Source: Bryoerythrophyllum caledonicum (lineage: Eukaryota > Streptophyta > Bryopsida > Pottiales > Pottiaceae). Taken from it: a stretch of DNA of 64,000 nucleotides. Below are positions 1-64,000 of the stretch, piece by piece. The position numbers and the translations under genes are program-made. The notes beneath the pieces are model-generated. The model had not been told where the DNA came from. It ran no database searches and saw only the letters and a program-made list of their open reading frames with translations. The stretch covers positions 6,526,028-6,590,027 of the forward strand of contig OZ020519.1 of the NCBI GenBank assembly GCA_963971425.1. The letters are read 5' to 3'. Positions within the stretch are counted from its first letter, which is position 1, and every line of letters begins with the position of its first letter.

Positions 1-119
1 ATGATAACCATGGCATGTGCATTAGATGATAACCATGGCATGTGCATCAATTGAGTGAACCAAAAAATACTCTTGGACATACTCATGCCACATGTGATTC
101 GTCAACACTCAGTAAACTA

Positions 120-330
120 ATCAACAACACTCAACAAAAAATATATATATATCCACTCAATAAATCAGCCCATATGTGATATGCCCACTCAATGGATCAA
201 CCCATATGTGATTTGTCTACTCAATCAGTCAACAACACTCAGCCCATATCTAATATGTCCACTCAATACCATCTCAACATTCACTCTCAATACCATCTCA
301 ACATTCACTCTATTACAAATCACATGACAA
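120..330. repeat. Imperfect short tandem repeats, AT-rich
   Basis: Variants of a roughly 35-45 base phrase containing ACTCAAT and CCCATATGTGAT recur, and a 21-base phrase with TACCATCTCAACATTCACTC is repeated back to back near 265-310. Bases 1-50 also carry a repeated GATAACCATGGCATGTGCAT. No coding potential is visible. The short ORFs here follow the repeats. Confidence 0.5.
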
Positions 331-542
331 AATACACACAACATTTCCTTTACATAGTGCTCAACAGATATTTGGAGGAGAAAACTCGTCATACGTGCAT
401 AATGCACACCAAACCTTATGACAAGTGGATTCTTCTACACAAAACAACTCTGCAATTCTACATGTAGATTTCATTGATCTTTTCAAGATGCATTTATGTT
501 TGGTAGCTTAGTCGCATGAATAAAATCAATGAAGAGTACGAG

Positions 543-1500
543 GTGTCAAAGATAATTTGACATTCTCAATATGCCCCTTCAATATAGTTTGTCATTGTTA
601 CAAACATTGGTAGATATGGAATAATTTTTTTTTGTATATACATCTTTTGGCTTTGAAATCTATCTCATATGTTACCAATATAGAGATGATCTTGTGGCCA
701 AAATTTCATTATGTATCAACAAAAACTCAATCCTAGGAAGGGTGTTGAAGTTGGAAGTAGTGGTAAACTTTCCCCTTTGTTTGTCACAACAATACATGTT
801 GGTAGACTTGGTATATGTTTTTTGTGTAAATCTTTTGGACTTTGAAATTTTCCACACTTGTATTTGACGTGAAGGTGACTTCATACCCAAAATTTCATGG
901 ACAAATAAATTTTTTTGAATTCTTGGGAGGGTGTCAAAGTGGGCAGCTATGAAACTTTTCTCACAACTAACCCCCATGTTAGTAGATTTTGAATATCTTC
1001 TTTTGAATACATTTTTTGGCCTTGAAAATTTTCCCACATGTTATCAACATAGAGGTTACCATGTGTCAAAATTTTCATGTTGAAATAACAAACCCTCAAT
1101 CCTAGGGAGGGTGTCAAAGTTGGAAGTAGTAAAATGGTTTTCCCCTTTTTTTCTCACAATTATACATGTTGGTAGATTTGGGATGTGATTTTTTTTGTGC
1201 ATTTTTTGGACTTGAAAATTTCCACACATGTAATCAACATAAAGGTGTTCTCACTCCAAAAATTCCATGGGCAAAAAAAATTTCCTCAATCCTTGGGATG
1301 GTGTCAAAGTTGGCGGTTGAGAAACTTTTCTCACAGCTACCCCATGGTGGTTAATTTTTAATATCTTTTGTTTTATAAGTCCTCTGGACTTGAAGTTTGG
1401 TATGCATGTTTTTAACATAGAGGTGATGCTGTTCCCAAAATTTTAGGGTAAAAGAACAATTTTTCAGCCCTGTGGAGGGCGTCAAAGTTGGCAGCAGTGT
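543..1500. repeat. Dimeric tandem repeat, about 185-bp subunits in about 370-bp pairs
   Basis: The phrase GGGTGTCAAAGTTGG and its variants recur near 543, 739, 930, 1107, 1301 and 1479, at alternating spacings of roughly 191, 177, 194 and 179 bases. Two subunit types alternate: one continues GAAGTAG then a CCCCTTT tract, the other GGCAGC or GGCGGT then AAACTTTTCTCACA. This gives a higher-order period near 370 bp. Flanking phrases (ACATGTTGGTAGA, CTTGAAAATTTCCACACATG, ATCAACATAGAGGT) recur in register. The open frames here are by-products of the repeat. Confidence 0.8.
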
Positions 1501-1509
1501 GGGACACCA

Positions 1510-4500
1510 TCCCTGGAATTGCCCAAACGCCAATTTGAATGTCACCCTACTGTACTTGTAAGCAAGGGTAGCTGATTCATGAACTAATTGGCATGACCTA
1601 AATTAACTTGCATGATCTTGTAATTAAGTTAAGTTGATCCTTTGACCCAATGAGAAGACACCTCAACTTGTTTCTGACTTCATGCTCATTATTCTGATTC
1701 CATGCACCAATTACATTACTTGGGGACTCGCCTAAGGTTGGATAACCTATCACCACTATCAACCCCAAAATCGACAGTCTTGTGTGGGCCAAAATCGCCA
1801 GCCGCCCACCCTATTTCCAAAATTTTAGGAAAGTTAATTTATAATTGGGGGAGGTCCGCCCCTTTCCTCCTAATCGCATGCGCCCCCTCACAGCTCTCGG
1901 TTTTTAGTCTCTTGTGCTCACAGTGATGGGTGCTTTGACAAGTGGTCATTAGCACAACTTACTGTGGAAGTAGAGAGTTTTGTATGTCGAGGAATGGATC
2001 ACAGCTTACTATCCACTTAAAAAATTTGTAGCAATTTCAATATGAAGAAATAAATAGTCACGATAATTGCAATATTCATAAAATCCTATTTTGAACGTAT
2101 ACAAATGCTATAAATAGGTCAACAAGCTTAAGTTGGTAGTTATAGGTCATCCAACCTTACATTACATTACACCTTTTCTTGGCTCTAGCATGGAAGTAGG
2201 GACATTCACTACAAAAATGAGGGGTTTTACACAACTCTTCAAACGATGTATTGTCCGTAGTTTCATGTTAGAGTTATAGCTTTCTTTCATCCTCAAACGT
2301 CAGAGGTGCCAGAAATTGGCTTCTCGAATGACATTTTAAGGATGCAAATCATTGTGAATGATCTTTTTTCATCCATTTTTTTGTTTGGGAGAGTTCATTG
2401 AATGTGTGAGTAATAGATGATGATGAAATTTGTCTCATTGAGGTAGTCATGTTTTATCTAGAGAAGAAAATCGTTGTGACATGGATCTCAATGTACTGTA
2501 TTTTAGAAGCTTCTAGCGTTTGCTCTAAATTTGAAATTCAAGTCAATCAAAAGATATTTTTCAAATTTGAGTCCAACCAATTAAATTTCCATTCCAATTA
2601 ATTTTTTTGAAAAATATATAAAATTGAACAAGTTATTGCAATTTGAACTTTGGTTCTATAACCATGGTTGACCAATTTACTAATTTTAGCTGAAAACGGA
2701 AATTTCATCTACACATTAAGTTTTGGCACTATATGGTACACCTCTGGTAAAAAATTCAGAATATTTAGGCTTATGTTGTATTTGATATGAATTTTCTTCA
2801 CTTTTCTTTGGAAAATCATAATAATTATAAATTTTCACCAAAAAATCTGCAATTTTGGTGACACAAGCAAGACATGTGATCTCATGTGTGAAAAATAAAT
2901 TAAAAAAATTCCACCTATATTTAATGAAGAAATAGAACACACAACGGAATGGAAATTGGAATTGATGCCACTGTGATAGGCTCTATCCTTTAGGGGTTAA
3001 GAACCATTGGACTGTTCTATCTACATCTTCATCTTGTTTCTTGTGCAACAAACCTCTGACTGAAATGCGGTGGTTCAACGGTCCTCGCTGCCAGAACACA
3101 AGCCGTGCGTGACGCTGAAGGTTGTTCATTTGTGAAGCTGAGATTGAAGATGATAATTTTGAAATCCTCAACAATTGATCTTTGGTTGTGAAGGGATGTC
3201 AGTTTGCATCCTCTTCAGATTTTTCCATCTCCGCTTTTTCTCCTCAGATGGAGAATGCTAGCTTTTACAGCTATTATTATGCAACTGAATTCAAGGTAAA
3301 TTCAATGTAACATGCACCCAGTGTGATTCTTAACCTTTTAACCCTTAACCCTTTAGTACCCACATCATGTTTCTCCAAAACCAAAATATGTGCTGATTTT
3401 TTTTTGCTTTGAACTAACTTTGATGGAGATAGAATGCCTAATTTCAGTATCCAACCTTACGAAATTGAACTCAACCCACGACCTAAATTTTGGGGAAAGT
3501 TTGCACAACATCCAACAGTTTATGGAATTGACTATAGTGTTTAAAGATACCGTATGTTGGTCGCGAAAATCGTGGATTTTGAAGGGTATACTACTTTATT
3601 CATCAATAGATTCTTGTAAGAATTTTTGTACTTTGAATAGAAGAGGTTCACATGTGCACGAGGTTGATAGCTTCACATTGACGTTTCATACGTCAAGAAA
3701 ACATTCATACATGATTTTAAAACTTTTGTCTACTTGATTGTATACAAAAATGTTACAAACTTATACGAATTAAAATGGAAGTTTTGTATGCAATGAGAGA
3801 GATCAATAATCACAGAACAATGAAGAAGCTCTCAAAGACAAATTTCAATCAAAATTTAAGACCAAAATCATTTTGCATGTGTATGAAATACAAGATGGTA
3901 TGCGGCATGGTATTCATTGTATTTTAGGGTATTTGGTGTATTTCGTGTTGTATTCCTAGCATTTCCATGAGTTCTATAACTCCAAATCATGATATGATTT
4001 TTGGAGAGTGTTTATGTGATGCATGCGCACATCTGAACTTCAAATTTCACAACCTTATTCCTCATGGATTTCATGCAAATTGAGTTTTAACACAATGTCC
4101 CATTTTGGGTCTCCTAGGCACTAAAGGGATAAACGTCAGTCGGGAATCCTATATATAAGCATGTGTTTTTCTATGTAGAATACAAAAATAGTCTAAAAGT
4201 TGAGCAAGACTTACACCTTTGGATTGAAGATTCTTCAATTAACATCTTTCATTTGGAGGTCATCTCAATATACGTTATCATGTTATCATGATAACGTATA
4301 TACCTTATCATGTTCAAATACGATACCATACATATAGAATATTGTGGCCACCAGTGGCACCTTTTGACGTTTAAGGATTAAAACCTACAACGCCTTGGAA
4401 GGGTTGATTTTGGTGCTCTAGGTATTGTAACTTTTCCCATCAATACATGTTGTTGTCGTGGTCTTCAAACTGCACATAAGACTATGTGACAGCTTTCCAA

Positions 4501-4960
4501 CACATCTCCCCGGTCTCCAATCGATCCAGAAATTGGCAACCTACAATGATTCCTATGAAGTGGGGACGCAATGAAATATATCCGTTGTGCAAATGATCTT
4601 TTGCATAATCTATTATGCTCATAGATTCTTCTAGGTCTCGCTTGTCCAATTAGATCTTAAAAGGTTAGATTAAGGTGCCAAATTATTTCTTGTGAATTAC
4701 ATGTGGACATCAACCTATGTAGAAGTGTCTACCCTTGACATAAGGCAATAGTTCCACTTCACTAACATTTGTCCTATGGACATAGATTTTGTCATGCGGA
4801 GGAAACATATAGACATTTGATTCACAATGTCCTCCTTTGGATTCCGAAGATAATCTTTCTTTCCTTTTTGCACATTAACCCCTAAATTCCCAAGAGCCCC
4901 TCTCAAAGTCTTCCGAAGGGATCCTTGGGAGTTTAGAAGTGAAGGTGTTGTATTGTGCAC
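1510..4960. other. AT-rich stretch without a supportable gene
   Basis: I see no ORF with recognisable protein character, no conserved domain and no clear transposon ends. The only marked structure is the hairpin at 4269-4300. Confidence 0.5.
4269..4300. repeat. Perfect 14-bp inverted repeat (hairpin)
   Basis: Arm TATACGTTATCATG is followed by a TTAT loop and then its exact reverse complement. No transposon ends surround it, and its function is unknown. Confidence 0.7.
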
Positions 4961-4967
4961 AAGTATT

Positions 4968-5564
4968 AGGGCCGCTTCACACTTGGTGGCCAAGTCGAGA
5001 GGCCGTCGATTTCCACCAATGAGATTGCTAGAATGGCCAAAGTCCGGACTTTGGGCCTTCACACTTGTGCCCAAACTCCAAAGGCCGTCGTCCTACATGG
5101 CAACACTTTTGGGTAGTTTTGGCGCCAAAGCGACGGCCTCTCGAGCAAAACTTGGGTCGCCCATTTTGCTCGATCCAAACTACAATCGAGAGTCCGTCAA
5201 TTTTTTAAATTAAAATAATCAAAAAGTGTCAAGATCTAGACCGTTAGATGAAAGAGACCGAATTTTTGGGCTGATTTTTTTGGGCTGATTTTTTTGGCTG
5301 ATTTTTTTTTGGCTGATTTTTTTTGGGCTGATTTTTTGGGCTGATTTTGATTGGCTGATTTTTTTGGGCTGATTTTTTTTGGCGTAATGATATGGGGTTT
5401 GGACTCTGGACTTGGCCTTTGGGGCTTCACACCACGACCGGCCAAACCTTCAATCTATATTATTTAATGTATTTTTTTGGCAAAAAAGTTTGGCCTCTTG
5501 CCATAGTTTGGCCACTCATTTTGACGGTGGGCCTCTCGACTTGGGCATAGTGTGAAGCGGCCCT
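4968..5564. mobile_element. Foldback MITE, 597 bp, TIR AGGGCCGCTTCACAC
   Basis: The element begins AGGGCCGCTTCACAC and ends with the exact reverse complement GTGTGAAGCGGCCCT. It is flanked on both sides by TATT (4964-4967 and 5565-5568), read as a 4-bp target duplication. Internal parts also mirror each other (GGCCAAGTCGAGAGGCC on the left, GGGCCTCTCGACTTGGG on the right). Bases 5265-5392 are a low-complexity run of GGCTGATTTTTTT units. The element encodes no transposase, so it would need one in trans. A diverged relative lies at 45945-46309. Confidence 0.75.
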
Positions 5565-5569
5565 TATTG

Positions 5570-6850
5570 AGCAAGAGGAGGATTGAAATTGATAGTTGGG
5601 GATATTCAAAGTGATGCAGACATTATTGGTTATAGTTGTTGGATGGAAAAAAAATTGGATTTTAATTGGTGGCTAAAATGGGTGAAGGGCTTCTCAATGG
5701 TAACCAACATCTAGTTTAGTATTTGGCTTTCGATACTCCTAATCATTAAGGAGCATTATCAATGACTTCCCAAGGTACCAAACCTATTGTTTTTTGTTCC
5801 ATATTTTGACCTTCGTAGAGAAAGTGAGTGTTAATCGGAGAATGAACGACATAAACACGCAATTAAACAATTTTGCCCTCAACAAATAAAAGTGCACTTA
5901 GGTACAACGGCGGCCATTGCGAACAAAAGTGTCAAAATTGCAAAAAAAATGTTTTACTAAGAAAAAAAATGTTTCAAAGAAAATAAATTGAGCTTCTGCA
6001 ACAATATAATGTACAATCATGGTTGTTAATATTGGAAGCAATTTTTTGGCATTTTCAACTAATTTTTGGTGGCCCCTCGTTAATACTAGATAAATGGTAT
6101 TTAATATAGTTTCACAATATTTCAAAGATAGATTTGAAGGATTGTAGTATACAAATAGGCGTAATCACAAAAAAACATACTTTATGCAAGGGTTGGCAGT
6201 TGATTAAAAGAAATTCTACGTAGTACATAATGCATACAATGGTAGAAACTAAATATAGATGCTTCTACAAATGGACTTAGCACCAATAGTAAAAACACCT
6301 TTACTCTATAGGATTAATGACATAACGTCTTACATCACCCTTAGAATATACTACTCTTACACATACACTATATATCAATTACCATACACAACTAGTATAC
6401 TCTCATAAAGGCACACTATCTACTCCATAGAATTTAGGGTTGCTTGCAAACGATTGTCATCGATAGCTATGGTTTGCATCGCAATATATTGTAGTATGTG
6501 AGCCTTTGCTGATTGAAGAATGCGAATCATGCTTTCAACCTGCACTCCAAATACATTGCGCTTTCTCCACCCGCTGGCCCCAGACATGGTTCTTTCCGGT
6601 GTGTCTACCCATGAAAAAATGCATGCATCTTTCTCTATTTAACTATGGCTCTTCCCAGATGGCTCCTAGAATGAATCCATGCAATTTGTATACGGCTGTG
6701 CAGAAGATCCACGTCCATCAACAACCCCCCTTTGGATGATGGGCCAATATCAACAAACCTTTATCTTAAGTCTCCATCAATTTTTTCCTTCCTCAATCAC
6801 TTTTCCTATATAGAATGGTACACCACCTTCTATCTCTGCTCGATCAACAC
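5570..6850. other. No gene seen
   Basis: AT-rich sequence between the foldback MITE and the DUF7869-type ORF. It may include the 3' part of that transposon, but I could not identify terminal repeats. Confidence 0.4.
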
Positions 6851-6856
6851 TCAAGG

Positions 6857-9489
6857 CTACAAATTGTCCACAACGGATATCAGATTGTGGATTAAATGGT
6901 GGAAATGGGTCGTGATTACCTTCATACATTGTTGAGTTGCTCCTTCTTCGGCGCGTTCCTCAACATAGTTGCGCTCTGTTTGTTGTGCCCTACGCACTAC
7001 TTGATTAGAGGGTCTTCCTCTACGAGGACCAAAGTATCCTTGAGCCTCGGCATTTGGAAGCATCGCCACTACATGCTCTACAACATTTATCTCACAATTT
7101 TCTTCACTTGCACCATCCATTACATCCAAAGATGCACTCTCTGTAGGTCCGGTGTAGGAGAACTCTGAAGGCCAAAACGGTGAGGAACGATGCTCATTGC
7201 TACGGTCTTTGTGTGGAAATTGAGCTAAATAGAGTTTCAATATTTCAGCCTCTACTTTTGCTTCACGATTCTTATCCTCATGCTGCAATTTTTGAATGCA
7301 CCTTTATTAATATACAATGAAGTCATCCAACGCCTTCAACTCCCGTTCGTCCGCTGTAAATACTTGCGCAAACGATGGTCGCTCATCCCTACTTGGCAAC
7401 GACCTCAAAGTTTTTGTCCATACTTCCGGTCGCCATGGATCCTTGCAATAATGCTTGTATTGTACTCGAACCTCACGACTCCCTTCTCGATTGTCCATAT
7501 AGAATCGCATGTGGTGCGGAAATGTTATGCCCACCAATGAATCATGACCTGTCAGTAAGTGAGGAGTTATGAACAATTTCCAATCCCATACATTCTCTAA
7601 CAGCCGGACGCTAACAAATGTCTCCGTAGGAGATGTTCCTCCTTCTATAAGACTAATCATTTCCTTCAACGAGTCCATGTTCGACCTCTTCAACATATTT
7701 GATACACAACTGAAGCGTTGATCAATATCTTCGTGTGTATTGCCCACTATAAGAAAAGATAGCTCCACCTCCTGAAAAAATCCCAATCCCACCAATGTAG
7801 CACATAAAGCAAATATATAATGTTTTTGTTCTCACTTGTGGAGTTGTTCGCCTGAATTCGCAATGTTGGTGGCAAAAAGCCCTTCCTCCGTAGCACATCT
7901 CCTATCACGTATAACAATGTACTCACGACTTGGTACTCACCACAAACTATCGTGTTTGTGGTGAGCCCCAAACCACACGTCGCAATATAAACCAATCCCA
8001 TGTACAAGAGCACCATACAGATGGGTCTTCACAAATCGGTGTTCAATGTTCTTCACAGTCTGACGCATCCTCGGTACCATGGTTGTGTTTTGGTCCATGC
8101 CATCCACTATGATGCACATGTACAACTCAGGGCTAATATAACACGACCTCTTGAATATCCAATAATGCCTACGTTCATCCATCTGGTTGCGCAGATGGAA
8201 CATAAACAACTCCTTTATCTTTATCCTTGCATCTGTATTGGTGGTTCCCTCCGTGGCACATTTATACTTCCAACAATGATAACACTTTGAGAATCTTGAG
8301 AATGGAGGTACCTGGACGTGGGGATACTTGATGCGCCACATCTCCGGAACGAACTCATAGAAATGGTTTCTCCATTTTAAATTCTCTCAACCTCCTCCTT
8401 CACGTAATTGAATACATCAAATTTGGTTGTATTCATAGGAAGGAGAATGAGAGGCACCACTTTGTTCTCACTCTTACGGCGAATACAACGATGAGATTGG
8501 GGACAACCAACTTCATCGACAAACGATTTAAAGCCAGCCTCTGTAGTAGACATTCTTGTGCTCTCTCTGATCGGATCTTAAAGAGTATTGCCGTGAATCG
8601 ATGTCACTCTTCCATATATGAGACAATCCTTCTTCAATTGCTTAAAGCGCCTCTGTGAATATCCAACCCCAAGAGCGTAGCAAACATTGCAAACTTGTTT
8701 CCCATCTAACTTTGTTACAAACTTGTCTCGACGAGTTCCTTCCGTCCTTGTGTAAAAATAAACGAGCATTTGTCTCATCCACGTACTTCGAACTGAAAAC
8801 TCATTAGCCCATGCATTATATCGCATGTCCAATAGATATCTTACTCGAACGTCCCTCAAACAACTGCATTTGCATCCTCCTAGTGCCATTGCAATTTGCA
8901 TGCTTCTAAGCGATAGCTTAGATGGTGGAGCTTCTGTCAATGATGGCTCCCTTGAATCTCTCCTTCTCCTATTTTGCATTGAATATGGACGACGTGCTGG
9001 TCTTACATAAGCAAATCCATCTACATAGGGCAAATCTTGGATGTTTGAGGGAGTAGATTGGAAAAACGGCGAATTCTCATCTATGGCGTTTGAAGCATGA
9101 CTATTGCATCGAGACCTCTGGGTGGATCCTGGTGTGTTGATGAACTCAAGAAAATCAAATTCTGGGGCCATCACTTCTGTAGGCGCTATTTGTGATCCAA
9201 TGTCACCATGGACACCTATGATATCAGGTTCTACAGCCACTACACGTAGCAAAGACCAATGCCAACGAATGATCAAGCCCACACACATGCCAAGGCGTTC
9301 TCCTGCAATCTCTCCGGTCCAATGCAATGCATCATCTACCCTAGTGATACGCACCGCCACCTCGAATGGGAACAACTTTGACCCATTCAATTCCATGCCA
9401 CTTTTGAATGCATGCTCCCTGGTTGCTAAGGCCACCACATCTCCTCTCTCAGAAAGCAATTCTACGGCCGTTTCTAATTCAGATGTCAT
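6857..9489 (-). pseudogene. Decayed transposon protein of the DUF7869 type
   Basis: Successive minus-strand frames read as one protein. The ATG at 9489 opens a 303-residue part ending at 8578. It contains a Cys-rich motif (GGCKCSC near residue 209) and a CNVC motif followed by a YSQRRF helix. The next part starts at ATG 8553. Bases 8341-7937 carry FVPEMWRIKYPHVQVP-like sequence, a CYHCWKYKC knuckle and GMDQN. Bases 8016-7800 carry IQANNSTSENKN, and 7795-7307 carry EVELSFL and NTHEDIDQRFS. These in-order motifs are typical of DUF7869 proteins, which recur in many eukaryote genomes and are probably transposon proteins with a DDE/RNase H-like core. The frame changes near 7960 and 7800, and two stops follow near 7307 before a further part running to 6857. 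I therefore call it a broken copy. Family assignment is from memory of motifs. Confidence 0.65.
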
Positions 9490-9894
9490 GATCCCAACAA
9501 ATCTCTATTGAATTTGCCTTGCACCTGTTGCTCGTACTAATCGGACCCCCACAGAGCTATTGGAATGCATATTATCCCTTTGGATGTGTAGCCGTATTGA
9601 AGGAGTCTAAATTGTGCGGCTGTCCATTATCACTATTGAAAAAATAGGAACATTATGGCTGCACATTAGTCAAAATACATGTATTTATTATTAACCTTCA
9701 AAGCACCATTCATCTGATAAAAGATATGTTTCTAAACACATATTTATTGTTCAAAATATGATGATGATATTGGACCTTTTAAAAAAATAGCTTTGAAATG
9801 AAAAAAACAAGAATTTGTAGAGCATGAACTCCTTGCACGGAGTCTTTAACCCTGAAGGTACAATGACAGTCTTACACCAAAAACACTTCAAAAT
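9490..9894. other. No gene seen
   Basis: AT-rich sequence upstream (on the minus strand) of the DUF7869-type ORF. Nothing recognisable. Confidence 0.4.
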
Positions 9895-10765
9895 TGTTGG
9901 ATTCTAGAGTAATGAACAAAAAAGGAAACTAAAACTTTTATTTCTAGTTTTGACCGTAGGATCTCAATTAATACTTATTGAGTAATATGTAAACAAAATT
10001 TCATAAACTTTGACCGCACGGATTGAAAGATTATAGTGTTTGAAGTCTAGCATATGGTTCATTTTCTTACCTGCGTGTAGTGGATCAGCAGACTTTGACT
10101 TCACTTGGAGTCAAATTTTTGCACTACACAAGGTTCAAGTCCATAACCATCTTGTTAAGCATGATGTTAGTTCCTTGTACACCAATTTTTAGAGGTAGAG
10201 AACGGGTGTAGCATACTCAAAACAATTGTGCAAGGAGTGGAAGTTCGGAATTTGTTAATTCACACTGTAATTTTTTGTGAACTTAATATGTTTTAGATTG
10301 GTAATCCAAATGGTCAATAAGAAGGTTTACACCACATATTGTTGCGGAAAAAATAAAAAGTGAAAAATTAAAAGATATCTAGGTTTAATTTGGAAAACAA
10401 GAAGTTTTTTGGTACCTTGCCCAACACTGACTGACAATGTGTGAAAATGTTTGACATGGGTTGGTATGCTATTTTTCACTAAAGACAAGAACTTATTTTG
10501 ACAACGTCAAGGGAAATAATATTACTTGCAAATACTAAAAATCTCACATTCAACATAGTCTTCTAGCAAAAGTTTTTGGATGTGCGTGAGTTGCCTGCTC
10601 TCCCCATTTGAAATTCAAAACCCTAAAACTTTTTGATCAAATGTCCAATTTAGGTAAAAATTGTTTTTCCACTAAGGTCTTGATAATGCCTTTCTATAGT
10701 AAAATTTTCAAAGAGAATTGTTGGAAATTGATACCGTAGGAACCTGACCAAATTTTCAAAAAGCC
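9895..10765 (+). repeat. Dispersed repeat family, copy A
   Basis: Shares long, diverged stretches in the same order with 32215-32740 and 46805-47645. Shared landmarks include CACGGATTGAAAGATTA, GATCAGCAGACTTTGACTTC, AATTGTGCAAGGAGTGGA and GGTCAATAAGAAGGTTTACA. The 3' third, with CTAGCAAAAGTTTTTGGA, is shared with copy C only. There is no open frame of note. It is probably part of an unclassified transposon or its leader. Confidence 0.75.
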
Positions 10766-11680
10766 CATTTTTGACACTTGATTCATTAGGGGTTAAATAT
10801 GCTACACCTCTTTTGCATCCCTAAACATTGGTGTAAAATGGAATTTGTATCATTTCTGACATGATGATAATGAATCTAGATCATGTGTAATGCAATATAG
10901 AAGATCAATCAACAATCAATCTTAAACTTGTATAAAAATAAATGCTTACCTCAAGATACGTTGCAGGTGTTAGCGGTACACGCACTGATGCTTGATGGCG
11001 TTCAACATTAAATCACCATTCTGTCGTTGTTGATAAACATGTTTTTTAATCCTTCCCACTTTACCTGCAACACATGCATAAAATTTATATGGTAAAAAGT
11101 TTAATCATAAGGAGAAAGAAAGCAAAAGGTCCAAAGTTCAAAAGTCAAATTTTGACTAGTAAACTTGAGGCACAAGGTTCCAACATGGATATAAGGTTTC
11201 TATGCAAATCTTGAGGTCATTTCTCTTCCCAGTTTCTAAGGTGAGCTCTTTTGCAATTGAAACCTCAAGGCCATGTGCATTTTTACTTCATTCACTAATT
11301 TATGTCAACTTTGTGTACTGTGTAGATTGGAGGAAATTCGCACATCGAGGAGATTTTTGCGAATTTGGTAAGCTTGACTTTGTTTCAATTTTGAATATGA
11401 GGGAACTCTAGGGTTAGGTTCATGATGATTGAAGTTCAGTCAGAATTACAACAGTGTTAGGTAAGTACCAATATTTGAATACACAAACGAGGACACAAAT
11501 GAGGACACCGAAATTGCAAATTCAACAAAGTTGAATGAATACACATGTAGCAGTCAACAACTAGAGAGTTCAGCCTTTGTTCCACTGAAATACTTACACC
11601 AAAACCACAGAATTGAAGTCAAGAAAGTAGCTACTAGTATGGCACAAAATCCTGAGTATGGCACATCAACGCACTACCTG
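10766..11680. other. No gene seen
   Basis: AT-rich, with only short frames and no recognisable product. Confidence 0.4.
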
Positions 11681-11682
11681 AA

Positions 11683-11815
11683 ACCCTAGCCGCCACACCC
11701 AGGCATCCAAACCTTAGCCTCCGCACCCAAACCCTAGCTCTCGCAATTAAACCCTAGTTGCCGCAACCAAATCCTAGCTGCCGCCGCAACCAACAACCAA
11801 AACCCTAGTCACCAC
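11683..11815. repeat. Short tandem repeats around AACCCTAGC(C)GCC
   Basis: About seven imperfect units of roughly 18-22 bases contain AACCCTAG or AACCTTAG followed by CCGC. They resemble interstitial CCCTAA-type motifs embedded in a longer degenerate unit. They are too irregular to be telomere sequence. Confidence 0.5.
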
Positions 11816-11859
11816 ATGTTCGTGGAGTTCGCGTGACGCTTCATGGAGTGACCTTGGAC

Positions 11860-12212
11860 AAGAGGTGTGCGCGTGCACACCCCTTACTACTGGTGCTCCT
11901 CCACCAAGCATATCCAAAAATATAAACCTCAAGAAGAGCTTCCTCCGCGATCAAGTGTAATATCAACCTTTTTATTCGTTGCACGGCCTCGCAGGCGCGC
12001 TTTCACGGCCTCCCAACCTTTCCATTGCGCGGCGCTGCACGCACGCGCACGATTCTTCCTTGCAGGCGCGGCCTGGCGCCCGGCCAGGCAGGTGCGGCAT
12101 GTGGCCCCTGCCAGGCATGCGCGACCTGACCCGTGGCCTGCGCTTAGGCGCCAAACTTTGTCACCCAACTCACACCTATTCTCTCGCCCAACTCAACTCT
12201 CTTTCTCCTTAC
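11860..12212. other. GC-rich island without a supportable gene
   Basis: Overlapping frames on both strands are GC-driven and show no domain. It starts with an imperfect palindrome, GGTGTGCGCGTGCACACC, and ends with ACTCACACCTATTCTC. Both features recur near 31723-31990. Confidence 0.5.
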
Positions 12213-12665
12213 CAGGGTTACCAATGTGACGTCCTTGGGGGCCTGAGAGCGTCCTAGGACATCCTAAGACGAGGATGTCCTGACGTCATGTCGGACGCAA
12301 CGTCCGGGGGGGGGATAAAATGCATTTACGGAAGGCCCTGGTAAGTTTTCTGGACCGTCGGATTCAACAAAGTGCCACGCGGCCAAATCGCAGCCGTCAA
12401 ATTGCGCTAGGGTGTCCGATCGGTCGTTGCCGTCGGGGCTATCGGACGGCACCTCGGCCGTCCGTCTGATCGGACGCCCGCGATTTGATCGCACGGGCGC
12501 GCGATGGCCATCTGATAAGGTCGACGGCCGTCCGACCGTCGTCGGAGTGGCCGTCCGATCGGCGGACGGCCCATCGGCGGACGGCCTATCGGCGGACGAA
12601 GTGGCCGTCCGATTGGCCGTCCATCGGATTGGCCGTCCGATCGGCCGACGGCCTGCCATTTTTTT
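12213..12665 (+). mobile_element. GC-rich module with CAGGGTT end and CGGACGGCC array (copy 1)
   Basis: The left end reads CAGGGTTACCAATG and is followed by several ACGTCC/GGACGT words, then a CCGGGGGGGGGATAAA tract. From about 12400 to 12660 the motif GGCCGTCCGATCGG/CGGACGGCC repeats many times. The same order (CAGGGTT end, ACGTCC words, G tract, CGGACGGCC array) is found inverted at 31209-31715. CAGGGTT ends are common in hAT elements, but I see no 8-bp duplication, so the class is uncertain. Confidence 0.45.
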
Positions 12666-12704
12666 GCTCATCATACTCTTCTCTATGACCTGCTGATTCT
12701 AAGT

Positions 12705-12827
12705 TGGTGTGGCAATCGCTCATCGGATGAAAATTGCATGAGTTATGAGCGGATGAACATTTCTGGCGGAATTCTTCATCCATTCATAAGTACTTTGTCC
12801 TTTGTCGGATTGTCAGTTGCCACACCA
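12705..12827 (+). mobile_element. 123-bp MITE, copy 1 (TIR TGGTGTGGCAA)
   Basis: Perfect 11-bp terminal inverted repeats, TGGTGTGGCAA and TTGCCACACCA. The interior contains GCGGATGAAC, TTCATCCATT and CTTTGTCGGATT. Copy 2 at 16050-16172 has exactly the same length and order. It is non-coding. Confidence 0.7.
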
Positions 12828-12839
12828 TTCTGGAGTTGG

Positions 12840-15800
12840 CAGCATAATGTCCGGAGCGTAAAGCATTAAAATTATGGAATCCCATGTGAATGGCGAAGAC
12901 AAATTTGTAAAGGTTCAAAAAAATTCTTTCGATTAGTGGATCTTTCTATCATTGAGATGTATTGATCATGCAAGACCTTGGTCTAATCCTTGAAGGAACA
13001 AATCACCCCCCGGGAGAAACTTTTCACTTGGTGCACGTTCCTATGATTGTGATTTTAATTGGAATATTGCGGAATGTTAAACAGAGATTTCCATAATGCA
13101 AGCCTAGTGGAAACATTAATTTTGTCCCACTTGGATTCCTAAAGAAAAAGCAATGCTCTTCTAATCACACATACTTTGACTCCGCGCAACTCCAAACATT
13201 TTGCTAGAAGCTTCCATCGATTTTAAGAGTCTTTGTATTACTAGATCGTACCTAGGTTTCTTAAAAACGTCAATAAATATTTCATGCCTTCAATGAAAGA
13301 TCTAATTTTCAAGCAAAGTTAAAAATGTTCACACATTTCTGGGTAGTATAAAGAGAACCACTAATAGTTTTGGACATTTTTACATCTTTGGGTTTAGATT
13401 TTTGTAAGGTTTAAAACGGGTCAACTCACAAAACACCAAGACTCACACATATTCTCCTTTTGATTCTAAACTCATTTCTCGGATGGTCTAGCGTCTATTG
13501 TATTTTAATTTAACTCTAATTTCTATATAAAAACTCTCTTCCATCAACAAAACTTAAGTTTAACCCAAACTCTTAAGAATTTAAGGTTGTTATCCATCCC
13601 TCTAAAGGAACAAAGTATTCATTAAACCCAAGGACTAAGTGCCTAGAAGGAACATTATTCCTTTATCAATTGTGCATGTGGTCAACTGTGAAGACTCTTA
13701 ATCCATGCCTAGATAGACCGATGGAAGATTCCATTGAATTTCAATACAAATCATTAATTATGTTCTTCTTAGAAATCAAAACGAAATGCGATTAATCCAC
13801 CTTGAGGAATTGAGTGTAATGGAAATTGTAAATTCATTTGTCTTTACACTTATCATAAAACACAAATGCGATTCATCTACCTTAAGGAGTCTCTCCTTTC
13901 TGGGTTAGACTTAATTCAACTTATTACATGCACATAACACTCTTACCATGCTATGCATCAAGGAATGCATCTCTCTTGATAATTTTTTTATCATTGGTAT
14001 TAAAATTACTCTTACTCTTATGTATTTTTAATTTTCAACACTCAAACTTAAATCTTTATAAAGTGGCAAGTGCCCATGCATTCCTGGAAGTATTGCATTA
14101 GGCCACTAATTACACATTAACACACACACATGAATATCTCATTCATGAAATTACTCCTTAAACATCTACAATGCCACTTAAAGCTTCAATCAAATCATAC
14201 TCTTACTTGCACTCAAGTTTTACATTAATTTAATTCAATCACACTCACATCTCATCACAATGTTTATAATTAATCTTCATACACACAAAATTGTATTAGT
14301 TAGACAAATTAGACTATTTCTCTAATTTATAATGAAGTACTAATATTCAATGTATTACAAATGACTCAATTCACAAAATCAAGGCAATAATTACACAATG
14401 AATAATCACATATATCAATCATAAATCCAATACATATAGCAACAATTACTCTTACAAACTCAAGAGTTTCACAAAAAAACTAGCTTCCAAAGGTAGGACA
14501 CACTCCAATCTTTAACATGGTAGTGGTGGAATTGTTGTCTTTCCAATGCTATGTATAATCTAAATTTTAGGGAAGACACCTCTTGAAAAGAGGTGTGTAT
14601 TATAAGTACTTTAACTTCTACAACCGTTCATTAAATGGATGCACCTCTTCAAATCTTAACTAACTTTTAATGAATTCTTGGCTTAATATTTATTTTAGCT
14701 ATTTTAACCAATTGATATGAATTTTTAACACTAATTACTAATTTTTAAATATATACACAACCCTTACTACACTTAAAATTTTGAAAAGAGCTATTTTTAA
14801 TGGTTCGGCTCTACGGTTTTGTTTTACTATATGATGCGTTATATGTCATCCTTTTTACTGTTGGGATTCTCAGTTTATGGCAAATTAGGTTCACCACAAA
14901 AATAAATAAATATATATATCATGATAGTATTTGAACCCCAATCCCTTCCACAATGTTTTTGAATATTTTGCACCCTTCATATTTCACTTTGATTTTTCTT
15001 GCAAGGACCTAACATTGTATATCAAATTTTTGCACAAAATTTGATTCTAATCTAAAGCATGAAATTTACATCACAAGAATTCAAAAGGAGATGATCCTTA
15101 AAATACATGGAAGTGAAAAAGAACCTTGTTTTTTGCTTCAAAATATATAATCTCTCAATCCATACCATCAACTTTCATGAAATTTTGAAAGCATGTTATT
15201 CTAAATGTGAGGGTTACAGTAGAGCTCCAAGTTTTTTTTCCCCTCATTTCTTTTTGCACAAAGTAAATGTACATTCTAAAGTAAACGTGCATTTTAATGA
15301 CAAATACTCAGAATTTTAGGGGTTCACCTTGCAAAAAAACTTAATGATAACGTATCGATAGGAAAGTTTTTCCAACTTATATGAGATGATGTGGTCAAAA
15401 TTTCGTGAAATTTAACCACTTCAATTGAAAGATGATCGCAGTGAAGGTAAACATAATAAACCTTGTAAAGTACACTTAGGCTTGCGGGGGTTAAACTTAT
15501 ATGATGCAAGAGTAAGATGAGTTTAGATTCTTGTTACAGATGTTGCCAATAGTTTTTCCAACAATAACTATTATTGTGGTCTTTCTGAGGAAAACAATAA
15601 AAATAATTATTCTAAATAATCATTGTTTTTTCCTTGAACGCATAATCTATTTAAATCAATAGTAGTAGCATAATAGGTGCAAGAGTGATATTCCATACTA
15701 CATGTTTATCGATATGCAATTCAAGCATGAATATATACAAATTTTGATGGTGGTTGGTTCTCGAAATATATCTTGCTTAATATGTAAATTTCGGAATACA

Positions 15801-16040
15801 TGCCATTGCCATACCTAACTATGGAAGATCTAGCCATTACCTTTTGCCACTACGACTATACCCGTACCTTTTAATAAAATGCCGCACTATTAATTCTATT
15901 ATGGCATTCTAAGAATAAAAAAGTGGTCCACATGCAATGATTTAAGCTTATGAGCTCAACCTCGTAGTCTATTTCTAAGTTTTGAGATCTCTATCATAAG
16001 TGCTTTTGAGGGCTTTCACGCTCTTATTTTTGACATGTTC
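12840..16040. other. AT-rich stretch without a supportable gene
   Basis: About 3.2 kb with only short frames. I recognise no domain, RNA gene or clear element end. Confidence 0.5.
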
Positions 16041-16049
16041 ATTCCAAGA

Positions 16050-16172
16050 TGGTATGGCAACAGTCCATTGGATAACTAATGGATGCGTTAAATGCGGATG
16101 AACTCTTTCAATGGAGTACTTCATCCATTTAGAAGCCATTGGTTCTTTGTCGAATTCTCAGATGCCATACCA
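16050..16172 (+). mobile_element. 123-bp MITE, copy 2 (TIR TGGTATGGCAA)
   Basis: Ends TGGTATGGCAA and ATGCCATACCA mirror each other except at the innermost base. The interior matches copy 1 (GCGGATGAAC, TTCATCCATT, CTTTGTCGAATT). Same length as the copy at 12705-12827. Confidence 0.7.
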
Positions 16173-16739
16173 TTTCGAAATTGACAATATAAATTATAAT
16201 GTCAAGAGCATTGTGTATTAGAAATATGGACTTTCATATGAACAAAGAAGTCAGATTCTACCGGTCCAACACTTCATCTTTTAACTTCTACGCTCCTTTT
16301 TTTTTATTCCAAGTGTCTTTAGAAAGTTCAACCTTGGTTCAAACCCCCAACTTCCAATTCTATTTGGAACACAAATATTGCCACCCCAAAATTGTGTAGA
16401 GTTTGGGAATATTTTAAGACATTGCTAATGTAATTACATTGCTTGTAGAACATTATGGACATTATGATTTTGGAAAGTATCATTTAACACTTGCACCTCT
16501 CTCCAAGTTCCAAATTTACTACATACATCCTTGCCAAAATAATTACTCCTTTCAAATTCTATGTTGGAAACGTTGGAATGTATAAAAATCTCTTATTCCA
16601 CACATCTACTTATACTTAAAAATAAGCAATCAAGTTTATTTAGAAACAAGTAACATAAAATGTATACTTTTTGTTTACATTGACATGGCCGCAATGTGGA
16701 AAAAACATCCACTAGGAGATCTTAAAAAATGACCTTGAT

Positions 16740-17350
16740 CAATCAACTCAAGGCCAGTCGGTCGGCACTTGGTGGTCGACTGCCATGCCGTCCGCTCCTA
16801 GAGCTTGGCGGACGGCCACCAAGCCACCAAGCCTCAAATTTCAGCAACTTCCTTCCCTCTCCTCCACTTCTCTCCACTCTTTGGCAACACGGAAGCGGTT
16901 TGGAATATTATTTTTTTGGGTAGATAGACATTGCATGTGCACTCTAAATTAGGAGAAAGAGTCACGTGCTTTATTAGTCAGAAGAATGTCTCAAAGATAT
17001 TATGCGAATATATATGAATATTCCATTTCAAATATCCTATGCACTTGGAAACATATGAAGAATAGAACTTGTGAATAGTAGTTTCACTTAAAAGTTAAAA
17101 TAGACTACACAAGAAATTTAGATTCATTTTTCTCCTATACTAACCACAAGCCTATGAGAATGGCCGTCCGCCCCGTCGTCCGTCTCTGGCATTTGGGTGC
17201 TTCCCTCCGTTGTCCGCCTCTCCAACTGCCACTTCTCACTACACGAGGGTTTGCCCTCCGGACTCTATGGCCGACCGGCGCTCCGTCGACTCTTGGCCGT
17301 CTGACCCACCGATTGCCTGGCCGTCCGCCCGGCGGTCGGCCTTAGGAGTC
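16740..17350. repeat. Two small GC-rich islands with GCCGTCCG/CGGACGGCC words
   Basis: 16745-16835 and 17155-17350 carry repeated GCCGTCCGC and GGCGGACGG words in AT-rich surroundings. They resemble the arrays at 12400-12660 and 31209-31600. No protein is supported. Confidence 0.5.
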
Positions 17351-17365
17351 CGCCAGAGCGGCTGA

Positions 17366-17719
17366 CTCCCTAGCCGTCCGCACAGGTTTTTTGGCCATAA
17401 CTCCCTCATTTTAGGGAGTTTTTGAACGTCTAATATATCATTCAAAGCGTCTTAAAAAATGCGCTTCCAACAATACATAGCGCGCAGCAGACGCCCAAGG
17501 GCCGTCCGCACGGCGGTCGGCCCTCACCCGTCCGCGCGGTTGACTCCCTAGCCGTCCGCACGGGTTTTTTGGCCATAACTCCCTCATTTTAGGGAGTTTT
17601 TGAACGTGTAATATACCATTCAAAGCGTCTTGAAAATGCGCTTCCAACGGTATATAGCGCGCAGCGGACGCCCAAGGGCCGTCCGCACGGCGGTCGGCCC
17701 TCACCCGTCCGCGCGGTTA
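17366..17719 (+). repeat. 178-bp tandem repeat, two units, split by the gypsy insertion
   Basis: The phrase TAGCCGTCCGCAC followed by GGTTTTTTGGCCATAACTCC begins at 17371 and again at 17549, a period of 178 bp. Both units share ATTCAAAGCGTCTT, GCGCTTCCAAC, GCGCGCAGC and CGCACGGCGGTCGGCC. A third partial unit resumes at 31108, just beyond the far end of the gypsy element, so the retrotransposon was inserted inside this array. Confidence 0.8.
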
Positions 17720-17723
17720 ACTG

Positions 17724-17949
17724 TGTCGTGCACAAACACATCGTGCAAAGATGACATCGTGCCAACAGGTGAGAGCGCACAATTAGAGGCAAACTCAGAG
17801 CAATGGTGACTATACTATCACCGTTGCCTCCGTAAACAACGAAAACAATAGTTCACAAAAGAAACTATCAACCTCCAACAATCTAGGCTAGGGAAAAAGA
17901 AATAAATACCCAGACCATAACATTTAGTAATTGGTCTACAAGAACCCCT
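17724..17949 (-). repeat. Outer part of the 3' LTR region (R1), repeated at 18321-18548
   Basis: About 225 bases nearly identical to 18321-18548, with shared landmarks ACAAACACATCGTGCAAAGA, GGTGAGAGCGCACAATTAGA and CATTTAGTAATTGGTCTACA. The two copies bracket the 371-bp segment L. No copy is present at the right LTR, so the LTR limits are not simple. Confidence 0.75.
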
Positions 17950-18320
17950 TTACTAACAAATAAGTGATAAACACTCACAAATCACAATAAGTCAAGTCCA
18001 TGCCACTCTTCAAGAGTGAAAACATGATATGGATGAGGCTAACGATGTGCAACACGCACACACCTTCACCTCATCACGTGGGAGACTCAACTTGAGAAAG
18101 ATGAGTCTCCCTCAACCACACGTGGAGGTCACCCGGGTTCCAAGTCCCGAGATGAGGTGTCGAAAGACACCACCGTTGCCCTGGCCGCCACGGGGCACTA
18201 AACCTAACCCTAATCTCCCATTACCGCTAAGTCTTGGGCTCTTCGGTAACTCCACAACTCTCTAGATGGTTTCTACCCAAATACCATCTATACAAACACC
18301 TCCATGCGCCGATCCTGACA
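17950..18320 (-). repeat. 3' LTR core (segment L)
   Basis: Matches 30737-31101 along its length with roughly ten substitutions and one indel. Its minus-strand start, TGTCAGGATCGGCG, is the same as the outer end of the element at 31101. It contains TAACAAATAAGTGATAAACA at its other end. Confidence 0.85.
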
Positions 18321-18550
18321 GCTATCGTACACAAACACATCGTGCAAAGATGACATCGTGCCAACAGGTGAGAGCGCACAATTAGAGGCAAACTCAGAGC
18401 AATGGTGACTATACTATCACCGTTGCCTCCGTAAACAACGAAAACAATAGTTCACAAAAGAAACTATCAACCTCCAACAATCTAGGCTAGGGAAAAAGAA
18501 ATAAATACCCAGACCATAACATTTAGTAATTGGTCTACAAGGACCCCTTA
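18321..18550 (-). repeat. Second copy of the R segment (R2), inside the 3' end
   Basis: Copy of 17724-17949 lying between the integrase stop and the LTR core. On the minus strand it is preceded by a purine run, GGCAAAGGGGGCGAG, that could be a polypurine tract. The R2-L-R1 order suggests tandem or recombined LTRs. Confidence 0.6.
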
Positions 18551-18782
18551 ACTCGCCCCCTTTGCCCGTGCTGAAGCCCCTTTCACACCGGCGAACCACA
18601 CAATTAACGTAAAGTGTATGAACGACCGAGCATGAAAACCTCTCAAGTCCAGAAAAATCAAGGTGACCTATAGAAAAGACACTAATAGACGGTGTAGACA
18701 AAGGATAGGCCGGGTGCAATGAGAGCCCCATCGTTAATCGCCTCTAACACTTTTAATGGCTAGACCTTGTCTATGTAGACTC

Positions 18783-20150
18783 TCAATGTGCTAAACAATT
18801 GGGACACGACCATTGACCCACTGGTATCTCTAGAAGAGGTGGGGTTAGACATTCTAGATGCCACCCCGTAGAACACAAGTCACAAATGACCATTGTAGCT
18901 GCCTGTTTGGCACTACCACACAATTGACATCGCAATCCAGCGGAGATGTGAGAAATACCAGGGTTTACCGTGCCATCAATGTGTGGTAAATGGCAAGGAG
19001 CGCAATTGCGCGTGTGATCCTTCCATATCTTACCATCACGACCCTCCAACAGTAACATTCCTGAGTGCTTCACCTCACGAACTCGCAAGATCACCCGTCC
19101 CGCTGTCACATCCAAGGTGGTGGGCGCTGCTTGCTGTAAATACACATAGTCTCCAGGAGTAAACCGTCGCACTTGCGGTCGGTAGCCTCCTCCCCGTATT
19201 GTAGCATAACGCAACGTATCTCGATGTTGAGCAATGGAGAGATTCTCCAATGCCATTGGCATCACCCGCTTGAACAAATCCGCACGTTGCTCACATACTT
19301 AAGTCCACGTGTCTGGATTGTCCATGTTAGCCAACACGGTGTCAGCATCTGCCTGAATGGCCTTTGGTAACACCGGTTGCCTTCCAAACAACAAGAAGTA
19401 AGGAGAAAAGGACGCCAAAGATGGTTGCTTGCTAAACCGGTAACCCATGGCTATCCACGGTAATTGCAAGTCCCAATCTTGATGATGTCCCTTCTTCAAG
19501 CCCCCTCTTGACGGTTTGCACCATGCGCTCCGCCAATCCATCCGCTTCGGGGTGATCCCTCGAAGTAGTGCGGTGATCTATCATCGCTTGCTCACACAAC
19601 GTTTGAAAGTCACCCAAGAATTCTCTTCCTTGGTCTGTGAGAACTTCCGCTAGAGCTCCAAAGCGACTCAAAACACGATCAAGAAAAGAGTAAGCGGCCC
19701 CCTCACTAAACTTGTCAGGCAACGCCACCAATTCTATCCATTTTGAGAAGTGCTCGATCATCACTAACACATACTTATTGTGTCGAGGTGTCATTGGCAA
19801 TGGACCAGCAAAATCTAAGCTCCATCTATATCCCAAGCCCATAATTGGCAATGGTTGCAATTGTGGCATCGGAGCGTTAAAAGACGCTCGTACCCGATCA
19901 CAAACTATACACCGGGCTACCAAGGCTTGAACTTGAGTTTACATTCCTCGCCACCAATAGTGAAGCTGGAGCAAGCTATAAGTCCTCCGCACTCCAAAGT
20001 GCCCAAGGTCTTCATGCGTGTCCTTGATGAGCTTCACTCTCTCCAATGGAGTTTGAACAACCTTCTGCGTGCCATCCGGCCACACCCTCAAAAGGTGAGT
20101 CCTCTCCCACACGAACCGTTTGGCTCGTTGTGAGACCCGATCTCTCTCCT
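18783..20150 (-). pseudogene. Gypsy integrase with C-terminal PHD finger (broken)
   Basis: Joins retroelement cDNA to host DNA. On the minus strand a zinc-binding His/Cys region (HEDLGHFGVRR and CIVC) precedes the catalytic D-D-E core, seen as SLDFAGPL, LTDQGREF and HPEADGLAER. A GPY/F-like stretch (RFTPGDYVYLQQ) follows. The last 48 residues are a C4HC3 PHD finger at 18795-18929 (CQLC, CDLC, HLEC, CPNC). PHD fingers often bind histone H3 tails, so here it may steer integration; that is inference. The position is where chromoviruses carry a chromodomain. Damage: TAA at 19939, TAA at 19299, and a one-base frame change in a five-G run near 19505. Confidence 0.8.
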
Positions 20151-23100
20151 TAGCGGACCACGTAGGCACCATTTCTCCATTCTTCAGAAAATGCATCACG
20201 TTCGTGTCTTCAAAGATGTCTTTGGCACCCCCAGATTCTTCACCGACATTCTCATCTACCGTGGCCACAGTAGAAGCTCCGGTGTCATCTCCACGCATCG
20301 CCAATACACTTAGAAAGGCCGAACAATGCCAATCTGGCAACGGATCGGCTTCATCCTCCCCGTGCCACCTAGCGCCCGTAGCATCCGCTTGGTTTGGAAT
20401 TGGATTGCGGCTAAGGCCGTCGGCATCCATATTCACTAATCCCGCTCTGTGCACCACCTTGAAGTCGTATTCCATCAACATCAAGGCCCACCGCGCTAGC
20501 TTGCCTGTTAGTTTGTCAGACTCCATCAACCACTTTAAAGGTTGATGATCCGTGACTAACAAGAACTCGTTACCATAGAGGTAACATCAAAAATGAGCAA
20601 TTGCCCATATGGCAGCCAAACACTCCCCTTCATATGAGCTATACTGGGCCTCCGCATTATTGTTGGACCGGCTGGCGTACGCAATGACAAACTCCTTCCC
20701 GTCGTCATCCATTTGCGTCAACACCGCACCAATTCCCAATGCGCTCCAATCTCTGTGTAGCTGGTATGTCCTTCCGGTTATTGGCCTTCGAAGTATAGGT
20801 GCCGATGCCAAGCGGTCCTTCAACTCTTGAAAGGCCACCTCTTGCTCATCTCCCTATATCCAAGGTTGATCATTCCTTGTCAACATGGTTAATGGTTTGG
20901 CAATAGCACTGAAAGTCTTCACAAACTTTCGATAGTAATTACACAACCCCAAGAATGCACGTAGCCTACTAATATCCTTTGGTCTAGGAATAGACATCAC
21001 TACTTCAATTTTACTAGCTATCACACCTAATCCACTTGGATATATCACGTGGCCTAAGTACTCGATGCGGTCAAAGTAGAATTTGCACTTACTAGGGTGC
21101 AACTTCAAACCGTGGAGCCTTAATCTAGCAAACACTTCCATCAAGTGTAGCCTATGTTGCCTTCGATTCGTGCTAAAGACAACAATGTCGTCAATGTAGC
21201 ATCTCACGAAATCCAAGCCCGAGAATACTCGGTCCATAACCCTCTGGAATTCGGCAGGCGCATTCTTCAATCCAAATGGTTAGAATTTCCATTGGAACAA
21301 CCCGTCCTTTCCATCTTTGTCAATGCCCCAAAACGCGGTCTTCTCCTTGTCTTCCTCTCTCAGTCCAATCTGGTGGTATCCAGAGCGCAAGTCCAACGTA
21401 CTAAATACCTTGGCGTGACCAATAGCCTCAAAGTTCTCCTCCGGCGTTGGCATCGCATAACCATCCGACTTGGTGAATTTGTTAATCCTCCTATAGTCCC
21501 CGCACATCCTCTTCTCGGTCCAATTACCGTAGATATCTTTCTTGGATGGCATAACCGTCGCCGATGCATACTCGCACTATAAGAAACCCGTGTTTTTTGT
21601 GACAGGGCAACTAACGTGCAATTACGTTTTGTGCAGCATCCGGCACGTCAACGTTGACGTCCAAAAAAATCCGTTATAATTGACATGCGAAAAACATGCC
21701 AAAATCTCAAAAAACAGGTCCACGTTTTTTAAAACGTCACAAAAACTTGGGGGTTGAAGGTGTTAAAAATCTGCCATGTGGCTGCCACGTCGCGTCCACG
21801 TCATCGCCACATGGACGGGCAGTGCCACATCCCCAACTTTTTCATCCGGGCCCTTGGTAATGTGGCCCATCATGTGGCGCATGACGTGGCATACGATTGT
21901 GACTAGGCTTGCATACGTGGACCCGCCATTTTATGACGTGGCACCTTTAAAATTTGACGTGTCACTTTTTAAAATATGACGTGGCATGTCCAATTAGCAT
22001 AGTTTAATGCAATAATTGATTGTGGACAGTGTAAATTGGGACGTCATTTCTAACACGGTATGTTTTTTGTGACGTTCGTTATGACGTTCTCTGTGACGTT
22101 CGTTGAGATGGAGGTCACCAAAAGCAAGCACCAAGTCAGCAAAAGCAAGTGCCATGTCACCAAAAAGAAGCGCCATGTCATCAAAAAATACCGTATCACT
22201 TTAAGTTTCAAAGGTAATTCAAATTCATCCAAATAGATGGATGAAAGTGAATCACTCTTGATTCAAGTGTGATGAGATAGGAGAGAAGGCCTTATATATA
22301 TATACAATGGGATGCACAAGTGGTGACAATCCATATGGGATTATTGGATTTGTCATGGTGTTAGCCTCGTGTTAGCATAAACATTAAAATGTCACAGTAG
22401 ACGTCCATCCAGACGTCTGTTCCAACATCCTCTTTGCCTACGTGGCAGCTGATTTCAACCTTGCCTACGTGGCACAAACATTTTAAAAAGAATCCAATTT
22501 CTATCTTGCCTACGTGGCTCAAACACGTTTTTTGTGACGTCAGTAACGACATCCACGTTTTTATTTTTGTAGGGGTCAACCCATCTCCATTGTGTTTTAA
22601 CCGTTGGGCAGTGTTTTACGGGAGGTTGCAGTAACAATCTCGAAGTTACTCACAGTGAATCTGAAACCCCCGTGCCGACGTGGCATTGTCACCTTTCTGA
22701 GGACGTTGTCTAAAACATGACTATGTTCACTAGGACGTCTCGCAAAACAAATACATTTATGCTAACATCTCTGCGTTTTTCCGCCAATTTTTCATGTTTG
22801 GTGCAACATCCACCAGAATCCGAAAGCCCAAGGCACGGCCTGTTCGCAAAAACATGTTTTGAAAAACACACTAGATCACAGCTAACGTCACAAAAATCAC
22901 GGGTTTCTTATAGTGTCGCAATCCGGTGGAGCCAACTCCACTAGCCCCGCAGCCACCAACTCCTCCGTACGAGCACGTATCATCCTCCGTTCAACGTCGC
23001 TATATTTGTACGGCTTCCGGTATATTGGTGCTTTGTCCGTCAAATTGATATGTGCTTCTTGCCCCTTCAATACTCCAAGATCTTCAAGACTAAAGGCAAA

Positions 23101-23301
23101 ACAATCTAAGTACTTCCTGAGGAACTCATGTTCCTCCCTCTCAACTGCTCCATCCGCCAAGCCTACCATCGGTTTCCGAGTATCCTTGGTCACCGCCTCC
23201 TTCGGTTCCTTTGGAGCAGGATTCTCCTTCCTTGGATGCCATGCGAAGGAGATTCCTCTCCTACCACCTCCACCAAGCTTCCAAGTCCTTCTAATTGGCA
23301 T
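19939..23301 (-). pseudogene. Gypsy reverse transcriptase and RNase H (broken, split by CACTA)
   Basis: Copies element RNA to DNA. From 23301 the frame reads a linker, then RT start motifs (INLTDKAPIYRKPYKYSDVE). After the CACTA element it continues with MCGDYRRIN, STLDLRSGYHQI and the active site CYIDDIVVFS (near 21210), then YLGHVI and FLGLCNYYRKF. RNase H follows (QLHRDWSALGIGAVLTQ, YASRSNN, YSSYEGECLA, LLVTDHQPLKWL). All parts are in one frame once the 1341-bp CACTA plus its 3-bp duplication is removed. Nonsense codons lie at 21280 (TAA), 20854 (TAG) and 20587 (TGA, where related proteins usually have Arg). Confidence 0.88.
21575..22915. mobile_element. Non-autonomous CACTA (En/Spm) transposon, 1341 bp
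   Basis: Begins CACTATAAGAAACCCGTG and ends with its reverse complement; the terminal repeats extend to about 28 bp with one mismatch. TCG flanks both ends (21572-21574 and 22916-22918), the 3-bp duplication typical of CACTA elements. No transposase is encoded. The interior carries many ACGTGGC or GCCACGT words and TTTTTTGTGACG words in both orientations, like the subterminal transposase-binding repeats of this superfamily. It is inserted in the reverse transcriptase reading frame of the gypsy element and is therefore younger. Confidence 0.92.
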
Positions 23302-24971
23302 AGTTTGCCAATTGTCTCCCTTTGGTGAGCTGTGTGTTCTCCCACGAACATATTCTCCACAGCCTCCTCCAAATCCTTCGTTTGGTGGGCCAGTTCCTTA
23401 CTTCGATTCCAATCCTTCACTCCATGAAGAGGATCCTCAGTCTTGGGTGTCGCGAAAAGGTTCGCGGAGCTCCACATATTCGATGGGTGACGTGCCAAGC
23501 CCTTCTCGCCCCCAACCACTTTGCCTGTCACCTTGACAGAGACAAATGGTTCTCCGGCCACCCGCAACTCATAAGACCCCATGTAACCAGTAAAACTAGA
23601 AGCCAACCGCTTCTGTTCTGCTACTAGCAACGAAACGATCCACGTCAAGCAATTTAAGTCCATCGCTTGCCGAAGTAAAAATCGCCGTTGTTGCTCTGAG
23701 ATCGCGGGCGCATCAGTAGTGCCCGTGGAAAATCCCATGGCTCTCTCCCGTTCATCCGCATTAGGCTCCACCATCTCTTGAGACAAGGAATTCCACACAA
23801 GACCCGGGCTGTTATCCTTAAAGGCATACGACCGAGCAAAACTAACCAACGTGGGTAGTGCCCTATGTGGTTCTCCTTTGCGGTTGACGACCGCCAAAGG
23901 TGCTTGGTCGTCATGATAAACGCGCCGCGGTGCCCTGTGCGGATCCAAAATATCACTCACATAGACATCCGGCCGTTTAATTCGACCCACAGCGGACTGT
24001 AACAATTCTTGAGGTGCTAAATTCGTCCACCACAATCGCGGGCGATGTGCTCGCGATCCCACTGCAGCTGCATCCAACAACACGGGCATACCCAGAGTCT
24101 GGTGTATGCGGTGCATGCCCTCCAATGTCCTCGACCTCGAGCTACTCATCACTGGTACGTTCTCCACAATGTAACCTGGTGGTCGCTTCTGAGAGGTTTG
24201 AAGCAAAGACAATACGCGAATCATATCATGAAACCGTGAAGAACGAGTGTCTTTCAACCCGTTTTGATGTCCAGCCATTGACAATCCTTGACATGGCCAT
24301 CCCGCGATGACAAGGTCCACATGGCCAGCACGGTGAATATCCTCTGCTGAAAGCAAAGCAATATCCCCAACAAGGGTAGAAAAGGAAGTCTTGATGGCAC
24401 TAGTGGCCAATAAGTTTGGGAATTGGGTCCTCAATCGCCGTGAATGCCGCTTAGCCATGTGCCTTGCTGCCTCATCAACATCTACGTAGATGTAGCGTTT
24501 GACCTTCATCCCTGCTTGCAGCACTGCCGCCAAGCCACTTCCAATCCCGCCGAACAACTCCAACAACACAATACCATCCTCTGGTACCTTCCACTGAATG
24601 GTAGAAGTGTCTAGACGTGGGCCCAAGTCTTGGTCCACTCGAGAATCATCTTTCGGTTGTGGGAGTATCGAATGCTGCCAAGCATCTTCAATGACCTGTG
24701 CCGCATCCCTCTGAAGTTGAGTCGTGGTCCTCCACGCTACTTCTATGCCAAGTTGATACGTCTTTATATCTCCACCACTTGTGTCACCCACTTGGGCATC
24801 CATCTCGTGAAGTGTAGGAGTATCCATCGAGAAAGTATCACAACCCTTGTGAAACCATGATGGTCTCACATCCATACCTCCTAAGAAGGCAAACACGTAT
24901 GCAAGATTGCCAGTCAGAACTCGAATAAAACGAGCTGGCAGCTGGGCCTTCCGCCCATCTCCTCTTGCCAT
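23190..24971 (-). CDS. Retrotransposon-encoded C5-cytosine DNA methyltransferase
   Basis: Would transfer a methyl group from S-adenosylmethionine to cytosine C5 in DNA. The 593-residue frame has the canonical motifs in order: I at 138-146 (ELFGGIGSG), IV with catalytic Cys227 (GWPCQGLS), VI at 269-272 (VENV), VIII at 306-312 (SRAHRPR), IX at 370-374 (RALPT) and a motif X-like helix near 429-445. The spacing between IV and VIII and the phrase AHRPRLWWTNL resemble DNMT3-type enzymes more than DNMT1 or CMT. No chromodomain or BAH domain is visible. The domain spans about 24572-23622 and has no internal stop. It lies between protease and reverse transcriptase in the same orientation, so it is part of the polyprotein. 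The frame changes at both edges (near 24960 and 23300), so the given start is only the limit of the open frame. Confidence 0.87.
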   Translation of the reverse strand: MARGDGRKAQLPARFIRVLTGNLAYVFAFLGGMDVRPSWFHKGCDTFSMDTPTLHEMDAQVGDTSGGDIKTYQLGIEVAWRTTTQLQRDAAQVIEDAWQHSILPQPKDDSRVDQDLGPRLDTSTIQWKVPEDGIVLLELFGGIGSGLAAVLQAGMKVKRYIYVDVDEAARHMAKRHSRRLRTQFPNLLATSAIKTSFSTLVGDIALLSAEDIHRAGHVDLVIAGWPCQGLSMAGHQNGLKDTRSSRFHDMIRVLSLLQTSQKRPPGYIVENVPVMSSSRSRTLEGMHRIHQTLGMPVLLDAAAVGSRAHRPRLWWTNLAPQELLQSAVGRIKRPDVYVSDILDPHRAPRRVYHDDQAPLAVVNRKGEPHRALPTLVSFARSYAFKDNSPGLVWNSLSQEMVEPNADERERAMGFSTGTTDAPAISEQQRRFLLRQAMDLNCLTWIVSLLVAEQKRLASSFTGYMGSYELRVAGEPFVSVKVTGKVVGGEKGLARHPSNMWSSANLFATPKTEDPLHGVKDWNRSKELAHQTKDLEEAVENMFVGEHTAHQRETIGKLCQLEGLGSLVEVVGEESPSHGIQGRRILLQRNRRRR

Positions 24972-25139
24972 CCTGGTCTATAACTTGCGGTTTCCTCCCA
25001 GAAATCCAAGGTGAACCACATGGGGTATAGCACCACCGAGCCCACCAAGACATCGTATGACTTGGCCTCCGTTACTATAGCTTTCACCTTCATAAAGCTT
25101 GCATCCTCGACATCATCTTCGTTGAGTCTTAAAATCAAC

Positions 25140-25310
25140 TCCGCCTTCGTGATGCCGAAGCATGCTCCGTACCCCCCATGGAAGTGCTAATTGTCCATGG
25201 ACACTTCTCCAAAGTGTCCCCAGTCAAACCCAACTCCTCACGGGCAGATGCTCCCAGCATCAATGGTTGAGCTCCTAAATCCAAAAGCACTCGTCGAGCC
25301 ACAAATACCC
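25140..25310 (-). pseudogene. Gypsy aspartic protease (frame-shifted)
   Basis: Would cleave the polyprotein. In the frame one base back from gag, the minus strand reads ARRVLLDLGAQPLMLGAS, a retropepsin core with DLGA in place of the usual DSGA or DTGA, followed by LGLTGDTL. The frame is entered at a run of seven G at the gag end (see findings). It changes again at a six-G run near 25175, after which YGACFGITKAELIL and then SYDVLVGSVVLYP continue towards the methyltransferase. Confidence 0.7.
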
Positions 25311-27323
25311 CCCCTTGGGCCCAACAAGTTGGAAAATCCCCTGAGAGTTGTCAACCACCACCACACCAGGTGTAATGGATGACCTCTCGATTGCAGGTCT
25401 GGCGGCCATGGTCTTGACATGCATGGCTGCTGAAAGCAGTCCCTCCACGTTGTCCTCTTGACTCTTATCCACCTCTCCTCCAACCACTTCCGTCTTCGAC
25501 GCATTGACGCCCGTGGAGTCACTCGACTCACACATTTGAGCCGCCACCCTGAAGACCGCTGCTGCATTGAAGCCCTCTTGTGACATCAATTTAGCAGAAA
25601 ATAGTGAAGCCTCACAAACCATATTTGCCGTTTCTCTCACCACCATACTAGATGGCTCTACAATCCCAACGCTAGGGCGAGTTGTTGGCACCGCTCGACG
25701 CGTTGGAGGCACCATGGAAGATGTTGGCACCATCTCCTCCAACGTGAAAGACTCTGGCAATCGAGCTTGCCGGTTGTCCTTCCCATGTTGAGGATCGAAG
25801 GTTGGACTTGCTCCACGTGGACCCTCCTTGGTCACCGGTGTTTGACTCCGCGTAAGGGCATAAGCCTCCCGTGAGCCCGCCGTAATAGCAAGTGCCATGC
25901 CACTTAACATATAGTCCCCGAATTCATCATCATCGGGCCTAAACCCGCCCCCAGCATAAAAATTAGGAGTGACTTGGGGCTTTTCACTCGCTGAAGCAGC
26001 ATTTGTGCTCATGGCCGCCATCTTGGCTTCCAACTCTGCGAATTTGGCCTTCCAACCTTTCTTGTCTCCTCCCGAAGACTTGGACTCCTTCTCCTTGTTG
26101 CTTGCCTTGATTCCCTTGCCTCCAGAAGGCTTCAACTCGGGGTGAAGCTTCCAACACTTAGCCTCGGAATGCCCCTTGGCACCACAACCAGAGCAATAGC
26201 TACCGGTTTGAGGGGTAGAGGACTGGTCTTCCTTGCAATCCTTCCTCAAATGCCCCGGTTTGCCACAACTAAAGCATAATGCTTCAGTGTCGGTGGCATA
26301 GGAGGGAACCGAAGCCTTGGCCACCTTGACCTTTTCAGGAATCTTCTCTTCACGTTTGAGAAATCCCATGGCTGCTTTCTCCTCCAATAAATTGATCTCA
26401 ATTCTCTCGGACGTCTCGAACACAAATCTCAAAGTCGGTGGCTCACCCAATCGCAATGCTTCATTGCAAACTAATGTTTTCAGCTCCTTCTCTAAGATGC
26501 TGTACCAGTGCTGCACCGCTTGCTGCTCCGTGACTCCGTGAGTAGCAGAAATCAGTCTCCGCAATCTCGCATGAACTTCTCGCAAGGATTCATCTCCTCC
26601 TCGCGCAAAAGACCTCAATGCCTTCATCTTATCCGCCCGTTGACCTTGATAGTCTCGACGGATCTGTGTGAAGAATACGGCCGTAGGGTTTAATGGAGGT
26701 GGAATAGCCACCGTTTCCATCGGTTGGCTCAAGTCCTCGGCACTACTCGTGCCCTCTTCCTGCTTCCCCTTTCCCACACGTGAAGGAACACTCGGCGCTC
26801 CGCCGAATACATCCGCATAATTCGGTGCATAGAAATCCCTCCATGCCAATATCTCCGTGAGGTGAGCCGCCTCGAACTCCCCATAAACCGCTAACAGAGC
26901 TCCCTCTAGACATCCAAATAACGCCCTCCACACCATGTAAGGGTTGAAGTTGGGGTTGCGAGACTTCTGGAGTTCACACCACATGGTGAACTCCCTCTTG
27001 AAGTCATCCGCTTCGATAGTGCCCGTGGCACCCGAAAACCGTCGCACCCTCCGTTCTCCTCCTCCTCCATACGGTGAAGCCATCTCCTCCCAATCAAAAA
27101 TTGATTGCAAAGGCTTTCTTGGTGGGGAACGTACACTACGTGCCAAAGATTCTACCACAAACTCACGTTCTTCTACTATCGCTTGAACCGTATCCTCCTC
27201 TTCCTTCGATTCAGTGGTAACTTCCTCCACCACTCGTTCACGAATGCCTACCGCAAATGGGGTGTTTCTCCGAGTGGAACCGGGCCCCTTCCACGTCTCC
27301 AGATTGAGAATTGGTTGGCTCAA
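25275..27323 (-). CDS. Gypsy Gag with two zinc knuckles
   Basis: Structural protein that packages element RNA. The 682-residue frame has a capsid-like helical region (about residues 100-320, with FKREFTMWCELQKS and VFFTQIRRDYQG) and two CCHC knuckles. Knuckle 1 is at 350-363 (CFSCGKPGHLRKDC) and knuckle 2 at 377-390 (CSGCGAKGHSEAKC). A Lys-rich stretch and a long Ser/Thr/Pro-rich tail follow. The frame has no ATG at its start. It continues from the upstream gag frame (27961-27320) by a one-base frame change at 27323, and is best read as the main part of one Gag. It ends at TAG 25275, just past a seven-G run where the protease frame begins. Confidence 0.82.
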   Translation of the reverse strand: MSQPILNLETWKGPGSTRRNTPFAVGIRERVVEEVTTESKEEEDTVQAIVEEREFVVESLARSVRSPPRKPLQSIFDWEEMASPYGGGGERRVRRFSGATGTIEADDFKREFTMWCELQKSRNPNFNPYMVWRALFGCLEGALLAVYGEFEAAHLTEILAWRDFYAPNYADVFGGAPSVPSRVGKGKQEEGTSSAEDLSQPMETVAIPPPLNPTAVFFTQIRRDYQGQRADKMKALRSFARGGDESLREVHARLRRLISATHGVTEQQAVQHWYSILEKELKTLVCNEALRLGEPPTLRFVFETSERIEINLLEEKAAMGFLKREEKIPEKVKVAKASVPSYATDTEALCFSCGKPGHLRKDCKEDQSSTPQTGSYCSGCGAKGHSEAKCWKLHPELKPSGGKGIKASNKEKESKSSGGDKKGWKAKFAELEAKMAAMSTNAASASEKPQVTPNFYAGGGFRPDDDEFGDYMLSGMALAITAGSREAYALTRSQTPVTKEGPRGASPTFDPQHGKDNRQARLPESFTLEEMVPTSSMVPPTRRAVPTTRPSVGIVEPSSMVVRETANMVCEASLFSAKLMSQEGFNAAAVFRVAAQMCESSDSTGVNASKTEVVGGEVDKSQEDNVEGLLSAAMHVKTMAARPAIERSSITPGVVVVDNSQGIFQLVGPKGGYLWLDECFWI

Positions 27324-27961
27324 TCAAAGAAGCGCCATGCTTCATGAGTGCCCTTCTTCTCCGGAGCGTAGATAGTGGGTGGTACTTCCCAATCGAGTAG
27401 CTCCAAGGTGAGTGTGTCCCACACACTGCTGGCCCGCTCTCGCCACGTACCCACTTCCCACTGCCATGTAGTATGAAACACGAAGCCTTCACTCTCAAAC
27501 TCGGTGAAGATGAGGGAGAACGTGGGCAATTGGTTCCCTCGGCGGAAATCCACCACCTCCACGGTGTACCTTGACCCAACGTTCTTTAGGACAACGGCCT
27601 TCTCTCCAACCACAAGATCCACGGCTTCAACTTGGCCTCGTGCACGACAAAGAGGAGCTCGAACACCCTCTTTGGCCCGAAGCGCTCGAACTTTGCGCAC
27701 CCCACCAAGTGAAGTCCAATACTTCACGGACTCTTCGCTTAGCACCTTCGTGCCTGGCTTTCGCAAGTCTTGAGTCCCGGTTCGAGACTTGGCTATGGGA
27801 GATAACTCAAAATCCCTACCACTAGAGCTTGCCTGGGAAGATGAAGATTGAACTTGCAAATCTTGGAGGCAAGTAATCAATTGACTAAGGGTCTCGGTGC
27901 TAATTTCTACCGTGGATGCACTAGATTCTTTTGATTCCTTCTTCTTTCCTCCACTATCCAT
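27320..27961 (-). CDS. N-terminal part of gypsy Gag
   Basis: Starts at ATG 27961 (MDSGGKKK) and runs to TGA at 27320. It has a charged, Ser-rich N-terminus, a possible coiled coil (STETLSQLITCLQDLQVQSSS), and a compact region with GEKAVVLKNVGSRYTVEVVDF. No known domain is recognised. Its last residues overlap the next frame exactly. A single missing T in the GATTGAG context would join them, so I read the break as an indel rather than a separate protein. Confidence 0.6.
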   Translation of the reverse strand: MDSGGKKKESKESSASTVEISTETLSQLITCLQDLQVQSSSSQASSSGRDFELSPIAKSRTGTQDLRKPGTKVLSEESVKYWTSLGGVRKVRALRAKEGVRAPLCRARGQVEAVDLVVGEKAVVLKNVGSRYTVEVVDFRRGNQLPTFSLIFTEFESEGFVFHTTWQWEVGTWRERASSVWDTLTLELLDWEVPPTIYAPEKKGTHEAWRFFD

Positions 27962-27979
27962 GTCCCATATGCTCAATGC

Positions 27980-30736
27980 AACCCACTCTTTTTACGTGGT
28001 TGTATTAAGTGGGCTCACAATGGATGTTAGGGGAATGCTAGATTAGGGGAATGCTCGAATTTCACTTCTTGTTCACTATCATATGCCACACTTAGCTCAC
28101 GTGATGCAACACATCAACGGTGTGCACAACAATTTGATGAGAACAACCCAAATTCTAGCCATACATGATCCCCACAATCCAAATTCCTAGCCGAAGTACA
28201 AGAGGAAAGCGACAATGTCACTCACCATCCCATTCCTCTACTAGTCACTCCCCAAAGGTGGCAAGGCGCAAGAAAAAGGTGACTATGGCACCCAATATCC
28301 CACAACTCTTCCAATCACTCTCACAAGCAAATTGGCAAGGATAAGAAGTGGGCAACAATGGTACCCACTATCCCACACCTTCACCTCTTACAAGAATGAC
28401 GAAGAGCAAGAAGAAGGTGACTATGGCACCCGCTCTCCCGCACTTTCACCACTTACTAACAAGATGCAACATACAAACTTGTCACTCCCCCAAGCAACCG
28501 ACTACCCCCTCCCAACGCGGGTCCGGATACGTTACCTTGTTGAAATAGTCCTGGGCCTCCGAATAGCTACCACTAGCTACTCCTAAAGGAAACCCTAATT
28601 TTAATCTATGCCTTATAATGCCTCGTGCAAGAGGCTGGCCTTTCTCTAGAACCAAATAAATTCTAGGCTAACACCCTAAAATTCTAAGTGATCAAAATCA
28701 CTAGAAACGGGCAGCTCTTGCACTAGCATGTACACAAAACTAACATGCGCTCAAGCATGTATCATTCCCACATGGAGACAATTGCACTATGCAATTCTAA
28801 CAAACTTTGGGCAGCGCTTCCACGTTACCAAGAGCACCAAAATTTCACCAGGAGACGAAAACACGCTATTTTACAAGCTTCTGATTCAACAAGTTGCACC
28901 ACAAAATGGACGAGAATAACGAGATAGCAAAACAGCCATTTCACATACTGTGCACTTTGAATCATTCTTCAAAAGAGCCTCATTCTTGTCCACAATACTC
29001 CAATACCACGCTCGCTGGCTGCAAAGTGACATGAACTCAGTGTCGAGCACACTTTTCCTGGTTTCATGTGCTCCAAGAGCATTTGAACAATCTGGTCACC
29101 AGATTGCTTCACCGAGATCGAGCAGATTCTGAGCTCCGATACTCAAATGGTCACATCACCAGGATCAACCGGCCAATAGCCCTCGCGTATAACGGGAGTG
29201 CAGACGTGTTCTCTCTGAAATGCTGAGGATCAATACTGCCCAAGACCAACTCTCCTCCAAAGTTGAACCTGCTTGACAGAGTCGTTGAGGACGAGCGCGC
29301 ACAACGCGCACGGTACCTGCCCAAGCGTGGCCTTCAGTGACGCGGGGCTCGTGCTGGTCCTGACGCTTGCCTTACAAAGCAGCAGCCCTGACAAATCAGA
29401 TCATACAAGTTGACGCAGACTCTTCACAGCCCTCAACCCTTGATCTGCACACTCCTGCTCTCTTGCGGATCTGCGCGCTTCTACACTCTGAGTGTGATCC
29501 GAAGCTGGAACCCTTGTGTAGATTCCCGCCGAAATTCGCTCACTCCCAGCGATCAACTTCAGCGCTCTCCTTCACCAACACCTACGCCGTCACCAACGCC
29601 GGCAGCTTCTTGTTGCCTTCTGCGTCCCCAAACTTGGTGTCGCGCAACTCTCCGTACGAGGAGAGCGATCCGAAGCAAACCCTAGTGCTCCAAACCCTGA
29701 ACGATCCTGAGTTTTCTCAAACCTGGTACTCTTAATGTACCACGTATAAGTGCACGCTTCTGTGAGCACCAGCACTCCCCGTGATCTCATACAATCCCAC
29801 GAACAGCCCGAACGCATTCCATGGGAATGTAGTCGGCGCAAACAGACAGTGACCGGGCAGTATCTTCTCCTTGCTGGCGCGAGCTCGAGCACAACCTCCG
29901 CCAGTTGCCTCGTGCAGCTGTCCAACCAGATTGGAAGAACTCCACAAAGCAGAAAATGGATCGTGAAGGTCTGCACACAGCCTGAACCAACTCCTGTACA
30001 GACTAAACCTACTCCCGGATCGCCGTCGCCGCTACCTCTCGCACCGCGGCCCCTGCCTTTCCCAGAACCGCCGCCAAACTTCCAACAGAGTCAAACTCTC
30101 GCAGGTTATCACCACACGACCTCCCACTTTAGTTAACTCCTGTCCTGAAGGTACCGCAGCTTCACAATGATCGGAAGAGCCGACATCGAAGGATCAACAA
30201 GCAACGTCGCTATGAACGCTTGGCTGGCACAAGCCAGTTATCTTCGTGATGTCCTCGAAGACGGCCTCCGTGAACTTCCCCGACCTCGCCGTCACGTAGT
30301 CCAGCAGCTTCTGCACGAACAGGCTTTGCCGTTCCAACGTCGGCACGTCCTAGAACGACGGCAGCGCCTCAAAGCTACCGTTCGCCACCTTCCCCTCAAA
30401 CATACATAAACCCGAACCAAGGTGAGGAAATCCTCACGAGCTGCTGCAGCTTCAAGAGCTTTCATTTGAAGAACAAAAGCGTGCCTCCGAACCCGTCTCG
30501 TACATTCAAGTATCGAATTAGCACTGGCGATGCAACGTCGCACAATGCTCCAACAGTGTTCGTTGCACTTTCTTCAAAGGGTACACTTGCAAGGGCGGCG
30601 AAACTTGTTGAAGTGGGGTCTATTGCCTAGGACTCCACCTTGATTGCTTCACTCCAGCACCACGTCCACAGAACCCCAGTAGATGTACTATAATGTTGTG
30701 GTTACACCCATTTCCACAACATGATCTTTCTCAAGT
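27980..30736 (-). other. Long 5' leader of the gypsy element, partly GC-rich
   Basis: 2.7 kb between the 5' LTR core and gag. 28200-28460 carries three to four imperfect tandem units of about 80 bases (GGTGACTATGGCACCC followed by TCCCAC). 29100-30560 is GC-richer and gene-like on the minus strand. One minus frame near 30410-30205 reads VANGSFEALPSF, a stop, then DVPTLERQSLFVQKLL and KFTEAVFEDITK, which looks like real protein of an unknown family and may be captured host coding sequence. The primer-binding site was not identified. Confidence 0.45.
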
Positions 30737-31101
30737 AACAAATAAGTGATAAACACTCACAATCACAATAAGTCAAGTCCATGCCACTCTTCAAGAGTGA
30801 AAACATGATATGGATGAGGCTAACGATGTGCAACACGCACACACCTTCACCTCATCACGTGGGAGACTCAACTTGAGAAAGATGAGTCTACCTCAACCAC
30901 ACGTGGAGGTCACCCGGGTTCCAAGTCTCGAGATGAGGTGTCGAAAGACACCACCGTTGCCCTAGCCGCCACGCAGCACTAAACCTAACCCTAATCTCCC
31001 ATTAGCGCTAAGTCTTGGGCTCTCCGGTAACTCCACAACTCTCTAGATGGTTTCTACCCGAATACCATCTATACAAACACCTCCATACGCCGATCCTGAC
31101 A
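30737..31101 (-). repeat. 5' LTR core of the gypsy element (segment L)
   Basis: 365 bases matching 17950-18320 with about 3 percent difference. It begins on the minus strand with TGTCAGGATCGGCG at the target duplication ACTG. The R segment that accompanies the other LTR is absent here. Confidence 0.85.
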
Positions 31102-31107
31102 ACTGCC

Positions 31108-31235
31108 TAGCCGTCCGCACGGGTTTTTTGGCCATAACTCCCTCAGTTTTGGGAGTTTTTAAACGTGTAATATACCATTCAAAGCGTCTTGAAAATGCGC
31201 TTCCAACGGTATATAGTGCGCAGCGGATGGCCGAC
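31108..31235 (+). repeat. Third, partial unit of the 178-bp repeat
   Basis: TAGCCGTCCGCACGGG, TTTTTTGGCCATAACTCCCT, ATTCAAAGCGTCTTGAAAAT and GCGCTTCCAACGGTATATAG match the units at 17371 and 17549. Together they bracket the gypsy insertion. Confidence 0.8.
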
Positions 31236-31715
31236 CGCCGACCGCCATTCGGACAACCAGGCGGACGGCTAACGGCCGACCACCATTCGGACGGCCAAAA
31301 TGCCGACCGCCATTCGGACGGCCGATCGGACGGTCAAAACGCCGACCGCCATTCGGACGGCCGGGCGGATGGCTGCCGGACGGCCAACCCCTGATTGCCA
31401 TTTGGACAGTCGGGCGGACGGCCAACTATCGACCGCCATTCGGACGGCCTAGCGGTCGGCACCGACCGACCACCGAGCGGTCGTGGCGAGCGGACGGTGG
31501 GGCGGACACCACTAACAGACCACCTGGCGGTTGCGACGGGAAGACGGAGGGTGGTCGCATCTGACGGCCGAGTGGTCGGCCGAGGCTGCGGACGGCTATT
31601 TACCCCCGGGTAAATTGACAAAACTCGTTATGTCACCGGACGTCCTGATAGGCCCGAGGACGTCCTTCGTCTTGACGTCCGGACGTGAGCGACGTCGAGC
31701 GTCCTGACAACCCTG
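31209..31715 (-). mobile_element. GC-rich module with CGGACGGCC array and CAGGGTT end (copy 2, inverted)
   Basis: 31230-31600 is an array of CGGACGGCC words with CATTCGGACGG and ACCGACCGCC variants. It is followed by TTTACCCCCGGGTAAA, ACGTCC words and an end reading GCGTCCTGACAACCCTG (reverse complement CAGGGTTGTCAGGACGC). The order mirrors 12213-12665. The frames in the array are GC artefacts. Confidence 0.45.
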
Positions 31716-32214
31716 CTCCCTACTCACACCTATTCTCCCAACTCTTTCACCCACACACAAAATTTTCCTCGCACCTATTTTCTTTCTCTCTTCCAAACCC
31801 TAGCCGCCTACAACTTGTCTCCCTCACACCTCCCACAACTTCCCTCTCCTCCCTCACACCTTCCCCGCCCTCACAAACCCCTCTCTCCCACACCTTCATT
31901 ATTTCTCTCCTCCAAACCCTACCCTCTCACACTCACAGCCTCCCTCACAACTACTGCCAGGGGTGTGCGCGCGCACACCCCTGGCAGGACTACCCAAATG
32001 TGCAAAGGATTGATATCCTTTATTGATACCCTCAAATTCAAACCCTAATCCAAAACCCTAAACTAATACCTTGGTTGATAACCGGTTATGGTATCCAGAA
32101 ACTCATACCCTGGTGGTGATATCCTCGATATTGATACCCCAAGTACCTTGATCCATAAATGATGTAGAGAATATCTCAACCACACATCGTTAAAAATGCT
32201 TGTTTTAGTGCAAT
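31716..32214. other. No gene; C-rich stretch, palindrome and GATACC-rich sequence
   Basis: 31720-31950 is pyrimidine-rich (CTCACACC, CTCTCC repeats) with open but featureless frames. After the palindrome, 32000-32160 repeats GATACC/GATATC words, a style also seen near 62020-62150. Confidence 0.4.
31954..31987. repeat. Perfect 34-bp palindrome
   Basis: Half-site CTGCCAGGGGTGTGCGC followed directly by its exact reverse complement, with no spacer. It includes alternating GCGCGCGC at the centre. A shorter relative (GTGTGCGCGTGCACAC) lies near 11866. Confidence 0.85.
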
Positions 32215-32935
32215 TAGAAAGGATGAAAAAATGAGGTTTTTTTGGTAGTTTTAACCATAGAATCTCAATTATGACTTATTCAGTAATGTACTCACAAAAT
32301 TTCATAAAGTATTACCCCACGGATTGAAAGATTACAATGTTTGAAGTAGTGAAAAGGCTCATTTTCTTCCTTGCGTTTATTAGATCAGCAGATTTTGACT
32401 TAAATTGGTGTCCAATTTTTGCACTATAAAAGGTCTCAATTAATTACCATAATGTTAAGCAAGATGTTAGTTTGCTCCATTCCAATTTTTAGAGGTAAAA
32501 AAGCAGTGTAGCATATTCAAAAAAATTGTGCAATGAGTGGGTGTTCAAAAATTCTCAATTCACGATATATTTTTTTGTGAACTTGATATTGTTTGCAATG
32601 AGAATCGAAATGGTCAATAAGAAGGTTTACATCATATAATGCGGTAGGAAAAATCAAAAGTGAATCATATGAAGATCTCAAAGATTTATGTGGAAAGGTA
32701 GAAGTTTTTTTGGTACCTTGGCCGAAAATGTGTGAAAATGTGTGAAAATAATTGACTTGGATTAATATTCTATTTTACCAAATAACTAACAACATGCTTA
32801 ACACGATGCTATTGGATTTAGATCTTGTGTAGTGCACATTTTTTTAGAGGTAGACAAGGGGTGTAGCATATTCAAAAAAATTGTGCAATGAGTGGAAGTT
32901 CAAAATTTGTTATTCCATACTAATAGTGACTATCG
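32215..32935 (+). repeat. Dispersed repeat family, copy B
   Basis: Matches copies A and C up to about 32740 (CACGGATTGAAAGATTA, GATCAGCAGATTTTGACTT, GGTCAATAAGAAGGTTTACA). A partial internal duplication repeats GTGTAGCATATTCAAAAAAA and TTGTGCAATGAGTGG at 32507 and 32861. It ends just before the ParB-like ORF at 32973 and may be its leader. Confidence 0.7.
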
Positions 32936-32972
32936 TTTTGTAATTATATACAGGTTTTTTGGGTGTTGCGTT

Positions 32973-33068
32973 ATGGCACCACCAAAAATTGACAGAATCT
33001 GGGAGAGCCACGGTTGGTGGATCGCGGAAGTGGATGAGTCGAGCGCCTTTTAGTGGGTGATGGCTTAT
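32973..33068 (+). pseudogene. 5' fragment of the ParB-like element ORF, cut off by copia
   Basis: ATG at 32973 opens MAPPKIDRIWESHGWW. TAG lies in frame at 33051, where one C-to-T change from CAG would explain it. The frame then reads WVMAY up to the copia target duplication (CTTAT, 33064-33068). It resumes in the same frame at 37985 with PFELGKRTSV, so the copia element split one continuous reading frame. Confidence 0.7.
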
Positions 33069-33233
33069 TATTGGATCTCAAGAGTAGAGAAGATGAATTA
33101 AGGTGAGACGTAAGTCTCTTAAATACAAAGTGGGTGCAGATGCACAGCAGCCCTTGGCTACAAGGGAAGGTGTAACCTAACCCTAACCTAATGTGATGAA
33201 TGTCTACAGTGAAGGTTTCTTCTAGTAACAACA
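33069..33233 (-). repeat. Copia 3' LTR
   Basis: 165 bp, near-identical to 37815-37979. On the minus strand it starts TGTTGTTACTAGAAG and ends GAGATCCAATA. Confidence 0.93.
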
Positions 33234-33318
33234 CCCTCCCTGAAACCGGAAGTGGAAGAAGTGATAAGTACTTGAGGTCAATTTACAGAAAGAAAAATTT
33301 ATGGTACTACAAATGTGT

Positions 33319-36300
33319 TCATTGGTTGTCGTTGTTAGAGCTTACAGTAGAGTGGGTGCTACTGTATTGGAAAAGTTGCTTGCAGTTGTTGAATTTGATG
33401 CGTCCAAGTGCCTTTGTGAGCATGTCAGCAGGTTGTTGATCTGTTGGTGTATAAGTGATGTTGACCAATCGTTTGTTGACCATATCTCTGACATAATTTA
33501 GGTGTATTTCAAAATGTTTTGTCTTGGGGTGAAATTGCAGGTTGTCAGAGATCTTGATGGCACTTTGGTTGTCACACTGAATATTTGTTGGTTTGTTGGG
33601 GTCAAAACCAAGTTCTTGAAGTAATACCCGTATCCACATTGCTTCTTTGGTTGCCTCAACCAATGAATGGAATTCAGATTCGGTGGACGATAAAGCTATA
33701 TAAGTTTGTTTTTTTGTGTTCCACGTGACTGGAATATTGTTGATGGAAAAAATGTAGGCGCCAGTGGATTTCCGTTGGTCAAGGTCACCACCCCAATCTG
33801 CATCGCTGTATCCAATGAGTTCGATTTTGTCTTGTCGGGAATAAAATAGACCTTGTGATGTTGTTCCGCGGATATAGCGTAAGATGTGTTTGGCAGCTTG
33901 GAAATGGGCGAGTTGCGGGGATGAATTGAACCTAGATAGTAGGTTAATAGGATACGTAGGATCGTGCCTTGTGGTGGTGAGGAAAGAGAGTTTACCGATT
34001 AAAGATCGGTAAGTGGTAGGATCAAAATTTGGAGTGCCAGTTTGACTTGAAGTAGTGAAACCGGGCGGTAGAGGGGTTTGTGTGGGATTGCACTCTTGCA
34101 TCCCATAGTTTTCTAGTATGCTTTGAGCATAGGTGGCTTGGTGGATAAGGATGCCTCGGGATGATATGATAAATTCTATTCCTGTGAACTTGGTGAGACC
34201 GCGGAGGTATGACATCCTGAATCGAGCCATTAACTTTTTTTTAAGCCAGGCGATCATGGTTTTGTGATTGCCGATGAGTAATAAGTCATCGACATAAAGT
34301 ATGAGTATGATGATGAAATTGCCTTGTCGAAATAAATATAGATTGTTGTCGGCGTGAGATGGTTGCAGTCCATGTTTTTTAAGCCAACGGCTTATTTTTC
34401 GGTTCCAGTTGCGGGCGGACTGTTTCAATCCATATAAAGAACGATGTAGCTTGCAAACTAAATCCTCTTTTCCTCGAATTTTGTGCCCAGGTGGTTGATG
34501 TATGTAAACTTTTTCCTTGAGGTGACTGTTGAGATAGGCGGTTTTTACATCAAGGTGGTGTGTTTTCCATCCAAAAGTGGCGGCTAGAGCTATAGCAATT
34601 TTAATTATGTTATACTTGGCGATGGATGCAAAAGTTTCGTTGTAATCAATACCTTCTCGTTGTTGGAATCCTCGTGCTACAAGTCGAGCTTTATAGCGTT
34701 CGGGTATATCACCTTGAGCTGGTTTTAGTTTGAATATCCATTTTGAAGTGATGGCTCTGTGTCCGATGGATAACTTTGTAAAAGTCCATGTTTTGTTTTC
34801 CTCGAGGCTATCCAGTTCTTCTTTCATGGCTTGTGTCCAATGGGGGTCTTTCAAGGCATCTCGATATGTGAGCTCAGAATCTTCAATGGCTCCAATGTAT
34901 CTGTCGAGTCTCGTCGAAGGTCGTCGCATGCGGTTTGAGCGTCGCAATGATGGGGTTGGTTCGATAATTTTGGGTGGAGGTGGAGAATGATACTCGGGTG
35001 TAAGAGAGTGTGATGGAGCATCATTGGATGGAAGTTGGGATATTGTTGGAGGTTCCTGTGGAATGGATATGGCAGATGGTGTAATATGGGGAGTGGATGA
35101 GACGGAGGTCGGGATAATCACCTTGAATTGGTCACATATATGGTCGATTTGTGTGGTCATATTCGGGTGGGTATATCCAAATTTGTCTTCATCGATTTTG
35201 ATGTCTTGTGATATGATGATGCGTTGTGTTTGGGGGTCATAGCATCGATATCCCTTGGTTGATTCGTCACGTCCTAATAGTATATATTTTGTTGATTTTG
35301 ATGACAGTTTGTGTCGTTTTTCTTTTGGGATATGTTCGTATATTCGTGTGCCGAATGTTCGAATTTGGGAGACATCGGGTTTGTTGCCGGAGAAGGCTTC
35401 TTCGGGTGTCGTGTTGTTTAATGCTCTTGTCGGAAGTCGGTTTGTAAGATATGCTGCGGCTTTGATTGCTTCTGACCATAACTATTTTGGTAAAGAGTGT
35501 TGAAAACACAAGCACCTTGCCATTTCTACTATGGAGCGGTTTTTTCTTTCAGCTACTCCATTCCTTTGAGGAGTATAAGTTTGTGTGAATTCATGGTGAA
35601 TCCCGGAGTTGATGAGTAATTCATCAAATGCTTTGGATGTGTATTCCGTTCCATTATCGGTTTAGAATTCTTTGATACGTTTGCTAGTCCGATTTTCAAG
35701 ACGGTTTTTGAATTTTATAAATTTGTAAATGACTTGGTCTTTGGTCTTGATGAGAGATATCCATAATTTTCGGCTATAATCATCAATAAATGTGACAAAG
35801 TAGCGTGCTCCGGTGATGGATGGCCGTTTGAAGGGTCCGCACACATCACTATGTACTATTTGAAGTACTTCCGTTGTGTGTGGTGTGCTTGTAGGGAAGG
35901 CTTTACGACTCTGTTTACCTTGTTGGCACATGTCGCATATAATGTCGAGATGTGGTAAACGTGGCAATCCGTTCACAATCCCTAATTTTGACATAATGTG
36001 CAAGGTTTTAAAATTAATGTGCCCCAACCTTTGATGCCATAGTAATATTTTGGCTTTGATTTTTTTATTGGGTTCTAATGCATTGAGTTTGGGCCATATT
36101 GTGGTTTCTAACTTATATAGCCCCTTGCCTTGCATTCTAGTCCCATATCCAATAGTTTCTTTGGAATAGCTGTCTTGGAGTATAACTCCTTTGTTGTGGA
36201 ACTTCACATATATATCCTCATCGGTAATACGTCCCACGGATAAAAGATTGCGTTGAATACCCGGCACATACAAAATATTTTTAAATTTCTTGGATTTTCC

Positions 36301-37737
36301 TCCGGAGAGAATAACATTCATAGTGCCTTTGCCCTTGACTTTGTGTGGCTCACCCCCCGCGGCTAACATTTGGCTACTACTAGCATATGCTTGCACATCG
36401 CTCAAAAGGCTAAGATCCCCCGTAACATGATGTGTTGCCCCGGAATCTAGTACCCATGTGGGCTGTGATTTTTCTGCCATGTTGGTTTCTACCTCACAAA
36501 TATTTGTCTCACACATATATGCCTCTAAGATGCTTCCTGCACTCTCATTGCCACTGTTGGTGGAGTCAGATTCGGATTTAGGGTTTTTACCTTTGGAGAT
36601 AATGTTGGCATGCCCATGTGGGCGGCGTTTGAGTTTTCCTTCCAAGGTTTTCACTTGTTCAATAGCCTGGCGCAATAGTTGGCAATCCCGCTCAATATGG
36701 CCTTCTTCTCCGCAATAGTTACAGATCCAGCTTCCTTTGGAGCGTTCCCCACGTGAGTTCCCTTGTGCTCCTTGGTAATCACGTCGGTTGCCTCGGGAAC
36801 TCTGCCAGTTCTCCTGTGACGGTTGGCCGTCGCCGCTTCCTTGGCCGTGAGCTTCTACTCGGTAGCTGTCTCCGCTCCTCTCGTGGCCGCGCCTGCCATT
36901 CTCCCTTCGGCGATCGCCTGCAATTCTCCCTTCGCCGTGCCTGCCATTTTTCCCGCGCGTGTTGTTCGTCCATCGCCGATCGTTGCTGCAAGGTTTGCTT
37001 CGGCCGTCGCCTCCTGCTCCACCGCTTGCCTTGTTAGGGTTTGCTTTCTTGAAAGCTAGAGCTTCAGCTTCGCCCTCCTTGGCGGCGTCTAGTTTCAGCT
37101 GTAGTTCTTCAACGAGCAGCCGTGCTTCTATTTCGAGAAACGATGGTAGTTCCTCTCTGCTGGTTTGAGTCCTGCAAAACAACTTATACTCAGCAGGCAA
37201 TGAGTTCAGTAGCACTAACGTGCACAGATCCTCAGGTATGCCAACTTCCATGCTCTTCAACTGATCCATTGTGTCCTTCACGCCAGTCATGTACTGCTCC
37301 ATTGTGATGGTTTCTTCATTTGGAAGAGATACTGATTTTCTGAGTAGCATGAGACGACGAGATCCAGATCTCGACTGATATCTGTCTTTCAATGCTGTCC
37401 AGAGAAGATGCGGGTCCTTGAATCTAGAAACAACTGGCACGACTGAGTCTTATACTGAATCAGTGAGTGCCTGCAATGCTATCTTTCTACCTTCTCTTTC
37501 TCTCTTAGATGCAGATCTAGATGGAGGCGTGATGCAGTAATTCCATACTTGGTGCCTCTCTAGAATTTGTTTGAGACGAAATGCCCACACTTGATAGTTG
37601 CCTAATCCATCAAGCCGGCTTGATTCAGGGATTGAGATCTCTATCTCTCTCCTACTAGTGTGATTTGTCTCTGATGTAGCACCTAGCATGTTTGATGTGC
37701 GTTCAGCTATTTCACTGATTGCCTCATCTGTGTCCAT
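33319..37737 (-). pseudogene. Copia Gag-Pol polyprotein with three nonsense codons
   Basis: From ATG 37737 (MDTDEAIS) one frame runs 1473 codons to 33319 without any frameshift. Visible in order: Gag (LDGLGNYQVWAFRLKQIL; LLNSLPAEY), a zinc knuckle (CNYCGEEGHIERDC), protease (WVLDSGATHHVTG), integrase (HQRLGHINFKTL, CDMCQQGK, HSDVCGPF, TDNGTEY, NGVAERKNR), reverse transcriptase (VKTAYLNSHL and the active site LYVDDLLLIG) and RNase H (YSDADWGGDL, QCDNQSAIK). In-frame stops are TAA at 37450, TAA at 35662 and TAG at 35482. The first and third are each one transition from Gln codons. With so few lesions and about 3.6 percent LTR divergence, this is a young, recently silenced copy. Confidence 0.9.
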
Positions 37738-37802
37738 GCCTCCTAGGTGCTACTGATCTATCTCTAGAACTATGCCCTAGATCTCTGTAGATCTGAACTT
37801 GA

Positions 37803-37814
37803 GCTCTGATACCA
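37803..37814 (-). promoter_or_regulatory. Copia primer-binding site
   Basis: Minus strand TGGTATCAGAGC, the complement of the initiator methionine tRNA 3' end in plants, directly next to the 5' LTR end. Confidence 0.9.
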
Positions 37815-37979
37815 TATTGGATCTCAAGAGTAGAGAAGATGAATTACGGTGAGACGTAAGTCTCTTAAATATAAAGTGGGTGCAGATGCACAGCAGTCCT
37901 TGGCTGCAAGGGAAGGTGTAACCTAACCCTAACCTAATGTGATCAATGTCTACAGTGAAGGTTTCTTCTAGTAATAACA
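37815..37979 (-). repeat. Copia 5' LTR
   Basis: 165 bp. On the minus strand it starts TGTTATTACTAGAAG and ends GAGATCCAATA. It carries a short CCCTAACC tract, also present in the other LTR, that is not telomeric. Confidence 0.93.
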
Positions 37980-37984
37980 CTTAT

Positions 37985-40900
37985 CCCTTTGAGCTGGGAA
38001 AGCGTACATCGGTGTTGAGGAAGAGTTTTGGCAAAATCCAGGCAATCACTCTTCGACGTGATGATATGGTATACATAACTTACGCAGTGGATCCAGGTCA
38101 ATCGGAGGTGAAGACTTCTCTTTTGAAGAAGTTGTTTCTTGCACTTGTCCCTTTGAATCTTCTTCAAAATCCAGGTCAAGTGAAATTTCCCAAATCAATG
38201 CAGACATTTTGGTTAAACATCTCTCTTGCGGTACGAACTGCCAGTCACAATAACGTCTTAGCTTGTTTAGCGTTATCACCGGAGATGGTGCTGAAGGCTA
38301 AGAAGATTATGGAGGAATATATTAGATATGAGGCATTACGGGAGAGGGACCCATCACGTGCGACAATTCAAGCCCCACCAGCGGAACCAGAAGAAAACAA
38401 AAGTTTATCAAATTCTTGCTGAGCCATTGCAATTGGATTGGCGACCACTAGAGGGAGGAATGGGAAGTGGAGGCCAACATCCCACCAGAACTTCTGAGGT
38501 ACAAACATTACCTAATCCTCCATTAACGAGTAGACGTCCTACAAAGAGGCCACGGCGTGTTGAGAGTGATGTAGCTTCTGGTTCAAGAGAAGGCCCATCA
38601 AGTTTGGATCCAAGCGCGAGGAGGTTGAGTGAGAGAAGTGTATGATCGGGTGGTAGGGTTCCTAGGTCGGGGCCTAGGATGTCTGATGGTCATTGTAGGG
38701 CTCCTGCATCTACTCCGGGAGATTTGGCTGATTTGTCAGCCATGCCGACGGAGGAAGAAACATTTTACAACTTATCAGACAATATACCAGAGGATTTTGA
38801 AGACAATGCGGATATACCATATGATGTTTCAACTTTAATGTATTTAAAAGCACCAGTGCTTACAACGAAGGAGATTGCAAAAGGATCAGTGTGGAGGAAT
38901 TTTGTGTTTAAGGCACACATAGATCACATTGTCTCTGTGGAGAATCCGGAAACGAACCACCACGTTTTATCACCGAAGAGGGTCAGAGAAGTATTTAACC
39001 GCTTAAGAGACCCAGAATCCCCAACTCGGGTGGGTAGATTAATACTTTGATCGATTAAATACATCGTGTATACTACCACCGATGATAGGGTCGTTGAAAA
39101 GGAGGAGTTGCCATTTCCGTCGGTAGAAACAACACGAGAGTTTGAGCACATGTTCATTGCACACGGGAGTGCTTCTGCACATGGTGCCATGGGATCCCAA
39201 TATTCTTGGCTTCAAGATCATATCATTTGGGAACCAGTGGATGGGCAACACATAGTAGCAGCTTGTAAGTTTTCACAACAACAATGGAAAGATGGTCTTA
39301 TGCCTTTAAATAAATATCTAGACACGTTCGAGCGGCGAGAGGCCTCTTTTGTGGTGTATGATGATCGTCACTTTTACATTGAGAAGTCTGCGCGGATCAA
39401 CGTAGCAGAGTTCCAAAGATAATCATATTTTACCATGGAGGAGGATTTGAGGAAGCTCCGCCAGATTTGGGATTTAAACGGGAGGCCTGATAGCACACTA
39501 CATGCAAACGATGCACGCAGGACTGTTGCTTTGGTGAGTGCGGCAAGTGTAGTGCATAAATTACCCAAGGGGGATGGAGTTGTCACGGTGAAGAGGTTGG
39601 CCAAAAACATGGAGGAACTGACCGATCATGCATGGAATCCGAGCAATGATTGCTTTGAAGCTATCGTTCAAGTATGCAAGGACTACGAAGACGGCATTCT
39701 CTATTACAGCAACGAGAAAGAGGACAAGTCGAAGGACATGGCAAGGAAAAAAGAAGTGGATCCAAATGTGGACGTACGACCAACAAGAAAGGAGATGGCT
39801 AAGAATTGGTTGAGGCCGTTAGGTACGGTTCCGAATCCATATTATCTTCGGTTGGCAAAGTCTGCTGCAGCGAAGCCGGTGAAGGAGGATGGAGTAAGAC
39901 CTCGTCAAACATATTACTTCGACGATGTAAAAGTCAAGAATCCACATCCTCGTACGATTGCCCGTGTGGTTTACCAATATCAGAGACGAGAAGCTGTGAT
40001 GAATTCCATCCGTTGGTTGATGGTGGAGAACAAGGAAAATACACCTAATTCCATAGAGGAGTTCTTTTGTATCTCTGTAGAGAAGTATTTTCCAAGGAGT
40101 AACGAACAACTTGATACCTTTCGAAAGCTTTTGAATGCTACCACAAAAAAAGCTTGAACTGCTCATGTGCTGGGGAAGGTGTCTAAACTAGAAGACATAG
40201 GCTACCTCATCACCCCTTCCATCAGGTTTCATCATGGTACCATTGCAGCAGGAGGGATGGATACATTGGATTGTCCGTGGATGTGGGAGGGTTGGCTACT
40301 ACTAATTGGGAATGGCAAACGAAAGTCAGGAGGCCAGGCCAGAACGACACAAAGAGTCTTCTTCCGGTTCAGTGTAGAAGAGGGTTATTCCGCACCGACT
40401 ACATAGAGTTGGGGAAACCATGTTTGTGGGTGATTGATTGTCGACGTGGCGGTGGGAGGCATGGAGATGGTCATTGGAGAGACCCCCAGTTATCCGCAGC
40501 TTTTGCACAGTTGACATTATGGATGACAAATATTGAACGATGGAATGTCATCTTCTTATTACTAGCGGCCTTGTATGCGAACGAACAATTTTTCACAAAA
40601 GTGTATCTTTCAGAGGGATGTACTATTCGACGTGGATGTTGGACATTTGATCCAAACTTGATTAATCCCTATGCTCTTGATTTTACAGAGAATGGACGTG
40701 TGGAGCAAGTAGTACAACCAATTGGCAATGTTGTGATTTATATGCAGCACCCTGTGGGTACATCTCCTGGCCCAAACTATGTTTCTGGAGTCCTTCCACT
40801 TTCACTTGTATTCTTGGATCACTGGAGTGAGGCACGCCAACCCTCTGAAGTTGATTCTCTTGAGAGATCTCCATCAGAGCTGACAAGACTAGTGAGCTCA

Positions 40901-41869
40901 TTTTTGCCCCGTGGTTGGGGTTTAGTGGCGTGTAACATATCTACGGCCATTCCCACGATCCTTCAAGGAGATTTTCAGGGATCTGAGATTTTTATCATTG
41001 ACGATTGTACAGACAGAGTTTCATTCTTATACAATGAGTTGTCCGACAATTTCCAAGGACAATTGTTGGTCAGGACTGGTAGAACAAGTACTCGTTGCAA
41101 CATCGTACATGAGACCGAAGAGGCGGTTGGTGGAGGGAGGAATGAAGACGACAATGAGGATGGAGGTGATTTACATGAGAGATTGCCACATTCAGGTACC
41201 TCTGAAGATTCCTCATCTTGTAGTAGCCCGAGCTACAGGACTTCAGATAGCAATAAAGATGAAGTGAACCAGTCTCCTCCAAGAGAGAGTATTTCATCAA
41301 CGCAGCGAGCGGTGGAAGATATTTCAGAGGAGACGTCTACAACACCTATAGAGAGGATGCAAGATACCGGTGTAGTGGATGTTAGTTTGGCGGCAGTGGC
41401 AGGAGGGGGGCGTATATTTGATGGTCCTAGGCTGGAGGTGGGAGAAGAAGAATTGGACTTATTGGAAAAAAATTTGGTACAGAGGAGGATTCTACAGTCT
41501 TTGATGCCTTCTCAATCAGAGCCGGTGTTGAAGACACATGAGACGTTCGGAGGTACTCATAGTGATACCGGACCAAGTTTGCCTTTCGTTCCAAGATCTA
41601 GCGTATTCGAGGATATCATTGCATTTCAGGGGGCCTTCTCCTCAGAGCGAGAGATGTCCTTTAATACAGAGGATGGTTTTTTCTACAATGATGATAGCGT
41701 AAGGCATACGCGGGAGGGTGTTCCTGGAAATTACCGATATGTTGAGTATGTGTCCATTAGCACCGAAGATGTGGAAGATCGTCCAATGCAGGATCATGAA
41801 CTCTCTGCTATGGTAGGTAGCACCATTGGACACGTGGAGGGAGTCGTTGCCCGAGAAGATGACCTTTGA
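37985..41869 (+). pseudogene. Unclassified element ORF with ParB-like motif (broken)
   Basis: Continuation of the ORF starting at 32973, recovered over three frame segments: 37985 to about 38400, 38400 to about 40290, and 40290 to 41869. The middle part (39066-39420) contains IWEPVDGQHIVAACKFS and FERREASFVVYDD, which resembles the DGxHR...V core of ParB/Srx-fold proteins. Downstream lie DCPWMWEGW and NWEWQTKVRRPG, then a region with LPLSLVFLDHW and FLPRGWGLVACNIS that is reminiscent of a Rossmann methyltransferase; this is weak. The last 240 residues are acidic, Ser/Thr-rich and disordered. Stops are TGA 38643, TGA 39048, TAA 39420 and TGA 40155. The sequence is long, intronless and transposon-like. 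The family is not recognised, and the ParB reading is inference. Confidence 0.5.
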
Positions 41870-43200
41870 GATCTGGAGTTATATACTATAGTAGAGCATG
41901 CACGCACTTTAGGTGGTTTAAGTATGTTAGTATAATGTAGTTTTAAGATGTGTCTATCGGTCGGTGGGTGGTATATATTTATATATTGGATAGTCCATAT
42001 AATATGTTTGATTTTAGAATCTCTTAGCAATAGTGTGGAATTGCTTGATTATGTATGTTTTTGCATTATAAAATACAGTGAGGAACTTTACACTGTCTTA
42101 GGAAATTGCATATTTATTTTTGTATCTCTTACACATTGTATTTGTAGTGCAGTACTCTAAAATCCTATAATAACTCAAAACACATTTATAATCTCTTTGG
42201 CCATATGATTATAATTTTGTAGCACGATTTGCAAACTAGATTAGAAATCATATATTTTTTTTAAAAAGGTAGCAAATGTTAAAATTACATTACTTATATC
42301 AATATGAAGATGTCAATGTTTGATACGATAAACACCAAAATTTTGTGACAAAAAACATACTAAACTATTGCCAAATTTTGATTTTTTTTAAGTTATGAGC
42401 AAATAACTTGCGGCTGTCTACCAGCAAGCAGTGCACTTGGCTAAGTGTATAATTGCTTAATTGCGTGTTCATAGTGAACGAAGGGGTAAGGTAGTATTTT
42501 TTTTATCCAAGAAGAGGTCTAGGTAATTGGGCTAGTTAGATGAAAGTGCATGATGTGAATGAAACTACCTAGTGTGGATGAAATTGGTCGATTGGATCAA
42601 TTATAGCTTGGGCCAAATTCTGTGTATTCAATTAGAGATTAGGGTTTTGGAAGGAATGAGAGCTTCGGCCCTCATTCCTCTTACTCTCTCTCTTTTGATT
42701 ATGGGCATGTAGGAGACTTAGGAAGGTGTGCTTTAGGGCGGATTGGTGTTTTAGTGAGGATTATAGGCAAGACTAGGCGTTTTTAGGTGGGATTGTACAT
42801 ATTTTGAGTGAGTAAATTCTTTTTGTGCAACTCCAATGCATGTGTTGAGTAAGATCCGCCCTCCAAAAATGAGATCTAGTTTCTTCTCAGTGTTTGTTGG
42901 AAGTGTAGAGTTTTTGGTAGTGTCGATGAGGACCAAATATTACTAGATCTATCTTAGATATAGCCAATTTACACAATCCTTGTTTTTTAGAGCATATTTT
43001 GGGTTTAGAATTGCGGATAGTGTAGAACAAGACCTAAACATATTTGATCTAAAATATCCAAAGCTCGAAGGCCCAGATTAGGCCCAAGTGCTGCCGAGAC
43101 ATTCAGAACTATTAAGTTAAGTTGGAGAAAGTTCACCATGACTTGGAATGTAAAACCACCTTTCATAGCAAGTCAAGTTCGACATAAATCTTTTCTACAT
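41870..43200. other. No gene seen
   Basis: AT-rich sequence after the ParB-like ORF, possibly including that element's 3' end. No terminal repeats were identified. Confidence 0.4.
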
Positions 43201-43204
43201 TTGT

Positions 43205-43465
43205 AATGAATCAAAATCACACTTCACTAAATACCCTTCTTTATGGTAAACCCATCTACTCTATCAACAATTATCAATGTTTTTATGATTTTTGCATATC
43301 TTTGCATCCACTTAAGATTTCATACAAAGTCCATTCTATAAAAGAAACCTAATAACCGTATGAAAAAACATGTCCAACCAACTAAAATACATCTCCAATG
43401 AATATCAATAATTATCCAAATTTGGAAAACATAAAAGTAGATTGCACATATAATATATTTTGTAG
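43205..43465 (+). repeat. Direct repeat, copy 1
   Basis: About 250 bp shared with 45083-45340, including AAGATTTCATACAAAGTCCA, AAACATAAAAGTAGATTGCA and CATATAATATATTTTGTAG. The two copies are about 1.9 kb apart in the same orientation. Confidence 0.75.
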
Positions 43466-43469
43466 ATTA

Positions 43470-44240
43470 GACAGTAGACTGCAAAACCACCAAGCACCCC
43501 GAATTTTTTACTTATATTTAAAAATGCACTACATTGTCATTGACACCAACTCCAACGCCGATCTTGACATCGACAAACGTGATGCCGAAACCAAGAGAAC
43601 TAACCTAACATGCGTGAATTACAAGCGTAGTAAACAATGCAAGAAAAACGTACATGATAAAGATAATCTAACGTTTAAGATTTATCTCTATCAAAACAGA
43701 AAAAACAATATGATGTTTGTTTAGTAAAGTACCTACGTAAAACCTAGTTACATACTTGTGCAACGTTTTCTGCGCTCTCTCTCAACGTTACTATTGAGGC
43801 CGCCCTAGATTGTTATGTGCATGCCTTTTAGCTTGAGAAATGTGTTTTTAGAGATGTACAATTTTTAAGCTTCAACAATTTGATTTTTTAAATAGATTGC
43901 TTGAGAGATAGAAAGCTTGAACCCTACAAAGAAGCCTCTCAAGTCTACATTTTTGAATGAGAATAGGAGCTGCTTTATACCACCTCTTCTCGAATTTTGA
44001 AGAAGGTAGGGTGTCTTGTATGTCTTGTGAGTGTTAGCAAATATTTCCCATGAATTGGATACCTTAAGTATGCTCCCCTCTTGTTCTCATAGGTTTCATT
44101 TTGGACTGTTCAACCAATTCGAGTTGTTTATTTGTTTATTTTTTTGGTTGGAGGATTCAGTTTCGACATAACTAAAGGATGTTTTTTCCTTGCTGAGGTC
44201 CAAGGTCATGCCATTAAGACGGATAGCTTGAGAACGCGGA
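43470..44240. other. No gene seen
   Basis: Short frames only. A 108-residue frame at 43398-43724 runs out of the repeat and shows no domain. Confidence 0.4.
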
Positions 44241-44242
44241 CA

Positions 44243-44304
44243 TAGGTGTAACATACTTGATTGAGAACATGGCCCTATTTCAATCAAGTAGGTTTCACCT
44301 ATGT
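44243..44304. repeat. Imperfect hairpin, arms about 25 bp
   Basis: ACATAGGTGTAACATACTTG on the left pairs with CAAGTAGGTTTCACCTATGT on the right, allowing a few mismatches, around a short loop that includes GAACATGGCCC. Confidence 0.65.
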
Positions 44305-44402
44305 TACCTTGAGATGTGTAAGAGCTTGAGTATTGATTGTGCTATGCTAATAACAAAGCTTGAAATTTTAGAATGTTATGTGCAGTTACATTTTATGCAT
44401 AA

Positions 44403-44805
44403 GAGCATCAGCAGCTAGGCACGGGCAAGCTGGTTGGCCGAGTCTACAAGTATTGATTTCAGCTGCCGCTCTTCCTCCTCGGGCCAGATCCTTTAGCCAT
44501 GCTTGGCGACTGCCCTTGGCACCATATTCTATGCAAACAATATCACATATGTGGCCACCGTCAATTGCAATGTGCACTGCGTCAACCCTCCGAATCATCC
44601 GGAACTCAATGACGCACACAAAATTCTTCTCCATATCACACCGGAGTGCTATAGCAAAACTTAAGATTAGACCGTGCTGGAGAATTTTTTTGTAGGGCCC
44701 GATGACTTCAAAGCTGTTCATCGGATTGCATTGCGGTAGATATATGACTTGTGCCCTGCCCAATTGCCCAGCTGCCACTTGGCCGGGTGAAGAGTGCGGA
44801 TGCTC
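44403..44805. mobile_element. MITE of PIF/Harbinger type, 403 bp
   Basis: Starts GAGCATCAGCA and ends TGCGGATGCTC, imperfect terminal inverted repeats. It is flanked by TAA at 44400-44402 and 44806-44808, the 3-bp duplication usual for PIF/Harbinger elements. A 130-residue minus-strand frame spans it and has no recognisable domain, so I treat it as chance. Confidence 0.65.
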
Positions 44806-45082
44806 TAACTTTGATTTTTCTTTTTATTTGCTCCTCAGCAGAGCATTGGGAGTTGTCTAGAAGAAGTGTGCGTTTTTTGAAGTTTTCCATGTATAGGTTT
44901 TGTAAAATTGTTCAAAAGTGCGTTGTTTTGGATTTGCAGGAAAACTTGGTAAACTAAACACATGCTTGAGTAACAATTTATTCAACTTTGAGTTCTCAAG
45001 AGGCTGAACTTTTGTTCAAGGTACAAAATCTTAATATTAGTTAAAAGGACGGAATTTTTACAAGCTTATACTTGACACTAAG

Positions 45083-45340
45083 AAATCATTCAAAATCACC
45101 TTCAGTTTCTTTGCCGTAAATCCATCTACTCTGTAAGCAATAGTCATTGTATCTATCATTATCAGTGTAACTTTGCATTTGCTCAAGATTTTATACAAAG
45201 TCCAAGCTATAAAAGAACCTTTTTACCATATGAAAAAATGTGTCCAACTTGCTAAAACACATATCCAATAATAACTATACTTATCCAGATTTGAAAAACA
45301 TAAAAGTAGATTGCACATATAATATATTTTGTAGGGTGGA
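45083..45340 (+). repeat. Direct repeat, copy 2
   Basis: Second copy of the repeat at 43205-43465, diverged by substitutions and small indels. Confidence 0.75.
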
Positions 45341-45344
45341 GAAG

Positions 45345-45940
45345 TTTGGAGATAGTGCCCAAATTGCATCTATATTGTTTATCTTATATAGACTATAGTG
45401 TAGCTAACCTATTCAAAGAATCTACACTAATTCTTCTAAACACAAGATACGATGGTCCACTTCAATTTTCAATAGACATCAATCATGCACCGTAAAAAGA
45501 GTGGATTGTTTCAATTCTCTTGACACAAAATTAATTTGGACATGCAAACATGTATACTAGTGAAATTGTACACCAACAAACCTACACACAAGTGACATGC
45601 ATAGGTCATTGCTTGCATCTAAAAATATGTACACGCATAACCTACATGCACCATCAACCTACGAAAGTGCACAATTGATACGTGTTACATAGTGCCTATC
45701 CTTGAAATGGGGAAGTAGTTCCATACTACTAATTTATAATTTGTGGATAATCTTTGCAAGTGACAAATTGTGCTCAAAGATTGACCTGCACACTACAAGC
45801 ATAGAAGCAGGGTAAAGTGGTGGTTAGATAACGAACTAAGCGGGAGTAGCAACAAGGAATTAATGCAAAAATCTATCAACACTAATTTTGTTCTAAAAAC
45901 AAATTCAATTGATGGAGTCCAGTGATTGTTCATCCACATT
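45345..45940. other. No gene seen
   Basis: AT-rich, with no open frame of interest. Confidence 0.4.
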
Positions 45941-45944
45941 ACTA

Positions 45945-46309
45945 AGGACCGTTTCACACTGTGACCATGTCAAAAGGCCATCTATCAAAATTTTCAACTC
46001 AAACAATGGCAAGAGGCCAAACTCTTTGAACTAAAAGATACATTTAGATTATTTTTAATAAAAAATTGATGGCCCCTCGAAGGAAGTTTGAGTCCGCTAA
46101 AAACGGCAACCAAAGTTTTGCTCAAGAGGCCGTTGCCTTGGCCCCAAAACTCTCTAAAAATGTTGCCATGTAGGCACAATTGAGGGCGACAACCTTTAGA
46201 CTTTGACCTCTAGTGTGAAGACCAAAAGGCTAAACTTTGGCCATTCTCACTATCTTATTAGTGGAATTTGACGGCCTCTCAACCTTTGGTTATATTGTGA
46301 AGCAGCCCT
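45945..46309. mobile_element. Diverged relative of the AGGGCCGCTTCACAC MITE
   Basis: Ends AGGACCGTTTCACACTGTGA and, reverse-complemented, AGGGCTGCTTCACAATATAA mirror each other and resemble the ends at 4968 and 5564. The interior AAAGTTTTGCTCAAGAGGCC matches the complement of 5130-5155, so it lies in the opposite orientation and is shorter (365 bp). Confidence 0.65.
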
Positions 46310-46329
46310 ATTACATCTTCAACACTACA

Positions 46330-46804
46330 TTTAAAAATGAATGGAGTAGTTTCCAAAAATTACACTATCTTTCATATTAAGTGTAGTCAAACTATATGAT
46401 TTGAAAGTGCAATAAGTTTTTACTTTTAACCCATAAATTACCAAGCCATTTCCAAACCAGAAACACTTCAAAACTACACTAAACATCGTATTTAGTGTCG
46501 TCTACACTAAATACGAACCCTTACACTAAATGCAAGAATCACAATCAGTGTAATGACACAACATTACACTAAATGTGAAACATTACAGTATATGTGAATG
46601 GTAGTAAAAATGGGTGTTTTTTTTTACTTGTGCACAATTAGTGTATGAAAAAGCTTGCCGCAGTGAATAAAATCACTATCAGTGTATGAAAAAACTTGCC
46701 ACAACTAACACTAATTGTGAACTTGTTCGCAAATAGTGTAGTAGGGTAATTACACTATTTGTGACTACACTTAATGCGATGTTTAGTGTACTCGTTTCAG
46801 TGCA
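46330..46804. repeat. Cluster of TACACTAAAT / TTTAGTGTA words
   Basis: ACACTAAA or TTTAGTGT recurs many times, including the near-palindrome ACACTAAACATCGTATTTAGTG at about 46477-46498. A similar palindromic word lies at 47804-47828 on the other side of repeat copy C. These could be element ends, but I see no clean duplication. Confidence 0.5.
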
Positions 46805-47645
46805 ATGAGTAAGGAAGAAAACCAAAACTTTTTTCTAGTTTGAATCGTAGGATCTCAATTCAAATTTATCAAGTAATATACTCACAAAGTTTCATAAACT
46901 TTGACCACACGGATTGAAAGATTATAGTGTTTGAAGTCTAGAAAAGGATTCATTTTCTTCTCTGGATTTAGTGGATCAACAGACTTTGACTTCACTTGGT
47001 GTCCAATTTTGCACTACACAAGGTCTAGATTCATTACCACCATATTAAGCATGATATTAGTTCCATGTATACCAATTTTTAGGGATAAAAAAAGGGTATA
47101 TCATATTCAAAAAAATTGTGCAAGGAGTGGAGGTTCAAAAATTGTCAATTCACGTTTTATTTTTTTGTGAACTTAATATGTTTTAGAATGAGAATCCAAA
47201 TGGTCAATGAAAAGGTCTACACCACATAATGCTGTGGGGAAAAGAAAACGTAAAAATATGAAGATCTCTAAGTTTTATGTAGAAAGGAAGAAGATTTCTT
47301 GGCACCTTGCCTGACAATGTAGGACAATGTGTGAATATGTTTGACTTGGATCAATATGCTATTTTTCACTAGTAACAAGAGATTTTTTTTGACAATATGA
47401 AAGGAAATATTATCATTTGCTGTTATTGAAAATCTCACATTCAATAGAGTGTCCTAGCAAAAGTTTTTGGAGTTGCCCGACATGCCCGTTCTCGCAATTT
47501 GAACTTCAAAACCCAATAACTTTTTCATTAAATGTCAGATTCTAGAAAAAAATGGACCCACACACAGCTTTCAGTAATGCCCATCTACAATAAAAATTTC
47601 AAGAAATAATGTTATAAACTAACAGAGGAGGAACCTGCCCGAACC
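46805..47645 (+). repeat. Dispersed repeat family, copy C
   Basis: Matches copy A over nearly its whole length (CACGGATTGAAAGATTA, GATCAACAGACTTTGACTTC, AATTGTGCAAGGAGTGGA, CTAGCAAAAGTTTTTGGAG) and copy B over the first two thirds. Confidence 0.75.
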
Positions 47646-48250
47646 TTCAAGAGTCCCCGAGGGAACTCTTGGTAATTTCTGGGTTAATGAAGATTTTAAT
47701 GAGAGCACAACTATCTATTCTAACGATCATTGTCAACACTGTTGGTAAAAATATTCATCCAGGGTAAAAACTTACAGCATTTATTAATCACATACTGTGA
47801 CTGCACTAAACATAGAATTTAGTGTAGTTACCTGTGTAGATACGGTCATTGACTCCATGTCTAGACGGAACGTTCACACGAAGCAAGGCCTTGGCCGGCG
47901 TTGCCAACAGCAACCATCTCCCCAGCAACAGACCAGGAAGCTGATGCAAAACACCACTGTAACTGTAATACAATTCTCCTCGTTTTCCACGCTTGCCAAA
48001 CCGAGTACTGTATGTGACGGTCTGGTCCCACCAAACAATTGATTTTGGTTTTGTCCGCATCTCCTCCGAAAAACGTGGTCCGAAAAACGCCTCTGGTCCT
48101 GGGAAGATTCGCCGTCCAACACGCAAGCATGTGTGTCATATCGTCTAGCACCCAATTTTCCAACGTGCGCTCTAAGTGCCTTCTAGTATCACTGCAGGTG
48201 TACATACTGATTAGAAATTAGAGTTCTTTTACATCTCTCTTGTGGTGGCG

Positions 48251-49980
48251 ATGAAGAAGGCCGTCGGGGACGATGGCGAGGAGGTGGAAACTAGGATGGA
48301 GCTGATGAAACCGCTTCAAATTGGGCTCCATCAGCTGAAGCACAGGTTTGCGAGATGTTTTCAAGAGGATAGTGATGAAAGGGATTCGATTCTCACCTGA
48401 GTTTCGTGACGTTGTTGCAGGGTGGTGATGGCTCCCATGACGCGATGCCGAGCGCACGGCACTCTGGCCACTACGCTGATGAATGAATACTACAGCCAAA
48501 GAGCCACCGAAGGAGGACTCCTCATTTCGGAAGGCGTTTGTGTGGCTGCAACTGGTCACGGGTACGCTCTCCAGCACTTAGTTCTATAGGTTGATTGCTG
48601 ATTTCCACGTGAGTTGCTGCATCTCTAGTTAGAGTGTGTCCATCATTCCTGTGATCGAACTACGATGTGATCTTTAACTCGGTGATGCAACATCAGGTTC
48701 ATGAATACCGCTGGGATCTACACAAACGAGCAGATCGAGTCATGGAAACCAATCACGGCAGCGGTGCACAACATCGGCGCTACGTTTTTCCTGCAGCTGT
48801 GGCATGTTGGGCGAGCTTCCCACACAGGTAATTAAAGATGTAGCTGTTGAGAGTTTCATGACAACCGTTACCTTGTCAGAGGGACTTTAATTCTTCGAAT
48901 AACGGAACGGTTGAGTTGGTTATCTGGACGCAGAATTGCAACCTGGGAATGCGGCACCGATCTCTTCAACGAGCAATGCAGTGCCCATGCCATGGAGAGT
49001 CACTCTGGTCGATGCAGACGGCAAAAGCTCCAAGCAGATGTACTCCACCCCTCGACCGCTTCGAACTAACGAGATTCCACAGGTCATCGAATATTTCAGA
49101 ACTGGGGCAAAGAATGCTCTAGAAGCAGGTGAGTAGTTACGGCCTAGACTTACTCCTTAAAGCCAATGTCAAGGTTATATTAGGTAACCTTACATAGACT
49201 CTGGCAGTTGAGTCACACTTCAATGCAATCGACACTAGATAGTCTTTCACTCCCTGCTTTGAGATCCAGAGACTAGGAGTGTTTGATTGGTACAGAGAAA
49301 AGGAGAACGAAAAATTAGCACATCAAATGAGAAGGTACATCCTGCTCTCGGATGAAGGAAATCTAATACATGTTTTTCATGAAGGTTTTGACGGGTGCGA
49401 AATACACGGAGCACACGGCTACCTGCTGGACTCGTTCGTGAAGGACACCATCAACGACCGCACGGACGAATACGGAGGCTCCATGGAGAACCGGTGCAGG
49501 CTGCTGCTGGAGGTAACCCACGCTGTAATCAACGAAATCGGAGCCCACAAGACAGCCGTGAGAATCTCGCCCTTCAGCGTGTACAACGCAGCGGGGACCG
49601 ACACAAACCCCGAGGCTCTCCTCTCGTACCTGCTGGCAGAGCTCGACAAGCTCAACCTGGCGTACATCCACTTGACAGAGCCCGAGTTCGCCTACATCGT
49701 GGACAACTTCACCTGGGCGCCCCAGCATGGCCATCTGACGAAGCAGAGAACCACGCCCTTGCTGGTCAGCGGGGGCCATACCTGTGAATCTGGGAACGAG
49801 GCCGTGCGCTCCGGGTACGCCGACATGGTCGGCTTCGGACGGTCCTTCATCGCCAACCCTGACTTGGTGAAGAGGTTCCAGAAGGGCGCTCCTCTGAACG
49901 TCCCCAATCCTGCGACGTTCTACGGCGATTATACCAGAACAGGGTACACAGACTACCCATTTCTCGAAGACAAGGAGTAA
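48251..49980 (+). CDS. OPR: 12-oxophytodienoate reductase-like flavoprotein (Old Yellow Enzyme family)
   Basis: NADPH-dependent FMN enzyme that reduces the C=C bond of alpha,beta-unsaturated carbonyls; family members act in the jasmonate/OPDA pathway or in detoxification. Five exons join in frame: 48251-48345, 48421-48561, 48697-48827, 48934-49128 and 49385-49980, all with GT..AG introns, giving 385 residues, the usual length. Seen in order: MAPMTRCRA (about 35-43), [29 protein letters not shown], then H195, H198 and Y200 of the active-site motif [28 protein letters not shown] and a C-terminal phosphate-binding stretch ([15 protein letters not shown]). There is no C-terminal SKL-type peroxisome signal (ends LEDKE), so a cytosolic OPR1-like enzyme is likelier than OPR3. 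ATG 48251 is the first in frame with exon 2; a later ATG at 48296 is possible. Confidence 0.9.
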
Positions 49981-49984
49981 GGAA

Positions 49985-51140
49985 CAGGACAATCTCTCAC
50001 TTCTAGCTAGTTTTTGGTAGGAGAACATGGAAAGAATAAATTTCTTAATGTACAGTTGAGAAGCGTTGATATCAGCTCCTCAGGACAGGGACTTGTGACA
50101 ACGCACATGAAATTCTTAGAAAGGTAGGAAACAGAGACCAGGGTATGTGGTATAAGAATTGAAGCTAAGAATCCACACAAGTTGAAGGGACTTGAAGGAG
50201 ACTTACAGAGAACTGGTTTTGATGTTGTTGACGACGCTCGAAACTGGGAATAGGTAGCTGCCTCGGAGTAGCAATGTAGCATATTCGAGTTCAAAGCTCT
50301 GGTGAGTCCAAGATGTACAGACACCATCTGCAATATTGGAAAAACAGACCTTACAATGGTGCCCACAGCATAGTGCAGCATTCCCTACCGACCCACACTG
50401 CAGTTGAGCGTCACTGTCCACCAGCGGAAGCCCTGTGCGTAGACCAGAAGGCTAATATCATAGAATTTGTCGCTAACTACATATTCATTACGTAATCATA
50501 TACCAGGATGTCAATCACTCTCAATCTTGTGTGACTAAATTCGAATTCTAAATGGCATTGGGTGACAGCAACATTGTGCTGCAGTCCCAACCACCTTCGA
50601 CCTCTGAGATGCTAACACCACTGGTATATGAGATCGTGTCATCTTTACAATACAAGGCATAGCACACCAAAGTAGTGGACGTGGGCCGCCCATAGATCTC
50701 CAGAAAGCTGTGTCTGAAGGTGAGATGATGGCAACGTTCTTCATATACACAACAATGCTCCGGATGGCAACCATGTATTCGTAACAAACTTCTCTGCAAC
50801 CTGGGATTCACCGACTTGTTGAAGCTAGAACAGGCTGGAGCTGTTGACACTGCTGGCAGTGACTCTAAGAGATGCAAATTTGCAGCGACGCACTCTGAGT
50901 GTAGACGGTCAGCTTCAAAGCCAGCTATATTTGATTGAGCTCTCACATTTAAGGATCCACAGGAAGTAGGGTAGACGTTGTATCATGTCCCCAGATCACT
51001 GTTTCGAAAGTGATAATTGCAGAGTTGCCCTTCTGAAGCTTCACTTCGCTTTCCACTCGACGACACTCCGTGAGCCACGGAAGGGTGAATGACAATTAGT
51101 ACAGCGGCAATTGCATTGAGTCCTGGCTAGTACAATGATC
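49985..51140. other. Intergenic between OPR-like and AUG6 3' ends
   Basis: The two genes converge here. Short frames on both strands show no domain. Part should be the 3' UTR of each gene. Confidence 0.5.
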
Positions 51141-51143
51141 CCA

Positions 51144-54100
51144 TCATAGAGAGAGTTTCTCTCTCGAATCACTGTTGTTCATGAAAGCCGTATCCAGATC
51201 TGTCATAGGTGCTGCATAAAAATTCAACATATTAGAAGCAATCCTTTCAAGCAAAGATCACGGTTTGGTACAAAATGAATATAGCTAATTTCTTCATTCT
51301 GCGACCAGTGACTTCTTAATTGGATAAACAGTAGGATCTGGTAAGGGAAACCCATATCAAGTGAATGTTGTTTATTCCGTTAAATGTTCTGGCAATAGAA
51401 ATGCAAAACAAAATTTAGGATTTAGTACCTACCTAGAAACGAAAGGAAGCTCATACCTAGAAGATCATCATACGTTCCATCAAATGTCCCGTCAAAAGTG
51501 CTGTCAAAAGAGTTGTATTCCAAAATCAGGGGTGGCGATAATGGTCGAAGATCGGGGACATGTAGTCCTGGCATATTCTTCCGGGACCGATCTTGTAGAT
51601 ATTTCCATTGGAACACTTCTGCGCCATTGGAACCCTTCTGAGCCACAACACTCTCCCTTCTCGGCACAATTTTTTGAGGATCTGTTGAATGGCCATTCCT
51701 CTCTTCTAGATTTTTTACTCCGTTTTGGCTGGGGATAAACGGATGAACAGCACCCTTGCCACCGGAGATTGCTAGCTGATCACTGTTGATGGCCGCATGA
51801 GCCACTTCCCTATCACTTTTTGCGTTCATTTGTAAGGGACTCACAGGTGTGAAATAATGCTCTGCGCTGGTAGGTTGTTGGGCTGAGTCTTCAGCAGCAG
51901 GCAAAGGCTTCTGAAGAGCAGCCTCCAAGACTGCTTGACGCAACGAGGTAATGCCTGCAATTCAAAGTTTTCAAATTCAAGTTGTGAGATCAACAGCGGA
52001 GAAAACAAGTATAATGAGTACCATTTCAGTAGCAATATGAAACCGACACAGTCACACTCAATACTAACTGTACTCACATAAAAAAGATAGGAGATGTTGA
52101 CTCACAGTCAAGACCATCGAGCCTACGCCCACAAAAAATAAATCCGAGGACACATCTCAAGAAGAAAGATAAGACATACCTTCAGTTAGATCATTTCCGC
52201 TGTTCCAATACGCACCGTTTCCTTCCAATCCCTCATGTTCTTGCAACACATCCAAAGAATGCATGGACGTAACTCCAGATAGTGCAGCCTTTGATTGTGT
52301 ATACCCTCCAATAGAACTTGGGGACATGTAAGGAAGCTTCAGTGCTGGACTAGGGGGTATAAGCTCTAACGGCACTGTCAAATTGTTGCCTAATTCACCC
52401 ACATTTTGTTCGGTGCCTTCTTCCTGCAGAGAATATACATAGGAATCAGGAGAAAAAACAATGAAGGAAATAGCACCATGACATCCATTTGATCACTGCA
52501 AACATGCTGATGTAAAGAGAGAAGTCAATTACTCTGAAAGTGGATGTCGGTTGGCGAGTCTTTGAGAACCCCATAAGAGCGTCCTGTGCAGCTCGAGATG
52601 CAGCCATAGCATCGGGACCATCTACCTGTTCTCGCAAATTTGTAATTGCTGTTTCCAACCCTGGCATAGAACCTTCTAACTGGTTCTTGAGAGACTGGCA
52701 TCCAAACACCAAGAGATAACATGATATCAGTATCCTGCTAAAACTTTCCGCTGTAAATGAGACGAGAGGAACAGAATAGATAACTCTTTGAGAAACGATA
52801 TCTAAAAACTTGAGTTACATTTTTAAACCTGCATCACAAGTGTCCCATGTCATCTTTAAAGCTGGTTCGATAACGCTGAAATACAGGTCTTACCTGCAGA
52901 CTCGAGCAGTGTTGCTTGTGTTCCCCTAGAGTTGTACGAAGAGTATACGCATGAACGCTGTCTTCTCCATGTACGTTTTCCATCATAAGATCCGGTCCGG
53001 CTCCATTGTTTGATCTAGCCTTCAACACCCAATCAAAGAAAAATAACTGCCATCAAGACCTAACATACAAATATCCAGGCACCTGCAGCAACGATAGCCT
53101 TCACTAGTCTGGTACAGCAAGACCCAGGTCAAGTCATCTCGAAAAACCGGTCATGTTTCTCCTTCAATAGCAAAAGAGGAGTTCCACATTAAAAAACAAT
53201 CCGCATTCTCTTACAGACCGCAGAAAACCTCACGAACGCAGTGTTTTCAGTAAGCAACACTCACCAGGCGAAGGGTTTGTTTATGAACAGCTTGCAATGC
53301 ATGGGTCCACCGACGCAGGATTTCACCCACATCTACAGGAGGTGGAGTTTTTGTAGATTTGTCATCCTCTACAGATACACCAGCCTCAAGTCTAGGCCGT
53401 TGGCTTTCATTATCAACAGTTGAATTGGGGCCTGAATCCACCGGCAGGTTAACGGATCCAAGATCCACTGCAGCTCGCAGAACAGCTCCATCAATCCGGT
53501 ACCTGGAGAAAAGAACTTGATAAATAAGAGATAATCCATGACCTGGCATAACGGGCGACCAGCAACTCCTTATTCCCCTTGAGCCTCAACATTTTTAAGT
53601 CTGTCTAGTATCAAACCGAGTCTGAACGTCACAGGAAGTACTTCGACCCATGATAAAGTGCCGAATAAATTTACTATAATTTACTAAACGATGTGCTCCA
53701 AGAACTCGTAATACTGTAGGTAAATGTCCGTGGAACACCTTACTCCATCAGAAATGCAAAGATGGTATTAAAGTACAAGGAAATTGGACACCTGAAAAGT
53801 CAGCTTAAGTTACTAAATTGAAACAGTAAAGATACTGATATCCACATAGCAATCAAAATTGGCAGTTTAGTACCTGTGTTCCCGACGAGCAATGAGATCC
53901 TCGATAGGACCAGATGCTAGTTCTGCCACTCTCTCTGAAATACATGAAATGTAGTCAGTATATCCTAGAACCCTTCACTTTTTTCATATTAAACTTGTCA
54001 TCCCTTAACAGAAGCAGATATTTCAAGGAATATAACATCGATCAATCTTTGATATCAGATGCATGCTCTGTCAGAGCCCTTAAACAAACATCAGGCACAT

Positions 54101-56433
54101 CATACAGGTACAAATAGAAGGTGCAGTTGCTATTTCTAAAAATAAAACACCGATCATTTATATGTGACAGTATTAAAGAAGACTTATATTCTTGTTGAGT
54201 GTCTCGTAAAATTCACTTTATTCATACCTGAGTGTGATAAAATTCCTTTCCATAGCTGAGAAGCTCTTGTAACAGGAGCAGCCTTCCGAGTGACAAACCC
54301 TTCTGTGTCGTTCAGAATGTCATCATCTAAAAATTCGCTTGATTCTTGGAGTTTCTCCAGCTCCTGGTGTTGGAACGCCTGTAGACTCGAAATACACATT
54401 CAGTAGTGTTTTATGCGATGGAGTAAGCAAAAATGAAACAAGTAGAGAAGTTTTATTAAACGGCAGCTGGCACAGCTTCAGGTCAAGACTAAATGAAAAA
54501 ACGGGAGATAGGCAGATGCAGATAAAGATGCTAACTCGAGAGTGAAGAGAACTGAAAATATAACAGAAAGGAGTATATGTCAGTAACTCTTGATAATAGT
54601 TACGAAAATATTATTAGTGCATTGAAGTCATGAGCTGGAAAGCTAAAATTCTTTTGCAAGAAAGTCATGAGTTCCTAACTAATTATTTAATTAAGCTTCT
54701 CAAGACCTTGACGCTTGGTCAAAACGGCTCTCGTAACACAGTACTGTAAATCATCTTCCTTGGACTCTGTGAAAAATAAGCATGTACCTCTTCCGCACAC
54801 AAAGCCCGGTACTCAGCTGTCATATCATGAGCCAAGCTAGACCAGCTAGCCTGTCTTTGCACGGCTTGGGCAGCTCCTTTCATGAATCGCTTGCGTTCCA
54901 ATGCGATCCGAGCCTGTAATCATAGAATGTTAAATACCGTACCTTAGATCGGAATTAAAAGATACAGAGCACTTCACACTTTAAGCACTACCTCGCTCCA
55001 AAAATGACCACATGACCAGATAATGGATTTTGAAATTGTTGCGTATTCCATCCTACCTTGGTGACAGCAAGCAGAGACAAGGGTCGAGTGTTTGGGCCAA
55101 CAAGTTCCGTCAAGGAGGCTGGTAATGGATTTGCTGCTACATCAGCTGGGAACGTTCGTCTATGAACCTCCCGCAGTGCATGTGCTGATAGATGCCACAA
55201 AAGCTCTACAAATCTGCAGCACAATGTCATGCTCAACACTAATCGTAACAAGGAGCAGAAATATGTTTTCATCTTGTTCAAAAAATGCGACAGACTGCAC
55301 CTTTGACCGCAGCACGTGGCAAGAGAAGAAACACGAGAGTTGCTCCGAGGTAGGGCTCCTTGGCTTTCAAGCTCATTGATTAAACCCTGGACCACCTGCA
55401 TTACGGAAGTACTGTCAATCACCTCTTGCCTTGCTAGTAAAAAGACGATGACTGGAGAACGCATAGACTGCAGAATCCTCGTACGCGTTGAGCACTTCAC
55501 TAAACATGTCAGAGAACCTGTAGCTCGAAAATATAGCTGAAGAGCTAAACAAAACACAAGACGTGGAAGAAATCTGACGGAAATTAAAGTGCAACAATCG
55601 CTTCCAAGCTACTGTATACCACTTCGAGCAAGGACACCAAATAAGAGAAACGCCTCGCAAAAAGGCGATGACTAGTTAAGAACCTAGAACATTAAAAGAA
55701 AACACAGTGAATGATAAAATCTTGAAAGCTTACTTTGCGAAAATCACGAGACTGAGCAGCGTCAAAAATAGGCCACACTCCAGCAAAGTCCTGTCCAGAA
55801 GCAGTTCCTTCAATCAGAAATCAGAGCTACATACATGGAAAATAAAACACGAAATGCTACTATAGGTGTATGCTGACTAAATAAATTGAGAGAAAATCCA
55901 TCATATGCAAAAGAATGAAAATGCGAACTACAAGTAATTAGACCGACATTCAACCGATTGAGGTGCCGGCATCTGTTTCCAGCTAAAACCACAACATACT
56001 AAACCCTAATTCGCCTCACAAGAACGGCATTCAACCAGTTGCTGCCATATCGCTCCCGAACCGCTTACTAAACTAACGCTACAATCAGTTTTAGGAATTC
56101 CAGATACACCGAGTTGAAATCAAAGTAACTCGATGTCAAGTAATGCGAATTCAGCAGAGACGAGAAGAGTACCTTCGCGGAGAGGCTAGGACCTCGCAAC
56201 GCGCACATGAGGAAGTGAAGGAGCGCTTCGCCGAGGCGCGGGTTGGAGTGGCGGAACAAGCCGGCGCGCAGGCCAGCTCCGGGGCCAAGAACCGTAGGAT
56301 CGAGGCCGAGCAGCAGACAGTTCGCATACAACGCCGCCTCCACGTCGCCTTCCCGCTCCTTCTCCTTCTCCCGGTCGCGATCGGCATTCTCCTTCTCCCG
56401 CTCCCTATCCTTCTCTTTCACCGCCGCCTCCAT
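51144..56433 (-). CDS. AUG6: Augmin complex subunit 6 (HAUS6 homologue)
   Basis: Subunit of the eight-protein augmin complex, which recruits gamma-tubulin to existing microtubules for branched nucleation in spindle and phragmoplast. Thirteen exons join in frame: 56433-56173, 55790-55734, 55395-55301, 55213-55057, 54913-54788, 54378-54228, 53934-53874, 53502-53265, 53019-52894, 52694-52533, 52423-52180, 51954-51457 and 51211-51144. The total is 747 residues, close to plant AUG6 length. Strong plant AUG6 signatures: [82 protein letters not shown] and YEDLLAP-like DDLLAPMTD at the end. The N-terminus is a Lys/Glu/Arg-rich run. ATG 56433 is chosen because the open frame upstream has only GTG. Confidence 0.93.
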
Positions 56434-56454
56434 CGCCAAGCGCACACACTCACC

Positions 56455-56498
56455 CCGCCCGCCCGCCCGCCCGCCCGCCCGCCCGCCCTCCCTCCCTC
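56455..56498. repeat. GGGC tetranucleotide microsatellite in the AUG6 leader
   Basis: About nine CCCG units followed by CCCT units on the plus strand, ending about 20 bases upstream of the AUG6 start codon. Read on the coding strand it is a G-rich run able to form secondary structure in the 5' UTR, or a promoter element. Confidence 0.85.
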
Positions 56499-56499
56499 A

Positions 56500-57770
56500 A
56501 ACCAATTCCATCAAACCCTCGCGATCCGTACACAGAGAGATCTGGATGCCGAGCTCTCCCGAAACCTCATCGTCTCCGTCAGCTCGAGCCTCGCAATCCT
56601 GTACGAGAGAAGACGCTGCAAATTGAAGCGACGACTGTGCGGCTCATCAGTGTGTGGCATTGATAGAGCGATGTGATGGGAAAGAGGGAAAATGCTGGAG
56701 CCTGTTCAAATTTTCGTCTGCTGTCATACGCGATGAGGAGAGGCGAGATGTACCGGGAGGGTACATCTCACTAGGGTTGGATGAATGCCGGATTGGATGT
56801 TCGTTACTTGGTGGTATGACCTGGCTAGTTCTAATCTGTGAGGACTCTGGTTATTTTAATGTTGTTTAGATGTTGATTCTGATTAGGGTGAACACATCTT
56901 TGTTGGTATCAGAGAAGAACCTTACCGCATCCTTCTTGCAGAAAGGAAAAGAACACCCTTGAGTAGTTTAACGGATGGAGAAACAAAATGGATGGGAAAC
57001 AGACATGACAAGAGCTGATACTTAGATGCTAAAATTTGTATCCTTCGTTTATTTATCTATCTGTGAAACTGTTTACGGTAAATGCAAAACTTTAAGAAAA
57101 TTGACACATCCAGAAACGAATAAGAGATTCATCCACATTTGAAGGAACATGTCCCAAGACATGTTTGGGACCTTGTGTGAATTCACCGCTGCCTGGGACT
57201 GATTGTTGTCACAGGATGCCAGAGGGTGTGTGACATTCATGTCGCATGTGATTCTGTGAAAGGAGCAACGAGCATGGGATAAGGAGATCTTAATTCAATG
57301 AGCATTGAAAGCAGTGATATACCTGTTCCCTCACCTGGTCGTCTTGATGGAGTCAGTTATCTCCCCAGCGATGCAGGCATACATCAAAGTTTAGTCCGTT
57401 GTGAGATTTTTTCTGAAAGTACGCAGGAGCCAGAGCAACTTTGCTTGGAGCTCGGAGCGGTGCTCTGTGCCAGTTCAAATCGCTACGACAAAACGAGAAG
57501 CAGAGAATGAGAACCGAAAGCACGAGAATGTTTTGCTACTGTATCCGGAATCTTGGAAGTTTGAACTACAGTTGGACATGTTTGAATCAATTCGGAAACC
57601 GTAATGGGGTGTGCTTGCCGGTTATGGCTCTCACAGCTTTCAGGAACCCAGAAAAACCCAGAATGTTGTCTTGATTCCGAATATAACCCCTGATTCGAGT
57701 GCTTCGAATTCCGTGTCTGACAGACGGTACCTTTGTCAAAACTAGGGATACGGACAATATTCTTACTCTT
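56500..57770. other. Intergenic: AUG6 promoter side and SHOC1 3' side
   Basis: AUG6 starts at 56433 and SHOC1 ends at 57775, both on the minus strand. No further gene is recognised. It should hold the AUG6 promoter and SHOC1 3' UTR. Confidence 0.5.
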
Positions 57771-57774
57771 TGGT

Positions 57775-60700
57775 TCAAGAAGAGCGAGAAAACCTGGTCA
57801 CGGGCTTGAAGCAGAAGCGCTTCGACAAGTGTGCTCGCGCTGCCTGCACAGAGGAAACGTCAACGACGGCGGAGCGGAGATGAGGAGGGCGGGATATGGG
57901 TTTGAGTTTCTTCGGCAGTGGGCGGGATATGCCCTTTTGGTGACGGTAGAGATCGAGGGCTGAAGCTGCTCGCTTTCCAGGAGTTACATTAACCGTTGAG
58001 CTCTGTACCTTCTCCCGCCCATGAAGGTCGAAGTTCAAAGTTGGGAATAGCCCCTCCCGACGAGCTTGTGAAGGTAGTGATGCTTCTGCCAGGTCGAGAA
58101 ACTCGCTCTTGCATTCCTGCTTCGTAGCATTGGGGACACTGAGCGTTGCATCTCGTTTCAGTTTCTCGATCCAGTCATCCAGACAACTCTGAGTATACCC
58201 AGGCTTTTGCGACCGATTGCTGCTGCCATTCGTGGTTGCCCGTTTTGTTGGTCTTTCTTCGGGCCGTAGTTTGAGAGGGAGGTGTTCCTGTTCAAACATT
58301 TGATTGGGGCCATCCCAGAAGTTGAAACAGCTTTCCGACGTGAACTCTTTGAGAGGGAGGTGTTCCTGTTCAAACATTTGATTGGGGCCATCCCAGAAGT
58401 TGAAACTGCTTTCCGACGTGAACTCTTCATCGAATTTGGGATCCAGTTGGAAAACAGGGCCGAAAGGAGGACTCAGGACGATGTTTTCGTCACTTGTTGG
58501 GCCATCACCTTGGGAATCGATTTCGAGAATTCGATCAAGAGACGAACAGAACGGGTTTCTGTAGCCACCTCTTCTTGGGCCGTCGTTGAATGGTGCAATT
58601 TCGAAGTCATCGCCTGCTCCACTGGAGGTTGGTGGGAGAAAAGGAAAAGTTATTTCTTCTGGCAGCATAGTACTTTGTGGCACATGCCCTTCCTTCAGCT
58701 TTCCATGTTCAGCCTGCAACTTGAATAATCTCAAGCTTTCCGCCGGCACCTCAAATCCTTGAAGAGCATCAGCCATGGCCTTGTGCGACCAGGGCAGAAA
58801 CTTTGAGAGTGGAACTTTAAGGCATAGGATGGCATGTGCAGCAAGTGGATTTAACGAGGGGAACTGGTCAAGAAACTGTTCACCATCGTTTTCGCATTCT
58901 GGCATTAGTGATGGATAAGGCCTCTTGCCCTTCTTCCTCATCCTTTCAATGCACATCAAAGCGATTCCTTCAGTGCACTGTGGGCTCCCCGACATGAAAC
59001 ACTGCACTTCCATGCCAAACCCAGCAGCAGCTACGGCCAACTTTGGCGTCGCCTGAAGAATAAACGAGGTAAATCGGGGCTCTCCTTCAAAAACCTACAC
59101 CATTTGGCAGACTTAATCAGAAGACGTACCTCCACAGCATTCAGGAAAATGGCCAGTCATGTACCACACCTATCACAGAAGCATAGAATCTCAATCTACA
59201 TAGCATGGTAGAATTTCAGAGAACAGTGTCAAGACTTCTTGCAAATCAGCTGAGGTGGAATAACACACCATGTAGCATTTCGCAAAAGAGAAACTCATCG
59301 CCTTCATCTGACAGTTGATAACTGTGTTCGCAATGAAGGCAGAACATTCCTTGTAGACGAGACTGGAATTGGCCTCCCAATTAAGCTTCATTGTTGCTGC
59401 TGTGTAAACAATCAAGCATGTTGATGGGCTTAAAATTAGATCGACGGGAAGATGACGCTCCCTTTCCACTACATGCAGTTGTTCATTCTCAAGCGCAAGG
59501 ATTCTCTGATAGGAACTATTCCTTCGTGGAAGAACGGGCCCATCTGGTTGCATCACATTTGCAGCAACAATCACAAGAGGTTGCCTGTTCGTCATCTTGA
59601 AGTCTATTAAACCCGAGCATTTCTCGATTAACAACTCTTCAGTCTTTGGGTGTTCCAGAGGTGCTTCAGCCACCGAAGAAGGCGGTGCTGTAACTGCCCA
59701 GGGAACGACTTCAATAGAAGCTGTCGCAACCGATGTAGATCCGCTCTGGTGACTGTGGATTGCGTCCAAGTCCAGACGAGATTTTCCTTGTCTTGTAGAG
59801 TTCTGTCTAAGCGTGCAAGCATGCTTCTCGTCCATGAGCGATAAAACGCTGACATTTCTGGTGGCAACAGCTTTGAAAAGGGAAGGTTTAAAAGGAGCAG
59901 TCGAGCACGTGGTTTTCTCATCAGATAACGTTGAGTGGTCTGAGTTATCGTTTTTTGCTGCAATGCATGCAGAGTCCTCGCATTTGCGCTCCAAGGTCGA
60001 CAGAGAAGCTCCTGTTCCATCTAAGGGTCGACGCTCTTGACTTCTGATTCCACTGTCTTCTTCGATATCGTGTACCATCGAATCACTGGGAGAAGAACCA
60101 TCTGCACTGGTCAAATCTACAAATGGATCACATGACCTATGTTTCGATCTTGGACTCTGCTCAAATCGGTCGTGCTTTATGACCGTCAGCTTCTCGGACA
60201 CGTTCAGCATCTCACCTTTCAGCAGAGTTTTCATTGCCCTAATACTTGAATCTATAGAATCTTCCAGCAAGATATTGCACGAAGAAACAGAACAAGAACC
60301 TCTTTCTTGAGGGGGCTGCCTTGCAACTCCAAGATCTGGAGCGCCACAGTTGTCCACAATGGAAGGTGCGGTGCCAGGGCTGTCGAGCAGGCAGGATAGG
60401 TCATCACCTAAATCTTCGCAATCATATCCGGCCTTCGGATACTTTTGGACTACAGGTGTAGCACAGGGTTCCACCTTCTGCGAATCCGGCATCTCAGGAG
60501 AATTCCACAATTTACTATCACGAGCTTGCGTCTCAATTGGCTTGTCGACAGCAAGCCTACAATCCGCTGTTTCTGAAGTGGACTGGAGTATCGCATCATC
60601 GAACCCCCGAATTGGTTCCTGTGATTTACTATCTTTCCTGAGAGAAGGCGGAGATGATGCAGGTGCAGCTTCAAAGTCTTGCACCTGTACGAGGACAGAA

Positions 60701-61589
60701 TATTAGCAAAAACACCGAGAAAACACGTAAATCACATAATTCAACTCCAATCAGCATACATCTTCGAACCTGTGTTCTACGATAGCCATTCTTCGTAGTT
60801 CAAGTGATATAAAGTACAGTACATTCAAGTGCTACAGAGCTCTATCAATTTTCTCTATATAGCAATCGGCAAATACACCAGATATGAGTATACATGGTAA
60901 TTTTACATGATGCTCAGATATGAGCGTGAGCACTGTTATCTAGACTACCTGATACTTCTGTAATCTCTTCTAATGCGAGATTCAGAAGATTACAGTCCTC
61001 TTCTAGAGATCCTTGACATAGACGATACATTCTCATTCTCTTTGATTCAAAGTTTAGACCAAACCTTAAGTTTCTTGAAATCTCCGTCAACACCGCTGTC
61101 CACAGGCGAAGACAGTTCAACTAGGAGCTTCTCGCTTTGCACTCCTGGCTTGCAGAGTAGATGTTCCACATCGAGCTCCATTACTTGCGGTTCCGAGTCA
61201 CACATCGTTGAGTCGTTCGTCGATGCATCGTTCTCAAACCAGACACACGCCTCTAAAGGTCCGATCGGAACTTCTCCGCCACCCGAAGCAAACCTTAAAA
61301 ACGGCGCTGGGAGAATTTGCAACATCAGCTTTTCTGCAATCCGCATGGAGAATGAAACATCGACGTCCATGGCCGAGTTATCATCATTATGAAGGACCTG
61401 CGTATACTTTCGAAACATCTCCAGAGCCAAGGTTTCACGTCCCTCGACATCGCTGAAGCCTAACACTTCATCCTCGGGTAACAAATCGTCTTTTTCAGGT
61501 AGAAGACACTTCTGGTAATTCTCTTCTCCAAGCTCGGAAGACTCCACGGAGCGGTTCAAGCTAGGACACTTAAATCGTGATCTCGCCAT
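57775..61589 (-). CDS. SHOC1: SHOC1-like meiotic crossover protein (XPF-related)
   Basis: SHOC1 (ZIP2/SPO16 partner class) works with PTD in class I crossover formation during meiosis. Three exons join in phase 0: 61589-61065, 60684-59269 and 59094-57775, giving 1086 residues, shorter than the roughly 1600 of Arabidopsis. N-terminus MARSRFKCPS resembles plant SHOC1. The middle is Ser/Glu-rich and poorly conserved. Residues about 545-720 form the XPF-like domain (PLVIVAANVMQ, SSYQRILALENE, VVERERHLPVDLILSPSTCL, then MVFEGEPRFTSFI). Helix-hairpin-helix follows near 725-770 (FPSLNPLAAHAILCL, FLPWSHKAMADALQGF). The ERKxxxD-type nuclease signature is absent, as in other SHOC1 proteins. The C-terminal tail carries a 26-residue tandem duplication at 58270-58425. 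Confidence 0.85.
58270..58425 (-). repeat. 78-bp in-frame tandem duplication in SHOC1 exon 3
   Basis: Two adjacent 78-bp units encode EFTSES(S/C)FNFWDGPN followed by QMFEQEHLPLK. They differ by a Ser/Cys change, so the duplication is recent and keeps the frame. Confidence 0.92.
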
Positions 61590-61599
61590 GTCTGAACAA

Positions 61600-62720
61600 A
61601 GACCTCTCAGGCTCGTACTTCTCTCCTTCTCACATTGTAATTATTCTTTCTCAACGACATCAACAACCACTCCATGAAACGAAAGCCGCTTGCAAGAAAT
61701 CACACACACCGCTAACCCCGCCAACAACTACACTAATTCCACACGTACACGTCTAAAGACTCAAACAGCGCCTCTCCTCTCCCGAAATCAAACAAGAAAA
61801 CCTCTCAATGTTAACCTCCTGGTCTCTCAACACTGGTGCAGAAAAAAGAAACTCTCTGAAACGACTGCAAACGCCGATCGTCCATCCGAAAACTCCCGCC
61901 GATCCATAAACCTGAGAAGAATGGCGTCAAGCTCATTGCCGAGCTTCATATGAGCGAACCATAGCTGCGAGCATTTGCACACTACGAAGGCGCGAGAACT
62001 CCATATCAAGTCACCCTGCGCACACCCCGGTTGATACCCGGTCGATGTCCTGTCTGATACCTGGGTTGAGACCCTGAGTCCGGTACGTGGTACCCGAGTG
62101 ATCGTTTGATGCTCGATACCCGAGTGAAACTCGTTTGATACCCAATCATTACTGGGGTGGTCCTTGGATGGGAATACCCTAAATTCTTGTTCTACTACTT
62201 TAAATTTAGTGCTTAGTATAGGCACACTCTATGATTTATAAGTTCTTACTCCTGATGAATATTTTTACCAACCAAGTTGACAATGATCCCCCTCTTTAAG
62301 TAGTGTAAATATTTGTACTCTCGGTAAGAATCTTCATAAACGGTAAATAGTTATAGCACCTTCAAATCATAAAGCATAACCACATTATACATAAAATCTA
62401 AACGTTATTTTTAATTGTAAATTTATAATTTTTATTTAAATTAACGTTATTTGAATTCTATATTAAAAATAACGTTAATTGGTATTATATTAATATAAAT
62501 TCCAATTTTGTATTTTGTGAAATTTAAACATACTTTCAATTCTAAATGTCTTGTATTTTGTATACGTACAATCTACGTATGATTGGTACACTTCAATGTT
62601 TGTCAGCAATTCAGAAGGAAGACTTTCAGGCCGAGCTACAAAAATTTAGACGAAGCAAGGAACGTGAAAGAGATTGATATCATGGAGTCTGAAAACTTTG
62701 AGTCGAAGTTGATATTAGTA
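61600..62720. other. No further gene seen upstream of SHOC1
   Basis: 61600-61960 would hold the SHOC1 promoter. 62020-62150 repeats GATACCC(G/A) words. 62220-62600 is very AT-rich. No domain is recognised in the short frames. Confidence 0.45.
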
Positions 62721-62727
62721 AGGTAAG

Positions 62728-62873
62728 CTCCCCATAACCAACCAAAACCCATAGCCAACGCCTATTAAATTGGGGTATATCCAACCCTCTTCCATCCCAT
62801 TACCACCAACTCAGTTCCAAATGGAGGTTTGCTATTAGTCAAGACCCTTACTTTTGGTCGTTGGTTATGGGCG
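62728..62873. repeat. Inverted repeat, possible small MITE
   Basis: CCCATAACCAAC near 62730 pairs with GTTGGTTATGGG near 62860; the arms extend imperfectly (CCAAAA with TTTTGG). No target duplication was found. Confidence 0.45.
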
Positions 62874-62879
62874 GTACCT

Positions 62880-63525
62880 ACTACTGGCCACCCACTAAAC
62901 ATGGTTGCACAGTTTGAAAATTCATAACTAATTCAATTTTCATTGGAAAAATATGAAATCACCTGGGTTGGAATTGTAATTCTATTAGCTATCACTGAAA
63001 AATAATAGTATAATTATCTCCTCTCCATATATGCTCATTCCTTAACTTGTCGGTTTTAGGGGGCTTACCTCAATGGTAAGTTGGTTGATCCTTCTGGACA
63101 GAAAGCTACACTTCAAGGAAGAAGAACTTTTGGTAAATCTGGTGACAAGAACTTGGGTTTGGATCGAGTAATGTTTAGCACGTTAGAAGATCCTGTGAAC
63201 GAATATAACATCAATGTTAGTTTTGGAATTATGACTATTATTTTAGGGGGGGTTTCAAAGGAGAATGGATTTGTTAGCTGATTTTGTTTGCTGTAAGGTT
63301 GGTGTTGCCCTTGAACCTCCTATTTAAACTTGAGGGAAGTATATGGATTTATTTGTTGGAAGAAGAACTCCGGTTTCCGAAGGAGACTGGCGTGAAAATA
63401 GTGTTTGTTCATTCTCTTCACTAAGCATATGGCCACGGGACATAGGCTACTGTAGTGTAATAGGACTACTCCCCCCTCTCGAGGGTAAACACTTTTCTAC
63501 ACTAAGTGCTTCCTTACACTAATTG
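62880..63525. other. No gene recognised
   Basis: A 66-residue plus frame at 63081-63281 (MVDPSGQKATLQGRRTFGKS) shows no known domain. TACACTAA words recur near 63495-63525. Confidence 0.35.
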
Positions 63526-63544
63526 CCTTAGAGAGAACCAACAT

Positions 63545-63718
63545 GTCATCTCCGCAAGGGCTTTGAGGGTCCCCAAACAACAAGGCCTTGGGACCCCCAC
63601 CATAATTGGGTGGACTATGGTGGTAGGCACCACGCCAGCAATAGGACTTGAACTCACAACCACCTCACCAGTGTACCATGACCCAAACCACTACACCAAG
63701 GCCGTGGTGCCTTTAATT
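63545..63718 (-). mobile_element. tRNA-derived SINE-like element (head region)
   Basis: On the minus strand an A box, TGGTGTAGTGG (63698-63688), and a B box, GTTCAAGTC (63653-63645), match RNA polymerase III consensus sequences at about tRNA spacing (roughly 35 bases). The outer sequences GGCACCACGG and CGTGGTGCC can pair like an acceptor stem. A non-tRNA body follows with its own inverted repeat (ACCATAGTCC, GGTGGGGGTCCCAAGGCC). No target duplication or poly(A/T) end is certain. Confidence 0.6.
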
Positions 63719-64000
63719 GTTGGAGGCTTTTATAAAGATAAAAAACAATTGCAACTTTTAATTTATAATTGTCCATTGCATACAAGAATCTCAAAGTGTA
63801 AAGTAACTTCCAATACATGTATGTATTCTACACCGTACAATGATATACACTGTGGATGCATTAGAAATGTGGGTGAAAAATGATGTGTACCACGTCAATG
63901 TTGATTTTGGATGTGAACACTAAATCAATGTGGACACGTTTCAACAGGTGCCATGCTCCTCACTGCCACCTCACCGCCGCTCATTGCCATACATCTTCCA

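What the first reader, a model, noticed from the sequence alone, without database searches (positions are those of the whole stretch)
23190..24971. A Ty3/gypsy retrotransposon that carries its own C5-cytosine DNA methyltransferase
Seen: an uninterrupted methyltransferase domain with motifs I, IV (catalytic Cys227), VI, VIII and IX in canonical order lies between protease and reverse transcriptase of a bounded gypsy element, on the same strand. Known: most LTR elements are targets, not carriers, of DNA methylation. I recall one report of retrotransposon-encoded methyltransferases in dinoflagellates and charophyte algae (de Mendoza and colleagues, 2018). Inference: the element could methylate its own cDNA or new copies, perhaps to limit damage to the host or to hide from sensing.
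Basis: partly seen in the sequence, partly recalled or inferred. Interest (0 to 1): 0.95.

Follow-up and report, generated by a model that had tools for sequence, protein, structure and literature searches.

The report
Moss-like retrotransposon carrying DNA methyltransferase
A jumping gene in a moss-like plant carries its own DNA-methylating enzyme, kept by selection and placed just before a virus-like leaky stop signal; the idea was known from algae, but this layout and its unusual ends look new.

Summary
The frame encodes a complete DNMT3-fold C5-cytosine methyltransferase inside a Ty3/gypsy-type element with at least 74 copies in this 437-Mb genome. Between two ~75%-identical subfamilies, dN/dS of the catalytic core is 0.04. 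The basic idea is published (KnitGypsy-Dnmt3, de Mendoza 2018), so this is a variant, not a first.

What looks new: (1) The methyltransferase lies on the Gag-protease side of a conserved UAG in tobamovirus-type readthrough context (UAG-CAR-YYA, 35 of 38 copies), so it should be made with every Gag, while RT-integrase-PHD needs readthrough. (2) A large retro-DNMT lineage has two layouts, PR-DNMT-RT (bryophytes) and RNaseH-DNMT-integrase (algae, metagenomes); integrases of both can carry a PHD finger. (3) The ends fit a self-primed LTR element cut inside its LTR at GACA|GC|TGTC, as if inserted from circles: 0, 1 or 3 extra end modules, exact 4-bp target duplications in 9 of 10 copies.

The window copy is dead: a 10-bp deletion removes the leaky stop, and there are frameshifts and an insertion in RT. 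Enzyme activity, readthrough and self-methylation are inferred, not shown.

The parts
17720..17723 (.). 4-bp target-site duplication, 3' side (CAGT in element sense)
17724..17954 (-). terminal A module (A2), ends ...GACA
17955..18320 (-). internal B module (B2), starts TGTC...
18321..18322 (-). GC dinucleotide between A1 and B2 (attachment-site core; GACA-GC-TGTC in most resolved junctions, one base changed here)
18323..18552 (-). A1 module, directly after the polypurine tract
18553..18563 (-). polypurine-tract-like AAAGGGGGCGA abutting A1
   Evidence: read by eye
18795..18929 (-). PHD finger at integrase C-terminus
   Evidence: PF00628, E 1.2e-10
18786..20436 (-). integrase (H2C2, rve) with C-terminal extension and PHD; one frame break near 19495
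20395..23235 (-). reverse transcriptase and RNase H; split by DNA at 21577-22914 that does not match copy L004
23226..23237 (-). site of the leaky stop; in this copy the 10 bp TAGCAACCAA seen in other copies are absent
23190..24977 (-). open frame holding the DNMT
23610..24581 (-). DNMT3-fold catalytic domain (residues 133-456); catalytic Cys codon 24291-24293
24965..25341 (-). aspartic protease region (LLDSGAQP in copy L004), frame-broken here
25275..27323 (-). Gag with CCHC zinc knuckle (26229-26276)
27323..27991 (-). ORF0, 223 aa, no Pfam match, 98.7% identical to that of copy L004
30693..30722 (-). hairpin after the primer site; arms differ in sequence between subfamilies but pair in both
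   Evidence: read by eye
30724..30735 (-). putative self-priming site CTTGAGAAAGAT abutting B1
30872..30883 (-). 12 nt in B1 complementary to that site (putative RNA 5' end / primer)
30736..31101 (-). 5' B module (B1), starts TGTC
31102..31105 (.). 4-bp target-site duplication, 5' side

Best explanation
It is a dead copy of a recently active Ty3/gypsy-type family of a moss-like plant. The family makes (i) a Gag-protease-DNMT polyprotein of about 1360 aa and (ii), by reading through a tobamovirus-type leaky UAG, a longer protein that adds RT, RNase H, integrase and a PHD finger. The DNMT is thus supplied at Gag level, probably inside the particle, and most likely methylates the element's new DNA before or at insertion; the PHD finger probably steers insertion by reading histone H3. 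Reverse transcription starts by self-priming from the RNA's own 5' end. The classical LTR is A-GC-B, but integrase cuts at the palindrome GACA-GC-TGTC inside it, so insertion of one-LTR or multi-LTR circles gives 0, 1 or 3 extra end modules. Shown by sequence: domain order, conserved stop and context, selection on the DNMT, end structure, 4-bp duplications, primer complementarity. Inferred: readthrough, packaging, cDNA methylation, circle integration, PHD targeting.
Against: No expression, readthrough, methylation or enzyme data. In the published yeast assay the KnitGypsy-Dnmt3 domain gave no detectable methylation, which its authors call inconclusive (PMC5890265, section 10). Motif IV is WPCQ where DNMT3A has SPCN. 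In 3 of 38 loci (L036, L037, L039) the stop site is present but out of the DNMT frame, and most of the 84 relatives do not end at ...IQ, many being cut by contig ends. Circle integration rests on end structure alone; n=0 copies could also come from linear DNA cut at both LTRs, or from A-A recombination. The window's two B modules differ by 9 of 364, more than the mean between elements (7.0), although they share private variants. C-to-T decay in all contexts is what host silencing alone would give.
Confidence: 0.66

Rival explanations
1. The DNMT acts on the element's RNA, or serves only as a nucleic-acid-binding part of Gag, not as a DNA methylase.
For: It is made on the Gag side of the stop, where nucleic-acid-binding parts usually sit; de Mendoza et al. 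raise RNA methylation for the LINE type.
Against: Pro-Cys of motif IV kept in 37 of 38 copies, with core dN/dS far below that of the flanking parts of the same protein; best fold matches are the DNA methylases DNMT3A/3B, and DNMT2 is a weak sequence match (E 0.009).
Confidence: 0.15
2. The in-frame TAG is not read through: Pol comes from a spliced or internally started message, or the family has lost Pol and is moved by others.
For: No translation data exist; ordinary stop-codon decay is common; one copy, L030, has CAG in place of TAG.
Against: The same TAG with a CAR-YYA context is kept in both subfamilies although dS between them is above 1, and the frame stays open for 1041 codons after it in L004; other in-frame stops are scattered.
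Confidence: 0.12
3. The end structure is a true DIRS-type split repeat inherited from a tyrosine-recombinase element, not an LTR cut internally.
For: The layout A-coding-B-A-B is what de Mendoza et al. call DIRS-like for the K. nitens element.
Against: A DDE integrase is present and no tyrosine recombinase matched in the five ORF pieces of copy L004 scanned; 4-bp duplications and TG...CA ends; a primer site abuts B and a polypurine tract abuts A.
Confidence: 0.15
4. A one-off insertion of a host DNMT gene into one element, without function.
For: None found.
Against: 74 scored copies, cross-species relatives with protease before the DNMT, purifying selection.
Confidence: 0.01

Closest known systems
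KnitGypsy-Dnmt3 of Klebsormidium nitens (de Mendoza et al. 2018, PMC5890265; part 1 of the text, sections 9-11 and search passages seen)
   Same: Gypsy element with a DNMT3-class domain in its polyprotein, several copies, purifying selection, end repeats of the A-coding-B-A-B type.
   Different: There the DNMT is described in the Pol ORF; here it lies before a conserved leaky stop, with Gag and protease. Host is moss-like. PHD finger, 4-bp duplications, variable module number, attachment palindrome and self-priming site are not mentioned in the parts I saw. Direct sequence comparison was not possible.
SymbioDIRS-Dnmt3 and SymbioLINE-Dnmt of dinoflagellates (same paper)
   Same: Retrotransposon-borne C5-methyltransferase; SymbioDIRS domains methylated CG in yeast.
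   Different: Different retroelement classes: tyrosine recombinase or endonuclease instead of DDE integrase.
Tobamovirus-type readthrough (UAG-CAR-YYA; PMC2754532, passages seen) and RIRE2, a rice gypsy element cited there as a readthrough candidate (reference seen only)
   Same: Same stop and 3' hexanucleotide rule.
   Different: Here the signal splits a Gag-protease-DNMT protein from RT-integrase.
Tf1/Sushi-type self-primed gypsy elements (recalled; a 'self' priming label seen in PMC6317226 passages)
   Same: Primer site next to the LTR is complementary to the RNA's own 5' region.
   Different: The integrase ends lie inside the LTR here.
REM1 of Chlamydomonas (Perez-Alegre et al. 2005; PHD content recalled, only a citing passage seen)
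   Same: Gypsy-type element with chromatin-reading parts.
   Different: In REM1 the integrase remnant with chromodomain is in reverse frame (passage); no DNMT known to me.

Membership tests
Ty3/gypsy retrotransposon | Gag-PR-RT-RNaseH-IN order with gypsy-type RT, RNase H, H2C2-rve integrase | tested here: met
   Pfam Gag and protease matches are below their cut-offs, zinc knuckle above
Ty3/gypsy retrotransposon | flanking LTRs ending TG...CA with 4-5 bp duplications | tested here: inconclusive
   TG...CA ends; exact 4-bp duplications in 9 of 10 copies resolved, but repeats are split, and absent in 3 of 10
KnitGypsy-Dnmt3 family | DNMT3-class domain in a gypsy polyprotein under purifying selection | tested here: met
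KnitGypsy-Dnmt3 family | A-coding-B-A-B end repeats | tested here: met
   (6 of 10 have exactly this; 3 have none, 1 has three extra modules)
KnitGypsy-Dnmt3 family | sequence relatedness to the published K. nitens copies | not testable with these tools
   no protein named Klebsormidium in the lists or 77
DNMT3 family methyltransferase | motifs in canonical order and DNMT3 fold | tested here: met
DNMT3 family methyltransferase | groups with cellular DNMT3 genes in a tree | not tested
   host DNMTs could not be fetched (genome search busy); the tree has only one DNMT3A fragment as outgroup
DIRS order | tyrosine recombinase | tested here: not met
   rve DDE integrase instead; no tyrosine recombinase match in the ORF pieces scanned
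TMV-type readthrough signal | UAG followed by CAR-YYA | tested here: met
   35 of 38 loci
TMV-type readthrough signal | measured readthrough | not testable with these tools
   needs a reporter assay

The most novel reading that the evidence does not exclude
An LTR retrotransposon whose DDE integrase inserts circular DNA by cutting a palindromic attachment site inside the LTR, and which packs a methyltransferase at Gag-level amounts so that this circular DNA is methylated before it enters host chromatin, with a PHD reader choosing where. Methylated-circle insertion would be a life cycle not described for any LTR element that I know of.
Probability: 0.3. Interest if true: 0.9.

Novelty: new variant of a known kind. 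Interest (0 to 1): 0.72.

Why it matters
It suggests that retrotransposons carrying a DNA methyltransferase are not an oddity of two algal groups but a large lineage in green algae and bryophytes, held by selection here, with two domain layouts. The leaky-stop placement predicts enzyme dosage and makes the open question of why a transposon would methylate DNA directly testable. The internal attachment site and variable end modules offer a natural test of whether DDE integrases can insert circular retro-DNA.

Tried and rejected
Chance ORF and one-off host-gene insertion: rejected. Viral origin: no support; one viral contig with a 27% match (one pattern, 4 stretches). Change of genetic code (TAG as sense): rejected because one position alone carries TAG in most copies and other stops are scattered as TAG, TGA and TAA. 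Splicing as the source of the B-A unit: no GT donor at the B end (by eye). tRNA primer site: no TGG in the stretch printed around and after B's end in the two subfamily-2 elements, and the nearest lies 19 nt past B in the window copy; the self-primer fits instead. L005 and L017: no A-module match in the 3' stretch fetched, so left out of the end counts; a repeat fetch of the L017 stretch was not analysed further. The open_frame column was not used for intactness because it disagrees with stops seen (for example L008). A host tree with MET1, CMT, DRM and DNMT3, a genome-wide count of end modules, and a search for DNMT-less sister copies could not be done.

Literature searches for a bryophyte retro-DNMT, a PHD-bearing gypsy element, or this end structure: (one search was for readthrough). 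No such report stood out in the listed titles and abstract starts other than PMC5890265; I opened five papers (PMC5890265, PMC12344493, PMC2754532, PMC6317226, PMC2774666), the last four by passages only, and no supplements.

Full report

THE ELEMENT. Around it lie Gag with a CCHC knuckle, RT, RNase H, integrase (H2C2 and rve) and a PHD finger at the integrase C-terminus. Protease is recognised by LLDSGAQP and a weak Pfam match (E 0.0037) in copy L004. The element runs from 31101 down to 17724, starts TGTC, ends GACA, and is flanked by the 4-bp duplication CAGT. The window copy is dead. Against copy L004 it has frame breaks around the protease, lacks 10 bp at the stop site, has non-matching DNA at 21577-22914 inside RT, and a frame break in integrase.

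COPIES. The genome (437 Mb, 894 contigs, unnamed) gave 74 scored copies out of 2308 first-look candidates, a lower bound; most full matches lie between about 79 and 95% identity to the window copy, and a second group at 73-75%. Of the 30 copies returned as loci, a protease motif was found in 28, a zinc knuckle in 24 and the RT YIDD motif in 27 within the stretch held. The host is moss-like by one gene: a PF00724 (OPR-type) exon in the window is 74% identical to a Physcomitrium protein and 66% to a Ceratodon protein, and 94% to an unnamed one; only matches at E 1e-60 or better were asked for. This is a weak basis for the name.

THE LEAKY STOP. In copy L004, read as three separate pieces, Gag-knuckles-protease-DNMT is one frame of 1360 codons, then TAG, then RT-RNaseH-integrase-PHD for 1041 codons in the same frame to a TAA. 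In 30 loci, 28 have the TAG and 27 have CAR-TAG-CAR-YYA. The exceptions are the window copy (deleted), L030 (CAG in place of TAG) and L019 (last base changed). With eight more loci, six of them subfamily 2, the counts are TAG in 36 of 38 and TAG-CAR-YYA in 35 of 38. In L036, L037 and L039 the site is present but out of the DNMT frame. The hexanucleotide CAR YYA after UAG is the published requirement for readthrough of tobacco mosaic virus RNA (PMC2754532, passages). Five of the 84 relatives end just after the DNMT at ...IQ (P0008, P0013, P0015, P0016, P0018), as expected if the stop is shared; others end elsewhere or at contig ends, and their DNA was not seen. Inference: the DNMT is made with each Gag, Pol less often.

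SELECTION. Of 38 loci, 25 have no stop in the aligned DNMT stretch before the TAG. Between subfamilies (30 by 6 copies, stop codons skipped; L039 and L040 left out) the core, residues 131-450, has dN 0.072, dS 1.65, ratio 0.04; the stretch before it 0.25; the tail 0.38. Within groups (19 stop-free copies; 6 copies) the core ratio is 0.16 and 0.18. Pro-Cys of motif IV is kept in 37 of 38. Changes private to one of 30 copies are mostly C-to-T or G-to-A: 0.198 per site at CG, 0.246 at CHG and 0.147 at CHH, against 0.027 for A/T transitions. This suggests methylation of the copies in all contexts, by whichever enzyme.

RELATIVES. Eighty-four proteins matched the frame (7996 candidates scored): liverworts (Marchantia, Calypogeia, Riccia), Sphagnum, and many unnamed metagenome proteins; named ones such as P0031, P0054 (Marchantia) and P0052 (Sphagnum) hold a protease motif before the DNMT. 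A search with an alignment of distant members gave 87 matches, among them Scenedesmus sp. and unnamed EukProt entries. Several carry the DNMT between RNase H and integrase: RT-RNaseH-DNMT in P0100 and P0104, DNMT-H2C2-rve-PHD in P0094, P0123 and P0125. In a quick tree of 94 domains plus one DNMT3A fragment, the 30 sequences scored by motif patterns as RNaseH-DNMT-IN and the 9 scored as PR-DNMT or DNMT-RT fall on two sides of one branch (SH-aLRT 99, no bootstrap); 55 of 94 had no layout call, and the root is unsure because the outgroup branch is long. P0051, with DNMT and RT in one frame, sits outside but next to the RNaseH-DNMT-IN group. The integrase-PHD part of copy L004 aligns with 14 relatives through the PHD finger at 39-46% identity. 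So one retroelement lineage holds DNMT and PHD in two layouts: either one capture that moved, or two captures of like genes.

THE ENDS. Two modules, B (about 366 nt, starts TGTC) and A (about 231 nt, ends GACA), make up the ends. Both ends were resolved in 10 copies: B-coding-A alone in 3 (L002, L004, L038), one extra GC-B-A unit in 6 (window, L003, L007, L026, L034, L035), and three extra units in 1 (L014). L005 and L017 were not resolved. The joint reads GACA-GC-TGTC in L007, L014 (all three), L026, L034 and L035; it has one base changed in the window copy and is three bases shorter in L003. The 4-bp duplications, read by eye, are exact in 9 of 10; L003 has 3 of 4. Module copies inside one element share private variants (window, L003, L026) and differ little in young copies (L007 1 of 596; L035 B modules identical over 372; window 13 of 593, its B modules by more than the mean between elements), so they are renewed together at insertion, as LTRs are. 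B is followed directly by CTTGAGAAAGAT, which is perfectly complementary to B positions about 219-230 in 12 of 12 elements examined, with 0 of 500 shuffles as good in each; no TGG of a tRNA site abuts B. A polypurine tract abuts A in the four elements printed.

READING OF THE ENDS. Primer site next to B and polypurine tract next to A mean that the classical LTR is A-GC-B, with U3 = A + GC + the first ~218 nt of B. B joined to A is then the ordinary LTR-LTR joint, and the integrase ends lie inside the LTR at GACA-GC-TGTC, a perfect palindrome. Cutting there in a one-LTR circle gives the form with no extra unit; in a two-LTR circle the form with one; in a four-LTR circle the form with three. The two GC bases are lost at the ends, as expected of integrase processing. 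This would also account for the DIRS-like repeat order reported for the K. nitens element (PMC5890265, section 9). It is inference from structure; no circle has been seen.

WHAT IT PROBABLY DOES. Placed with Gag, the enzyme would be in the particle and could methylate new DNA before insertion. Possible gains: passing as host DNA, or entering chromatin pre-silenced and so costing the host less. De Mendoza et al. discuss such roles, and found CG methylation in yeast for two SymbioDIRS domains but not for the K. nitens or LINE ones, which they call inconclusive. Nothing here decides among them.

NOVELTY. A DNMT-bearing gypsy element is published (PMC5890265), and retro-DNMT3s are restated in a 2025 survey (PMC12344493, passages). 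I found no report of bryophyte members, the Gag-side placement with a leaky stop, the PHD link, or the end structure in the searches named in Tried and rejected. I therefore call it a new variant of a known kind.

Noticed in passing
window 33319-37449 (-): Two long frames with copia-type RT, integrase and Gag features, read by eye from the ORF listing; bounded by 166-nt repeats at 33069-33234 and 37815-37980 that are 96% identical, probably a Ty1/copia element.
   Followed up: no
window 27323-27991 (-) and L031:3969-4637: ORF0, 223 aa, 98.7% identical between two copies, in another frame just before Gag; no Pfam match.
   Followed up: partly
window 17320-17723 and 31102-31245: The element sits in a tandem repeat of about 180 bp; the repeat phase on both sides agrees with a 4-bp target duplication.
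   Followed up: partly
window 21577-22914 (-): About 1.3 kb inside RT with no match to the RT of copy L004, probably a later insertion.
   Followed up: no
window 49243-49980 (+): Exon of a PF00724 (OPR-like, old yellow enzyme) plant gene, 74% identical to a Physcomitrium protein.
   Followed up: partly
window 30693-30722 (-); L034 and L035 elements after B: Hairpin after the primer site whose arms differ in sequence between subfamilies but still pair (by eye); may matter for packaging or priming.
   Followed up: no
P0026: A protein of this retro-DNMT family is labelled as from a Candidatus Obscuribacterales bacterium; likely plant or algal DNA in a metagenome bin.
   Followed up: no
copies L001-L030 and L033-L038: dS of the DNMT core is about twice that of the stretch before it within both subfamilies (0.053 against 0.025; 0.057 against 0.028), unexplained.
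   Followed up: no
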